Source: Albifimbria verrucaria
Taxonomy: Eukaryota > Ascomycota > Sordariomycetes > Hypocreales > Stachybotryaceae
Direction: 5' to 3'
Assembly (NCBI GenBank): GCA_020081605.1
Contig: JAHREC010000045.1
Span: 1,302,001-1,366,000, forward strand
Length of the DNA stretch: 64,000 bases
Under the pieces are notes generated by a model. That model worked only from the letters and a program-made list of their open reading frames with translations, searched no databases and was not told the DNA's origin. Each line of letters begins with the position of its first letter. The stretch's first letter is position 1. This document shows, piece by piece, positions 1 to 64,000 of the stretch. The translations under genes and the position numbers were made by a program.

Positions 1-3000
1 GGCATCACCAGTAATCTCAGCGGCTTCTAGTCCGGTGTATGTCTCGATAATTTGGCGAATCGCGTTATCAAAAGCTGGAGATGGGGCTTCACGCTGCTCA
101 CTGGGCCATTGCTACTGGCAAGAGCCTCACTGAGGTCAACTTCCGATTTTACGACGGAGGGCACGGGCGCAGAGCGATTTTGAAGTTGAGGTTGAGCAGC
201 TTGCTCGCTAGTAGCCTGATTAACAGGATCTAACAATTTCTCCAAGCGCGTGATTTCGAGTTTGGAGAAACGGCATCCTGTCAGGGCAGCTGCGAGAGAG
301 CCATCCTCTGAGAATGCGAATACATCGCCCAAAGCCTGGCTTGAACTTGTTGCAGTATATGAAGCATGGACTTTCCACGAGCGGCAATTAACCATATTAA
401 TGTCTCTGGCAACCACAGAGCTGTCAACACCAGTGCAGACCATGACTTCGTGAACATCGACAAGGTCACTGGTGTTGATTAGCAAGCCTATGACTTGGAT
501 AAAGTTATCCAAGGTTACTGCGTCGCAGACTTGGACAGCAGTACTTTCTTCCACGCCGGGCTGGCCAGGAGGAGTAACGATACGAGCCACTGCTTTAGTA
601 CCACTCATGGTGATATCAGAGACGCCCCGGAGAAAGGTTTCATACGAGACAACTCGTGAAAACAGGCTGTAAAGACGTCTTGACAGCATCCTCTCAGCGT
701 CGGTGTTGTTCGCAAGAGAAAATGCGTGGTTGTTATGCGAACTAGCTGCTGCATCTAGTTTGGATCCCGACGACCTATTCACACGACCCCTAGCATGCAG
801 TGTCTCCTTGCGGTCATTGCTGACAACTTTAAAGCTCCAGCTGCTCTGTGGGCTCACCTCCTCTAGTATGACTTCAACGTTTTCAGCCCGTAATCCCAGT
901 GGAGCCTGTATGTCAAGGCCTTGGAAATCGAGAGACGAGTTCTTCGGATCCCCAGCCACAATACTGAGAGCCATAGTGACACACTCAAGATAAACCGAAG
1001 CGGGACACAACGGACGGTTGCGAACGGCGTGACCAGCGACAATTTTCTTGAAACGATCACCCTCGACGAGTACACGGAAGCGTTGTGTCTTCTTTCCACC
1101 ATCGGGATTAGGAAGCAGCCTGACCATCCTTAACTTCTCTGGAGTTGAATTGGCCTGGTTCAGTTCTGATACACCAACTTGGTTCAACTGGGATTGAAAG
1201 ATGGCAGCTCGGTCAACATTATCAAGCCAGCCGGTTGTAGGTTCAAACTGGTATGGTGGCAACCATGTATAGCTTACACTATTGTCCTGCTCAACTAGAG
1301 GCCAATGTGTAACGTCAATAGATGAGCTCCATAGCGCACAAACTGTACGCGAGATGAGATTAGGAGAGTACTCTGTGTCCTTTGTAGAGAGGGCAATAAA
1401 ACTATGAGTATCTGGTCGCGCAACAGCCCTCTTGACCATTGATACTATAGGTGTGTTCATGCTAGCTTCGAGGAACACGCATGATCCCAGGGTTTGTTCC
1501 AAGCGTCGCACAGCATCGACAAGGAACACCGGATTCCGAGCGTGTTCTGAGGGGCTATAAGGAGCATCGGGTTTCTTTTGCGCGTCTGTACAGAATTCTA
1601 TACGGATTGTTGGTTCTCTCCACTGGAGAGAAGCTGCAACTTGATCGAGCTCGCCGAGAACAGGATCCACGAGACGAGAGTGGAAAGCATGGCTGGTATC
1701 GACTTTCAGATATTTAATGGGTGGAGATCTTGACGCCAGCTGAGTTTGGAGGTCGGAGATAGCACTGATTTCTCCAGTAACTACTTGGCTCGTATCCGAG
1801 TTGTAGCAGGCTATCTCAAGCCCAGTGTTAAGAATGAGATCTCTTACAACCTCTCTGCTGGAGAATACAGCAAGCATAGAGCCATTGTCAGGACCCCACT
1901 TGCTCTTCATCAAACTCGCACGGGCTGCTACAAGCTTGAGGCAATCTTGAATCGACAACTTCCCGCTGACAGCCAATGCTGTTAACTCACCGAGACTGTG
2001 GCCGACAACAGCATCAACCTTCAGTCCAGCACGTATCCATGTCGTAGCCATGGCATACTGGACAGCTACAAAACCGGACTGCAAAACTACAATGTCTGCA
2101 ATATTCTCAGTATCAAACACTGCAGGCAAGATAGAGGGATATCCAAGTCCTTGGAGGATATTGTTGCAATCATCAAGCGTAGCTCTGAATGCGGAGAGTT
2201 GATCGTAGAAGCCTCTATCGAGGCCAACTGTCTGCTTGCTCTGGCCGCCAAATGTAAGCACCACTGATTTAGGAGCACCCTGCTCGAGTAACGGCTTCTG
2301 AGACTCGCCGCTTGTCAAGGATTGGATGAGATCCGCAGTGCTACTAGCTTCGAATACAGTATAATGCTTGTGACGTTGTCGCTTCTCGCTTAGTGTACCG
2401 GCAACACTAGAAATGGGAAGTTGGGGTGTCTTGGTGAGATAAGCGGCTAGAGAGTCTTTGTATCTTCTCAAGCTGCTTGCTGTCTTCGCGCTCAAAATGA
2501 TAGGCCAAGTAGCACTGGGCTGTGTGCGAGACTCATGCTGCACAGGCTTTGATGGTGGCTGGGGAGGTTCGCAGCAGAGGATAGCAGCATTTGACCCAGC
2601 AGCGCCGTAAGAGTTGACAAGCGCAGCTCGAAATGGCACATTCCAATCTTTAAGGCTTGTTGATATCGCCATCCTATCTGGGCCGAGGGCAGGTATCTTT
2701 GGATTCCAGACTTTGTGACTGGCCTGAGGCGGTATCGCTTGGTGCTGCAGCATGCAGATGATCTTTAGTACACCTGCAACACCCGCAGCTGTTTCACAAT
2801 GGCCAATATTTCCTTTGATAGAGCCAACTTGGATTTCAGAGGCTCGCGTCTCGCTGCCAAACACAGACCGGATACTAGCAATTTCAAGGGGTCACCTGCC
2901 TGGGTACCGGTACCATGAGCCTCGACGTAAGTAACATGTTCAGGAGCCAAGTCAGCCTGTTTGAGCAACGATCTGTACAGATTCTTCTGGGCGTGGGATG

Positions 3001-5165
3001 ATGGAACAGTGAGGCCATCGGAAAGCCCACCTTGATTGGTGGCAGAACCGACGATAACTCCCATAATGCGGTCGCCATCCAATTGAGCTTGCTTGAGAGG
3101 CTTGAGCACAATAAGACCGGCGCCTTCAGATCGACAATAGCCATCAGCATTCTTATCGAAGGGCTTGCACTGTCCAGTAGGGCTCAAAAATCCAGCCTTT
3201 CCTAGATCCAGGAAGTTATTCATTCCTGTAATCAGGTTGACGCCGCCAGTAAGAGCCATGGAGCACTCTCCGCTTTGTACAGCTTTAACAGCCCGGTTAA
3301 TGGCAACCAGGGATGAAGAACAAGCCGTATCGATGATCTCAGCCGGACCTGACCATCCAAAGTGATAACTCAATCTCCCGCATAAGAATGCACGAATCGT
3401 TCCTGACGACGTGTACGCTGTGGGTGCGTAGGCGTTTGTGTTGTCAAGATACTCCACAAAGCTGGCTCCAATAAAACACCCAACAGGATCACCGCGTGAT
3501 CGCACATGGGAGCAGGTGTAGCCACTGCTCTCCATGGCTTCATAAGATAGTTCCAGTAGCATGCGCTGTTGAGGGTCCACATTGAGCATCTCACGGGCAT
3601 TAATGCCGAAAAAGGCGTGGTCGAATCTGTCGACACCCTCAACAAAGTTGCCAAAATACTCACGACTCTTGGTCGAAGGGGCACTTTGAGAAACTCGGAA
3701 ACTGTTGTACAGGTCGAAGCGGTCGGAACTCAACTTCTCATGTCTATCCTCACCCTTGGCGAGCAGCTCCCACAACTCATCTATGTTTCGCGCACCAGGC
3801 AAACGGGCCGAAGCGCCAATCACAGCAACGGCATTCTCAGGATATAGGTATGAATGGCCGTTAGTTGACCTCTCGCTGGGCTGTTTAGAGATACAGATGT
3901 TAGTATATGCCTTGCACACCATAGACGTGCCACTCACCATGCTCAATGAATCGGCCAGAGATTCTTGCGTGTCTTTGGTAGGGAGTACTCGGGGTGTCCG
4001 AGGAATGAGACCGTGTGCGGCCGTCTTAGTTAAACGGAGACCCTTTTCGAGAAACGGCGCCGTGGAAACAACATCTGTCAACCCAAAGTAGACGACGTTT
4101 GGTGCATCAACAGATGAGTTTTTGAGATCTTTCACAGTTTCGACCAATACAGTGTACCACTCGCATCTTGATGCTAGGATGGTGACGACGAGTTCTTTAG
4201 AAAGCGATCCTTCAGTCAGAGCTTTACCAGTTTTGTTAGAACGAACAGGTGCCTGTAGAGTTGAGGCATCAGGAAGTTGTAGATTTGGTGTCTCATCACA
4301 GAGCTTAGAAAGCGCTGCGGCAAGATTTTGGTTCTCTGGGTTATGGAGCTTGCCTCGGACATCAATTCTTTGAGCTTGAAGCTGCTCTTGCTCTCGCACA
4401 TAAGAGAAGACCTCTTGTAGTGTGCTAGAAGGGCCAACTATGCTGATTGACCGCGGATCTGTGACAGCTGAAACATAAGCTCCAGGAAAGCAATCTGTAA
4501 TGTCTTCGCCTTGGCCTTGATATTTTAAACGCACGGCAAGGGTTGTGGATTCAGTGCCCCGAGTTTCGTCCGCAGCTTCACCATATGCGCCCACCGCCAT
4601 CAGTATACGTAGTGCTGTAGCCGTATGTTGGATTACATCAGCCTCATCAGCAGCACAAGAGATAATTATAGCGCTCTAGAGTACGATTAGTGAAGGGGCC
4701 ATGGTAGTTGATGGTCTAGGAACGTACTGCTAATCCTCCGCAGAATCCTTGCAGGCCACCTGCTTCTTGGACATTGGCAAGAAATGCCTGGTGTGACAAG
4801 TTGTGGTATTCAAGATACCTCAGATATTGAGAGATCTGAATGATGACTAGTAGAGGAAGAGCCACTACACCAGACCTCGCTGAGGCCAGAGGAGTGCTGT
4901 CACCGCTTACTACCCAGTTGTATAGTACATCTACATACTCAGGCCCGGGTTGCAAAGAACCGACATCTGCATTAGCCTTGGCCAAAGTGGACCAGAATTG
5001 GCTGTGCTTGAGCTCTGAGATTTCATTTAGAAGTGATTGGCCATGCTTATGCTGACCTAGGAATGCGCGAAGGCCATTCAGGTACTCTTCATCTGGAGCC
5101 GCGGCCTGCGCGCAGAAGAAAGCAGCAGAGATAGAGGCTGAGACATTCTCTTTTGACGCAGGCAT
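1..5165 (-). CDS. Non-reducing polyketide synthase (SAT-KS-AT-PT-ACP...), 3' end beyond window
   Basis: Iterative type I PKS that builds an aromatic polyketide. Exon 1 is 5165-4728, the intron 4727-4676, and exon 2 runs from 4675 off the left edge. Domains in order: starter-unit acyltransferase with the GFCGG active-site Cys near the exon 1 end; ketosynthase with DTACSSS, VEAHGTGT and GNIGHCE; malonyl acyltransferase with GHSLGE; product template domain with a catalytic His (GHAVRNRP) and a later Asp (VCDAVTLDN); and the first part of an ACP at the window edge, so its Ser is not visible. The start is the Met 15 residues before the conserved AFFCAQ. Two one-base shifts break the frame, at the four-G runs 2888-2891 and 83-86 (+ strand). 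Both vanish if the run is five, so assembly error is likelier than decay. The PT-end sequence resembles methylating NR-PKSs, but any MT or release domain lies outside. SAT-type NR-PKSs often take a starter from a reducing PKS. Confidence 0.93.
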
Positions 5166-6178
5166 TGTGATGAAGCCTTCGTAGATGCTTGACAAAGGAC
5201 GTGTGTTGAACAGGATGGGTTGAGGACTTCGACCACAATCGATGTGGCTACCTCCGGAGTAAGTATTATGAGAAAAATGTCCAGGCAACAAGCTGTGACC
5301 TAAGTGATCTTTGTGACTAGCTATTTTTCATTGTTTGGTGAACGCCGCCGTATTGATCCTCCAACCGAAGCCCAACACATATCAATGGCCTGACTCCTAG
5401 CCACTACGTTTTCCCAACATCCCTCGCCACATGGGTTTAATGCGATCCCACGCTATAGAAGGCAACAATTATGTGTCTATTGGTAATTGCATGTCGACAA
5501 GATAAGGCACCATGCAGGAAGCTATTCGTCAATCCCTACTGCAGTGGTAACTATGCCAAGTTGGGCAATCTAAAACATGCCATATGCATGTCATTGATGG
5601 TAACCCACCGGAGCAGGGTCCTACCCTGGCTATGTTTTGATCAACCCGCCGGAACACCATGCATATGTAGCAATAATCCACCGGAGTCTAGAATAACGCT
5701 CTCGGCTGCTTGCCGAGGTTAGCGAGACGTCAGGCTGTGAGTACACAGATGTATTCTGCTTGTCGAATACTTCCAGTTACTTCTGTGATTTACGACCCCC
5801 ACCCGATATTTCAGACTGCTTGATCGGGCTCTTTGTGAGGATCGATGGCATTGCAGCGGCTAATTTGGGTTGATGCATGATGGTAGCTATGAGCCTTGCT
5901 GACCAGGTAATTGCCGCTCATGCAAGAGCATGTCCAGGATCTTCGGCAGGAAAGCGAAACGTTGATGTGACATAGGCTAGGCGTATCTTTCCCTGTGCTG
6001 TAACCATATCTTGATTGTAACATGGTCTTATTTCATCTGAACTGTTCTCCCATCCATGGTTGACGGCCACGTAGGTAACATTTTCTTGGATCTTATCACT
6101 GGAGCACTTGTTTTTTTGTGATAAGCATTTGAATCTTGTACATTGAATCGTTTACTGCCATTCCACCAAATATCCAAG
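5166..6178. promoter_or_regulatory. Divergent intergenic region, NR-PKS / glycosyltransferase
   Basis: About 1 kb separates the divergent starts of the NR-PKS (-) and the glycosyltransferase (+), so it should hold both promoters. It contains scattered short open frames without family resemblance and no convincing gene. No specific operator was identified. Confidence 0.4.
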
Positions 6179-7739
6179 ATGGCATTGGCTCTTGGTGCAT
6201 TTTGGTAAGAGTTATTCTTCATCCAACCATGACTTGAGCGGGAGCTAATATCTGTTCACAGGGCTTGGAGTGCCTGCGACAAAGCCCTCATCTCTTATTA
6301 TGCCAAAAAGTACAAAACCGTCCCTTTACCAGAAAAGCCCAAGTATAGCTCAAAGGACGTGAGTATCATCGTCCCAACCATTGACACGGAGTCTACTTTC
6401 ACCGAGTGCATGCGACTCTGGTTGAAGTCAAACCCTCTCGAGGTCATTATTGTGACCGTCCAGCGGAATAAGGAGAGAGTTGAGCAGTTGGTCGAGCCGT
6501 TAAAGGAGTATGCGGACAAGATCATCATTCTGATTGCGCCTTTGGCCAATAAGCGTCAACAGATGATGGTCGGTGTCAAGGCTGCCAAAGGAGAGATTTA
6601 TTCTCTAGTAGATGATGATGTTTATTGGCGGGTCGACCATGTCGTTCCCTACCTCCTGGCTCCCTTTCAAGATGCCGAGGTTGGCGCAGTTGCTGGTATT
6701 CAAAGGTTAGTCGACCCATCTGTGTTCAAGCCTTGATATGGCGAGTACTGAAACAACATATAGTGCTGAGATTCCACCTGAACGGCAAGATTCCAGCGTC
6801 ATCACACCCTGGGAGGCCATTTCAACTTTTGATTTGAATCAATGGAAAACCTCCCGAGAGGTACACTTTGCAGCTGACGGTGGCTGTTGGTGTTTATCTG
6901 CACGAACTCTGTTCATCCGTGCTACCATTCTACAAGACCCAGCCTTTGACGAAGCATACACGCATGAAGTCATTGGCCGCAGGGTCGTGAATACAGCCGA
7001 TGATGTCTTTTTGACTGAATGGGTGTTCGACCATGGATGGAAAGCATGCATTCAAAATGTACTTGAAGCCGAGGTTACCACCAACATTCCTCAAGACCAT
7101 AGGTTTGCATGGCAGGTTCTTCGCTGGGATAGAGGGAACTTCCGCTCTTTCTTAGGGTATATGCTTGTATATCCCGGCCTCCGTGCAATGATGCAGTGAG
7201 TCACATTTGGATTTTTTTCTTTTTTTTTTAAAAGGATATTCTTCAGTGAGCTGCGTTATTCTCTATGCTAATACTATGTTCACAGGAGACACCCATACAC
7301 AACTTGGAAGATGGTTGAGCGTCTCGCTCGACCTATATGGGCCATCGCGGCTATGGGATATTGGCTCCAAACGCTCTTAACAGCACCGTGGATCGCGTAA
7401 GTCATTCCTCAACATATTTAAAACAAGCCCTACGAGTATACAGTCTAATACCTGACTATGAACAGACTCGCCTATATCGCTTGGTTGGCCTTTGGATGGG
7501 GCGGATGGGTCTCAAGCTACGGATCATTTCTGGAAAAATACCCCTATTGCGGGCGTCAAGTATGGTCGTTTTTACTCTTCGACCTTGTTGGTCCTTTCGT
7601 AGACATCTATGTCTACCTCACCATGAACAACGACAACTGGTTAACTCGAGCAGCGGATACTCAGGATCTGAAGATCCAGAATATTGATGCTGACGGCGTT
7701 GAAGACTTGAGTGGGAGCCCCGAGAAACTCATGATTTAA
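6179..7739 (+). CDS. Family 2 glycosyltransferase, membrane polysaccharide-synthase type
   Basis: Likely an integral membrane processive or semi-processive GT2 enzyme using a nucleotide sugar. Five exons fit in phase: 6179-6204, 6262-6705, 6764-7195, 7286-7396 and 7466-7739. Visible motifs are the nucleotide-sugar fold start VSIIVPT, the metal-binding DDD in LVDDDVYW, a later acceptor-side Asp in NTADDVFLTEW, and the Q-x-x-R-W motif (QVLRW). C-terminal hydrophobic stretches around WAIAAMGYWLQTLL and IAWLAFGWG are membrane segments. The first exon is tiny and its ATG is the least certain part. Similar fungal GT2 proteins (Cps1/hyaluronan-synthase-like) make surface or capsule glycans. Its position between the PKS and inositol synthase could mean sugar decoration of a metabolite, but that is inference. 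No frameshift was noticed here, unlike most neighbours. Confidence 0.85.
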
Positions 7740-8375
7740 GTCGATCATAGAGCATCATCGCATTCCATGCTCTATATTTACGCTCTAAGGGGTCCCCTAT
7801 GTACTTCATTTACTCTTCCGGAAGAATTGGGGTTTGATGGTGTTCTCTGCATGATGATAGAAAATAGAGTTATTATCGTCCTAACGTCTTGACTAAGAAA
7901 CAAACATCACGGTCTGCACTTCATTGATTTTATATATGACATGATTTTATGCCTCACACTCCACAGCAAATCGTTTCAAACCTTACCACTATCTCTACTA
8001 CCCAGATATTATTGACAACCATCATGGTTCACGAACTGGTAGCTTGAGTTGGTAGGGCCCTCTGATGCAAAATTCACACATCATCTTCATAAACATAATT
8101 CATGAAGGAACTTAATCACTATAAAAAGGTTAAATGTCCATAGATTCTCAAGCAATATGCCGTAGCAAGTTCATATTCAAGCTTTTACTCTAATGACTGC
8201 TAATCTCTATGCTTTATGTTTTATGGGTGTTGAAATCCCATTTTAATTTCTGTTGAAGACGACCAACCAGTCCTCGAGAATCAACCTCAGAGGAAACAAG
8301 GCCAAGTAAGCGCTAGGTGAAGAGTTGGGAGCCATCTTTTTCAGAGACTGACCCGCGTCTGACCCTTTCCAGCTC
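7740..8375. other. Convergent 3' intergenic region
   Basis: AT-rich spacer between the 3' ends of the glycosyltransferase and inositol synthase genes. It should hold both transcript ends. No gene or repeat is seen. Confidence 0.5.
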
Positions 8376-10183
8376 TTAGAAAAGCTTGTGCTCCAGAGTC
8401 ATATCAGACTCCGGCTCCAGACCAACACAGGCTCGGAAGATGTTAGTCAAAGCCGCGCGCTGTTTGGCGAGCGAATTCACCACAGGAGTGCCAGGGGAGT
8501 CAATGGAGCCTTTAGCATATAGCTAAGTACGCTAAGGACACTGTGGAATCCCTTGTAGGACGAAGCAGTTCCATCCTCGGGGTTGCCTTCCACTGAATTC
8601 GAGTCATCATCTCAGCGACTAGGACAAGATCGATGATCAGAGGCGAAGCAAGAAGCGAATCCTCACAAACGTTGAAGATGCTGCAACTGTCAGTTATCGT
8701 ACTTTGAATCAATACGAGGTGCACCTACGAGATTGTCTGGTGGCCACCCATGAAAATCTCTGCATAGTATTCATCGAGAGCTCGCTTGTTGTCGCCAACA
8801 GCCGGCATATATTTGATCACAACTGTATGATCAGGGTGTTCGCCTTCCTTGTAAAGCACTGTGTTTGCCTCAACCATGTCGTCCACGACATTTGATTTGG
8901 AGATTTCCTTGGATCGGAATTGTTTCTATCAAGGGCGAGTTAGTAATATCTCAACTGGAGACGTGTTCGTATATGACAATACCTGTTCACTCAAATTCTT
9001 TCCATCATTGTTGCCCAGATGGTTATAGCTTGCGATGGAAGTGAGCTTGATACCTGCGTTGATCAAAAAGTCCACCAAGGCAGACTTCATCTTAGTTTGT
9101 CCAGACTTGAAATCATCTCCTCCGATAAATGCATCATGCTTCTCGGCCAGCTCAATTGCGCCCGGGACGAAAGTGTTTTGAGGCGACCCATTAATGAATG
9201 GCGTCTTCTCCAAGATACACGCCACTGCAAATACAGTTGAGGGCGAAACCTCGCTATGGCCTTCCTCAATAGCCTTCAGCAAGTTATCAGCAGTGTCATT
9301 AACACCATCAATGATGTCAGCGTAACGTTCGGTATTTGCTGTCCACTGAACGATGACCTTGTCAAGGCCATGAGTCTGCTTGAACTCCCTTGAAAACGTT
9401 AGTGAAATTTCTCGTGATAGTATTTTTTTCGAAAAGAGAAAACAACTAAAAGACTTACTGAATATCGCGACGAATTTGGTCAACGTGTTCTGTGCAAGCA
9501 TGATCACCATCAAGAATATTATCAGCTCTATCGCCTTGGTTGGAAGCAATAAAGTCAGGATAGTAGATGCTGGGAAGTGGAACCATCTGGGACATCTCTT
9601 TCTTCACTTGTGCCTTCAAGGTAGGCTCAAGAACTGCTGCTCTATCCATAGCTGCGGCAAGATTCATGCTGCTAATATCCCATCCACCAATAACAAGATC
9701 GTTGGGATGAACCATTGGCAGTATGTCATGGAAGGGGATGTTAACATCACGGTGAGTCTTGGCGTCAGTACCAAGCTTCATGGTAGAGCCCATGATGACC
9801 GATCCATAATAGTTGGCTGCTCTAGGGCCTTCGCGAGTCTCCCAGGAGAGGTTGGAACGGTTGGCAATAATTCCAGCAGTAACTGTACTGCCATTGTTTC
9901 CACCCCACCCCACGAGCATGACGCCAACTTTGGGTACCTTGCGATCAATCTTGAACTCATATTGAGTGGTTTGAGGAGTGGCAATGTATTTTCCAGCATC
10001 GTCCTTTACGACGCTTGTGGTACGGTACGTGTACCTGGATAGAATATCATTATCCGTATACACCACATTGGGTGACTGGACAGTAAAAATGTCCTTTCCA
10101 GAAGATGGAGAACTTCTATGGACATCATTGCTGAGGCCATTGCCGTTTGAGAACTCCAGGTCTGTCTGCATATGGGGTGCCAT
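8376..10183 (-). CDS. INO1: Inositol-3-phosphate synthase (myo-inositol-1-phosphate synthase)
   Basis: NAD-dependent cytosolic enzyme converting glucose 6-phosphate to inositol 3-phosphate, the first step of inositol synthesis. Four exons fit in phase: 10183-9459, 9388-8983, 8925-8729 and 8680-8376. Family signatures include the Rossmann glycine loop [53 protein letters not shown] and [17 protein letters not shown], ending in the usual fungal KLF. Length (about 530 residues) is normal. Two frame breaks in exon 4 sit in G runs at 8579-8582 and 8494-8497, each one base short of what the conserved C-terminus needs. The gene lies between a glycosyltransferase and an efflux pump inside an apparent metabolite cluster, so it may be a cluster-resident second copy. 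A genome-wide count of INO1 is not possible from this window. Confidence 0.95.
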
Positions 10184-11359
10184 TTTGTCTTCAGACTCGG
10201 GGAGTACTCGGTAGCTAAGTGTCTTGGTTCAACCGGCCGTTATCTGGTAAAAGCCGAATCTGCCGCAGAGGAGCAGGCTGCTCCGTACGGGTTATGGACG
10301 CTTGTAATTGTTAGATTGCATTCTTCGTCTTGACATCTTCGTTCAGAAAGCAACTCACGAGTTTAAGAGGTTCGAAAACGTCCTGACGGCTTGGACGATC
10401 GTAGCCCGAAAGCACGATCTGTATTGTGAATAGGTAGAATAATTTGAAAAAGACCAGAGAATCTACTAGAAGCCGAGGCCACAAGTTATGAGCAGTTATG
10501 GCAATGTTCCTTAAGGTAGATGAAGAAAAGGTGTTGGTTCGGGAAGAGATTGAAACCTGTTCTTAAGCACAGAAATGGCTATACAACCTCTAGTATAAGA
10601 ATGTTTCAGCAGATACCTATACTACAATGTGTAGCCGAAAGAATGATTCGGCTCATTAACACAACGGAGGGTTGTTGTTATCGACCCATTACAAGAGATA
10701 GACTAGTTGATGCCATATCCGTATCTGATCATGCATCGCACATAGTCAACCCACCCTCGTCCTTGCAGCATGTGCTATCTTAGACAGTACCTAGAAGTCA
10801 CTGTACAGACAGTGTTACCAATCTACACAACATGCCAGCCGACCCCTTCATCTGCACCTGTGAATGAAATCCCTGTAAGGAGACCCTTCCTTCTGGTCGT
10901 GCATTACATCTGTACACGCACATTGTTACAGTACGGTACATAGCATTCCCATCCCACATTCTAACCGGGGATCTATGCCTAAAGGATTTAGCCGGTGCAG
11001 GGGTCCCGGGGAAGCGCGAGTTCCGCTCCGTTGTGGGATGAGCGAGCGCATGGCTTTTAGCGCCATCCGCCCATGTGCGCACATGCTGTCACTTCCGGTG
11101 GTTCCCTGCGAATGCTGCATCTGTACATCCGTACTCGGTATCCCCGGCGTGAATGTGGAGACCCTCGTACACTTGCCCTCTTTGCTGTGGCAATGCGTAC
11201 TCTCCAGCCGGTTTGGGGCGCATCCTCCCCTATGCATCACGATGTTATGACACAAGTATCCTTACCACTGTAGACAAGTTAGAATCACCTCACAACGTCA
11301 AATGATACGGTGAGAAAATTGAGCATGGTTAAAAAATTGTCAATTCTATTACCAATAAA
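10184..11359. other. Intergenic region, INO1 promoter and MFS 3' side
   Basis: About 1.2 kb between the INO1 start and the end of the transporter gene, both on the minus strand. It should include the INO1 promoter. Short open frames occur but none resembles a protein family. Confidence 0.4.
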
Positions 11360-13183
11360 CTATTTCTCTTTGATCTCCGTGACCGGAGGTGGAGCAGTTT
11401 CTTCCACAGAGTCAACCTTTTCACGGTCTTGAGGTAGTTGTCGCCACTCCATTGCCCAGCTTACCGTCCAAGCGAGGATTGGAGTAGCAAGGGCAACCCA
11501 AAATACGTTTCTTAGAGCAGAACTAAATGCTTCGATGACTGCGTCCATAAGCTCTGGTGGGACTATGTCCCTGAATTCCCTTCCACCCGCCGCCACCACA
11601 GCTGCACCATCTATGCCCTGCACCTGATTGAGGTCTTGCAGCAATTTGTCGACGAACAAGTTTTGCCCAACGCTAGGAGCTAAAGCCCCTCCAAGGAGTT
11701 GGAAAAACATGACCATCACGAGACCCGTTGGCACGTCGATCTTATCGAGAACGACCTGAACTGCCAGAATCGGCATCTGGCCACAAATTCCGTAGCCAAT
11801 GCCGGAAAGGATCTGAAATCCTATCCAGTGTCCTCCGGGACTGTTTGCACCGATGAGCTGAAATAGACCACCACCTGTGGCCAAGATGGGAGCACCAGTC
11901 CACATCAGCGGCACATAATGGCCAGTCCTGGAAGCAATCCAGCCAGCACTGAGCGTGGCAATACTGTTAGACACAATAATGGGGAGCAAAAATATACCCG
12001 AGTTTCTAGCACTAGTATTCTTCACCGACTGGAAGTATATTGGCCAATAATACGTTTGCATCACCATAGCAACTTGAACGAGCATCATGAAGCCGCAAGA
12101 CGCGCATACGGTACGGCTTTTAAAGATATGGAGAGGGATAGTCGAACTAGAACAAAATTAGCAGGGCATTTCCTTGAGAGAATGATGAACTAACCTCTCT
12201 TTGCCTCGGAATTGCAAGGCCAAGAACGTGATCAAGAGCAAGGCGAATCCTATCAAGCAGCCAAACACTTTGGGATTAGACCATGGATAAACAATGCCAC
12301 CCCACTGCAAAGCCAAGTTCAGACATGTTATGGCTCCTAGGAGCACGATTGCACCTGGAATATCCAATTGTCGTATCTTTTGTGCCCATGACAGTCCTGC
12401 TTTTGCTGCTGGGGAGGGTTCCTCAGCGTGAACCAAACTAGTATCAAACCGACCGCCCCAAAAGCTAACGATAGTGTGTCAGCGAGAGGAAATTTACGTC
12501 GCGGGAGGGAAGAACTCACGCAGGTTGATCCAGAATATGAACCGCCAGGTAAGCGACTTGTTGTCTGTTATGGCACCTCCAACGAGCGGTCCCATGGCAG
12601 AGCCGATGCCGTACATGCCGAAAACAATGGCCATCACCATTGCCTGCTTCTTCAAAGCGACACAATAGGACATGATGGTTGTTGCTCCACTGACCAAGCC
12701 AGCGGCGCCCAGTCCAGAAACTGCCCTCCCTACTATAAGTGCTGTCGAATTGGGCGCAAGGGCCGCAATAACGCAGCCGAGTTCGAACACCACTAGAAGA
12801 ATGCAGTACGTCCATTTGATGTTGTAGACAGTATAAAAACGACCGCAAGTCGGCAGAAGGGCCATTTGCGCAATCAGGTAAGAGGAACCATACCAACCCA
12901 TATCGTTGAGGCTTTTGAAGTCACTGGTGATTTGGGGAATTGCGGTCGCTTCGATGTACATTAGCTTGACGACTCATCTTTGTGGGATAGGAGAAGACGT
13001 CGTACCTAGAATAGTGTTATCGAGTGCTAACACAAAGGAAATGGACATGAAAGCCACGGTCAAAGAGACCAGAGCCCAGCCCTGCATGTACTTGGCATCC
13101 TGCTCTTCTTCGCTTTGCTGGTTTTCGCCAGCATCTCCAGTCACTCCAACAGGGCCACGAGGCTCTACCTCAACGCTCGCCAT
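11360..13183 (-). CDS. MFS drug/toxin efflux transporter, DHA2 (14-TM) type
   Basis: Plasma-membrane proton-coupled exporter, probably of the cluster product. Exons are 13183-13006, 12948-12520, 12464-12195 and 12146-11360, with introns of 48-57 bp that keep frame. An acidic N-terminal tail leads into TM1 ending at the LALDNTIL motif C-like signature, followed across the first splice by ATAIPQIT, then DMGWYGSSYL, GRAVSGLGAAGL, WRFIFWINLPFG and a long series of hydrophobic segments to a charged tail ending IKEK. This matches transporters commonly found in fungal metabolite clusters (HC-toxin and aflatoxin pump relatives). One frame break in exon 3 falls in the G run 12411-12414, short by one. 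The gene is transcribed away from the regulator-side spacer. Confidence 0.93.
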
Positions 13184-14847
13184 GCTTGCCAGTCGTCGTC
13201 GTCGTCGTTGTAGGGAAGGACGCTGCTGAGACAGAACGTGGAAAAGCTCTCACAACAGGACGGCTGTGGGGGTGGTCGAGTATTTTGGAACAGGGGATCG
13301 CACGGTTGGGGCTGGGCAACCACTGAGTCTGATCCCTTGCATGCGAACCAACAACTGAAGCTTCTAGCTTGGGGGTTGGCACGCTGGGCGAATCATGTGT
13401 TCCCAAACGAGCTTGGAGTGTTACCCTGCAACCCAGCCTGGTGATCACACTATTGGGCTACGCTTACTTCGTACCGCAGCATTCGTGGAGAGTGGGCCGA
13501 GGGCGAGCGCGAACGAGCCAGACCAACTGAGTATTCTGTTCGCTAGATGCAGGCCGCCTCAGATCGGTTCATCTTTCCGGGCCGTTCATCCGTAGTTCTG
13601 AAACTGGATAGAAACGTTACCTGGGGCGACGGTTGTCGCCTAACCCTCCGGCGGGTTTCTGGAAAGTAAATGTTCAACCCCCACGCATAGTACGAGCCGC
13701 CACAAGAACCGTGCCCTCCACGCCCAGGGTGTATACGATACCTGCCTGCATCCCGTGTGGATCTACTACAGCCTTCAAATTGTAAGAAGCTTCTGTACCT
13801 CCACGCGACCCCGTGGTGCAGGGTTCCTGCCCCAGTGGCGATCGTCGTGTTATCCTTGTCCTCGCGTTGCAGAAGGATTGTTGAGAGTATGGAGGTCGGG
13901 AGATAGCCTTCCAGCGTTTTTCTAACCGCAATAGTTATCTGCAGCAGCCCAGTGTGATCCCTATGGAGGAGTACAGGGGTTGTGAGCGGTTCGCTTATGG
14001 GTGGCAATGCATGATGAGACGCATTATGCAGTAGGACTTGCAATGATTGAACAACGCACGCAGCTTCGTTATCTTCAGCTAACGGCAGCAGGCGGCTAAG
14101 CAAAGGAGATCTTGAGGGATGCGGTACTTGAATCTTGGATAAGATCCTTACGTATAACGGGTGTGTCGTATTGCTTAAGCCTCGTTGATTTAGTACCCTT
14201 GTCTGGTATCTGCAATGTGTCCTTCACATCACCAGCACGTCGTGATTGGAAGGCTCGGCGACAACTCAGCCAGGTTGCTCCCAAAGGATCACGCCACAAT
14301 ATCAGACGTCAATCATGTTTCTGTGAAAAAACGTAAGACGAGCAATGAAGCATGAGACTATCAGCACAAAGGGACATTTCATCCTACGTGGAGCATTTGC
14401 TGAATAGCCGCTAACCGGATAACCTGGGGTCGGCACGGACCGGTCCACAACCCACTGCTATATCTCCTAGTCATTGCATGCATGTATTTATTATTTCCGA
14501 GCCGTTTTCCGAATAAAGTACGTGGTATCACCTCTGTCTCCATTGTGGATGCAGGTGGTGACAGGCAGGTCAAGGTTTCCCCAGAGGTGGATCTGCCTAC
14601 TTTCTGGGCAATTTAGTGTCTTATTTAATTGCATTAATATTATCATTAATAGTGACGAGCCACTAGCTGGTTACCTGCTCACTACCGCAACACATCTCAA
14701 AGTATCGTAGCTTGTGCCTGACCTGCCGCACATATAATAATCTATCTGATAACTCGCCCAACTGCTATGTCCTATAGCAGCACCCGTTAACAGTAGTTAG
14801 GCCTAGTTTAGAAACGTTAACAGCAGAAAATAAAGGGTTCGTCATAG
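13184..14847. other. Intergenic region upstream of MFS gene
   Basis: A 1.66 kb spacer between the transporter start and the regulator's 3' end. It should contain the transporter promoter. The stretch 13543-14103 on the minus strand stays open for 186 codons, but its product shows no recognisable domain and is probably chance. Confidence 0.4.
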
Positions 14848-16032
14848 TCAAAGATTTATATTTATGCCAAAATCTTCCTTCAGTTTATCAAAAACCAATT
14901 GAATCATAGCCATACGGCTCCTCTGATCCTCGATTATCAACATGTGTGTTTGCAAAGGTAGGGCTGGCGAACCTTCAGGTGCGCCATCAAATCCGAGCAC
15001 TTCCAGCTTCTTCTGAATTCGGTGAAGATAGTGCACACCGGTGTGCAAAAGCATCTGGAGCCGGAATTGTGGAGGTGGTGATAGTTTCACTCCAGCGATG
15101 GAAAAAGGAGGGGCTCTGCTGGAGGTTTGCTTCCATCGTCGCCCGTCCCATTTTCTTCCATCATCTCGCTATCTCCTTGTTGGAGGCAGTGGTGAATCGA
15201 CGAGTAAAGCCAGTGATGCATCTCGGTCATCCGCATCGATATTGAAGTAAGCTGTAAGCAGACGGCTGTGCTGATGGTCTGGGGTTGCTGCGATCCTCTG
15301 AATCCGTGCGTAACTCTCGCGAGCCCCTGGAGGAGCTCAAGGAACTCGGAAGAACTTTCGAGCACGTGAGCAGCCTCCTGCTCAAGTTTAGTAGGATCCA
15401 AGTGTGCTTCATAACCCAGCATGCGCGCAATCTTTACTTGAAAGTGCGCAAGCTGGTGCGTGTAGTCTCGGCCAGCTGAACGCATTGCGTTTGCTTTTGA
15501 CATGGCAGAGAGGGGCTCTGGCCTGTGACGATTTCAATTTCGCGTAGAGAACCCTGGTGAATTCGTTGATTGATGCTGAGCGTGCTGGACGGAGCCGTTT
15601 CAGCTTCAGAGATGCCCAAAGGCCAAGGTAGCGCTCCGAGAGTTTCTGCTTGGTCTAAATGGACTCCTGTAGTACCCGAGAAACTGTTCACGAAGCCGTG
15701 CGGTGTCCAGGGGCCTGTCTGGTCATCCATATAGTAATCGGGTCCTTCACCTGTACCGGATTCGGTGAGTGTGGTCTGAACCCAGGTTGCATCTTCCGCC
15801 ATACTCCGACTCGGCGGGAAATGACACCCCGTATAGGCTCTGCATCAGCTGCACTTTTCTGATTCATCACACTGCCAGCCTTGGTGACTGGACGACCCGG
15901 CCTGCCGGGTTCGCTATAGTTACAGTGAACTTTGGCTGTGCGGCAACGGGTGCACTGCTGCCCGCGACCATCTGTTTTACACTGCATCTTCATTTTGTGG
16001 CAGCGATCACACGCGGACCTTTTCGCACTCAT
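14848..16032 (-). CDS. Zn2Cys6 transcription factor, AflR-like cluster regulator
   Basis: Likely pathway-specific activator. The N-terminus carries a binuclear zinc cluster, C-x2-C-x6-C-x8-C-x2-C-x6-C (CDRCHKMKMQC then CTRCRTAKVHC), at about residues 8-37, followed by a basic, Pro-rich linker (EPGRPGRPVTK). The C-terminal two thirds is helical and includes Cys- and His-rich stretches seen in AflR-type regulators. The coding frame is broken three times, at 15827-15830, 15512-15515 and 15110-15113. Each site is a run of four C or G, and a fifth base rejoins the flanking frames without introns, giving about 395 residues. The gene is divergent from the ER-ACP-cAT gene, 776 bp apart, so a shared promoter is plausible. 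The target motif is not derivable here. Confidence 0.88.
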
Positions 16033-16808
16033 TATCCTCTTGATGCGACTGTCAGAAGGTTGACTTCAGATTTGCGGAGGATTGTGCACTGGTGTGTGCG
16101 AGTGATGAAACTCGGACACAACAACCTCGCGAGCACTATGCTTATTCTTTGAATGGGGATGCGAGCTCCTATATGTGAGGCTTCGACAGGCTATCGAGTT
16201 TGTTCCTTGAGTCTTTTCACCGCCCAAGGAGAAGAGCAGGGGTTGACTATAGCGCGCGATTATCCCTTATGCGGATGCAAATGTATGTTGCTGTTAAGGC
16301 CGTATTTTGGGTGCTGCTAGGCATCTACCTATGTCTGCGCTGTTTGATGGTTAACCGTTGCATACATACACGCGAGCCAGTGGATCCTCATCCTCCTCCT
16401 GGTCGAGAACCGTATGAGGTCGTAGAATTGGAAGGCTGAAGCGGGTCTTGCGCACCCTGTATTGTACAAGTAAGGACGTCTGGGTCTGATTCGTGAATCC
16501 CTCTCAAGTACTAGTACTACTGAGTACCTCCACAGTCCTTGGGCGATTTCCGGGGCCCGCTTTACATTTCTAGTTTCGCCAACTTATGATACCGAGTTCC
16601 ACTTATAGCCAGATCCAGGCAGGGATCACAACCCCAGCCGCTTGACCAACATCTCAACGGTCATGTCAGAAGCATTCATCGCCGGTCATTCATGTGCTTG
16701 GAAGTATATATTATATGAAGCTCTTGTCCCCAAACTTGATGTTTTGTCAAGGCCACCATACTATCTTCTTTCTAGCCCAAGGACTGTTGGTCCGAATAAC
16801 ACCTACTA
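16033..16808. promoter_or_regulatory. Divergent promoter region, regulator / ER-ACP-cAT gene
   Basis: 776 bp between two divergent starts. It contains one short plus-strand open frame (16200-16439) with a hydrophobic stretch that I do not support as a gene. It is the natural place for binding sites of the neighbouring Zn2Cys6 regulator, though no clear TCG-N5-CGA palindrome was found by eye. Confidence 0.4.
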
Positions 16809-19800
16809 TCATGTCACATCCCTCTGAAAACACCTCGGGGAACCGCGAACCTTCCACGATTTCGAAGGATTCAGTGCTCGCAAAACAAGTGCGAGGACTC
16901 GCGAACAATGCGTCTATAACGCCTCTAGGCTCTGCATTATCCCCTTTCACGACCCTCACCGCCCACTCAAGATGATCATTGCCAGATCTGGAGACCTCAG
17001 TACCTTGTCATTCGTTGACGATGAATCTGCCAAAGCTGCCCTAGAGTCAGACGAGGTTCAGATCAAAGCCTTCGCGTACGCATTGGGCCATCCCGACATT
17101 GATGGACCATTTGGGACTAGCAACGCTTCCCCTGTACTGTGGAGTGTGCTGGTGTCATTACAGCAGTGGGATCAAGCCTAGAGCACGTATTCCAGGTAGG
17201 AGACCGGGTATGCGCATGGAATACCAGTGTCCCTTTGGCCAGCCTGACCCGCGCCAAAGGTTCTGTGGTGCAAAAGATCCCCAAGTCGTGGTCTTTTCCA
17301 ATGGGTGCAGCTTTTCCGCACAATGCCTCAGTTGCTTACTATGGCCTGATCGATTGTGCCCAAGTTGAGCCTGGGCAATTGGTGTTAGTTAACGGTGTTA
17401 GCGGTTCTCTTGGCCAAACTGTCGCTCTGGTAGCGAGTCACTTGGGACTCCAGGTCCTTGCCACAGTCAAGAATGAAGCCGAGAAAAGGGCGGTTTTGTC
17501 ACTCAAAGGCCCCAAATTTGCCCAAATTTTCTATTCTGACGATTTCACATTATCAAAGTCATTACTAGCCTTCACGAGAGGCGTTGGAGTGGATGTGGTG
17601 TTTAATACATCATCTGCTCCTCTCCCAGAAGACCTGTTGAAGGCTGTCGTCCCATTTGGTACTGTTATTGAGATATCTGGTCGCCGCAGCTGGTTTTCTG
17701 CAACCCTGGATAACTCTACCAAATACGTGTCATTCAACGCTACAAAACTGCTTCGATATCGTCCTTCTCTTGCAGGCAATGCTTTAAAAGCTTTGATAAA
17801 TCAGTTCCCAGACGAGCATGCTCACAGCTTGTTCTCTGTAGTAACAACACCTATTACTGATAATGGAACAACAATACAGGCTGTGATGAATCAAGCTAAT
17901 ACCGATAAAATTGTACTACTGGCAGGCATTGATGCAGTGGTTAGCGTGAATAACAACATCTCGACTTCAAATGGTCCTGCTGGGATAGAACCTTTGGTTC
18001 GGTTTGTTGCTGGTCTCAACATACCACAAGATCAAAAGGATACCATACTTACGATGGCCTCGCAACTATTTGCTACAAGAGCTGTAACAACTCTATCGCA
18101 AGCAATTGGGACCACTCATCCATTCCAAGCAAGCGGTGCCACGCTGCCTTTGCATAAAAGTGAAGCAACTTTAGCGCAACGCTTAGCCAACGTTTCAAAC
18201 CTCTCTCAGGCATGCCAGATTATAGTCGAAGAACAGATTGAGAAGTTGGCGTCCCTCCTGGACCTCACAGTGGATGAAATCAATCCCCGCAAAAGTCTTA
18301 TTGATCTTGGTTTGGATGAGGCGACAGTGGTTGAGCTCAAAGACTGGCTAAGAAGTGCATTTGGCGCTGACATTAGCACACCAGATATCACTGGAGCTAC
18401 AGATCTTGAATCGTTAGCCGCTTTGGTTACACAAAGATCCAGATTTATCCCCAGAGAGTCTGGTGATATATCAAAGGGGTCAACGGAAGGGCGAAGGCCA
18501 GTGAGACTAAAGCCAATGGAAATACCGCGTCCGATAGGGCTGTAAATGGATCAGCCTCTCCAAATCAAGCTGGAAAGAGAGAATCTCTCTTCGTTCCCAA
18601 TCAGTTGCCTAAACTCCCTCTGCCTGACATCAATGCACTATGCAGTGCATTTTTAACTGGTGCCAAAGTATTCGCAACGCCTGAAGAGTACAACAACACT
18701 GTTCGTGCCATTGAAGATTTCAAACGGCCAGGAAGTGCAGGAAGACGCCTCTATGACCGTGCGGCAGCTAGAGCTGCAGATCCTGCCATTGAGAATTGGG
18801 CGTGGGAACCAACACTTCGACGTAATTTTCTTGACCGAAGAGTCTCACTTACCCCTGTTCCAGCTTCTGGTTTGGCCATCCATTCAGTAAAAGACAACAC
18901 TCACAAGCAGAGCGGGCTAGTCTTCTCGCATACGCAGCCAACATGTTCAGACTGGACTTGGAGGCAGGCCGCGTCAAGCCTGTGATGCTAAATGAGCGTG
19001 AGCTGACAACTGCATGCTACCCTGGATGTTCAATTCTGTACGCATTCCCGGTTCTGAAACCGATGAGATGAGAAGATATCCTAACAACGATTACTTTGTC
19101 GTTTTTGGAGAGGCCATGCATTCAAGCTTGATCTTTTTGTTGAGAATCGACCAGTTACCTACCAGGAATTGTTCAATGCTATCAAATCAGTATTGAGCCA
19201 GCCACCGCCACAGCGATCGTTTGTTACCATCTTCACTTCAGACAATCGAAGTCGATGGGCTGAGACAAGACAAAAGCTCCAACAACTGAGTCCTCAAAAC
19301 GCTGCAAGCATAGAGGCCATTGAAGCTGCAGCCTTTACTATTTCTTTGGATGAAGCTGCTCCTGAGACCTCAGCCGAGCGTGGACGCCAGTTCCACTGTG
19401 GAGGGATACTGATGCAGCGAACCGTTGGAACGACAAGTCTATCCAGTTCATTGTATGTAGCAATGGTTATTCGGGCACTGTAGGTGACCATACCATGTTG
19501 GATGCTATGACATTGAGCGAACTGAACGATGCTATTGCAGTTGCAATAGATAGCGACATTCAGCTGGATAGCCCGGGTACCTTGCCGACAGCTAATACCA
19601 TTACGACTGTACACCTGCCACTGGAAACAGACGAAACACTGGATGCAAATATTGACAAGGCGCGAGCTCAGTACTTTAATTTCGTCAAGGATGCCGAGCA
19701 CATCTATTTTCTTTTCAAAGGCTACGGCTCCAGGGCTCTTCGAGCCAAGAAGATGTCTCCTAACAGCGTATTTCAAATGGTCGTCCAGCTCGCCGCTCGA

Positions 19801-20376
19801 TGGTTGTATGGAGAATCCCCCATGCTGGGAGACTGTCAACCAAGCTCACTACCACCTCGGCCGGGTTGATATTATACAAATCGTCAACCCCCAAGTCGCT
19901 GCATTCTTAGATGCTGCAAGTGATTCATCTATAAGCATGTCTGAGCGACGCAACCTCCTAATTAATGCCACTCGTGCACACGTGGCGTGCATCAATAAGT
20001 CCCGAAGGAACCTAGGGTGGGAGCGAAATTTCTCTGCAATACGTGCTCTAATGGAAGAAAACGATCCACTGCCAGCGTTGTTCGATGACCCGGTTTACAA
20101 GAGGGTAAGACCAAGAGTGATGATTAGCAATTGCTTCGAAACTGGCATGACGGAGAAAGGCTGTATGTGGAGAGATATTGATTCCGTATGGATGCATTAT
20201 GAAGTACATGATGATGAGTAAGTGCTAACCAAATCTCTCTTCATATTTTGTCGCTAACATGTTGATACAGTGTTTATTTTTCGATCGTAACGAGAGAAAG
20301 CGGCCGTGCGACGAAGTTCTGCCAGCTTTTGCAGGATGCTGCTGAGCTTGTTCGACAGATCGTCTTCACAGACTAG
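16809..20376 (+). CDS. PKS-derived protein: enoyl reductase - defective ACP - carnitine acyltransferase
   Basis: Looks like the C-terminal part of a highly reducing PKS with a fused choline/carnitine O-acyltransferase (cAT), starting just before the ER. Domains: medium-chain reductase-type ER (HRPLKMIIARSGD start, cofactor loop VNGVSGSLGQTVALVAS) encoded to about 17,930; a linker too short for a ketoreductase; an ACP-like domain where the usual D-S-L is D-E-A (LGLDEATVVEL), so the phosphopantetheine Ser is missing; then the cAT from LPKLPLPDINALC with QAERASLLAYAA, RIPGSETDE and the catalytic-His region GDHTMLDAMT, ending after a final intron (20218-20270). No KS, AT, DH, MT or KR is found upstream. 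Frame breaks at 16837-16840, 17129-17132 and 18476-18479 are four-base G/C runs that need five; several more lie in the cAT part (about 18,850-19,480 and 19,860). PKS-cAT fusions are known in fungi (such as Trichoderma virens Tv6-931), but those I know of are full length. The Met at 16809 is the best start. It could be a relic. Confidence 0.8.
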
Positions 20377-20697
20377 ATTTTAGAGATTCGCTACTAGATA
20401 CTAAATCTATGTAATTGTTTATGGTTTCTGGTTAAATTTCTGAGCCATAACCTCAGCCATTTGTAGACAAGTTTGGTAGTTATGAGCACAGAGTGGAACC
20501 ATCCCAGATCAAGCTGTAGGCGTATTCTTGCTTCCCATTGTGATACTTTTGGGTCTTAACACTGGTGTATTCAACTAAAGATACCTCGTTATCCAACCCA
20601 GCCAGTCATGTTGACATGGCCTTGTCTTTACACACGTCTACTAAGTCGAAAGACGCTATATACTGACATGGGGCTGCTATAAAATGTTAAAACGTTG
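20377..20697. other. Convergent 3' spacer
   Basis: AT-rich 321 bp between two convergent gene ends. Nothing else is seen. Confidence 0.5.
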
Positions 20698-21507
20698 TCA
20701 GCTCTGCAGCTTGCCGTTCCTCAAAGTTGAATCCAGCAGCATTCTAATGAAATAGATGAACCGGAATTGAAAATGGAAAGAGTCTATTGTTTGTTCGTAT
20801 AACTCATGGCCACCTTCAATGAAGCAGTGGTCACAACGTGTTATCCACTCCCTCCAAATTTTGTTCGCTTCTGATCATGTTCATGAAATAGCTAACTGTA
20901 AACCTCAAATTATACTTACGAGTAGTGGAATTACTATATGGGTCGGAGGAGACGTTAAAATAAGCTCCAAGTATCACTCGCGTATCTGAAGCTGGCTCAG
21001 CAGCAGAATGTCCAACTAAAGACGAGAATGAGGAAGAAGTGAAATGATTTGGATCCACATCAAGCGGGGCTTTGGAGAAGGTTTCTTCATGTAGAGCTAC
21101 TTTATTCATGGGTACCCTAGCAACATATACCACATTACTGATTTGTAAGACTGCTCTGTCTTCGCTCGGGCAATTCTACATGAGTATGGGAAGTGCCCAA
21201 CACCAAGATCTCGGTGACATTGAATGCTGAGTGCGTTACACTACGAAGATACCTGCTGTCCTGTTCCACCAGCTGCTAAGGCCTGAATACAACACTTGCC
21301 AAAGATATCCTGCGAGATATGCGAGTAGCAAACCCAGTTATGGCTGGCCATCGTACTACATGTGGTGAATGCCATGTCTAATGGGGCTTGTATAGGGTCT
21401 ACTACTTGGGAAAAGTCCCAGAAATCCCCTGAGGGTCCTTGATAGATAAGATATGAGAACTGGGATACAGGGCCCATACGGCGTATGCATGACTTGAACT
21501 GCGCCAT
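20698..21507 (-). CDS. Unrecognised 227-residue protein, three exons
   Basis: I do not recognise this family. Three exons, 21507-21253, 21175-20920 and 20870-20698, join with consensus-like donors (GTATCT, GTAAGT) and AG acceptors and keep one frame to a stop, total 684 nt. That is the main support for it being a gene. The product has no obvious signal peptide or membrane segment in its N-terminal half. It is fairly rich in Cys (SCIRR, FTTCST, GKCCIQ, NCPSED, RCDHC) and has a Ser-rich middle and an aromatic C-terminal stretch (FHFQFRFIYFIRM). It lies in the polyketide block between the ER-cAT protein and the methyltransferase, on the same strand as the latter, so it may be a cluster enzyme of unknown type. 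Confidence 0.55.
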
Positions 21508-22250
21508 GTTGCTTTCTCATTAGCAATTTGCTGAAGGCAGGGAAAGGCACAAAAGGACTTCAAAATTATCGGCTAGACATAAATATTTCCCAATTTGTCC
21601 TTCTCAGGCTAATCGATTAATGATTCCTGATTCAATATAATGTCAAGTGGCCAAAACACTGGCATAAACGTCATATTCGAAGCGCCTCCCCAAGCGAATA
21701 AAGGATTGTATTACAAAGGAGATGGAATAAAAACTACCCGAAGGAAAACTATATGGATAATATCTATTAGTAAAAAAAGCTCATGACAGAAAGTTTGAAC
21801 TCGGATTGACAGCGCGAACAGATGAGCCCTTTACTCGCGCAAGAAGCGAATTGGCTATCATATGAGTCTGTACAATATAATTTAGTCCTGTTTTAAAAGC
21901 CAGTAATGCACAATGGATGGAAATCCGACCACTTAAGAAGATTCACCGGGGTAATTCTCTAGATTCCTGTAAGTAACCATGATGTTGGAGCTGAAGGTTA
22001 CGCCTGTCACGTCGCACAGTGCGTATCCTCTTCTGCCACCTGAGTCAACTAAATTGCATGGCTCGGAGTATTATTTTGTTGGATCGGCGCATTATCCACT
22101 TCAGAGTTATCAGTGTACCGGGATTTCACTCAGTAGGAACGGTATTTAGGTGGCTGGTATTCTTCCAAGTTACGTGTAGCAAGTGAGTCTGTCAAAAAGC
22201 CTGTTTCCGAAACCCTTGCCTGAGTATATAATGGCCTCCATTCACATCAT
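21508..22250. other. AT-rich intergenic region
   Basis: 743 bp upstream of the unrecognised gene and downstream of the methyltransferase. No coding signal or repeat is seen. Confidence 0.45.
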
Positions 22251-23658
22251 TTAGCTCTGAGCATCAAAGACGACTTCCATTATGCCGGTATAAGGACCAA
22301 AATCACCTTTGGTGTTGAACCTCCGCTGGCTTACGATACTGAAGCGTTCATCAGCCTGCTTCAATACATTTATCCATTCTCCCTTCTCGCGTTCTCGGCC
22401 TCTGGCCTTGGCGAGCATCAACATGTCGAAAGCTCTACAAAACGATCAGTCATAAGCATGGATCTAGGGAGAGAAGGATATCTCACCTAACAGTCCTCTC
22501 ATCGAGTAGAGACATCTCACCAGGGGCGGAGCACCACTATCGATAATGACGAAGCGTGCGCCAGGCTTCAGAGCAGGGACCTGGTTCTTGAAAATTTGGA
22601 CAACATAATGATCAGGCCAGTTGTGGAGGCACTGCTTGATTAAATACACATCGGCGGAAACGGTTTGGGGTGTGAAGAAGCTGTAAGGCATGAAAGACAC
22701 GCGGCCACTTGTACGCAGATCCTCCGGTATCAACTCCTCGGCACCCACGAGCTGCTTGGGGAGATCTTGTACTATCACGCGAACAGTCGGGTTCTGCGTA
22801 GCAATATGGATAGCATCAGTACCCCGAGACCCGCCCAGGTCAATAACGAGACCTGAAGTCAACGACGACCAGTCAAATGCACCGCTAAGAGTCAAATGGG
22901 ACGCAATAACTGCTGGGCGGCTTGAGAAGCTTGCAAACGACGTCTGTGCCAATGCAAAACGGCGAGAAAATTCTGCGTTTGTTTCCATGTAGTCATATGA
23001 AGACAGTTCAGTACCATGGGAGAGTTGGAAGCCCGTCTGGTTAGGTTCTTGACCGTCCTTGAACTTCTCAAATGCAGGAACAACATATGTGTTAGACACA
23101 AAGGCATCCTCTCCTAGGAGCCAGAGGCCTTCGCGCAATAGTGGCTGCTCAGCAAGCAGACGTGATGCCAAGCTGTGTCCTACATAACCTGGCCGCGGCT
23201 CGGAGAACAGTCGGTGGAAGACCATGGCATATCGGATGATGCGGCGCATGTCTATCTCATGAACCTCGCACTGCTTCGCGAGTTCTGTGTAGGAAACTTC
23301 TCCCCGACTGGTATTTTGGCCGCAATGTTCCATTTGGAAATAGCGTGTAGAGCGGCACCGCTTTCCTACACAGGTGAGGTTAACTGAGAAGCACGAACGG
23401 GAGTACAGTAACGATTCAGCAACGTACAATGGGCCTCAGGAATGCCATCGGTCCCTGGAGCAGATCGGCGAGCTCTAAGGAAGCCTCGATGATGTTGATG
23501 CGAGCAGACTCTACATCATCAGAGGAGATACCAAAGTTCACGGGGCCATCGCTGTCAAAAGAGGGAGTGGGAAGGTTATTCTCCTGCAAATAAGAGTCGA
23601 CAGTCTTAGTACTGTTAATTATGGCTTCTGCCAATTGAATCAGCCTCGACGAAGCCAT
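22251..23658 (-). CDS. SAM-dependent O-methyltransferase, plant-type (AflP/OmtA-like)
   Basis: Class I O-methyltransferase that probably methylates a phenolic hydroxyl of the pathway product. Exons are 23658-23428, 23365-22487 and 22434-22251. The start MASSRLIQLAEAI matches the usual N-terminus of fungal members. An N-terminal dimerisation and winged-helix region (SYTELAKQ) precedes the SAM-binding loop VIDLGGSRGTDAI, then DLPKQL, SFFTPQTVSADVYLIKQCLHNW with the conserved acid/His region, and VIIDSGAPP. The third exon supplies the terminal helix. Two breaks, at the C run 23302-23305 and the G run 22523-22526, each need one more base to keep the conserved frame. Length is about 430 residues, normal for the family. 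The substrate cannot be read from sequence. Confidence 0.92.
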
Positions 23659-24555
23659 CTTTTCACAGGATGTTGTATCAGTTCTCCTCTCTTTCATCCA
23701 ACCAAGGTAAGAATCACGATTCAAGAGACCAACTTAGTCTTGAATCCAAAAAGTTATACACATTGATTGATGGGAGGATATTCTCATCTACTTAAGGTAT
23801 CTACTGATCCATCAATTCCCATATTTCTGAGCTTTGTGGATTCTCTCAGCATAGCAAATATCCCATAGGATGTTAAGAGATGTGTTCTCATGGAGCGAAC
23901 ATCCAGCATCAGAGTCGAATCTGCAGACTATCACACTGTGTGACCCCTGACGCGACCCTTGAGGATGACCCTGTGCCCCACCCATCGCGACAAGGAATTC
24001 CAAAACCCACCGGCATTGCAGAGAATTCCACCGGCGTTACAATGCATACTGACCACCTCAGGGTCCGCTATCATGGCTGCAGCAATGTACCCGGGCGTAT
24101 TGGTACTTGTCTCTCTCCTTGCTAATTCCGAACCATCTCGGCAACGGCAAGTTCCCGTGGACCCTTGAACCATGCATCCCTGGATACGAATGCCGGTCTC
24201 TTAGCAAACTTGCCATAAGGCCTATTCGGGGTTCCAACGACCCCTCCTCCGGGGGTTTCTTTCACAGCCGCGTTCGAACGTTCGGATGGACGGGAGTTCT
24301 TGCAGGATGCATCTCATACACCTTATCTGTGATCTGAGAGTCAACTTGCATGGTTGCATTCGCCTCATTTCATGCACGCGTGTTGCAGAGAAAGGCAGTG
24401 TTGCCTGACTCCATTTTCAGGCGCTGGCTTCGCCGTGTTTGTAGTCTGAGTGTCGCGCAACAATCTGTTGATCAAGAGACTTTTACCTACCCCAGCCAAG
24501 TCAATTATATAAAGTTTTAAATTCTAGTTACGTTTGAGATAAACAATTCCAAATT
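23659..24555. promoter_or_regulatory. Divergent promoter region, O-methyltransferase / prenyltransferase
   Basis: 897 bp between divergent starts. It holds a short imperfect duplication near 24000-24045 (CACCGGCATTGCAGAGAAT then CACCGGCGTTACAATGC) and no supported gene. Both flanking genes probably take their promoters from here. Confidence 0.4.
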
Positions 24556-25972
24556 ATGGCAAACATGGACAGACATTCTCCAAACTCACAGCCTAGCAAG
24601 GTATGGCAGTCGTTGGTGAAATCGTGTTTACCACCTCAAAACCGCGATGTTGAGTTTTGGTGGCATCACACGGGTTATCAGTTGGCCAAGATGATCGAGG
24701 CAGCGGGCTACACTGTTGAGAGACAATATGAAATACTCTTGTTCCATTACCATTGGATAGTTAGTACCTTTGCTCAACTGCCCGCTTCATGAACTATTCA
24801 TTAACCCTATACACAGGTTCCCCGCCTGGGGCCTGCACCAGAAGCTGACGGTCGCCCCAAATGGAAATCGCGCATGTCCCAAGACTGCTCTCCCTGGAGT
24901 ACTCTTGGAAGTGGAACACGGCAAAGTCTGAGCCCAAGGTTAGTTATTCGTGGGAGGCCTTCAACCCGGGCTCGGACTCCTGCCTGAACCCTCAAAACCA
25001 CGCACTTTCACTCGAGTACATGCGTGACGTCCCAAGAGTGGTTCCAGATGTGGACTTTACTTTGTCTCGACACTTCCTTGGGCTGATCGAGCAAGGCGAC
25101 AGGCAGTCGTCAAGCTTTCTCCATGCCATCGATCACCGCGCTCAAGGTCTCGATCTCAAGTCGTACTTTATCACGCGAGATGAGTCTACGGGGAAAGAGT
25201 GGGATGAAGCCATTACAAAGCTCGACCCGGATAATGCTGCTCATCATACATTGAAAAACTTTCTTACAAATAACTCCGAAGGAAAATTGATGTTCCCAAT
25301 GTATGTTAATTTCCTAGAATTACTTTATGTCATACCATCATTGCTAACATATGATATGCGCAATAGTGTTCTCGCGTGGGATAATGTGGCTCCCAGTAAA
25401 TCGCGCTTGAAGTATTACTTCCTTACAGAGAATACGAGCTTCAAATCTATGCGAGAGATCATGACCATAGGTGGTTTGCATGATATTCCTGAGGAGGCAA
25501 TGCAAGACCTGCGTTCGCTTATTATCACTCTTCTTGAGTTGCCAAATGACTATCCTGAGAATGAAAACTTCCTGATCCCTCCACCAGCTAATAAGAAGTG
25601 GAAAGAGCAAGAGGATCAGGCCAGGACATTTGCCTATTATTTTGACATAGCTGCCGGCCAAGGCAATAAGCCTGATGTCAAATTCTACCTCCCCACTCGT
25701 AGCTTTGGCGGTGACGACTACACCCTGTCGCGCCGCTTGGTGGAGTGGATGAAGATTCATGGCCGTGGTGACTACGGCGAACGCTATCTCAACATGGTGG
25801 ATGCCCTGGCTGAGCATCGTGGCCTTGCAAATGGCAAGGGATTGCATAGTTACATTACCTACCAGTTTGGAAAGGTGGTGTCCCAGATATCAAGTCCTAT
25901 TTGATCCCTGAGACATACCATCCTACCCGATTTGACAATGTTATTCAGAATAGCTCTAGGTTTGATAATTGA
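24556..25972 (+). CDS. Aromatic prenyltransferase, DMATS family (ABBA fold)
   Basis: Soluble, metal-independent prenyltransferase moving a dimethylallyl or longer prenyl group onto an aromatic acceptor. Exons are 24556-24759, 24817-25300 and 25367-25972. The family signature DCSPLEYSWKWN, corresponding to the acceptor-binding DGTPIEYSW region, is at about residue 105, followed by FNPGSD, DFTLSRHFL, KSYFITRDES (diphosphate shield Lys/Tyr), RLKYYFLTENTSF, PDVKFYLPTRSFG and a C-terminal TYQFGK then YLIPETYHP. Two shifts: the C run 24893-24895 and the G pair 25874-25875 each lack one base; without correction the frame stops at 25904. Length (about 430 residues) is normal. Beside an NR-PKS it suggests a prenylated polyketide, though indole or terpenoid acceptors cannot be excluded. 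Confidence 0.92.
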
Positions 25973-26366
25973 GTTATATGATCGTTAATGTTATCAGAAA
26001 TAACGGCAGAAAGATGAAAATACGAGTTCTTGATAGTAATCTTAGAGAAACTCGGTATGGCGCAGCCCTGCATTTGCTCCCTCACCTGGAAACAAGTCTG
26101 CTACCTCAGTCATGCATTTCCTTCAAGCCTTTCATTGAAGGATCCAGATCAAAGAAAAGCGTCTGATTAATGGAAGTTTTAGGAGAACCTTAAACCCTAA
26201 CCCATATCTCCACACCTCTTGAAGCCAGGTAGAATAGTCATGGACTATTCTTTAGAACAGTAGATTTCCCTCCTGTCTTGCATGATGTTTTGCATCAAAG
26301 GGACTCAAATTACAGCTGAGGTAACAATCAATGGCTTTTGAGAGAATATGGCGCCTGGTATTACCC
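25973..26366. other. Convergent 3' spacer
   Basis: 394 bp between the prenyltransferase end and the second regulator's end. Nothing recognised. Confidence 0.5.
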
Positions 26367-27786
26367 TTAGTTAACACCTTCATGGGCTTTCTCGGTTACA
26401 GACATGATTTCTAACTGCTTTGTAGGCCATAGTAACCACACAGCGTATGAGTCGTCCAATGCTTCCCCAACACCTTCTAGAATATGTCGCGCCCAGCCTT
26501 CCAAGTACCAAGTATGATCCAAGGTTTGAAGCAACACAGCGAAGTGGGCTAAAAGTACCAAGGCTGGAGGGCTTTTCCTTTCAATGGGGCTATAAAATCG
26601 TCTTCAATGAAATATAGCCAACGCATCACAATATGTGTCTTTCCTTGTCTGTGTGATAATGGTTCCTTTGCTGTACCGAATACGCCACGAAAACAATCTG
26701 AAAGAGCGGAGCGCATGGATTCGAGAAGATCTTTATATGGTTGTTCAAATGACGCAAACCAGCTCGTTAAATCATTCAGTGGCTCCTCCCACTGTATATA
26801 CACATCTCTCGTCATGGCGATTGGCACCTCCTTGGGAGGTTGTTGTGCAGGAGATGAACCACGGAGACCATCCATGATTACCTCCATTCCCATAGTCTCA
26901 ACGATGAATCTGACGCCTCGGAACGATTCCCACCACGCCACCTGATCGCCATCTGCGACAACTAGCAGATGGCCTTTCTTTCGTGTCTTCGCAAACATGC
27001 ATCGGCAAATGAGCACTGTCGCGACGTAGAGCGGTGAGCAGTTCCGCAGATCCAGTTGAGGAAGCAGATCCATAACTTCGCGTATGGCTAATGAGAGGTG
27101 CAATTCGGCTAGTTTCTCGTACCGATCGCGCTGTGTGTGTTTACATCGTGTGAGGTGAAAGGCAGATAAGGCTAGAATGAGGCGTAGGACGTAATGATGC
27201 TCAAAAGAAAGACGTGGCACCTGGCTACGCCAACTGTTGTCGTCATCCGATGTGATGAAGGTATCACTCATGTAATGATGGAATAGCTGGATATCATCCA
27301 CATTGAGCGAACCACTTTGCTGACCGTGTACTGTATCAGCCGTCGCAGCAGGTGTATCTCTTCGAGTAGCATTCTGGATAGAGGGGCTGGTCGCGTCTTA
27401 AAAGGTCGGCCTCTCTTTTTTGGCTGCTTGCTTGTGGTAAGATCTGGCACGGAGCAGATCCAGGAGTTTCAAAATCGCATGTAAACGCAGATCGGGTGCA
27501 GTTTGTACAAGATGGTTTAACCTCATCGCACTTGGTGTGCACTTGTTAGCAAACGAGGGGTGACAAGACATGTAGACTTAAGGAAGGCTAGTCATTGAGA
27601 CAGCTGCTATACCTTTACACGCCGGATTTTACACGTGCGGCACCCGTTCCGAGATTTCCTGTGTGACCTGCGTTGGATAGGACGGCACAGCCAGCCCGGA
27701 GATGGGTGCGGGTTCGTCTTTATTGTGTCATCTGCCTCGGCTATGCACCCCTTCTGCAAGGGCATTCCTGTTCCTTCACAAGCCAT
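26367..27786 (-). CDS. Zn2Cys6 transcription factor with AT-hook-like segment
   Basis: Fungal regulator. Exon 1 (27786-27613) ends within the zinc cluster and exon 2 (27530-26367) completes it: GCRTCKIRRVK joined to CDEVKPSCTNCTRSAFTC gives C-x2-C-x6-C-x6-C-x2-C-x6-C. An intron at exactly this place is common in the family. A basic PKKRGRPFK stretch resembles an AT-hook or nuclear signal. Downstream comes the fungal regulator middle region (HHYMSDTFIT, LRLILALSAFHLTR, ELHLSLAIREV). Breaks occur in the G runs 27383-27386 and 26586-26589, each one base short, and another near 27461. The start Met is uncertain because the frame is open further upstream. It may control the prenyltransferase or the diterpene block. 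Confidence 0.85.
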
Positions 27787-28230
27787 CCCCGCCTCTTTGC
27801 CACGTTGTACGAGGGTCAAGGGCAAATGAAGGTATGGCACGCGGTGGGTGTGAGAGCCGGTTGAGGGAGACTCGGGGCGGGAGCTTATGCAAGGGACTAT
27901 GGTAGGCATCAAATGCCGTTCCTGACTGAGGACCATACAGGTTAAGATATATGGATCCTGTCCGTGTTGAAATACGAAATTTTTGATTGGTCAACACTCG
28001 TATGCGAGTCATGGACAACTAATCCACTTTAACTCCCGCAACAATGATCACGATGTGATTTTGCGAAGGCGACTTGTTTGCAGGCTCAATTAATCTAAAC
28101 ACAATGATCTAAGGTCTATCTAATTGCTTTGTCTATGACAGGCTGGTATGTTGAATGTACTATTACAATTAAAGAACATGGGCGAGTTTATTAGTGAAGA
28201 CCATGGCACTGCCACCACATGAACCGGTCT
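27787..28230. other. Intergenic region upstream of second regulator
   Basis: 444 bp containing the regulator promoter and the 3' end of the PLAC8 gene. No other feature is seen. Confidence 0.45.
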
Positions 28231-28821
28231 TCATTTCCCATCATTCATTTCCCTGGGGTACCCTTGGGGGTACTCTTGAGGGTACGCTGGTGGAGCAGGG
28301 ACATGCATGGCCTCTGAGACAGGTTGGTAGCCCCGAACGTCAACACCTGCGTTGGACTGGCGTGCCTTGACCTCCTTTTCTTGTTGAATCAAAGCACAGC
28401 AGAGGCACCAGTATGAGGTGCAACAATCCCCGCAGCCACTTCCTTCAATACCGTACTTCTCTCTGATTTCGCCTCGTTTCATTGTATTCAGGCTTTTTGC
28501 GTTGTCAGCAATTGTAAAACCCTAGATTCCACGAAGTGCAAAGAGACCCATTGTGAGGCACTTACATCCATGCGCTCCATGTGAATACTTGGACACCCAA
28601 AAATAACCCGCAGTCACCGTTAATATTCTCAACTTCACCCCAGTACTTTTCAAGCGTTGTGAAGTTCGTCCAAAGACTGCGAGTCTCTTGTTAGCGGTGA
28701 TGTTTATCTGTGCTCAAGAAATACGCACTTATGCAAGGGAGAAATGTGCTGAGAAGGCAAGAGTCACAGGGAGAGCATGACATAAGGCTACTGCCCCATT
28801 CTGGTCTCCCTGATTTGCCAT
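28231..28821 (-). CDS. PLAC8-family Cys-rich protein
   Basis: Small Cys-rich, probably membrane-associated protein. Exons are 28821-28729, 28676-28566 and 28492-28231. The PLAC8 signature is complete: CSPCDSCLLSTFLPCI in exon 1, IIFGRTSQRL and ENINGDCGLF in exon 2, and GSGCGDCCTSYWCLCC with ALIQQEKEV in exon 3. A Pro/Tyr-rich tail follows (APPAYPQEYPQGYPREM). Two breaks were seen: the C run 28638-28641 needs a fifth base, and near the start the C run 28808-28810 needs one more so that the first ATG joins the conserved frame. Length is about 155 residues. Family members are linked to cell size or metal handling; the role here is unknown. It sits between a regulator and the diterpene synthase on the same strand. 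Confidence 0.85.
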
Positions 28822-29863
28822 AATGATAATGATGTAGATTCTCCAAATGCACTGGCTCCCAGACTGTCTAATCAAGTAGAGTTTGGTGAAGAATTTAAGA
28901 GCAAACAGGAAATTTAGATAAATACTAAAGAACAGCGTCGTGTCAATTGTTTAAATATTCTAATTAGATGAATATGGAACGCTCCCGGCTTAAGTTAGTC
29001 GCAATTTGGTATTCACTTTTTTCATCATAACTTCAAACATGAAAGCGTCTTAAACTAAAGATGCCCGTATTCAAATACGATAATCCAGTAAATGAGCCAT
29101 CGTTTAGGAACTGACACTTAGCTGATAATCAACCAATAACATCCCTTACGGCACAACAGGCTGCGCCCCACAATCCCACTCTTTGCAACGCCAACGCAAG
29201 TATTACAAACAAGACCGATAATTACGTACTGGTCGTGTCTTAAGCTCACGAAGAAGTGGGAAGCTACGTTATATTATGGCTACCCTAGAAAAGCTTTTGT
29301 GCCTACATATCCAGAGGTATGAAGGCAGTAATCTGCCCAATCTGAGTGGAGCCAAGCATCCTACATTTTATGTTCTGGCATACAACTCTTGCTCTTTGCC
29401 TTATATTAATATGGAATGTTAATTAATCTCATACTACATGATCTTCGATATCACCAATCATTGCCCTGAGTGGGTTTGCTGGTTATTGATGTTCCCGGCT
29501 TTACTGTTATGAGTTTGATGTTATTTCGTCCTCCAAAGAACTAAGTCGTATTCCCGACAGTCTTTGATGTCACTCGAGGCCATAAAACGTACCAAGAAAA
29601 CCAATAACTCAGGTAATGTAATCATATACATTATGTGTCATCGTCTGTTAAGCGCAAAAACCCAACCACTGAATCTATCATACTCCTCCCACGCCGTGTC
29701 GAATGTAAACAGACCCTTGAGACAATCGCTATGATTTCAAGTTTTACAATATAACAGCCTCTTAAATTGTTCAATGAGTTAAGCTAGATGCCGGAATACC
29801 TTTCGTTTCAGCAACAGCTTGATCCACACATAGGTTTGAGGTCTGCATAAGACACACTCTAGC
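28822..29863. other. AT-rich intergenic region
   Basis: About 1 kb, strongly AT-rich, between the PLAC8 start and the diterpene synthase stop. No gene, tRNA or repeat is seen. It must contain the PLAC8 promoter. Confidence 0.45.
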
Positions 29864-32800
29864 CTACCTTGTTCTCGTCCCAATATCGCTCAGAATATAT
29901 ACTTGTCCATAAATATCAGTGACATTCACAAACAATCGCAGTGCACTGAGAACTCCTGAGGCCGCATCTCCAAGCTCATGCTCCAGTGCTGAGAATGCAT
30001 TATCAATACCATGTCGTTCATATTCGGCAATCCATAGGAGTTCCTCTTTTATGCGCTTTGCCGACCCCAAGGTAAACTCGGGGAAATTGGCAGAGTTCAG
30101 GTTTAGCTCTTGGACATCGCGCTTAAGTGAGCCGGCATCGTTGTACATCCGGCATAAGCTGGCCAAATGTCTGCACAAGTCCTCAGCGAGGTAACTTATG
30201 CGGGCCGACGAATCAAAGACAGCTGGCGTCTTTTGTCCGAACGTATGAACTAGACAACTAAAGAATGCAAAAGAAAATGGACAAGATGTGTGATCGGCCG
30301 AGGTACTGCCAACCCACTGATAAAACGTCCGTCCAGGGTTCTGATACGTGTGAACACTTTGTTCTGTATCGCTTCCCGCTGTTGCGTAGCCATTTTTATC
30401 TATTTGTGAGTGGCCATGACAGGGTACTTCTGCCCTATCTTGTTGGTAAAATCGATGATTGTCCTCTGCATGATCAATGTGCGCGAGTAAGAACGTCTTT
30501 AGCTCATAAGCTAAGCGCTTCTGATGAGAAGCAGGACTGGCAATTACCGCCTTGTGAAGTAGCACATGCCGGGCGAACCTGGTCATTACATTTCGAATGC
30601 TTTCCAATGAGTGGCTGTGGTCTGAAGTAACTCGTGTAGTTTTATCAGAATGATGCTGCTGCGTCTTAGCTTGACCTTCCTCTGGTCGATGGGTAGCCCG
30701 GCCCTGGGCTTCTGTGGAGGCAGCCACATTCTTGAGAACTTCGGAAACGATGTCTCTGACGGCGTCCAAATTTCCGACAAAATGCTTTTCAACGACACCC
30801 TCCATATACTCGTCTGCTCGGAAATTGAGTATAGACAGGACCATCATCTCGTTCAGTATAGGAAGCTCAACAAACGAGCCTTGAGCCGCTGCGCAAGCGG
30901 TGAAAGCCAAGGGAACCATAGAGAGATATTTATCTTTGCCCTTTGCAGCCCTCGGAAATATCTCAACGGGTTGTTTTTGGAGAGCACGTAGAGCGTAGCA
31001 TGCCTGCGTTTCCGCAGCATAAAGCAATAGAGGATCGATATTGGCCATTACCGATATACGCGTAAGCAGAGATCCAGTTTCTCTCATACGTTGAATCATC
31101 TTGTCGGGGAGACCTATAGTGGCTTGAAGTCTGGACTCTCCCTGCCTTTCCATTGTTGGAAGGGGATAAGTGCGGCAGCGATACAATATGCCTCAGAAAG
31201 CATATTGGAGGCATAGCTAACCTTTTCTACCCAGACATAGGACCCAATTCGCCAGTCATTGCGTTGCGAATGCAGGTAGGTTTTGCCCTGGCCATAGCGG
31301 CGGCAATACCGTAATTTTCTGGCCTAATGGCTCGTATAAATGGAAGTTCTGATAGCCATCCCAAGGCCAGGATCGCATACGCTGTAGCTTCGCAGTTTCC
31401 CACCCCAACTTCCATTGTTTTGTTGAGAGTGCAGTATCTTAATGAGAATATGCAAAGCTACCATTGGGATGTGTTCCTGAAGACTAGGGTAATGCTAAAA
31501 ACCCTGCCAAAACGCTGTCCTGCTGATAAAGCAGTGAATATGCACGACCAAGCAGAAGCATCCAGTAAAGCTCTTTAAGATGCTGCGAACAAGGTTAGTC
31601 TTGAAACTTGCACAGATTTGCAGTCTTAACTCACCCATTTCTCTTTACATGACCGCCAAATGCCTGGGTTGTGAGAAACTGTGTCGCATTCGCAATTTGC
31701 GACACATAAGAAGCATTCTTGTCTGCCGGCATCGTCAAAAGACAAATCAAAACATTGCAGTTAGCGCTGAAACTAGGGTTTCTCTCGCCAACATATGTCC
31801 TGAACGCGCCACACTCCCTGTCATCGAATTTCTTGATCAGACCGTCAACACTGTATGGCCTCCCAAGGTAGGCAAGTGTCAGGATTGATCTGGACGTATC
31901 GTCAGCATCAGGTGTTGTCTCTGGAGCTATCGGGATGCAGGATTAGCACACAGCATAATGAAATTGATGAGGTTACACGTACTGAACCCGACCACTCCAT
32001 GCTGGTTATCTAGTGATTTCTCAAGATAGGTGGCAATTTGATCTTGATCGGTTTGATCAATGCTAACCCCAACCTCCATAAACGTCGATGCAATCTTGAA
32101 TAACGATTAGCCTCAAGAGTCATGGCATGTTATATCTGTAACTTACCCAGGTCAACTCGAAAATACTGGTTGGCCAGGCGCAGGGCACACTGCCGTTCCC
32201 TTGCCCTACTCCGTGCTTGATCACTGTTCTCAAGTAATCTTCTGCTTTTTGGTCCCATATGGAGCTTTTCATCAGGTAGGCTGCTGTGGATGAAGGTGAA
32301 CACATCATAGATCCATTCGCCTCCCGCCAGGGACGAACACGATCAAAGTCAATGTAGCCAACCATAGCTTCGAGCGAGTGATACAAGGTAGAAGGGCCTT
32401 TGTAGATCATTTCAAGCGGCAGCCTGGCCATCTTAACATTGCGTAGAGATATGCAATAAGCCATCTGGGGAAACGCAAGTTGGATACCTTCTTGCTCGAG
32501 CAAGGCCAGGTGTTGAGGAACAAGGAGCTCTAAGCCGACTTGGTCGCTTGCTCTAACGTCCCAGGCCACTAGCATTCTCTCAAGGGCTGCAGTCGCCTTC
32601 TGAATTCTATTTGACCAATCGATTCGCTCTTCTTGGTTCTGAGATGCCTTTAAGTGTTTTTGTAATGCAAGAAGTGCAGCAGCTGTGTTCAAAATGCCAT
32701 CGGCTGCTGTGGCATATGCCTCCCAACCACCGCATGGCAGCTGCTGCTCTAATATAAATTTGAAAGATTCAGGAAAGAGCCATTGGTGGTCGTCATTGCC

Positions 32801-32932
32801 TGTTCTCTTCTGTAACATGGACACCCAAGCAGTATCATAGATGGATGGAGACATGGAGCCAAAGCCGCGAGTGGTGGTACAATTCGCAACCAAGCTTCTT
32901 AAAAGCTCCTCGGCTTGCTTTTGAGTCGACAT
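29864..32932 (-). CDS. Bifunctional diterpene synthase (copalyl diphosphate synthase / kaurene synthase type)
   Basis: Two-domain terpene synthase of the fungal CPS/KS type that cyclises geranylgeranyl diphosphate to a labdane diphosphate and on to a diterpene. Exon 1 is 32932-32147 (start MSTQKQ; conserved SPSIYDTAW). Later exons cover about 32086-31970, 31925-31642 and 31590-29864. The class II acid motif is PDADDTS (DxDD) near 31900. The class I domain has DEYME, corresponding to the fungal DEFFE metal motif, and the NSE-like YNDAGSLKRD followed by NLNSANFPEF. Both active sites therefore look intact, and total length of about 930 residues is normal. Breaks lie at 31162-31165 (G run, one short), 31281-31284 (T run, one short), near 31652 and near 31405. 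The product stereochemistry cannot be told. Flanking P450 and GMC genes fit a diterpenoid pathway. Confidence 0.92.
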
Positions 32933-33931
32933 TATCAAATCAAGCTGTCAGGCACCTTGGGTCTTTTTATGAATACAAAAGTTGTGTTTGAGATGAGTGG
33001 ACAAGAGGAACCGTTGAGATTCAGAAGTGAATTTGTTTTTATAACATGTTGTTATCGCAAGCCCAAGCTCATATTTAACCACCTTGAAGTGCATGGCCAC
33101 TCTCTGAGGTACTCTTACTACCTGCTTCGACTTGACATAAGAGTTCATACGCCCTACGATCATTGCAAATCCGACTGTAACCCAAATGCGAAGTCTCTTT
33201 CGATTTGAACATGGGCATTATCATCCTTCTAGAGCGTGAATGTATGAGAGGTTTCAGGACACCATTACTGCAATTATTCAGTTAGTACTCTATGGATAGA
33301 AAATTGATCCCTGTTCACGGAAGTAGAGTGGCAGCGTGTCACCTCATGCCTTCTCAATAGCTCCGCATACCTTTACTGTAATGCTGTGGTTGCACCCTGT
33401 GGCACACTGCAACGATACGGGCGGAACTAAGTCGGGTTGTGCAAGGCTCTGCAAAACACACATGCTGGAGATAAATATTTTTCTAAGGATCACCCCAAAT
33501 GCTACCCATAGTGTCGGATTCATGCTTGACCCTCATGCACGAATATGAGCTATCATGCCAATTCCTCCGAGATTTACTCCGTAGGATTGCTCGTACATGG
33601 ACAATCTTCCTGCTCTCTCCAAGACTTGAAGGATGAGTCCAGCCGTCCACCGATGTAACAGATGCGACATGGCGTTGGGAGGCCACCCAACTGCATTAGT
33701 TTCATCGCATGCAGGCTTGACTCGCAACAGGACCAACAGCTCAGCATGACGAGTAATTCTCCTGCTGTTTTAGAGGGCCATAATTTTCCTCCTGATCTTG
33801 CAGATCTTCTAGCAAAATCGTTTGTTTGGGATTCGTACCAAGAGTGTGCGTTCACCATATTCACTGATTATCATTAGTGAGCTGATAGCATTGTACCCGT
33901 GTGGTAGGCGTCCTACTCTTAGCTATTCAGT
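32933..33931. promoter_or_regulatory. Divergent promoter region, diterpene synthase / GMC oxidoreductase
   Basis: 999 bp between divergent starts. A short minus-strand open frame (33574-33864) has no family resemblance. Likely promoters for both enzymes. Confidence 0.4.
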
Positions 33932-35810
33932 ATGGACTCCAAGTATGATTACATTGTCATTGGCGGTGGAACATCTGGACTCGTCGTTGCTTCAAGACTA
34001 ACTGAAGATTCCAACACAAATGTCCTTGTTCTTGAAGCAGGCGGTGACCACTCTGCTCACCCCCAAGTCCAAACGCCGGGCTTCTGGCCCGCGAACATTG
34101 GGTCACCCGATCGTGACTGGAGTTATACTACAGTGCCGCAGGCAAGTATCAATGGAAACGAAATGATGTTAGATCTATCGCGTCATGCTAACACCTATTT
34201 AGAAAGGGCTTGAGGGTAAAGTTGTCCCCCTCGTCCAAGGTAAGCTCCTCGGCGGCTCTAGCTCAATCAATAGCATGGCCTTTGTCTCCAACTCAAAGAC
34301 AGCTATCGATGCCTGGGGCAAGTTCGGAAACCATGACTGGAGCTGGGAGGCGCTAGCACCTTACTACAAAAAGTTCCATACCTTATCGCGCCCGTCTGAT
34401 GCAACTGTCGAGCATCTGCGTCTGAACATTGACGATGCTCTTCATTCCGATGGTCCGGTCCATGTCTCCTTTCCAGAAGACACCAAGAACCCTTTAACAT
34501 CTGCCTGGGTTAATGCCTTCGCAACCCTTGGTCTCCCATCCAACAGCGATCCCTTTACTGGCACAATGATGGGTGGTTATATAAATTCAGCCACCATTGA
34601 TGCCAAAACTCGAACTCAGAGCAGCGCAGCCATATCATATTTCGAACCCGTTAAAAGCAGGTCGAACTTGCATGTCGAAACAGGTGTCCTTGTACATAGG
34701 ATCATCTTCGACACAACAGGCGAAAACCCCAAAGCCATCGGCGTCGAGTTGGTGAAGGAGGTCACACCACCATCTTTAATGCTAGTAAAGAGATCATCTT
34801 AGCAGCAGGCACCGTTGGTACTCCAAAACTGCTTGAGCTCTCAGGCGTTGGGGGTCGAGACCGACTCGAGAATCTCGGTATCAAGGTCATTGTTGACAAC
34901 CCCAACGTTGGCGAAAATTTCCAAGACCATGCCAGTGTCGGCCTGAGCTTCGAAGTCATGGATGGGATCAAGACTCTAGACAGCCTCAACAGACAGGAGC
35001 CCGAAGCAATTCAGGAAGCGATGATGCAGTATATGCAAGACAAAACGGGTCCATTCTCTTCCAACTCCAATATCGCCGCAGCAATGCTTCCCTGCCTGAA
35101 CTTCTTAATGGATCAGATGCCGCTTTGGAACTCGATGAGGTTATTGAAGGTCTTTGGGACGACAAAATCATTGACGATGACTTCACTCCAGAGCATTCCG
35201 CCTTTGTTCGATCTGTGTTGGGCAAGCCGACAGAACCCACTGCCAATGTATTTGCTTTTGAGGCGGGTGCTAACTTTCTCCCTGAAGTTGGCGGTGATAT
35301 CATGTCAAGCAAGCAGATTCAGGGCAACTTTCTCAGTATTTGTGCTTATCTCTATTTCCCTTTGTCCCGGGGCAGCATTCACATCACATCTTCCGACCCA
35401 GCACAGAAGCCCGCCATCAACCCACGTTATCTCGAGCATCCTTTGGACCTGGAATTGATGGCGCGTCACTTGAGCTTCATTGAGACACTTATCCGCACTG
35501 AGCCATTGAGTAAATGTCTCAAGCCAAATGGCCGACGAAGTCATGGTGCGCCCACCGACCTTCGTGACCTTAACGCGACCAAAGCATACATCAAAAGGCA
35601 GCATTAAGTGCATGGCACCTAACAAGCTCATGCGCTATGCTTCCTCGGAATAAGGGGTGTCGTAGATTCGGAACTTTGCGTACATGGTGTCCAGGGCTTG
35701 CGTATTGTTGATGCCAGTATCATGCCCATTGCAACTCGGGGAATCCCCAGTCTACTGTCTACGCAGTGGCGGAACGAGCCGCCAGTCTCATCAAACTAGG
35801 CAATGCATGA
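33932..35810 (+). CDS. GMC-family FAD oxidoreductase
   Basis: Glucose-methanol-choline oxidoreductase (alcohol oxidase or dehydrogenase). Exon 1 is 33932-34141; exon 2 starts at 34203. The intron between them begins with GC (CAG-GCAAGT) and ends TTTAG, a rare GC-AG type. The dinucleotide-binding motif is IVIGGGTSGLVVASRL followed by VLVLEAGG. Next are LLGGSSSINSM (GMC signature 1), LAAGTVGTPKLLELSGVG (signature 2), NVGENFQDHA, and a C-terminal WHLTSSCAM with the catalytic His, GVVDSELRVHG and VYAVAERAASLIK. There is no signal peptide, so it is probably intracellular. Breaks occur near 34757, near 35088, at the A run 35593-35596, near 35655 and at the G run 35738-35741. It may oxidise an alcohol on the diterpene. 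Confidence 0.9.
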
Positions 35811-36775
35811 AAACGGAAGCTAAACATACAGTAGTTTTAATGGACATCAAAAGTCCTTAGAATCAAAGGCTAGTTACACGTTTCGTAAAAGCATGAAGCA
35901 CGCATATAAAATAGGGACTGTGACTTTTGTAAAAGATTGGCTGCCTCGGTCTCTGCCTCGGTCTTTCTCTTTCGATCTGCCCTCTTGTATCCAATTAGAA
36001 ACCGGTTTCAGTCGCAGATACTACGTTAGCTAGGCTCATGTAACCCTATGCTCCCTCACGGCCGAGGTCCCTCACAACAATATCTACAGAGACAGCCGAC
36101 CAGATAACACCTGCAATGTAACAAGGAAGCATTTTTCTTTTGAGAAACACTACTCGGCAGTTACAAAGGTTGCAATTAGCGTCCAAGAATGGGAGGACCG
36201 AGGCATACCGAAGTCCCCTGGAATCCGCCCAGGATATAGTACGGAGGAAATCTCCTTTCCTGGAGCACATCCTGGCGGGACGGTGATTCCACCATTCCGC
36301 CCATCCCGCCCATGCATCCCTGTAACAATAGGTGGTGTTTGGTAGCGTACTGAGACCTGCAGATCAGGATCTTCTCCGGGCGTTGAAGGGTTTTGACTTG
36401 GAGTAAGGATGCTACAAATTTTTGTGGCGTGTGACAGTGCAATTGCATAATGAAACCCTGACCATAAAGGGATGGAGGGTCGTTCTCGTTGAAACGTGAG
36501 GGGAAGGATATATTCCTTGTGGCTGGAGTGCGAGTTGGACCTTCTATACCGAGACTTGGAGGAATCTCTACTGTTACATGCGGAGTAAGTGCCCGCTCAT
36601 GCTTTTTACAGGTCGCCACCATGTGTTCAACATGAGATTGAATAGTTATTCCTATACACTTTTGAACGTACCCATTTCAATAATCTGATAATGTCCTTGG
36701 ATGAGCCTTAGCAAATCTCTAGCAAAGCAATAAGCATCGATCCTACTATAGTTTCGTTTTTGAGTATCTGCTACG
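35811..36775. other. Intergenic region with one unassigned open frame
   Basis: 965 bp. A minus-strand frame of 148 codons (36622-36176) has a short stretch NISFPSRFNENDPPSLYG faintly like a lectin beta-strand repeat, too weak to call. A small direct repeat (GCCTCGGTCT twice, about 35943-35964) is present. Confidence 0.3.
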
Positions 36776-38274
36776 ATGTCTGGTGAACAAATCCCTCCAG
36801 GTACGGATTTATCCACAGTGCCGGCGATGGAGGCACCTAATGGACAGACGTACAATTTCACCAACCCCGAACATCGCGGGCCCATATACATTGGCGTGGC
36901 CAGCACTTTCTTGTCTCTCGCTACGATTTGTGTGGTTTTGAGATTATATGCACGGTTAATTATTCAACGGAAACCCTGGTGGGATGATTGTCAGTATGCT
37001 TCTTTGACCACTTCACTCCTGAAAACTGACTTAATACCACCCAGTAATCGCTACATTAGCTTTGGTGCGTTCAAACTAGAATACTGGGACGCGAGAAATC
37101 CGTTAATATCTTCGCCAGCTTTGCCAGGCAGCCTACTCCGGTTTAAATATTTGGCGTAAGTTACAGTTTTGATCTGCCTGGTTTCTGCTGATAGTCTATG
37201 GCTTAGTATGCAATCATGGCGTCGGCATCCACATGTGGAACCTCCATGCTTCGGATGTCTTGCCTCTAGTTGATGTAAGGTCATATCTGAATTCGACATT
37301 CCATCTTGGCTAATGAAGGACCTACAGAAAGCGACCATTATGGGCATGCTCGTGCCCCCTGTTGTGGGCTTCACAAAGCTGACTCTTTTGACCCTTTTCT
37401 ACCACCTCTTCTGGCCACATTATGCTACTAGAATCGGATCTCTCATCGGCATAATAATCGTCGCGATTATCTATTTCATTTTATTCGTGCTTTTTGTCTA
37501 TTGGGGAACCCAAACCGATGCCCTGAGCAGCGCAGTCAACCGCCTCAACCCTCTCAACACGGCTCTGGCCGTTATCAATGTTGTGACCGATTTTTACATA
37601 CTTCTCCTTCCAGTTCGCGCTGTCTGGGGCTTGAACCTAGCCAAGAACAAGAAGCTAGGTCTCAGTCTCCTTTTCGGCACGGGTCTTTTGTATGGATGAT
37701 TCGCCTTAAATGTCTCGTTGACTCTAATTCTTTGATGTAGCTGCTGCATTATGAGTATTATCGGAGCTCGCTACCGCCAGACTATGGCAAACGACGGCAC
37801 TGACTTCACTTGGCGTCTTTTGGATGTTATACTTATCAAGTAAGTTGCACCACAATATTCCAGGGCAAACGCCACTTCCAACCTACCAGACAAGAGCAAT
37901 TCAAGAGACTATCAGTCAAGCTAACACAAGTTCGATGCAGCTCGATTGAAAACTGCGTGGGCATAATGTGTGGGTGTATACCACTCTTCCCCACCATCGT
38001 ACACAGAAAACGAATTCGCGACATGACTCACGGGTCGCGGTCGAAGCCCATTTCAAGTAACAATAGCTACTCCCGGGTTAAAGAGTCACACGCGCTTCGC
38101 TCGATTCATCTTAAATCTACTCGAGGGGATACTATGCGTTCTATGCACGAGGATGAGGACCAGCAGAAACTAGGTACATCTACAGAGGTTACACCTGGAG
38201 GGCCGGATGTATATGGTAATACCGGAGTTGTGGAAGTTCGTAGAGACTTTCGTGTTGATCGTACTGAAGGATAG
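36776..38274 (+). CDS. Rhodopsin-domain (PTH11-like) seven-helix membrane protein
   Basis: Fungal integral membrane protein of the rhodopsin-domain family, often called PTH11-like; proposed sensors in plasma membrane. Exon 1 is 36776-36993; a middle exon near 37210-37278 carries CNHGVGIHMWNLH; the next ends at 37689, then 37741-37839 and 37941-38274. Features: short extracellular N-terminus, TM1 (YIGVASTFLSLATICVVL), WWDD at the first loop, TM segments PVVGFTKLTLLTLFYHLF and IIVAIIYFILFVLFVYW, NPLNTALAVINVVTDFYILLLPV, the CIMSIIGARYR loop, and IENCVGIMCGCIP. A hydrophilic, Ser-rich cytoplasmic tail ends the protein. Boundaries of exon 2 are approximate because the splice after WWDD does not join cleanly in frame. 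Such genes are common next to metabolite clusters; function here is unknown. Confidence 0.85.
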
Positions 38275-38395
38275 TGTAATCTCACATGCATTTCGATGCT
38301 ATATGCTAGCAAACGGAGGTTGAAAGTGTGAGAGATGTACTTGTGATAGAATCCGATTCCATCGGAACAACTGTTTGCTTGTTCTTTAACTTGAT

Positions 38396-40141
38396 CTATC
38401 TCGCTACTTCCTTGAGGAGTACGTGATAAGGCTCCTTCTGCCATATGAGGAATGCCTTTTGGTCGCTCCAGTTTCGGAAGGACGAGGTTTCTAGACTTGC
38501 ACCCTTCGCTGGCTGGTGAGGTGCTATATCAAAGTTCCAAACCATGCGGGCCAAGAGCAAGCGAAACTCCACCCAGCCCAAGTTCTGTCCCATGCAATCT
38601 CGACCGCCAGCTGAAAAAGGCCTGACAACATCTTGCACATCATGAGCGAATATATCAAGGTCAAGAATCTCGTCATCAACAGTGTAATTCTTGAACTGTT
38701 CAGGTGACAGCCAGCGCTCGGGGAGGAAGTCGTTGGGGCGTGCAAAATTCAATGCTGAGCGGTTGGCTGCCCATTGAGTCACACCTACCGCAGTCTATAA
38801 TTGAACAAGGTCAGCACATCACGCGTAGACAATCAAGGCGACAGAAGCTCTACAGACCCCGGCTGGAACAGCGTGACCAGCTATTACGGCACCGTTATTG
38901 CCGACCACACGTGCGAATCCATACGCGAGAGGTGGACAAAGTCGATGCGCTTCGCGTAAGACTGCATTCAGGTATGGCATACGTGATGAAATGAGGTCCG
39001 AAGTAATATCAGATTCATGTGGTGCAATAGAACGAACCTCGTCTTCGAGCCGATGGAGGACTGCGGGACGTTGACAAAGAAGGTGTGTTGAGGCGAGGAG
39101 TGATGTCGCAAGAGTTTCACTACCAGCTAACATGATTAGAAGACAATTGGCCTCAATCTCGGCGCCTGTGAGGGGTGTGAGGTCGGAATCTCCACTCGAG
39201 CCTTCATGCGAGGCCGTTGATATGTAATCGCTCTCGCCTGAAGGCAGTTTACGCTCCCAGCGACGCTTAACTTTGGTTCGGATAATGTTGATAAACGTTT
39301 CTTGGAGGTCGCGCTGCTTCTTTGGTACGATATAGTTGAGCAAATCTGGCAGTGGTGGGTAGTGGCGCATCAAGATCAAAACAGCGGATAGCCACATGTG
39401 TGTCTGGAACATGACCAGCCACGGGTTGTCTATGCGCTTCTTGAGACATTCGAAATCCTCACTGAGGGTAAGACGTCCAATAATATCGACACTCGTCCAG
39501 TTGTACCAATCACGCATGTTGGCAGGCGTCACTTCGTGTCTCGTAGAGCCGTCGGAAGGTTGTGCGTGATGCGTGCGTAGTCCGTCAATGAGGTATCCAA
39601 TGTACGTCTGTACGTGCTGTTCATGGATTCGAGCATTACGCTGGGAAAAGAAGCCCGTTTTTAGGAGTTTCCGCAAGCGTGTGTGAGATTCATCCGGCGC
39701 ATCGACAATAGACTCAAACCCTTGAATCTTGTGGTATACCTTATGCTTAGGAAAGCCCTTGTTCCCGTTCTGGCCCATGTAGATGCCAGACCAAGCTTCA
39801 TCTGTGATGAACGATAGTTCGTCCGGTGCAACACGAACAACTGGCCCGTACTGGTCATGTAAATCCTTGATACGCTCGTGCAAACGACCCTTAATGAAGT
39901 AGAAGCCGTATGTAAACCTTGAGGATGCCCAGAGCTTCGGACCAGGAAAGCGGCTCAGAGGGTGAATGAAAACATTATATATAGCTCTCCCGATGATAAA
40001 AGTCTTGAGGAGGGTTAGTTTACTGCCCTACATGAGGCATTGGGGTTAAGCAATGGCTGTGATTTAACTTACCACTACCAGACCAAGTGTTAGTTGCCAC
40101 ACAGAGCCATAGGTCATCTCGATCTTGCTTAGAATAGCCAT
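38396..40141 (-). CDS. Cytochrome P450 monooxygenase
   Basis: Microsomal P450, class E. Exons are 40141-40073 (signal anchor MAILSKIEMTYGSVWQLTLG), 40003-38858 and 38794-38396, all in frame. Motifs in order: Pro-rich hinge HPLSRFPGPKLW, I-helix oxygen-binding LAGSETLATS, K-helix E-x-x-R in LREAHRLCPP, PERW meander, and heme loop FSAGGRDCMGQNLG with the thiolate Cys. The donor of the last intron, GTCTGT, is not a typical fungal one, but the join gives the standard VPAG-T-VGVTQW sequence. Length is about 535 residues and no frameshift was noticed. It resembles fungal CYPs of trichothecene- and diterpene-type pathways. It is convergent with the rhodopsin-like gene, 121 bp apart, and probably hydroxylates the cluster product. 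Confidence 0.94.
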
Positions 40142-41020
40142 GGTAATGATACTACGGGAAGAGAAATAGCGTCGATGGATGACAAAATCGTAAGCACGAA
40201 CAGGAAGAAGGAGGGAGGGTTTCCGATACAATTTTCATATAAATTCTATCTACCAATTGATAGAATTAAACATGCTCGCCTCTAAGTGGGTTTACGATAG
40301 CCCCTCCTTCATTAGCCATCGATGTCTTTCCATCAACCAGTCATTTTTGGCAGAGGATGAGCTGTGGCCGTAGCACTCCGAACAGAATACTACCTGCCCG
40401 AACAAGTTTGTAGTATTTGTGGTAACCACCATTGCAAAAGGGGTGATCCTAATGGTTTCCTGTTGGGTTGCATTGAAGCCACCTTAGAACTAATGAATGT
40501 GCAGCGTAGTACTCAGTTTATGCCACTCTATCACTCGACTGATCCTCCAGCCTGCAGCCAGCCAGCCAGATTTGCCATGGTCTCGAGTTACTTGCACCGT
40601 TGACATCAACAATGTCACACAGCAGGCAAAAGGTTAGATTAACAAGCCTGAAAAGGAATATGACATTGGCGATCAGATTAAAAGTCAAAGCACAATCAGA
40701 GATACTTGTCTAGTCTCTAGCCGCTCACTTGGGAGCAAAAATACTCACATTCAGTAGCTAGGTCCCATGGCCAACATCTATATCTATGACCCCAAAATAC
40801 GACCACAAGACGATAGAGATGGGTACAGTCGTATCTATATATTGATAATCTTTTCCCATCATGATTCGCACCATCTGGAGTCACAATGCTTGTAGACGTA
40901 CCACACTCCCGACGCCTCCGCCTATTAAGCATGGGACGTTGACTTCCCTACGAAGAGATAGACATAGAGGTTTTATGCATTTCTATGCAATTACTACCGT
41001 CCAGGAGGTAAAAAAAGAAA
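40142..41020. other. Intergenic region upstream of P450
   Basis: 879 bp with the P450 promoter. Short open frames only, none supported. Confidence 0.4.
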
Positions 41021-41111
41021 TGCCCCCACACAGATTTGAACTATGGACCTTTGCATTACTGCAGGCAAGTTGCCGTACAAGTGCAACGCTCTACCCCTGA
41101 GCTATAAGGGC
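41021..41111 (-). tRNA. tRNA-Thr (anticodon TGT), with intron
   Basis: The minus strand folds as a cloverleaf. The acceptor stem starts GCCCTTA and pairs with TGGGGGC plus discriminator A. Then TA, the D arm GCTC-AGGGGTA-GAGC, and the anticodon stem TTGCA/TGCAA follow. The loop begins C-T-TGT-A, giving anticodon TGT. A roughly 19-nt intron follows position 37, the normal place for a nuclear tRNA intron. The T arm is CATAG-TTCAAAT-CTGTG. Two G-T wobble pairs occur in the acceptor stem. CCA is not encoded, as expected. Confidence 0.9.
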
Positions 41112-42394
41112 ATTTTGAAGCTTCAACGACTTTAACACAATTTATATAAGTAAATTACTATGTCTGACAAGGCATACCATTTCCAACATAACACATTGAG
41201 GTCTCATGAGTTAGTCGATAGTGAATGTGCCGATGTTTCCTTTTACTACACACAGCCGCCCTTGATTGGTTGTAAGCTTTACAGACTGTTTTGATCACTT
41301 ATGTTCTGATATGCCAAGGACGCCGTCGTGCAATACCATATACGTTCTGCCTGTTGAAAGCTCAGGGAAATGATCATGCTAGTGCTATAATTGGGGTGGA
41401 ATCTTTATTTTCAGCCTGGCTCTGTGACACCGCGCCCACATTCAAGGGCTTGTTAAGTCTTTGGGCATTGCACTCCACGCACTTATCTTTGCCCTCTTTA
41501 AGACACTCCTGCGCTTGGGAGAAGTCTTGGTTGCCCCCTGATGACTTTGCAAGATGTTCAAACTGCGACAGATTTCTCATTTGGATCACTTCTAACGCGA
41601 GCCAAGCAGTTGTGAGGCGTAGTCACTGGACAGAAGAGGGGAGAGAATAGGAGGTGCTGAAAAATATGACAATAAGTTCGATGAGAGCCACGGCTTGCCA
41701 CCAGTAAGGTGTAACTGCAAAAGTCACAAGAGCAAATAGAAGAGCTAATGTCTTTCGGCCTATCTGGTGAGTATCCCTGTACAGCTTAGAGGAAAGATAC
41801 TGAAATTAGCCAGAAAGGCATCCATTTCGACAAGGGAGACTGAGCTACAAGGCTAGAAAGCCACATTAAAGTCATATTTGATATCGGGTATAGAGTCGTA
41901 TTTGTCATGACTGTATGCATGATCTATTCGCACAATCTGTGAAAAAAAAACCTGCGACGCGACGTTTGTACATAGTACTTAATTGTAGACAGCATAATGT
42001 TCTGCGACTACATGCAGATGCTGGCTCAGGTTTTGTCCATTAGCTCGATCCCGATTTTGTCAGGGCGCCAGGTTTTATCAGACATTCGTAGTGATTCGGA
42101 TTTGCCTGACCGGGCGATCAATTTTTGTAAACAAAATCTGAGCAAAATCTGAACATAACAAAACGGGTGGATGGAAAGATTATAGCATATCTTAGGATTG
42201 GGGTATATATATCACGAATGAGATATAATTTTCTTGGAGGACTTCTCTCGGCAGCTTCAAAGAACTTCAGCTTGGCACCATTGTTTACTGTTCAGTTACA
42301 GGAAATTTGACTACAAGTGCTTGAACCTTAGTGAGCTCTGAGAATTGGCCTGCGTTGTCATGTGATAACTAATTCTACTCAGTATACTTGTACA
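41112..42394. other. Gene-poor AT-rich region
   Basis: 1.3 kb without supported genes apart from the degenerate repeat units described separately. A TATATATA stretch lies near 42206-42213, about 185 bp before the next small gene. Confidence 0.4.
42018..42155. repeat. Degenerate AGATTTTG-type repeat units, both orientations
   Basis: Units such as CAGGTTTTGTCC, CGATTTTGTCAGG and CCAGGTTTTATCAG on the plus strand are followed by CAAAATCTGAGCAAAATCTG, the same core inverted. They match the tandem array at about 43,890. Confidence 0.5.
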
Positions 42395-42686
42395 ATGCCT
42401 ACTAGCAACACATCCTATGTACGAGCATCATACTCGAAAAACGAGTAGGTCAATTCCTCCAAGGACGATATCTCAAAGCTCGGCACTAACAGCGGCAACT
42501 GTCTACAGAAATTCCCAGGCTTCATATCAGATGCAGCAGTATCTTGACGGTGAGCCCACGGTCACAGATTATATCTCAGGTGCCACTGCCAAGAGCGGCA
42601 AAATGCCCGGGAAGTCGTCGGTGTCTCATTCAAGTAATCTGAGGAAGCAACTTGCAGATCTCGATGAAGTCTTGAAATCCCGGTGA
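42395..42686 (+). CDS. Possible small hypothetical protein
   Basis: A 90-codon frame (open from 42417) ends RKQLADLDEVLKSR, a short charged helix after a Ser/Thr-rich region (SISQSS, YISGATAKSGK). An upstream ATG at 42395 is in a different frame but would join it if the A run near 42437 were one base shorter. No domain is recognised. Support is limited to length, composition and a TATA-like stretch upstream. Confidence 0.3.
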
Positions 42687-43887
42687 ATATAGGGAAAGGA
42701 AGGCTCCAGAATGAATTGATAACGGCTTTGCGAATATTGCAGAATTGCGATATGTCAGATCGATAGCTTCCGTAGGAATTATGACTTTATCAGTTGGCAA
42801 AGGATAATGATGAAACATTAAGCCCATCTATGAACAGCCCCAGGCCAATTCAAAACGAGTGAACATGTTTCTTCCCTCTCCGTATCCAAAGTCATGTTAG
42901 AGAGACAATAGTCTGGAAGTCATTCAGGGAAATAATTTTCACTGACGAAGGTAACTGGGTAACTGCCTTCTTGTGCCGAGTATTAGGAATTGGTTTCTTT
43001 GCGTGCCTTGATGAAGATTATTTGAATTATCGTATGAGATTGTTCCATCACAGTAACAGCCAAATCTTGCTTGCAATGTGACCGGTGAAGTCCTGGGATC
43101 TTGCGCCCACGACCTTTACTGCCCTGGACTTGGGAGTGTTATCGACTCGCGATAACCTGATGCCTCAGAAAATGAAACTCGGTCTCATGTGATATATAAG
43201 TTGAGGATCTTAATTATACCCTTCTTCACAAAATAATCCTCGTGAAGAGGAGCAACGGAATTCTAGTCGATTGTGTCACTTGGAATAATTCAACTCGGAG
43301 GTATCTGTACCAGTGGATAGGCATACTCTATTCATATTGAAGCTCCTGGTAAAAGATTGATCAATAAGGCTGCCACCTGAGCTTCGGCGGTTGTCAAAGA
43401 CCTATATCTAGTTGAGGCAACAGAAATGGCATCGGAAGAAATTTGCCGCACTGTATAGCTGGCAAGGGTGGCTTGGTTGATATTCTGATTGGATTCGCAA
43501 AAGTGCATCAACACTCGACTGAGAATGATTCATTCGGTCCACGTGTCATCTGTTGGTATTGAGGCGGTTCAGCATAGTGAGGCTGAATATGCACATCCTC
43601 GCACTCCTTGACCCCGCCTCACTGCCTGTGGTTCGCGACCCGGCTTTCTCAGATGGACATGAAAATTTATGGATTGTTATGTACTGATGCCCTCTGATGC
43701 TGGCAGATATACTAGCGATGGTTTTCGCGAATTAGAAGACGTAGTCCTAACCTCCATAGGCACTTTGGTGTACGTATAACTTTAAGCAAGAATGCCCAAT
43801 TCACAGGTGCATCAGATTGACAAGTGGAGGCATGTGTTACATTGCGTTGTCACACCGTCTATGAATCTCTGTCTACAACGTGCGAAT
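42687..43887. other. Gene-poor intergenic region
   Basis: 1.2 kb with no supported gene. Only short, mutually overlapping open frames. Confidence 0.4.
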
Positions 43888-44045
43888 GCAGATTTTGGCC
43901 GCAGATTTTGTCTACAAATTTTACCTGCCCGGGTTTATCCGTAGATTTTCTCCCTAAATTTTGTTCCCAAATTTTGTCACCGGGTTTTGTCGTCAGATTT
44001 TGTCGCCAGATTTTGTCGCCAGATTTTGACGGAGATTTTCACAGG
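43888..44045 (+). repeat. Degenerate tandem repeat, about 13-bp unit AGATTTTGTCGCC
   Basis: About eleven units in 158 bp. The last ones are near-perfect (CAGATTTTGTCGCCAGATTTTGTCGC), while earlier ones have drifted (AAATTTTACCTGCC, GTAGATTTTCTCCC, AAATTTTGTTCCC). It lies 336 bp before the Clr5-ankyrin gene. The drift gradient suggests recent expansion at the downstream end. Confidence 0.75.
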
Positions 44046-44380
44046 CCAACTTCAACAAAGGCTGTCGCTTGTTTATGAATACGTAGGTTCAACGGCACAC
44101 TCTGCACATCTCTTTATATTGATTTACATCCATATACTCTGCGTCATTTGTCAATTGCAACTTGCCTGCTAAGTTCTTCCTACTTCAAGGCCCTTGAAAC
44201 ACTGAGAACAACATTGTATCCCTTGAAGACCCTTCCATATGGTGCATTCAGGTTTACAATTGGCCTAGCTAAGGCTTCCGCATTACATTTTCGCATTGTG
44301 CCACTCATAGGGATTCCTGAAGTCATTTTCGGTTATCACACCACTCTCAATCCATCTGCAGCTGCCACAATCTCAAGATC
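44046..44380. promoter_or_regulatory. Upstream region of Clr5-ankyrin gene
   Basis: 335 bp between the tandem array and the ATG; probable promoter. No definite motif. Confidence 0.35.
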
Positions 44381-47300
44381 ATGGAATTCAGGAATACGCA
44401 ACAGATCCCCAACGACGAGTGGGAGGCCCATAGAGAAACGATTACCGAACTGTATCTCAAAGCCGACATGACTCTCGCCAAACTGGCCGGTTCAATGAGA
44501 GAGCGTGGCTTCCCTGCTAGGCATGTAACAATTTCTCAAAATATCATCTAAACTAACCGTTGCTCCAGTTCTGCGCAGCTTGAGGCACGACTCAGCGTCT
44601 GGGGTGTTCGGAAGAATCTAAATGTGAAGGAGTGGGCATACGTCCTCAACAAAATCGACTCTCTGGACCCTTCTGTTTCATGCAAGGTCTCCATATCAGG
44701 CGTTGAACTCTCCGAAGATCGCATAGACAGAGCACGTCGACACGTTCGAAAACATGAGCAGCGAGAGCAAGCAGCACCTTCAAGTAGTTACCGAAGGTCT
44801 CGGAAAACAAAAGGTCGTCGAAGCACTCAACCCAAGAGTCGTGCAGTTCCTGCGGGTGTCTCGATTGAAATCTTAGATTTATATGGCAATTGGGTTTCCA
44901 TTGAAAAAATAGAAAATTCCCGAACAGAAACTGCATCACCACCTTTCGAGTCCTTCGGAGTGTCAGTCATCGATGGCCATGGTCCACCTGACAGGGCCCA
45001 CGGCCAATCAACCAGTGAAACGATCACACCAACGGCTTTCGCAAACTTCGATGAACTATATGCTAGTTTTGTACCGGCTCAACGTACCCTTAGCCGAGGC
45101 TCCCCTCCCGACAAAGCTGGTTCCAAGCTCGAGGTTATTCTCCTTACCGAAATTTATTTGAATTCGACGAGAATGTTATCGGAAGGGTTGATAATGAATT
45201 CTCAATTGACTATTCCAATACACAATCTACTTTAATCCGCCGGTTATGCACCCCGATAGGATCACCCAAGACAGCCTAGTCACCATAAATCCGGTCACTC
45301 CACACATCTTCAGCAATCCCTACAATTACTCACAAAATGGAGAGGGTCTGATTTGGCAAGGCCTTGGCACGACACCAGATGGAGGCTACAATTTCAGTCT
45401 TCACATGTCGGGTACAGAATGGTTGTCTCTGCATCAGATTCTGTCGCCTTCGTACATCCCTTCAAATTCAGACGAGTCACTGCCAGGGTCTGCTTTTATT
45501 CGATTGACTGGTCATGAATCTATATCACGGATGCTTCCACATCTTGAGTTCGAGCAACACTTCCACTCAGTGAGTGCCAGTTTCTCAAATCCAGGCTTCG
45601 CTATCCAAGGGTCTTTCTTCAATAGTGTCTCTCTTGGATTTTTATGGAGGCAAGAAGTCTTGGCCAAGAATTTGGCTTTAGTCGAACTTTGTCCCTTGAC
45701 TGTCTTTTCCAGAATCTTGACGCTTTCTCGCCCAACCATGGTGCAGCTGTCATCACTGATAGCCAAGCCTCCGAGACTAGATTTATTCGCGCACTCCTCT
45801 TCTCATTACTTAATGGCCTTGTGGGATTGGAAGCCATCCCGACTGCTGAGATACTGAGGCTGTTTAGTCGTCTTCGGATTTTTTCATCTTCTTTTCTGAT
45901 ACTTCTCAGAGACGGCCCCCGACATGCTTCAAGAACATTTCTTGATAATATATTCCGAGCTTGCATTGAATCTAGTGATACGGATCTCTAAGGGAATTGC
46001 TTGAACTTCAACTGGTGGATGTTAACAACACTGTAATCTCTTATTCGGCTGGTTTATACACACCGATTGAACGAGCAGCAACTCTCCGAGATTTAGACGT
46101 CGTTAAAATCTTGGTAGATCATGGTGCAGATGTGAACAAGACGTACTCCAAATTTGATGGAGGTGCAATGGATAAACTATGGTATAATTTTCGTTCGCCA
46201 AGTACACACGCTATATTGGCCGCAATAGCCAAGGTTCTTATTAAGGCGGGTGCAAGTATGGATTCTTTCCATTTCAAAAAAGCTTGGGATGGGCCTCAAG
46301 TAGGTCATGCAGAAGAAACAGAACTGTATAGCCAGCCTCTATGGGAAGCAGCATGCCAAGAAGTTTTGTCATTGGCTATGTGCTCATCCCCATCTCACCA
46401 TGAGGCCTTTTTTTATTTGACATTGACGAGGGTTCCCAACTTGCGAGGATTGCACGTTACTGCAGTGAAGAATATTCAATTCAGCTGATTCATGATATGA
46501 TTGGCCTCTGTCAAAAGGATGGATGCGGTTCCTGCTTATCAGAAGAAAGCTTGGCAGCTAGAACAGCAGCTGTGGCTATGAGTCAAGGGAAGACCAAACT
46601 TGTCCAGCTTCTTATTCCTTATCTTTACGATTCTACTACGATATTTGTGGCAGCCATAGAATCTAAGGAAACACATCTGATCGAATTAGCACTTTCTTTT
46701 CACCCCAACTTCGCTCCTCAAAGGTCTATTCGCTACTCTACTAACGGCATGGGTGTTTTCACATGGCCACTCGTCGAGGCGGTGAGGACTGGCAACAAAT
46801 GTCTCATCAAGCGGTTACAAGGGGCAGGTGCACTGCACAGACTCGAAACTGGAATTTATCTTCACTTCTTGATTAAACAAGCAGCGTGCTGGGGGACTTA
46901 TCATACGTACAGATGCTATTGTCTCACGCAGACACGTCTTTCTACGACATCAAGGTGGACACCACCGAAGCATTACTATCAGCTTTGGAGCATGATAATG
47001 TGGAAGTTGCGTGGTTACTTCTAGATCATTATACAAAGCCCGTGGACTCTACACCGCATTCCTTGAGAAAGCCTCTGTATGAGGCCGTGCGGATACGTAA
47101 TTCACCGCTAGTACACGCCGTCTTGGACATGAATCCAGACATGTGGGATTATGAAGAAAAGGTGGTGCATGATGCACTTAAATGGGGGATGTTTCGGTTA
47201 TTTGGGACATCTTCACTGAGTCCTAGTAGGTGGCCTTATTCTCTCAGCAATCTACCTCCTCTTTGCAATTTTTGTATCGCAGAAGACAACCTGAAGCTTT

Positions 47301-48483
47301 TTCGGGACATTGTAGCATCTCTTCCATACCCAGGAGAAAGGCTAATGGGTGAGTGTCTCGCTATATCAGTCAAAAATTCTCATTCTGCCATGACTTCGTA
47401 TCTTCTAGATCAAGGGGCTGATCCCTACACTCCATCGGTGTTGCTATCAATACTGAGCTCTCAACCGGAGATGCTTCAGATGATTGTTGACGAGTTTGCA
47501 TTACGAAGAAAAGCACCAAAGCTCATTGGTGCTTACCAACTCAATATTATAATGGGCGAAGGTTTCGACAACATCGAAGCACTGGATGCTCTACTTCAAA
47601 TCGAGGCCATTGATATGGTTCGTTTGCAGGCAATTGAAAAGTCGAAAATTACTGCCTGACGCCTCTTGGATTAGCAATAACCAGCTCTTTGGCCGGTCGT
47701 GAGGGTTATCTCAGCATCGTAGAGAAGATCCTTAAGGGAGGTTCTGACCCTAATGCAATAGCAAGTACTCGAAAATACGGTTCCAATGAATATCTCACCG
47801 GATTCATGCTGGCTATTGAAACAGGGTATGAGGAGGTGGTAGAGCTACTGATCAAATACAACGGCAAGGTGAACACTGATCTAAGGCATGCCGTCACACG
47901 AACGCCTTTGCAATACGCTGCAGAACTAGGAAATCTTCGCATGGTTAGCTTGCTACTGCGCCACAACGCAACTGTTGATGCAAAGCCAGCAAGACGAGGC
48001 GGCGGTACAGCTCTACAATTCGCTGCTATAACAGGAAATTGCATCATTGCCAAAGTGTTGTTAGAAAATGGTGCCAAGCTAGACGCGTTACCTTCAAAGG
48101 TCCACGGACGATGGCCACTTGAAGCCGCAGCTGAGCATGGGCGTCTTGATATGATTCAGCTTCTATGGAATGAGAGTATTGAGCGCAAAATTCAACTCGG
48201 TTTCCAACGACGTCAATGTTTAAGGGCTATGAAGTTGGCCCACCAAAATGGACACAGTGGCTGCATGAACTTGATAGAAGAACTGTCTAGGATTCCAGTA
48301 AGTAGGCTCGACGTGGAAGATTACGGCGCCATGTGGCTCGCTTATAACGACTTCGACAAAGAAGAGCTAGAACGCGATTGGTGCATTGGTGATGGATGGG
48401 CAAGCACCGACTCTATAACATCTGAATCTAAATCGAGACGACAGTTGTGGTACGAGAAGTTTACAAGTGATGAAGATGAATAG
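44381..48483 (+). CDS. Clr5-domain ankyrin-repeat protein
   Basis: Large fungal protein with an N-terminal Clr5 domain (DEWEAHRETITELYLKADMTL, then LEARLSVWGVRKN) and a long C-terminal ankyrin region. Exon 1 is 44381-44524; exon 2 starts at 44579 and the intron keeps frame. After Clr5 come a basic, Ser-rich linker, a middle region, and ankyrin-like units from about 46,020: ERAATLRDLDVVKILVDHGADVN, later LQYAAELGNLRMVSLLLRHNA and LQFAAITGNCIIAKVLLENGA. The protein ends in an acidic tail. At least six frame changes cut the reading frame (about 45,130-45,240, 45,640, 45,990, 46,480, 46,891-46,895 and 47,657); the last two fit a missing G in a G run and a missing C. Length would be about 1,300 residues. 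Such proteins are often lineage-specific and of unknown role. Real decay cannot be excluded here because breaks are many. Confidence 0.75.
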
Positions 48484-49601
48484 ATCAAACCGAGGCACAT
48501 CACCGATCTTTTATCGAGCCATATCTGAGCAGGGATCAAGTTCCTCAGAACCAAGGAGAAACACGGCCAATCAGGACCATCCCATATCAGCAAAATCGTC
48601 GATTCATGCATAGCCCCTGTCTTGATATTCCCGGGGATGATCATAATATAGATTGATACGAGACCCATGAAACACTTTACTTCGACTCCTTCTTGGCCTT
48701 CTCCTTAATCTCTTCGGGTCTTCTTGTACTCCTTCTCGAGAATCTTCTTACTCTTATTCATAGTCTCCAGTTATAGCTCCTTAGCATTATCCCTATGCTC
48801 TATAGCCACCTTGCATAGCTGTTGCATCTTGAATAATATATTGCTGCTGTTAGAGATTATGCTAAAGTACCGCTTTAAGCTGCTGTTGATTATTTCAAGA
48901 CCCTTAGACTTGGCGTTTTCGGTAATATAATTAATCCATTGCTCAAGATTGCCAAGTTTGCTTGACTCAACCAAGCTAGGAGCCTTACCGAAAAATCTCC
49001 TCGGCGTTACCCTACTTGTAGATATTGATATTATTTCGTCGCCACATCTTTTGACCTTGACGTTGTTCTGCATGATCTTGTAAGCCTTGTTCAAGTAGCA
49101 AATCTAGCACAATTCATTTTCCTCTGATTTGAAGAATGCGAAATATGCGCTAAAACTAAAGCCAGGACTGTACGGACAAGAAACTTTGTCCCAAGACGGG
49201 GTTGCCGGCAGATCCAGAATTGCATAAACCAACAGCCGGTTACGCAGTAAGGGATGTCATTAGCTAATAATTGCCTAGTTACCGTTCCCTCAACGAATCG
49301 CGCATTTCCTGAATTATCGTATTTGAATACGGCCCCTCTTCTGTCCATCCCAGAAAAGTGGGTCAACTAGAGTGGCGCTGCTTCGATTCAAGCGCGCTCC
49401 AATAATGCGATAGCCTTGAAAATACCAGATAGCAATGCTTCTGGAATTTACGCCCTCCGGTAGGGGCGGGTCTTCATACATAGTGATCAGTCCTAGTCTC
49501 GTCCCTCAACCTGGGCATATACACTCTCAAGGGTCTTCCTTTAACATTGACGTCACCCGTTGCATTGTGAATTTTTATAAATTGATCCCTGATTCCTCGC
49601 A
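48484..49601. other. AT-rich region, possible decayed coding or element remnant
   Basis: About 1.1 kb. On the minus strand 49094-48700 reads as a lysine-rich, coiled-coil-like segment (KYFSIISNSS, KMQQLCKVAIEHRD, KKILEKEYKK across small frame breaks) with strong AT bias, unlike the neighbouring genes. I cannot assign it to a transposon family. The rest contains the esterase promoter. Confidence 0.3.
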
Positions 49602-51313
49602 ATGGCAGACAATCCTTTCGACATCTTCAATCAGCTACCGTTAACCACAATGGGCTCCCTTGCTCTCAACGCGACTCGCTGCTCAGCTTCAACCTTTGCT
49701 AGTCCCACTTTGTTAGGGGCGGAAATTCTTTCCGTCGAAGCAAATCTTGTTCATGATTACAGCTTCGACGTCCCAAAAGGATGGACATACTCGCAACCAG
49801 CTTTGAACGTTCAAAATGCAACTTTCTGTAACGTCACTGTGACATACACGCATCGCGGCTTAAACGATACCCTCAACGTTGAGGCGTGGTTGCCAACAGA
49901 AGAGCATTATAACGGAAGATTACAGGCGATAGGCGGCGGAGGTTGGGCAGCTGGCAGATTTATCTTGGGCTATGCCGGTATGATCAATGCCGTTGCTAAT
50001 GGCTATGCTACTGTCACTACAGATGCAGGCCACCCAGACACCCCCAACTTTTTAGATTGGTTGTTTGCGAGCCCGGGAACCTTGACACCAATGCGCTGCA
50101 TAATTTTGGACAAGTTTCTTTACAAGATGAGGTTCGTTTATTGGCAATGTCACTTGAGAGCGGGTAAATCGTTTGATACTAATCATTGCTACAGGCCATT
50201 ATTGCCAAAGAATTGATCAAGAGCTACTATGGAAAAGGTCCTTCATACTCATACTGGAATGCTTGCTCCCAGGGTGGTCGCCAAGGGTTGAAGCTTGCTC
50301 AGCAGTATCCTTCGGCATATGATGGAATCATCGCTGCTGCTCCGGGTATCAACTGGGGCAGCTTCCTTATGGGAAGTTTTTGGCCTGCTTTTTACATGGA
50401 GTCCACGAAACAGTTTCCTCACACCTGTGAGCTTGAGGAACTCACATCGCTCGCCGTCTCAATGTGTGACAAGCAAGATGGGGTGGAAGACGGCCTTATC
50501 CAAGACCCTGAGAAATGCCGACAGACGTTCAATTCCTTTGAGCACGTTGGTAAATCTTTTACTTGTTCAAGCACGAACTCTAGCCTCGAAATCAGTGAAG
50601 CCGCTGCTGCTGTGGCGAACGCAACTTGGAATGGACCCAAATTCTCTAATGGAAAGGCCATGTATTTTGGCTATGAGATTGGCGTCGATTTCGCCACTCT
50701 CGCACCTACCATTTGCACGGGAGATATCTGCAAAGGCCCAGGCTTAGGAGGGCTCGTTGGGCTCTATGAGTCTTTGTTGACCCGACCCTGCCGACTAACG
50801 CCAGTTTCACTCATCAGCACTTCGATGCTCTACATAAAACGTTGAGTCTATTGTTTGCATCAAACATGGCCACCGACGAGGTCGATCTTCGACCATTCAG
50901 AGATGCAGGTGGCAAGATAATAACCTATCATGGTCTTGTGAGTAATCCTGCTTCTTTATGGGTTTTGACTCAGCTCACACAATTTAGTCTGATCAAAGCA
51001 TTCCTCCCGCTGGTACTCTCCGCTACTATGAAGATGTCAGTGATTTCGCCGGCAACATCACGTCCTTCTATAAGTACTACAGAGTGCCTGGCCTTGGCCA
51101 CTGCTGGGGAGGCAATGGGGTCAGCCAGAAGCACTCTTTTCCCAACTCCAGGATTGGGTGGAAAATGGCGTGGCACCTGAGTCCTCGCCAGTGACTATAA
51201 CTCGACCCGACAGCTCTATAGAGCAGCAGGTCATCTGCCCTTACCCTAAGAAAGCCCTGTTTGCTACGGACTGCAAGAATAATTCCACAAACTGCTGGTC
51301 TTGTTCCTCTTAG
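49602..51313 (+). CDS. Tannase / feruloyl esterase family hydrolase
   Basis: Alpha/beta serine hydrolase that cleaves ester bonds of gallic or hydroxycinnamic acids. Exon 1 ends near 50,125 and exon 2 starts at 50,194. Visible: GAEILSVEANLV near the N-terminus, WLPTEEHYNGRLQAIGGGGWAAG, nucleophile elbow ACSQGGRQG, PGINWG, a lid with paired Cys residues (TCELEEL, SMCDKQDG, EKCRQTF), the Asp region ITYHGL..., and the His motif GLGHCWGG. The reading starts at 49602, but the Met at 49650 (MGSLALNATRC) fits the family start better. No clear signal peptide is visible. Breaks occur near 50,090, near 50,800, near 50,955 and at the C run 51,143-51,145. Length is about 520 residues, normal. It may be unrelated to the clusters. 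Confidence 0.9.
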
Positions 51314-51734
51314 GACAAGTGAGCCACGGTGGTAACAGAATATCGGTAATTCATTACTCATCTCAAGGTTGCCGTTACTTTCGGAGATGCGTTGTATTAT
51401 TAGACCATTGCAAATCAAACACTTGAATTTGAATTTTAAACAGGTGCATAGAAACTGCCAGCAGTTGATCCAGCTTCCTATGCATGAATCTGATAGTAGG
51501 ACCAGCTTGACATGTTATCCACCACTGCGCCTGTCATTACTTTGATGCTTCTTCCTTGCATTTAGAAGTAATAAACCGATATGTTTCTGAAATATAACGT
51601 TTTTCTTCCAATTATATATATCAGTAATTAATTTGATCCCTGCGGACTAAAAATCTTTAGCTGCCTTGTAGAACTCGAGAACATGATCAGCAAAGGACAT
51701 GGAGTTTCTGGCCTCTTCTGCAGTCGACTTCATC
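51314..51734. other. Convergent 3' spacer
   Basis: 421 bp between convergent gene ends. Nothing recognised. Confidence 0.5.
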
Positions 51735-52694
51735 TTAGTCTTTCAACCTTATAACAAAAACTGGTCTGAAAACAGGCATCAAAGACAGTTGCCACTGCAC
51801 CCAGAGGTTTTGATGATCCAATACATTTTCAATAGGAAAGCTGCACCTAATTTTGTGCAATAAGCCCAAGAAGTCCGAGGGGTATGAATCTTTAGTCTCT
51901 TTCAGGAGCCATTTTCTCGCCTGACTGGACAAAAGGTCTCCAACACTTAGAGCCACGGGATAGTGATTGAACTGACGCCATATCCAGGTGTGTTTCATCA
52001 TCACCATTTCGCATCGATCCCAATATTCCTTCTTATTCTCAAGAGCTTTCTCGATTCTCATTCTAAGTTGATGACACTTCTCTTCGCCAGCCTGCCGCAA
52101 AACCATGAGTATATCCATTAGCTCGTCGCTATCTAATGAGATGGCTCTGACGACTTGGTCTCCGAAAACCTTCCTAATTACTAATGGGTCCCAATATTTG
52201 CCATCGAACCAAAGCTCTTGGCTAGTTGATAATGTTGATTCCATATGTACGTCAACTCGTTCCAGCCGAGGGTAAAGAGGAGGTGTGAATATACTTTTCT
52301 GGGGACGCAATAGGATGGAACTTGTACTCAACGTACAAGCGACGTGTTTTATTGATAAGTTCAATGAAAAGTCCACCCAGATATGAGGAAGCATGATATT
52401 TTCAAGGGTAATGAGTGGGTGTCTCCGCTGCTCTGACGTCTGTCTAAATGGTACGCGATATCCCCGCCCTTGCATGAGAAATGCCTGCCTAGACTCACGA
52501 CATACATGAGCAACAGCTGGTTGTCGTACCATTCGGTGGCTGTCTATGATCGCCGTGGTATAGTCAGAGTTAAATAAGACATGCTGCGGGCTAAGGAGTG
52601 CCCAGATTCGCAGGCGGATCTCCTGCGGCAACAGGCAGAAAGAGCGAAACCTCGTGGGGCTTTGGGAATGTGTAATGGTCCAGTTGTTCTGCAT
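51735..52694 (-). CDS. 2EXR-domain protein of unknown function
   Basis: Single-exon gene of 319 residues from ATG at 52694. Near residue 20 is the 2EXR signature FCLLPQEIRLRIWALLSP, followed by VCRESRQAFL, both typical of a large fungal family of unknown role that resembles F-box entry motifs. The C-terminal half is helical and charged (MRIEKALENKKEYWDR). The frame is unbroken. Copies are usually many per genome. No link with neighbouring genes is evident. Confidence 0.8.
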   Translation of the reverse strand: MQNNWTITHSQSPTRFRSFCLLPQEIRLRIWALLSPQHVLFNSDYTTAIIDSHRMVRQPAVAHVCRESRQAFLMQGRGYRVPFRQTSEQRRHPLITLENIMLPHIWVDFSLNLSIKHVACTLSTSSILLRPQKSIFTPPLYPRLERVDVHMESTLSTSQELWFDGKYWDPLVIRKVFGDQVVRAISLDSDELMDILMVLRQAGEEKCHQLRMRIEKALENKKEYWDRCEMVMMKHTWIWRQFNHYPVALSVGDLLSSQARKWLLKETKDSYPSDFLGLLHKIRCSFPIENVLDHQNLWVQWQLSLMPVFRPVFVIRLKD

Positions 52695-55075
52695 TGTCTC
52701 TGTTTGCCACAAGTGTCACCCTTATTTTGCTTTAGGTCCAACGGAGATCCTATCGATTTGTAGTGTAGCCTTTCGGCGAATTCCTCATTCATGTTCTACT
52801 CACAAGGCAATGAACCAGAATTTATAACATACACGAGCATCAGTAAATGCGTAGGATTTCAGCCATGTGCTGACAGGATTCAATAAATCGTTTAGATAGC
52901 AAGGGTCTTGTCCGAAGGTCTTGTCCGAGCGAAATCGTGTGATCACTTCTCTATTCAGCTTTGGCTGCTGACGGGATATTACTTACCCGGGAGGATAGTG
53001 TCTCATCTAGATGCATTGGATCATCCTAGTTGTCCCTCGCAATAACAGGGCAATAAAACAATGCATCAAGTATCAGGATTATATTGTAACAAGAGATTGT
53101 CCAATAAGAATTAGAAAATTTTCGATACCAGTACGAGTAACGTGACGGTATCAGGGAAATACTTGAGATTTCGAATGTAATCAATTCACGCATCTGATGT
53201 TTCATCGAAATCTCGAAATTCTGAGCTCCATGGCTATTCTTTTATGCACGATTGTCGCTGGTCTATCTCCGCTGCAACCTCGATGGCATATTGTTATGAC
53301 TCCGGATAAATGGTATATTGGGCACCCTTCATAGCTATAAGTAACAAGGTTCTGCAACTACACCCTTAAGACTTCCTCAACTGAAGATGCATGCTGAATA
53401 GACAAGCCTACCTCAATCCCGTCTATTAAGGTCCCTTATCAAGTGGGCTACATGCCATAAGGGTTGGTTCGGAGCCTTTCCATAGCTCAATCAATGCCAC
53501 TGTACCAGGACCTCCAAACCTTGTCACATATCATATCTACCGAATGTGCGAAAGGTCTATATATCCGCCCCACAACATGCTCATAAAGATTTCTGTTCTC
53601 AAATTGTGTGCCGGCTGCCGGATAGGTCAAAAAATAGGCGGCGACTACAGCAGGTAACTTGACCCACAAGGGTGAGTGATCAGTCTAGTACAGTGAGGTA
53701 CTTTGAATGCATTGTGTAGTGCGGCTATAATAAAACATTCCATAGTATCGCGCTGAACTAGCGGTATTTCTATTGTTGTAGAAATTTCTCGTGGCCGTTG
53801 GTATCTTATGCTGTAGCAACGTCCATTCTGGTCTCAACCTTGGTTTGATACCCAACTGTACTCTCTGTGAACTATAAGATATAGTACAAGCCCTTATAAC
53901 AAAGTAAAATAAAGGAGCTTCTATTGTGAACTAGCATCCTAATAAGTCATCTAACAAATGCCACTACTTTTCTTCCGGCCCTAGGTGGATCAATCCACGT
54001 CACTTATGTAGATGTACAACTCGCGCATTCAGAGAGATGGAAAGAAACGACGAGAAATTTGAGAGAATTAACGATTTTCGTGATAATATGTCTCAAGTGA
54101 ACTAGTATACTTTTGATCAAACAAACCAAGCATTGGGATTAGTCTTGTTGTTGCTGGAATGCCCACGGACTCGGATTTAGGAGATATGAGATGGAGCGGC
54201 GGCGAGCTAACTTTTCTTGCTTCGCAGACATTTCAAATATTCTGTGCTTTCGACCCCGAGATCTTAATTACTAATTCTACCTGGCCCTGAAGCAAAGTGG
54301 ATCGGCCCCATCAAAAATGCCGAGGCTTTTTGAGTCAAGCTCATCTTAGCTCGATCCCAACGCCAGGTTCGCAGCGGTGAGGACTACAAATCCCATCTTT
54401 CTTGGTAAGCCTTTTGCTCCGTGGTGTTTCTTATCTGTGAAAAACGAGGAGTAGTTGACAGGGAAAGGTCAGTTTGGTAGTCATTTCTCCGTCAAGTTGG
54501 TTCAAAGAGAAATGCCCATCAGCAGGAGACTCGGATAAGCCGTATAAACCACTTATTCAAAATACCCGAGTCTAAAAGTCAGCATCGCCATGGCGACTAC
54601 ACCACGGACGTAGCGATTTTCGGCCAATTCCCGGTTTCTAGCAAATGCTCCAACGATCTTACAGCTTCTGCCGATTCTTCCATCGCCTCTGTCCCTGGAT
54701 TTGCGGGGCCGATCCGCTTCCCAACGTCATGCATCAACGTGGTGGAATCCGCGCTAGCATGTTAGATCCGGCTTCTAGTTCTTCTTTCACGCTGTAGAAG
54801 GCCCCGAGCCGCCAAAAGCCTTGATGTAGAATTTTTTCGCCTCGCCGGTCCCACATACCTCACCCGCGATGGAGTCCCGAGTTTGAGAGCGTCGTGGAAT
54901 TATTATGTGATGACGACTTCGGGGTTCGGGCTATTGCCGTGTATATAACCAAGCCCGCCGGCCTCCCGGCTTGGTTGGAGGACATTTTCTGAAAGAAGCA
55001 GTTTAAGACCACGAAACGGCTCTTCGACTTTCAACTACACCAATCACCCTAATAACCAACTACTCAATCGAAAAA
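52695..55075. other. Long intergenic region
   Basis: 2.4 kb. A direct duplication GGTCTTGTCCGA occurs twice at about 52,905-52,928. A 60-codon minus-strand frame (53669-53487) starts with a hydrophobic stretch but is too short to support. The GC-richer last 500 bp is the alcohol dehydrogenase promoter. Confidence 0.4.
54942..54947 (+). promoter_or_regulatory. TATA-like box of alcohol dehydrogenase gene
   Basis: TATATAA-type sequence about 130 bp before the ATG, followed by a pyrimidine-rich leader (TTTCAACTACACC...) and an A-rich start context (CGAAAAAATGGCT), features of strongly expressed fungal genes. Confidence 0.5.
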
Positions 55076-56278
55076 ATGGCTGCCGAGGATTACAAGTTCG
55101 AAGGATGGGTCGGCCTCGACAAGGAAGCCGCTAATGGCAACATGGTCTGGTCTGAGTTCAAGCCCAAGGCTTGGGAGGAGACCGATGTTGATATCAAGAT
55201 CTCACACTGCGGTGTCTGCGGCTCAGACATGCACACTCTCCGCAGCGGATGGGTAAGACGCCACCATGACTTGCAGCCAGATGTTCCCAGAATAGCAGTC
55301 TAACACGTTATACAGGGCCCCACCACCTACCCTGCCTGCGTCGGCCACGAGATCATCGGTACCGCTGTCCGTGTTGGCTCCCAGGTCAAGGATATCAAGG
55401 TCGGCGACCGCGTCGGTGTCGGTGCTCAGTGCGACTCGTGCCTCGGCCGAACCAACGGACCTTGCGAGGACTGCGATGCCGGTGCTGAGAACTCCTGCCC
55501 CAACAACTGGGTTGGCACATACCAGGGCAAGCACCTGAACGGCGACATCGCCCAGGGTGGTTATGCTCTGTACAACCGATCCCCGGCCACTTCGTCATCA
55601 AGATCCCCGACGCTATCCCCTCTGAGCTGGCTGCTCCCATGATGTGCGCCGGTGTTACCACCTACAGCCCCTGAAGCAGAACGGCTGCGGCCCCGGCAAG
55701 CGCGTCGGTGTTGTCGGCATTGGTGGTCTCGGCCACTTCGCTATCCTGTGGGCCAAGGCTCTGGGTGCCGACAAGATCATTGCCATCTCGCGAAAGGCTG
55801 ACAAGGCCAACGATGCTCTTGAGCTCGGTGCTGATGCTTACATTGCCACCGAGGGTGAGGGCGACTGGGTCAAGGAGCACAAGGGTACCCTGGACATCAT
55901 CATCAGCACTGTTTCCTCTTCAAAGGTAAGCACTCGAACTCTTGAATCGTATCACTCATTCAATGTACTAACTGATTTCAGATGCCTCTGGGTTCTTACC
56001 TGTCTCTTCTGCGACGAAACGGCGCTCTCGTCCAGGTCGGTCTGCCTGAGGACGGTGTTCTCCAGGTCCCTGCCGGCTCGCTCATCAAGGGCAACGTCAA
56101 GCTTCAGGGCTCTCTCATCGGTTCTCCCGGTGAGCTCCGTGAGATGCTTCAGCTCGCTGCTGAGAAGAACGTCAAGCCCCGTGTCGAAGTGCGCCCCATG
56201 AAGGACGCCAACCAGGTCATTGTCGACATGGAGGAGGGCAAGGCCCGTTACCGCTATGTCCTGGCCAATGAGGCTTAA
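55076..56278 (+). CDS. Zinc-dependent alcohol dehydrogenase, cinnamyl-alcohol / ADH6 type
   Basis: Cytosolic NADP(H)-dependent medium-chain dehydrogenase with broad aldehyde specificity. Exons are 55076-55252, 55316-55925 and 55982-56278. Catalytic zinc Cys in [16 protein letters not shown] with the His-Glu pair, structural-zinc Cys cluster in [15 protein letters not shown], cofactor loop [11 protein letters not shown], and C-terminal [11 protein letters not shown]. About 360 residues, normal. Codons end mostly in C, suggesting strong expression. Two frame breaks in exon 2 lie at the C runs 55581-55584 and 55668-55671. In both, one added C keeps the conserved sequence, which is hard to explain by decay in such a conserved enzyme. 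Confidence 0.95.
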
Positions 56279-57289
56279 GCCTGATGATGTGATGAGTTTG
56301 TGAAGTATAGACCTGTGTATAGCCTAGATATGATATAGACGAGCGTGCTTATTTTTCTTCTATTCTATATTTGGTACATTGCTGGGACTCTTGGTGTCAT
56401 GTTAATAAATGAATGCAGCCCAATGCGGCAATGCAAGCCACAATATGCAAGATCGTGCAGCAGACGTGAACGATTCTCTTGGGTTATAAAAGGCCCGATT
56501 TAATCTCGATTCGCATATGTAAATAAATAAATCCCGATGGCTCAAGGAGTCGTGCGGAATTGGCCGCATCCGTTTGGATTATGGTTCTTACATCGTGGAG
56601 CCGAGTCGTCGATCAGTGGAGATGTCTGGGCATGCGACCTCTGACGTCGGAACTTGTCAGGCTATCGGCGGGCTTGTTTTAGTGGAGGTGCGAATGGCAC
56701 TTGCATATTTATGGCATAAATAGCTCAAGCAACATTCTATTCCGAGTTTTCCACGGGACAGCTTGTTGTTTCTACCCAGTTGATGTGATAAGATTGGACA
56801 CGTCAGACTTTTATAGCTTTACCTCAAACATGCCTATACAATCTTGTTGGAGGACGAGATAAGAGTGACTAAAGCCCTATGAACAAGACTACCATATGCG
56901 TAAAAAATTATGCTTGTTGTCAGAGCATGGTCGAGGAGGTAGAAAGCCTAGTGCGTATCACCCAATCTTACTTTGGGCTCAAAGAGCCTGTAATGACGGG
57001 ATTTAGAGAACAGACATATAAATCATGGTTGATGGCGACATGTTTGAAGTTGTCGCTCTTTTCCACATACTGTTCTGTGTGGTTAGATCGGCTGGTTAGA
57101 AGAAAGGTTGAAATTGCTGATTTTCAAAGCCTCTACACCACCACGGTGACGTATTCTTAACTAAAACATATGGCAACTCGTTACAGATCCAGATTCCCAT
57201 CAATCATTAGGTATGTGTCTAATTGCGACCCCGGTGATGCAGAGTGATGTATAAATACCCCGAAGGACGGACTAACAGTTATTTCGGCT
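56279..57289. other. Convergent intergenic region
   Basis: 1 kb between the alcohol dehydrogenase and the nuclease 3' ends. A 93-codon plus-strand frame (56879-57160) has no recognisable features and is not supported. Confidence 0.4.
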
Positions 57290-59685
57290 TCATAGCTCCT
57301 TTTCTGGAATACTATGCCCGCCACCTGTGGACATCAAATTCATTGGCTGCCAGTCATTACCTTCTAAGATTGCTAGTGTTTGGTAATAAGCTCTCCACCT
57401 GGTAATGGAATGAGACGTGGACAATGAAGACATGTTAGAATGATCTGTCTCTTGTGAGCCACCACAATCATCCTCGTGTTCCGCTTCTTTCGAGAATTTA
57501 CTGTAATCTCGTTTTTTACCCGGAACAAGATCTTCTGGCATATCGTGAATAAGATGTTTCGCTCTTTCTTTGTGTTCGAGAATATCCGTTTCCCCGTTTG
57601 GTGACGGAGAGATCTCCTGAGCAATAGTCTTGGAGGCCAAGTCGTGTAATGGGTCTGGCGATTCAAGCAAATCCAGCTCATCAGTGGAGGTAATACTTTG
57701 TTGGGTATCACGAGTCTGAGTGTTCGCATCTGCGACGGTCCTGCTTACTCGCTCTGTGATATGCTCCATTTTTTTATCATGAGAAAAGATTTCAGTCGAG
57801 CAAAGTTTGCCAAATAAGAACTCGATAGTAATCCCTGAGGATGAGTAACGAAAATTAGCACCATCAGAATCTATCATGCCAGAGCTACCCACCTTCTTTT
57901 ACCCACTCGTCCACATTAACAGTGCATGGCCAAATGTCTTTCGGCCTAAAGATGCTGACCAGATGGCAGAGCTCAGGATAAGAGGAATGACGCGAGTACG
58001 GAAACCGAATAACTCTCGGTAGCTCGTCGGCTGGTTTTGAGTTCAAGAGTGACTGTCCCATGGTGGCTCTTTCTGATTTCTGAGCAATCGCCTCCATCAT
58101 TTCTTGGATTGGAGCTGATAGGTCTTCCTTGAATGATGATACGTCTAGATTCAATCCTAGGCCACGACCACTAGCGGCAGCTTGAGAAAGTGACGTCTGG
58201 ATTGTATTCCGAACATTTTCACCGATATTGTCGCACGAGAATATCCTACTGTGATTAGTCTTGTTAAGGGTCTGGGCAAATTCCACTCACATCTCTAACA
58301 ACGTCTCAACGTCGTTTTGGAATGCGACATCAAGCTCTGCCTCACGCTCCAAATCATCAGCCCCACCACCTACACCAACCTCGAGGATGTCATTACCCCC
58401 AGCAGGTGGGCGATTATTGGTTGTATCTTGACAACGCCTGGGTGCCGGACTACCGAACACACGTTACCTTTCTCGCAGCTATGTAAACGCGTGTTCTCTT
58501 CGGAAGTTAAACACCCGGACTGTGGTGCGTTGCCACACACAAAACCTACTAACGCAGGCGCTACGGTACTCAAATGCAGCCCGGCACCGAATTTACCATC
58601 TGTCGTTCGAGCTTTGAGCGAGTTGTAAATTCTCATTTTGTAGTCATCCACATGTATCTAACTGACCTTCAGTTACCAAAGTCGGTGACAAGGCCATAAG
58701 GACTTACTCGAGAGTTGAGAGCTTTTGATAGAGCAATCCAAACGTCCTCGTAGCCATAAGTCCAAGCCTGGATATGAAACACGGTGTCGTGGGGATATTG
58801 CTTAACCTTGGAGATCAACTCGGCCAAGCCCTCGGCCTTGGTCTGGAAGGAACATCGTGAATAAAGGATGTGTCAAGATACAACTTGTCGAGGGTTCGTA
58901 TACCAGACGTATACTCGATGAGATTGGGATTTCGGGCAAGCGAGTTTACAAACCATGGCTCACTCCTGACGTCACCCGTGTATAGAATAGCATTTGCAGC
59001 GTCTTCAATCACTAGAGTGAATAAGATGAGCTATGATCAAATCCTTTGGGTGCAACAATGAAGCTTACAAAACATTACAGCCCCAGGGCAGTGGTTGGCG
59101 TCAAAAGGGTCACCTGAATGTGGCAACCCGGCCGCAGCTCCAGTTGGACAGGCGTCTCGAGAGGCAAGGGCTTCTGAGCCGAGGGTCAGGCACAAAGAAG
59201 ACATTGCATGCATTCAGGCAGTGGCAAAACTAACCAGGACTTTGTGGAGATGCTTGTATGTTTGCTGCCGTGCCTCCAAGATACCTTTGGCATAATTAAT
59301 TCGACAAGGGTATCTCTCCAACCGAAGGAGGATTTCCCTGGTAGCCGCAGAGCAATAGACGCTAGTTTGGCATTAGATTGCATGATATGGAGCAGGTGCG
59401 TCATTGCTTTAGGTCTATTTGGGGAGAAGCGGAAGGGTAGAAGATGGGGCTCACAAGGGAGATCGAAGGGCGTCAAGACCGGCGAGATGGTCGCTGTGGA
59501 CATGGCTGAGAAAACAGGCCAGCGGAGGCCGTGAGTGGATGTGCGTCCGGAAGAAGTCAACTGGAGACAGGGTTAGCTTTTGCACTGGGAAGGGAATATC
59601 AAAGGGGCCAGTCCAGGCCAGACAGGCCCACTCACTCACTCCTGATATCCGGAAACTCGGTTACACAGCCGTCAAAGGTGGACAT
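57290..59685 (-). CDS. DNA-repair metallo-beta-lactamase nuclease (SNM1/Artemis type)
   Basis: Nuclear beta-CASP nuclease acting in interstrand crosslink repair or end processing. Exons: 59685-59640, 59560-59455, 59361-59235, 59170-59069, from 59011 to a donor near 58708, then about 58662-58286, 58244-57893 and 57839-57290. Motifs: start MSTFDGCVTEFPDIR, metal motif LSHVHSDHLAGL (HxHxDH), VYCSAATREIL, LRPGCHIQVTL, ANHCPGAVMF, LYTGDVRSE with its Asp, and the C-terminal FPYSRHSSYPELCHLV with beta-CASP His, then RPKDIWPCTVN. The tail is acidic and Ser-rich. Breaks occur at the A run 59103-59106, near 58843 and near 58400, each fixed by one base. Most splice joins keep frame. It looks like a conserved core gene, not cluster-linked. 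Confidence 0.9.
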
Positions 59686-61347
59686 GGTGGGAGTCGGGCC
59701 CTCAAGCCGACACACGCACTCACTCAGCACTTGTGGGGGAGGAAGATGAGGGATCAGTCTGTTTCGATTCGGAGGCAAAAGGAGCGAAACTTGCTCAATA
59801 GCGGGATGCGTGTTGTGTTGGTCAGCGGCCCCGGGGCAAGGGGTCGAGTCGGCACTGCATTGCGTGAGAGTAAGATTTGGTGTAAGAGATTGGCTGGGAT
59901 TGATGCCTGCCTGATTGCATGTGCCGTGGATGACAAGAGTCAGACGGTAGTTGGAATGCACTGTACGGCCAGGCGGAGAGAGGGAGGTTCACAGGGCGTA
60001 AATACAGTGCCGAAACGACGAACAGCGTGGTGGCGTAACTGTGCGAGTGTCCTGTGGCTGGTTCGGGCTGGTTCGGGCAGTTGTCCAGGTACCGTACACG
60101 GCACTAAAAGCCGAGCCACAGGCGGGTACGTACCGTGCAACGTTATTGAGCTTTAGGTAGGAAGGTACTTACGTCGAGCGCGCCTCAATTTACCCCGGAT
60201 TTTGTCCCATCTCGACTTTTATTGTTTCCTTTTCCTCTCTCCCTCCTCGCTCGCTTACGAGAACCTCAGTCACCCTCCCGCATCACCAATCCCCGTCTGA
60301 CCCGCGGCCAACAAGCATCTCGATGGAGCCACATCTTACATTGAATGCTACCCTACTGAAGCTGATGACAGATGCGGCGTAACATGGCTCTTGGAAACGT
60401 TGCCGCTTGGGAAGCGAATGAGCGTCCTTGCAGTCGCTCAATTGCCTCATCATGTGCCGAGCCACCGTGGCCCTCGATTGGCGAATCAGCTCGAGCCTGT
60501 TGCGAATCCAATGGCCCGGATCTACAGGCACATTGGCCAGCGGAGGCCCGTTGGTCGCCCCTTCAATCTGATCCGGCCAAGGCCCGTCCCACCCCACACG
60601 AATCCGTTGGTGCGCGCATCCAGGGCAGGATGGGGTAAACTTGACAGTCGCACTGCCAGATATGGAGATTCGGAGGATCGTCTTATGGTGAGGGGCGCGT
60701 GATTGTGGCATTTCCCAGGCCAAGCCTCATGGGTCCAAACCTCAGGAACCTAGCCTCCGTCTTCCTGTTCTGGGCCCAAGTCCTAGGCAAGCATCCACCG
60801 TCGGCTAGTCTCCAAGGTTTCCATTCACCGGCGCCCTTCATATATACCCAAAGTCAATTTGGCCACGGCCGCTCCATGCTCTGTGTGTGACTCGGCGGCC
60901 AAAGAAGCTTTATGGAAAGCCTTGGGATGGATGGCGTGGTGGAGTTGGCCACGCTTCTCGCCCAGTGTCCAAGAGCCCAATTCGTCGCAGGATCGGCGGC
61001 ACCCAACTTACTCCAAACTTCCAAGCATTATTGCAGACTACTAGGAGCAAATTGGGGATCCCTGTCCGATTCCTGCAATAACTTCCATCTGGGCAAACGC
61101 AACGCTTCTTCCGTTCCATGCCACCCCCTGGCAGGACCTGCCTCCGACCATGGCCAATTCCCTCCTATCACGCGTTTGGAAACAAAACAGCATCCCGGCT
61201 TAGTACCAAGCCGGCGAGCTCCAGGATCGTCCCGATGGCCTTTCGGTGGCCTATATTCGTCACATATATCATCCCTTCTCGCTGCTCTGTTGCTGCTTGA
61301 CAGCTCGGTTCTCGCAGTGCAAGCCGTCTGCACACAACGTGATAGCC
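59686..61347. promoter_or_regulatory. Divergent intergenic region, nuclease / cellobiose dehydrogenase
   Basis: 1.66 kb, richer in GC than the cluster spacers, with long overlapping open frames on both strands that show no family features. It should carry the promoters of both divergent genes, including a CT-rich tract at about 60,212-60,250. Confidence 0.4.
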
Positions 61348-64000
61348 ATGTTGTTCAAGCCTACCGCCTGGTTGCTGGCGCTCGCGCCTCGTCAGTTGCC
61401 CCTTTCTGCCATACGTAGCATACCATCATACTAACGTTACCCAGTTGCCCGCCATGCCTTTGCCCAGCTACCAAACCCTACGCCTTACACCGATGCCGAG
61501 ACCGGTATCAAGTTCGCCGCATGGGACTCTGCCAATGGCAGAATGAGAATGGGCTTCACTTTCCCTTCCAATGCCTTGACAGTCGATTCGACCGAATATA
61601 TCGGTATCCTTGTACGAACAAGCTTCAAATCCTACAAACCTCTATCGCTTTGCTAACAGCCGTAGGAATGTGCAGGTGCAGGCTATTGTGCTTTGTCCTC
61701 AGGCCCTCAAATGCCAGGCAACCTTCTTCTGGCTGCTTACCCCCAGGACGGCGAGGTCTTGACCGCCTTCAAGTGGGCTAGCGGCTATGTCAACCCTGAC
61801 AACTACGCAGGAAACGCCAAGTTGACCCAGATCAGCTCGTCCATCAATTCGACCCACTTCAGACTCGTTTACCGATGCGAGAACTGTCTCGCTTGGAACC
61901 ACAATGGCGAGACCGGATCTTTGAAGACTACCGGCGGCGTCATGGTTATGGCCTGGGCTCACGGCCTTACCCCCAACCAATGGAGAGTGCCCTGCGGATT
62001 CGGCCTATGTCCAACACGAGTCTCAAAGCACTTGGGGTGCTGGCATTGACTCGACTGCTGTTCATGCTGAATACAGCGACTGGGTCAAGCTTGCTACCAA
62101 GGTTGTCCCCGGAAACTGTGGTGGTGGCACTCCTTCAAGCACCTCGGCTATTCCCTCCTCTACTTCGTCTGTCCCCGTTGGCACCGGTATCCCGGTCCCA
62201 ACTGGTACCTCCTACGACTATATCGTTGTTGGATCTGGTGCCGGAGGTATCCCTGTCGCTGACAAGCTCAGCGAGTCTGGCAAGCGTGTTCTGCTTATTG
62301 AGAAGGGCCCTCCTTCTTCCGGACGCTGGGGTGGCAAGCTGAAGCCTAAGTGGCTCGACGGAACCAGCCTGACCCGTTTTGATGTCCCTGGTCTTTGCAA
62401 CCAAATTTGGGTTGACTCTGATGGTGTTGCATGCGCTGACACTGACCAGATGGCCGGTTGCGTTTTGGGTGGTGGCACCGCTGTTAACGCTGGTCTCTGG
62501 TGGAAGCCCAACCCCGTTGATTGGGACTACAACTTCCCTACAGGCTGGAAGTCTAGTGATATCAAGGCCGCGACGGACCGTGTCTTCTCCCGTATCGGCG
62601 GTACTACGACCCCTCAACTGACGGAAAGCTCTATTACCAGCAGGGCTTCAACGTCCTGTCTAACGGACTTAAGGCGGCTGGCTGGACGTCTGTCAACGCA
62701 AACAACTCCCCAGCCAGAAGAACCGAACGTACGGCAATGGTCCTTTCATGTTCTCTGGTGGTGAGCGAGGTGGCCCATTGGCCACCTACCTTGCTAGTGC
62801 CGACAAGCGTAACAACTTTGACCTCTGGACGAACACCCAGGTCAAGCGCGTGATCCGAAACGGTGGCCATATCACCGGTGTGGAGGTAGAGAACTATGCT
62901 GGTGACGGATACCTTGGCACCGTGAACGTGACCCCGTCACTGGCCGTGTCATTTTGTCTGCCGGTACCTTCGGAAGTGCCAAGATCCTTCTGCGAAGTAA
63001 GCTGACCATTTCTCTTTTCCGAAGTGTGCGACTAACATCCCACAGGCGGTATCGGCCCTAAGGATCAGCTGGAAATTGTCAAGAACTCGGCTGACGGCAA
63101 GACCATGGTTGACACCAAGCAGTGGATTGACCTCCTGTTGGCTACAACCTCGAGGACCACACCAACGTGAGTTGTGTGATATGCTTCAAATTCACTATGG
63201 CATGCTGACCTAATTGTAGACTGACCTTGTCATCTCACACCCTGACGTGGTTCACTATGACTTCTACAAGGCCTGGACCGACCCTATCGAGGCTGATAAG
63301 ACTGCTTACCTCAGTATGATGATCCGGACTCCCAGGAGGGTGACTTTGCTAATCGTTTCTCAGGCAAGCGAACTGGCATCCTCGCCCAAGCCGCACCTAA
63401 CATCGGACCTCTGTTCTTCGACGAGGTCCGCGGCACTGACAACATCGTCCGCTCATTCCAGTACACCGCCCGTGTTGAAGGTGGCCACGATATCCCTGAT
63501 GGCAGTATGTATTCCCTCTTGGTAAATTATAAGAAAATTTCTGACCACCTTTGTAGAGGCTATGGTCATCAGCCAATACCTTGGCCGTGGTGCTGTTTCC
63601 AGAGGCCGAATGACCATTACTCCCAGCCTCACCACTGCTGTCAGCACGGTCCCCTACCTCATAGAAAAGGCCGACAGGGAGGCTGTCATCAAGTCCCTTG
63701 AGAACATCCAGAACGCATTGAAGAATGTCAAGGATCTCAAGTGGGAGTACCCCCTGCCGGCACAACGATGCGCCAGCACGTCGAGAACGTAAGTAGTTCT
63801 TTCACTGTTTAAATACTCAGGAAGCTAACCTTGCCAGATGATCATTACCACTGGCAACCGCCGCTCCAACCACTGGATCGGTACCAACAAGATCGGCACA
63901 AAGGATGGCCGTATCGGTGGTGACTCTGTTGTTGATCTTAACACCAAGGTGTATGGTACCGACAACCTGTTCGTCGTTGACGCCTCCATCTTCCCCGGCA
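61348..64000 (+). CDS. Cellobiose dehydrogenase (cytochrome + GMC flavin domains), 3' end beyond window
   Basis: Secreted flavocytochrome that oxidises cellobiose and passes electrons to lytic polysaccharide monooxygenases. Exon 1 (61348-61391) encodes a signal peptide (MLFKPTAWLLALAP, with LARHAFA ending it after the splice). The heme b cytochrome domain follows, with GRMRMGFTFP carrying the axial Met and the AGAGYCALSSGPQ and YRCENCLAWNHNG regions. A Ser/Thr/Pro linker (GGGTPSSTSAIPSSTSS) leads to the dehydrogenase domain: DYIVVGSGAGGIPVADKL, VLGGGTAVNAGLWW, LSAGTFGSAKILL, and VVDASIFPG near the edge. Whether a cellulose-binding module follows is not visible. Frame breaks at 61976-61980 (one C too many), 62610-62613, 62708-62711, 62932-62935, near 63,130, near 63,313 and at 63750-63754 are nearly all C-run errors. 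Confidence 0.93.

What the first reader, a model, noticed from the sequence alone, without database searches (positions are those of the whole stretch)
16809..20376. A front-truncated reducing PKS: enoyl reductase, carrier domain without its Ser, and carnitine acyltransferase
Seen: an ER domain, an ACP-like domain with D-E-A in place of D-S-L, and a cAT domain with its catalytic His region, with no KS, AT, DH, MT or KR in any frame upstream, only 776 bp of divergent promoter and then a regulator. Known: fungal PKS-cAT fusions exist as full highly reducing PKSs, and trans-acting ERs derived from PKSs (LovC) exist. Inference: this may be a trans-acting reductase plus acyl-release enzyme in one polypeptide, working on another synthase, rather than dead remains. 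The retained cAT and ER motifs alongside a lost carrier Ser argue for altered use.
Basis: partly seen in the sequence, partly recalled or inferred. Interest (0 to 1): 0.8.

Follow-up and report, generated by a model that had tools for sequence, protein, structure and literature searches.

The report
Broken synthase kept as trans release enzyme
A fungal gene that looks like the wreck of a polyketide-making enzyme is probably a working stand-alone release enzyme: it has lost its assembly parts and its carrier site, but it keeps a well-preserved acyl-transfer domain, close to a second synthase without a release domain and to genes that could make a sugar-inositol acceptor.

Summary
An ER-like domain, a carrier domain without its Ser (D-E-A) and a complete carnitine-acyltransferase (cAT) domain lie at 16811-20376; no KS/AT/DH upstream, no KR between ER and carrier. 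They look like assembly errors: a metagenome relative (P0001, 98% identical) reads through them in one 1085-aa ORF, all seven touch homopolymer runs, HSP70/CCT genes of the same genome break likewise, and C/G runs of 6 or more are absent from the 152 kb examined. The lost Ser is real (P0001: D-Q-A). The trans-ER idea is weak, because conserved ER positions are lost. Trans-release gains support: measured against two kin that keep the Ser, cAT is nearly as constrained as between those two, while ER and carrier are relaxed. The neighbouring non-reducing PKS ends after its methyltransferase; of six listed homologues at 53% identity or more with that domain, only its near-identical copy lacks a hydrolase domain. 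Between them lie a glycosyltransferase of the LtbB (glucinol) clade and a second inositol-phosphate synthase. Best reading: a stand-alone cAT on a vestigial ER-carrier scaffold offloads the non-reducing PKS product onto glucosyl-inositol. Partner and acceptor are inferred; the combination is seen in this genome only.

The parts
16811..20376 (+). ER(vestigial)-ACP(no Ser)-cAT gene, the finding; eight reading-frame pieces in this assembly
   Evidence: unbroken ORF P0001
16811..16971 (+). possible N-terminal extension (MSHPSENT...), frame 2; weak resemblance to the DH end of P0003
   Evidence: 208 of 5000 shuffles reach the score: inconclusive
16972..17961 (+). ER-like domain (P0001 residues 1-330), conserved positions lost
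18201..18440 (+). carrier (PP-binding) domain; codon 18318-18320 is Glu where Ser is expected
18614..20218 (+). carnitine acyltransferase domain, main exon (PF00755 1-548), catalytic-type His kept
20269..20373 (+). last exon of the cAT domain after a short intron (about 20219-20268, inferred)
   Evidence: 20269-20364 is 75% identical to P0003 1327-1358
1..4675 (-). non-reducing PKS SAT-KS-AT-PT-ACP-MT, running off the left edge to C33:1300562; no release domain. The frame 4719-5327 just upstream matches no family and may be its N-terminus
6233..7736 (+). GT2 glycosyltransferase in the LtbB (glucinol synthase) clade
8584..10228 (-). myo-inositol-1-phosphate synthase gene, one of two in the genome (the other on C10)
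11363..12973 (-). MFS transporter in two frame pieces
15090..16032 (-). Zn2Cys6 regulator (PF00172 in 15688-16032), divergent from the finding
22467..23435 (-). O-methyltransferase (PF00891)
24849..25901 (+). aromatic prenyltransferase (Trp_DMAT, PF11991)

Best explanation
The gene is a truncated PKS-cAT kept as a stand-alone acyl-release enzyme. KS-AT-DH (and, already in its kin, KR) are gone. The ER and the Ser-less carrier are vestigial, at most a scaffold or docking part. The cAT domain is the working part. It most likely takes the finished aromatic acyl chain from the carrier of the neighbouring non-reducing PKS (SAT-KS-AT-PT-ACP-MT), which has no thioesterase, hydrolase or reductase domain of its own, and transfers it to a polyol. 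The polyol is probably glucosyl-myo-inositol (glucinol) made by the clustered LtbB-type glycosyltransferase from inositol supplied by the clustered inositol-phosphate synthase. Shown: anatomy, an unbroken ORF in a relative, protein-level constraint on cAT, no release domain at the end of the neighbouring PKS, co-location. Inferred: action in trans, the partner, the acceptor.
For: Unbroken 1085-aa ER-ACP-cAT ORF 98% identical to the window, from a JGI metagenome contig. Frame breaks explained as assembly errors: all 7 break zones touch a homopolymer run of 3 or more (3 of 5000 random sets do) and 5 of 7 a run of 4 or more (0 of 5000); 15 breaks in 10 of 19 HSP70 and CCT/HSP60 gene groups of the same genome, 12 of 15 in the deletion-like step (pieces; count); no C/G run of 6 or more in 151,722 bases against 46 expected. 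Domain-wise constraint: identity P0001-P0002 / P0001-P0003 / P0002-P0003 is cAT .67/.65/.72, ACP .45/.41/.72, ER .56/.43/.65. Of the columns where P0002 and P0003 agree, P0001 keeps 287 of 366 in cAT and 23 of 48 in ACP, Fisher p 2.3e-5. Window against P0001: 10 changes in 450 ER-ACP residues, 3 in 582 cAT residues, p 0.02. Neighbouring PKS: P0200, 99% identical, ends at the same residues after the MT. Of the 18 homologues listed at 53% identity or more, six carry the MT helix-turn-helix PF18558, and five of these six also carry the hydrolase family PF07859; P0200 alone does not. The hydrolase sits C-terminal of the MT in P0203 and at the C-terminus of P0205. No PF00975 or PF07859 match lies within 230 kb of the PKS-to-cAT stretch on C33. 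GT2 lies in a 100/99-supported clade with proteins of A. candidus, A. viridinutans and P. tritici-repentis, named as carriers of the ltb cluster in PMC10901484, in which the cAT offloads onto glucinol (parts 1-3 of 4 read). The INO1 of the cluster is one of two in the genome.
Against: No expression, product or DNA-level dN/dS. P0001 is the only close relative and its surroundings could not be fetched; the constraint test rests on three sequences. Columns invariant in seven other PKS-cAT proteins discriminate poorly: P0001 keeps 12 of 13 in cAT, 7 of 9 in the carrier, 31 of 42 in ER. None of the 79 GT2 hits has the contig length of P0001, P0002 or P0003 (only the longest contig of a cluster is shown), so the cAT-GT2 pairing is seen in this genome only; nor does any of the 120 listed non-reducing PKS homologues (of 1048) share a contig length with a GT2 hit. 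Only 15 of those 120 show PF07859; the other 12 of the 18 nearest lack the MT in the table (several are fragments or marked partial), and from P0219 (51%) down many MT-bearing homologues have no hydrolase, so its absence is not unique to this gene. The finding has more frame breaks per kb than the neighbouring PKS (7 in 3.25 kb against 3 in 6.06 kb; Poisson p 0.0014; conditional binomial p 0.026), so local decay in this strain is not fully excluded. A tannase/feruloyl-esterase-like gene lies at 49593-50842. The cAT domains described in PMC10901484 work fused to their own PKS; no trans case turned up in the capped listings. The structure model is poor for the cAT.
Confidence: 0.45

Rival explanations
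1. Relic: a front-truncated PKS-cAT on its way out; the relative still has an unbroken ORF only because decay is recent, and this strain has truly lost the frame.
For: KS, AT, DH, KR and the carrier Ser are gone; ER and carrier are relaxed; excess of frame breaks compared with the neighbouring PKS; natural slippage also favours homopolymers.
Against: cAT is nearly as constrained as between Ser-bearing kin and has fewer changes than ER-ACP; 7 breaks beside only 13 amino-acid differences is many indels for natural decay (inference); all 7 touch homopolymer runs in an assembly without C/G runs of 6 or more; similar breaks occur in HSP70 and CCT genes.
Confidence: 0.26
2. Working cAT with another job: the stand-alone cAT moves acyl groups between CoA or carrier and carnitine or a small polyol for some other pathway; the neighbouring PKS is released by an unlinked hydrolase, and the glycosyltransferase and inositol synthase act separately.
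For: Other hydrolases exist in the genome (54 PF07859 matches) and a tannase-like gene lies in the window; partner and acceptor rest on co-location only.
Against: No PF00975 or PF07859 match within 230 kb of the cluster on C33; GT2 belongs to the clade tied to cAT offloading and has no second close copy in the genome (next match 31%).
Confidence: 0.2
3. Trans-acting enoyl reductase plus release enzyme.
For: An ER-like domain is recognisable by sequence.
Against: P0001 differs in 45 of 97 columns conserved in 16 other PKS proteins, among them K171, R190, K237 and H141; no KR to feed an ER; the neighbouring PKS is non-reducing.
Confidence: 0.04
4. Gene fission: the missing KS-AT-DH half survives elsewhere and meets this protein in trans.
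For: The kin P0002 and P0003 also lack KS in their gene models.
Against: Genome searches with P0003 and P0002 (34 of 97 and 33 of 156 first-look candidates scored) show no orphan KS-AT-DH; the best AT matches, 51% on C6 and 48% on C8, lie in loci that also carry KS, ER and cAT; the carrier Ser is gone.
Confidence: 0.05

Closest known systems
LtbA of the luteodienoside cluster (HR-PKS with C-terminal cAT, Aspergillus luteorubrus, PMC10901484)
   Same: cAT domain; clustered GT2 of the LtbB clade; an MFS transporter gene nearby (its homology to LtbE was not tested); offloading onto an inositol glycoside expected
   Different: LtbA is a full KS-AT-DH-MT-ER-KR-ACP-cAT synthase and its cAT serves its own carrier; here only ER-ACP(no Ser)-cAT remains, beside a non-reducing PKS, and the cluster has its own inositol-phosphate synthase, which the described ltb cluster lacks
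Tv6-931 PKS-cAT of Trichoderma virens (as described in PMC10901484; the original study was not held)
   Same: cAT that accepts polyols
   Different: full synthase, own carrier, release and recapture
DH-ER-ACP-cAT protein CIB48_g3497 of Xylaria polymorpha (P0003) and the AT-DH-ER-ACP-cAT protein of Diplogelasinospora grovesii (P0002)
   Same: closest sequence kin with a named organism; no KR found; same ER positions lost
   Different: carrier Ser kept (D-S-L); DH, or part of AT and DH, still present; no sign of linkage to the GT2
LovC-type trans-acting ER (recalled, not tested by sequence)
   Same: PKS-derived ER outside a full synthase
   Different: ER here has lost conserved positions and is fused to a dead carrier and a cAT

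Membership tests
Fungal HR-PKS with C-terminal cAT | KS-AT-DH in the same protein | tested here: not met
Fungal HR-PKS with C-terminal cAT | carrier with phosphopantetheine Ser | tested here: not met
Fungal HR-PKS with C-terminal cAT | C-terminal cAT with catalytic His | tested here: met
Glucinol-offloading (LtbA-type) system | clustered LtbB-type glycosyltransferase | tested here: met
   (LtbB itself was not available; its clade is placed through species named in PMC10901484)
Glucinol-offloading (LtbA-type) system | cAT fused to the PKS that it serves | tested here: not met
Glucinol-offloading (LtbA-type) system | polyketide glucinol ester as product | not testable with these tools
   needs chemistry
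Glucinol-offloading (LtbA-type) system | cAT groups with LtbA cAT | not tested
   LtbA sequence was not at hand
Trans-acting PKS enoyl reductase (LovC-like) | conserved ER positions kept | tested here: not met
   against 16 PKS proteins; LovC itself not compared
Pseudogene | frame disabled outside this assembly | tested here: not met
   P0001 unbroken (one cluster of two sequences)
Pseudogene | constraint lost along the whole gene | tested here: not met
   cAT constrained, (protein level, three sequences)

The most novel reading that the evidence does not exclude
A non-reducing PKS without a release domain is served by a stand-alone cAT salvaged from a broken PKS-cAT of another class, with a dead carrier kept as scaffold; the cAT esterifies an aromatic polyketide onto glucosyl-inositol made by the same cluster. 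This would be release by a carnitine acyltransferase in trans and across PKS classes.
Probability: 0.39. Interest if true: 0.78.

Novelty: new variant of a known kind. Interest (0 to 1): 0.61.

Why it matters
cAT domains are a recently described class of PKS release domains that act within their own synthase and can attach polyols or a sugar-inositol. A natural stand-alone version, serving a different class of synthase, would show that this release step is portable, would give a tool for making polyol esters of aromatic polyketides, and would be a clear case of a domain surviving the death of its synthase by changing partner. It is directly testable by heterologous expression of three or four genes.

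Tried and rejected
Gene fission was tested with P0003 and P0002 against the genome and is disfavoured (only part of the first-look candidates was scored). A recent duplicate as donor was rejected: single DNA copy. Co-location of cAT, GT2 and non-reducing PKS in other fungi was looked for through contig lengths and not found. The N-terminal link to the DH end is inconclusive. A first control count grouped pieces of different genes wrongly and gave 10 breaks; one search replaces it with 15, of which one nested piece (C10:5394000-5394164) is doubtful and four have gaps of 11-28 bases. A first conservation script read the N-terminus from 16809, out of frame with the ATG; redid it. One search anchored one piece wrongly; one search replaces its break zones. 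Dropped rows: in the window-P0001 difference count, 15 mismatches at P0001 630-647 were left out because that alignment ran past a break. Pfam columns: PF00107 in the ER is below its curated cut-off. The AlphaFold model (mean pLDDT 66.5, pTM 0.39) was too weak for the cAT and was not searched. Nucleotide dN/dS could not be computed because the DNA behind P0001 and P0200 could not be fetched (metagenome scans capped at 0).
Full report
What is there. The window is C33:1302001-1366000 of a 48.4-Mb assembly in 41 contigs, fungal by its genes. At 16811-20376 on the + strand there is an ER-like domain, a carrier domain and a carnitine acyltransferase domain. The first ATG is at 16811. The codon for the carrier Ser reads Glu at 18318-18320. 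tblastn with P0001, P0002, P0003 and P0005 finds no KS, AT or DH upstream; apart from hits with E above 0.1, the other matches in the window belong to a separate synthase at its left edge. There is also no KR between ER and carrier, and Pfam finds no KR in the two closest named relatives, P0002 from Diplogelasinospora grovesii and P0003 from Xylaria polymorpha.

Frame breaks. A metagenome protein, P0001, reads through all of it in one ORF of 1085 residues (98% identity over the ER-ACP query). The eight window pieces tile P0001 from 1 to 1085 without loss. Placed codon by codon, all seven break zones touch a homopolymer run of three or more, which 3 of 5000 random sets of zones do, and five touch a run of four or more, which 0 of 5000 do; six of the seven are C or G runs. 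The same genome shows such breaks in essential genes: 15 breaks in 10 of 19 HSP70 and CCT/HSP60 gene groups, 12 of 15 in the deletion-like direction, one nested piece being doubtful (pieces; count). In 151,722 bases of this genome (window, L048, L049 and 17 gene loci) there is no C or G run of six or more where a Markov model expects 46, and 55 of five or more where it expects 192; A/T runs are close to expectation up to five and in excess from seven on; no other genome was run as control. The neighbouring PKS, compared with a 99% identical unbroken protein (P0200), has three breaks in 6.06 kb. I conclude that most or all breaks are assembly errors. Against this, the finding has more breaks per kb than the neighbouring PKS (Poisson p 0.0014; conditional binomial p 0.026), and natural slippage also favours homopolymers.

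Carrier and ER. P0001 has Gln at the carrier site, so the loss of Ser is not an artefact of this assembly. P0002 and P0003 keep D-S-L, and the three other PKS-cAT loci of the genome keep D-S. In the ER, K171, R190 and K237 (16/16, 14/16 and 15/16 in 16 PKS proteins picked from the 120) are changed in P0001, P0002 and P0003; P0001 alone also lost H141, A143 and G312. A working trans-ER is therefore unlikely.

Constraint by domain. Using P0002 and P0003 as yardstick, cAT identity is .67 and .65 to P0001 against .72 between the two; the carrier drops to .45 and .41 against .72, the ER to .56 and .43 against .65, and the region between them to .26 and .27 against .54. Of columns where P0002 and P0003 agree, P0001 keeps 287 of 366 in cAT, 112 of 183 in ER and 23 of 48 in the carrier; Fisher p is 2.3e-5 for carrier against cAT and 2.9e-10 for ER, inter-region and carrier together against cAT. 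Between window and P0001 there are 10 changes in 450 ER-ACP residues and 3 in 582 cAT residues, p 0.02, after leaving out 15 mismatches where one alignment ran past a break. A second, broader yardstick is less clear: of columns invariant in seven other PKS-cAT proteins, P0001 keeps 12 of 13 in cAT, 7 of 9 in the carrier and 31 of 42 in ER. This is a protein-level stand-in for dN/dS and suggests that cAT is still used; three sequences carry it.

Surroundings. The synthase at the left edge is a SAT-KS-AT-PT-ACP-MT non-reducing PKS. Its last residues coincide with those of P0200 and no further domain follows. Of the 18 homologues listed at 53% identity or more, six carry the MT marker PF18558 and five of these six also carry the hydrolase family PF07859; the sixth is P0200. 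Of the remaining twelve, three carry the hydrolase without the MT and nine carry neither, several of them fragments or marked partial. Farther out the picture is mixed: PF07859 is in 15 of the 120 listed, and P0219 (51%) and many below have the MT without it. P0203 carries the hydrolase after the MT and P0205 at its C-terminus. tblastn with P0203, P0205, P0207, P0208 and P0209 finds no such domain in 84 kb, and no PF00975 or PF07859 match lies within 230 kb of the PKS-to-cAT stretch on C33. A tannase-like gene at 49593-50842 is outside these families. Between this PKS and the finding lie a GT2 glycosyltransferase, an inositol-phosphate synthase (one of two in the genome; 80-82% to the other over about 310 residues, 53% over the N-terminal 70), an MFS transporter and a Zn2Cys6 regulator. 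To the right lie an O-methyltransferase and a DMATS-type prenyltransferase.

The glycosyltransferase. Its best matches are 67-71% identical. In a tree of 26 rows it falls in a 12-row clade, support 100/99, as the first branch beside proteins of Aspergillus candidus, A. viridinutans, Pyrenophora tritici-repentis and others. PMC10901484 (parts 1-3 of 4 read) names these three species as carriers of the ltb cluster, where LtbB is proposed to make glucinol from NDP-glucose and myo-inositol and the cAT domain of LtbA offloads the polyketide onto it. That the proteins in my tree are the very ltb genes is inferred from species and similarity. The window copy is the only close one in the genome; the next match is 31%.

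Mechanism. The best-supported explanation is a stand-alone cAT on a vestigial ER-carrier scaffold that releases the product of the neighbouring non-reducing PKS onto glucosyl-inositol. Shown: unbroken ORF in a relative, protein-level constraint on cAT, dead carrier, PKS without release domain, clustered genes fit to make the acceptor. Inferred: trans action, partner, acceptor. The weak points are that the pairing is seen in one genome only and that contig lengths give no sign of it elsewhere.

Known or new. In the held open-access library no paper on a trans-acting cAT or on cAT with a non-reducing PKS turned up in the listings, some of which were capped; subscription papers are mostly not held. 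Only PMC10901484 was opened; the others were seen as listings. I rate it a new variant of a known kind.

Noticed in passing
window 1-64000 and other loci of the genome: C and G runs of six or more are absent (0 against 46 expected in 152 kb), a sign of a systematic assembly error that fakes frameshifts in genes of this genome.
   Followed up: yes
window 1-4675 and L048 8562-10000: Non-reducing PKS that ends after its methyltransferase, while its nearest methyltransferase-bearing homologues carry a hydrolase domain.
   Followed up: yes
window 8584-10228: A second inositol-phosphate synthase gene beside secondary-metabolite genes; the ltb cluster as described has none.
   Followed up: partly
G000 C6:855292-865023, C8:32980-43075, C16:359610-368225: Three other PKS-cAT loci in the same genome, with D-S carrier motifs.
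   Followed up: partly
P0002, P0003, P0005: PKS-cAT proteins in which KR is missing or not recognised, with ER positions lost in P0002 and P0003; possibly an overlooked subclass that no longer reduces.
   Followed up: partly
window 24849-25901 and 22467-23435: DMATS-type prenyltransferase and O-methyltransferase close to the cluster, suggesting a prenylated, methylated aromatic product.
   Followed up: no
window 49593-50842: Tannase/feruloyl-esterase-like gene in broken frames.
   Followed up: no
L048 3529-3888: Tyrosinase-like piece left of the non-reducing PKS.
   Followed up: no
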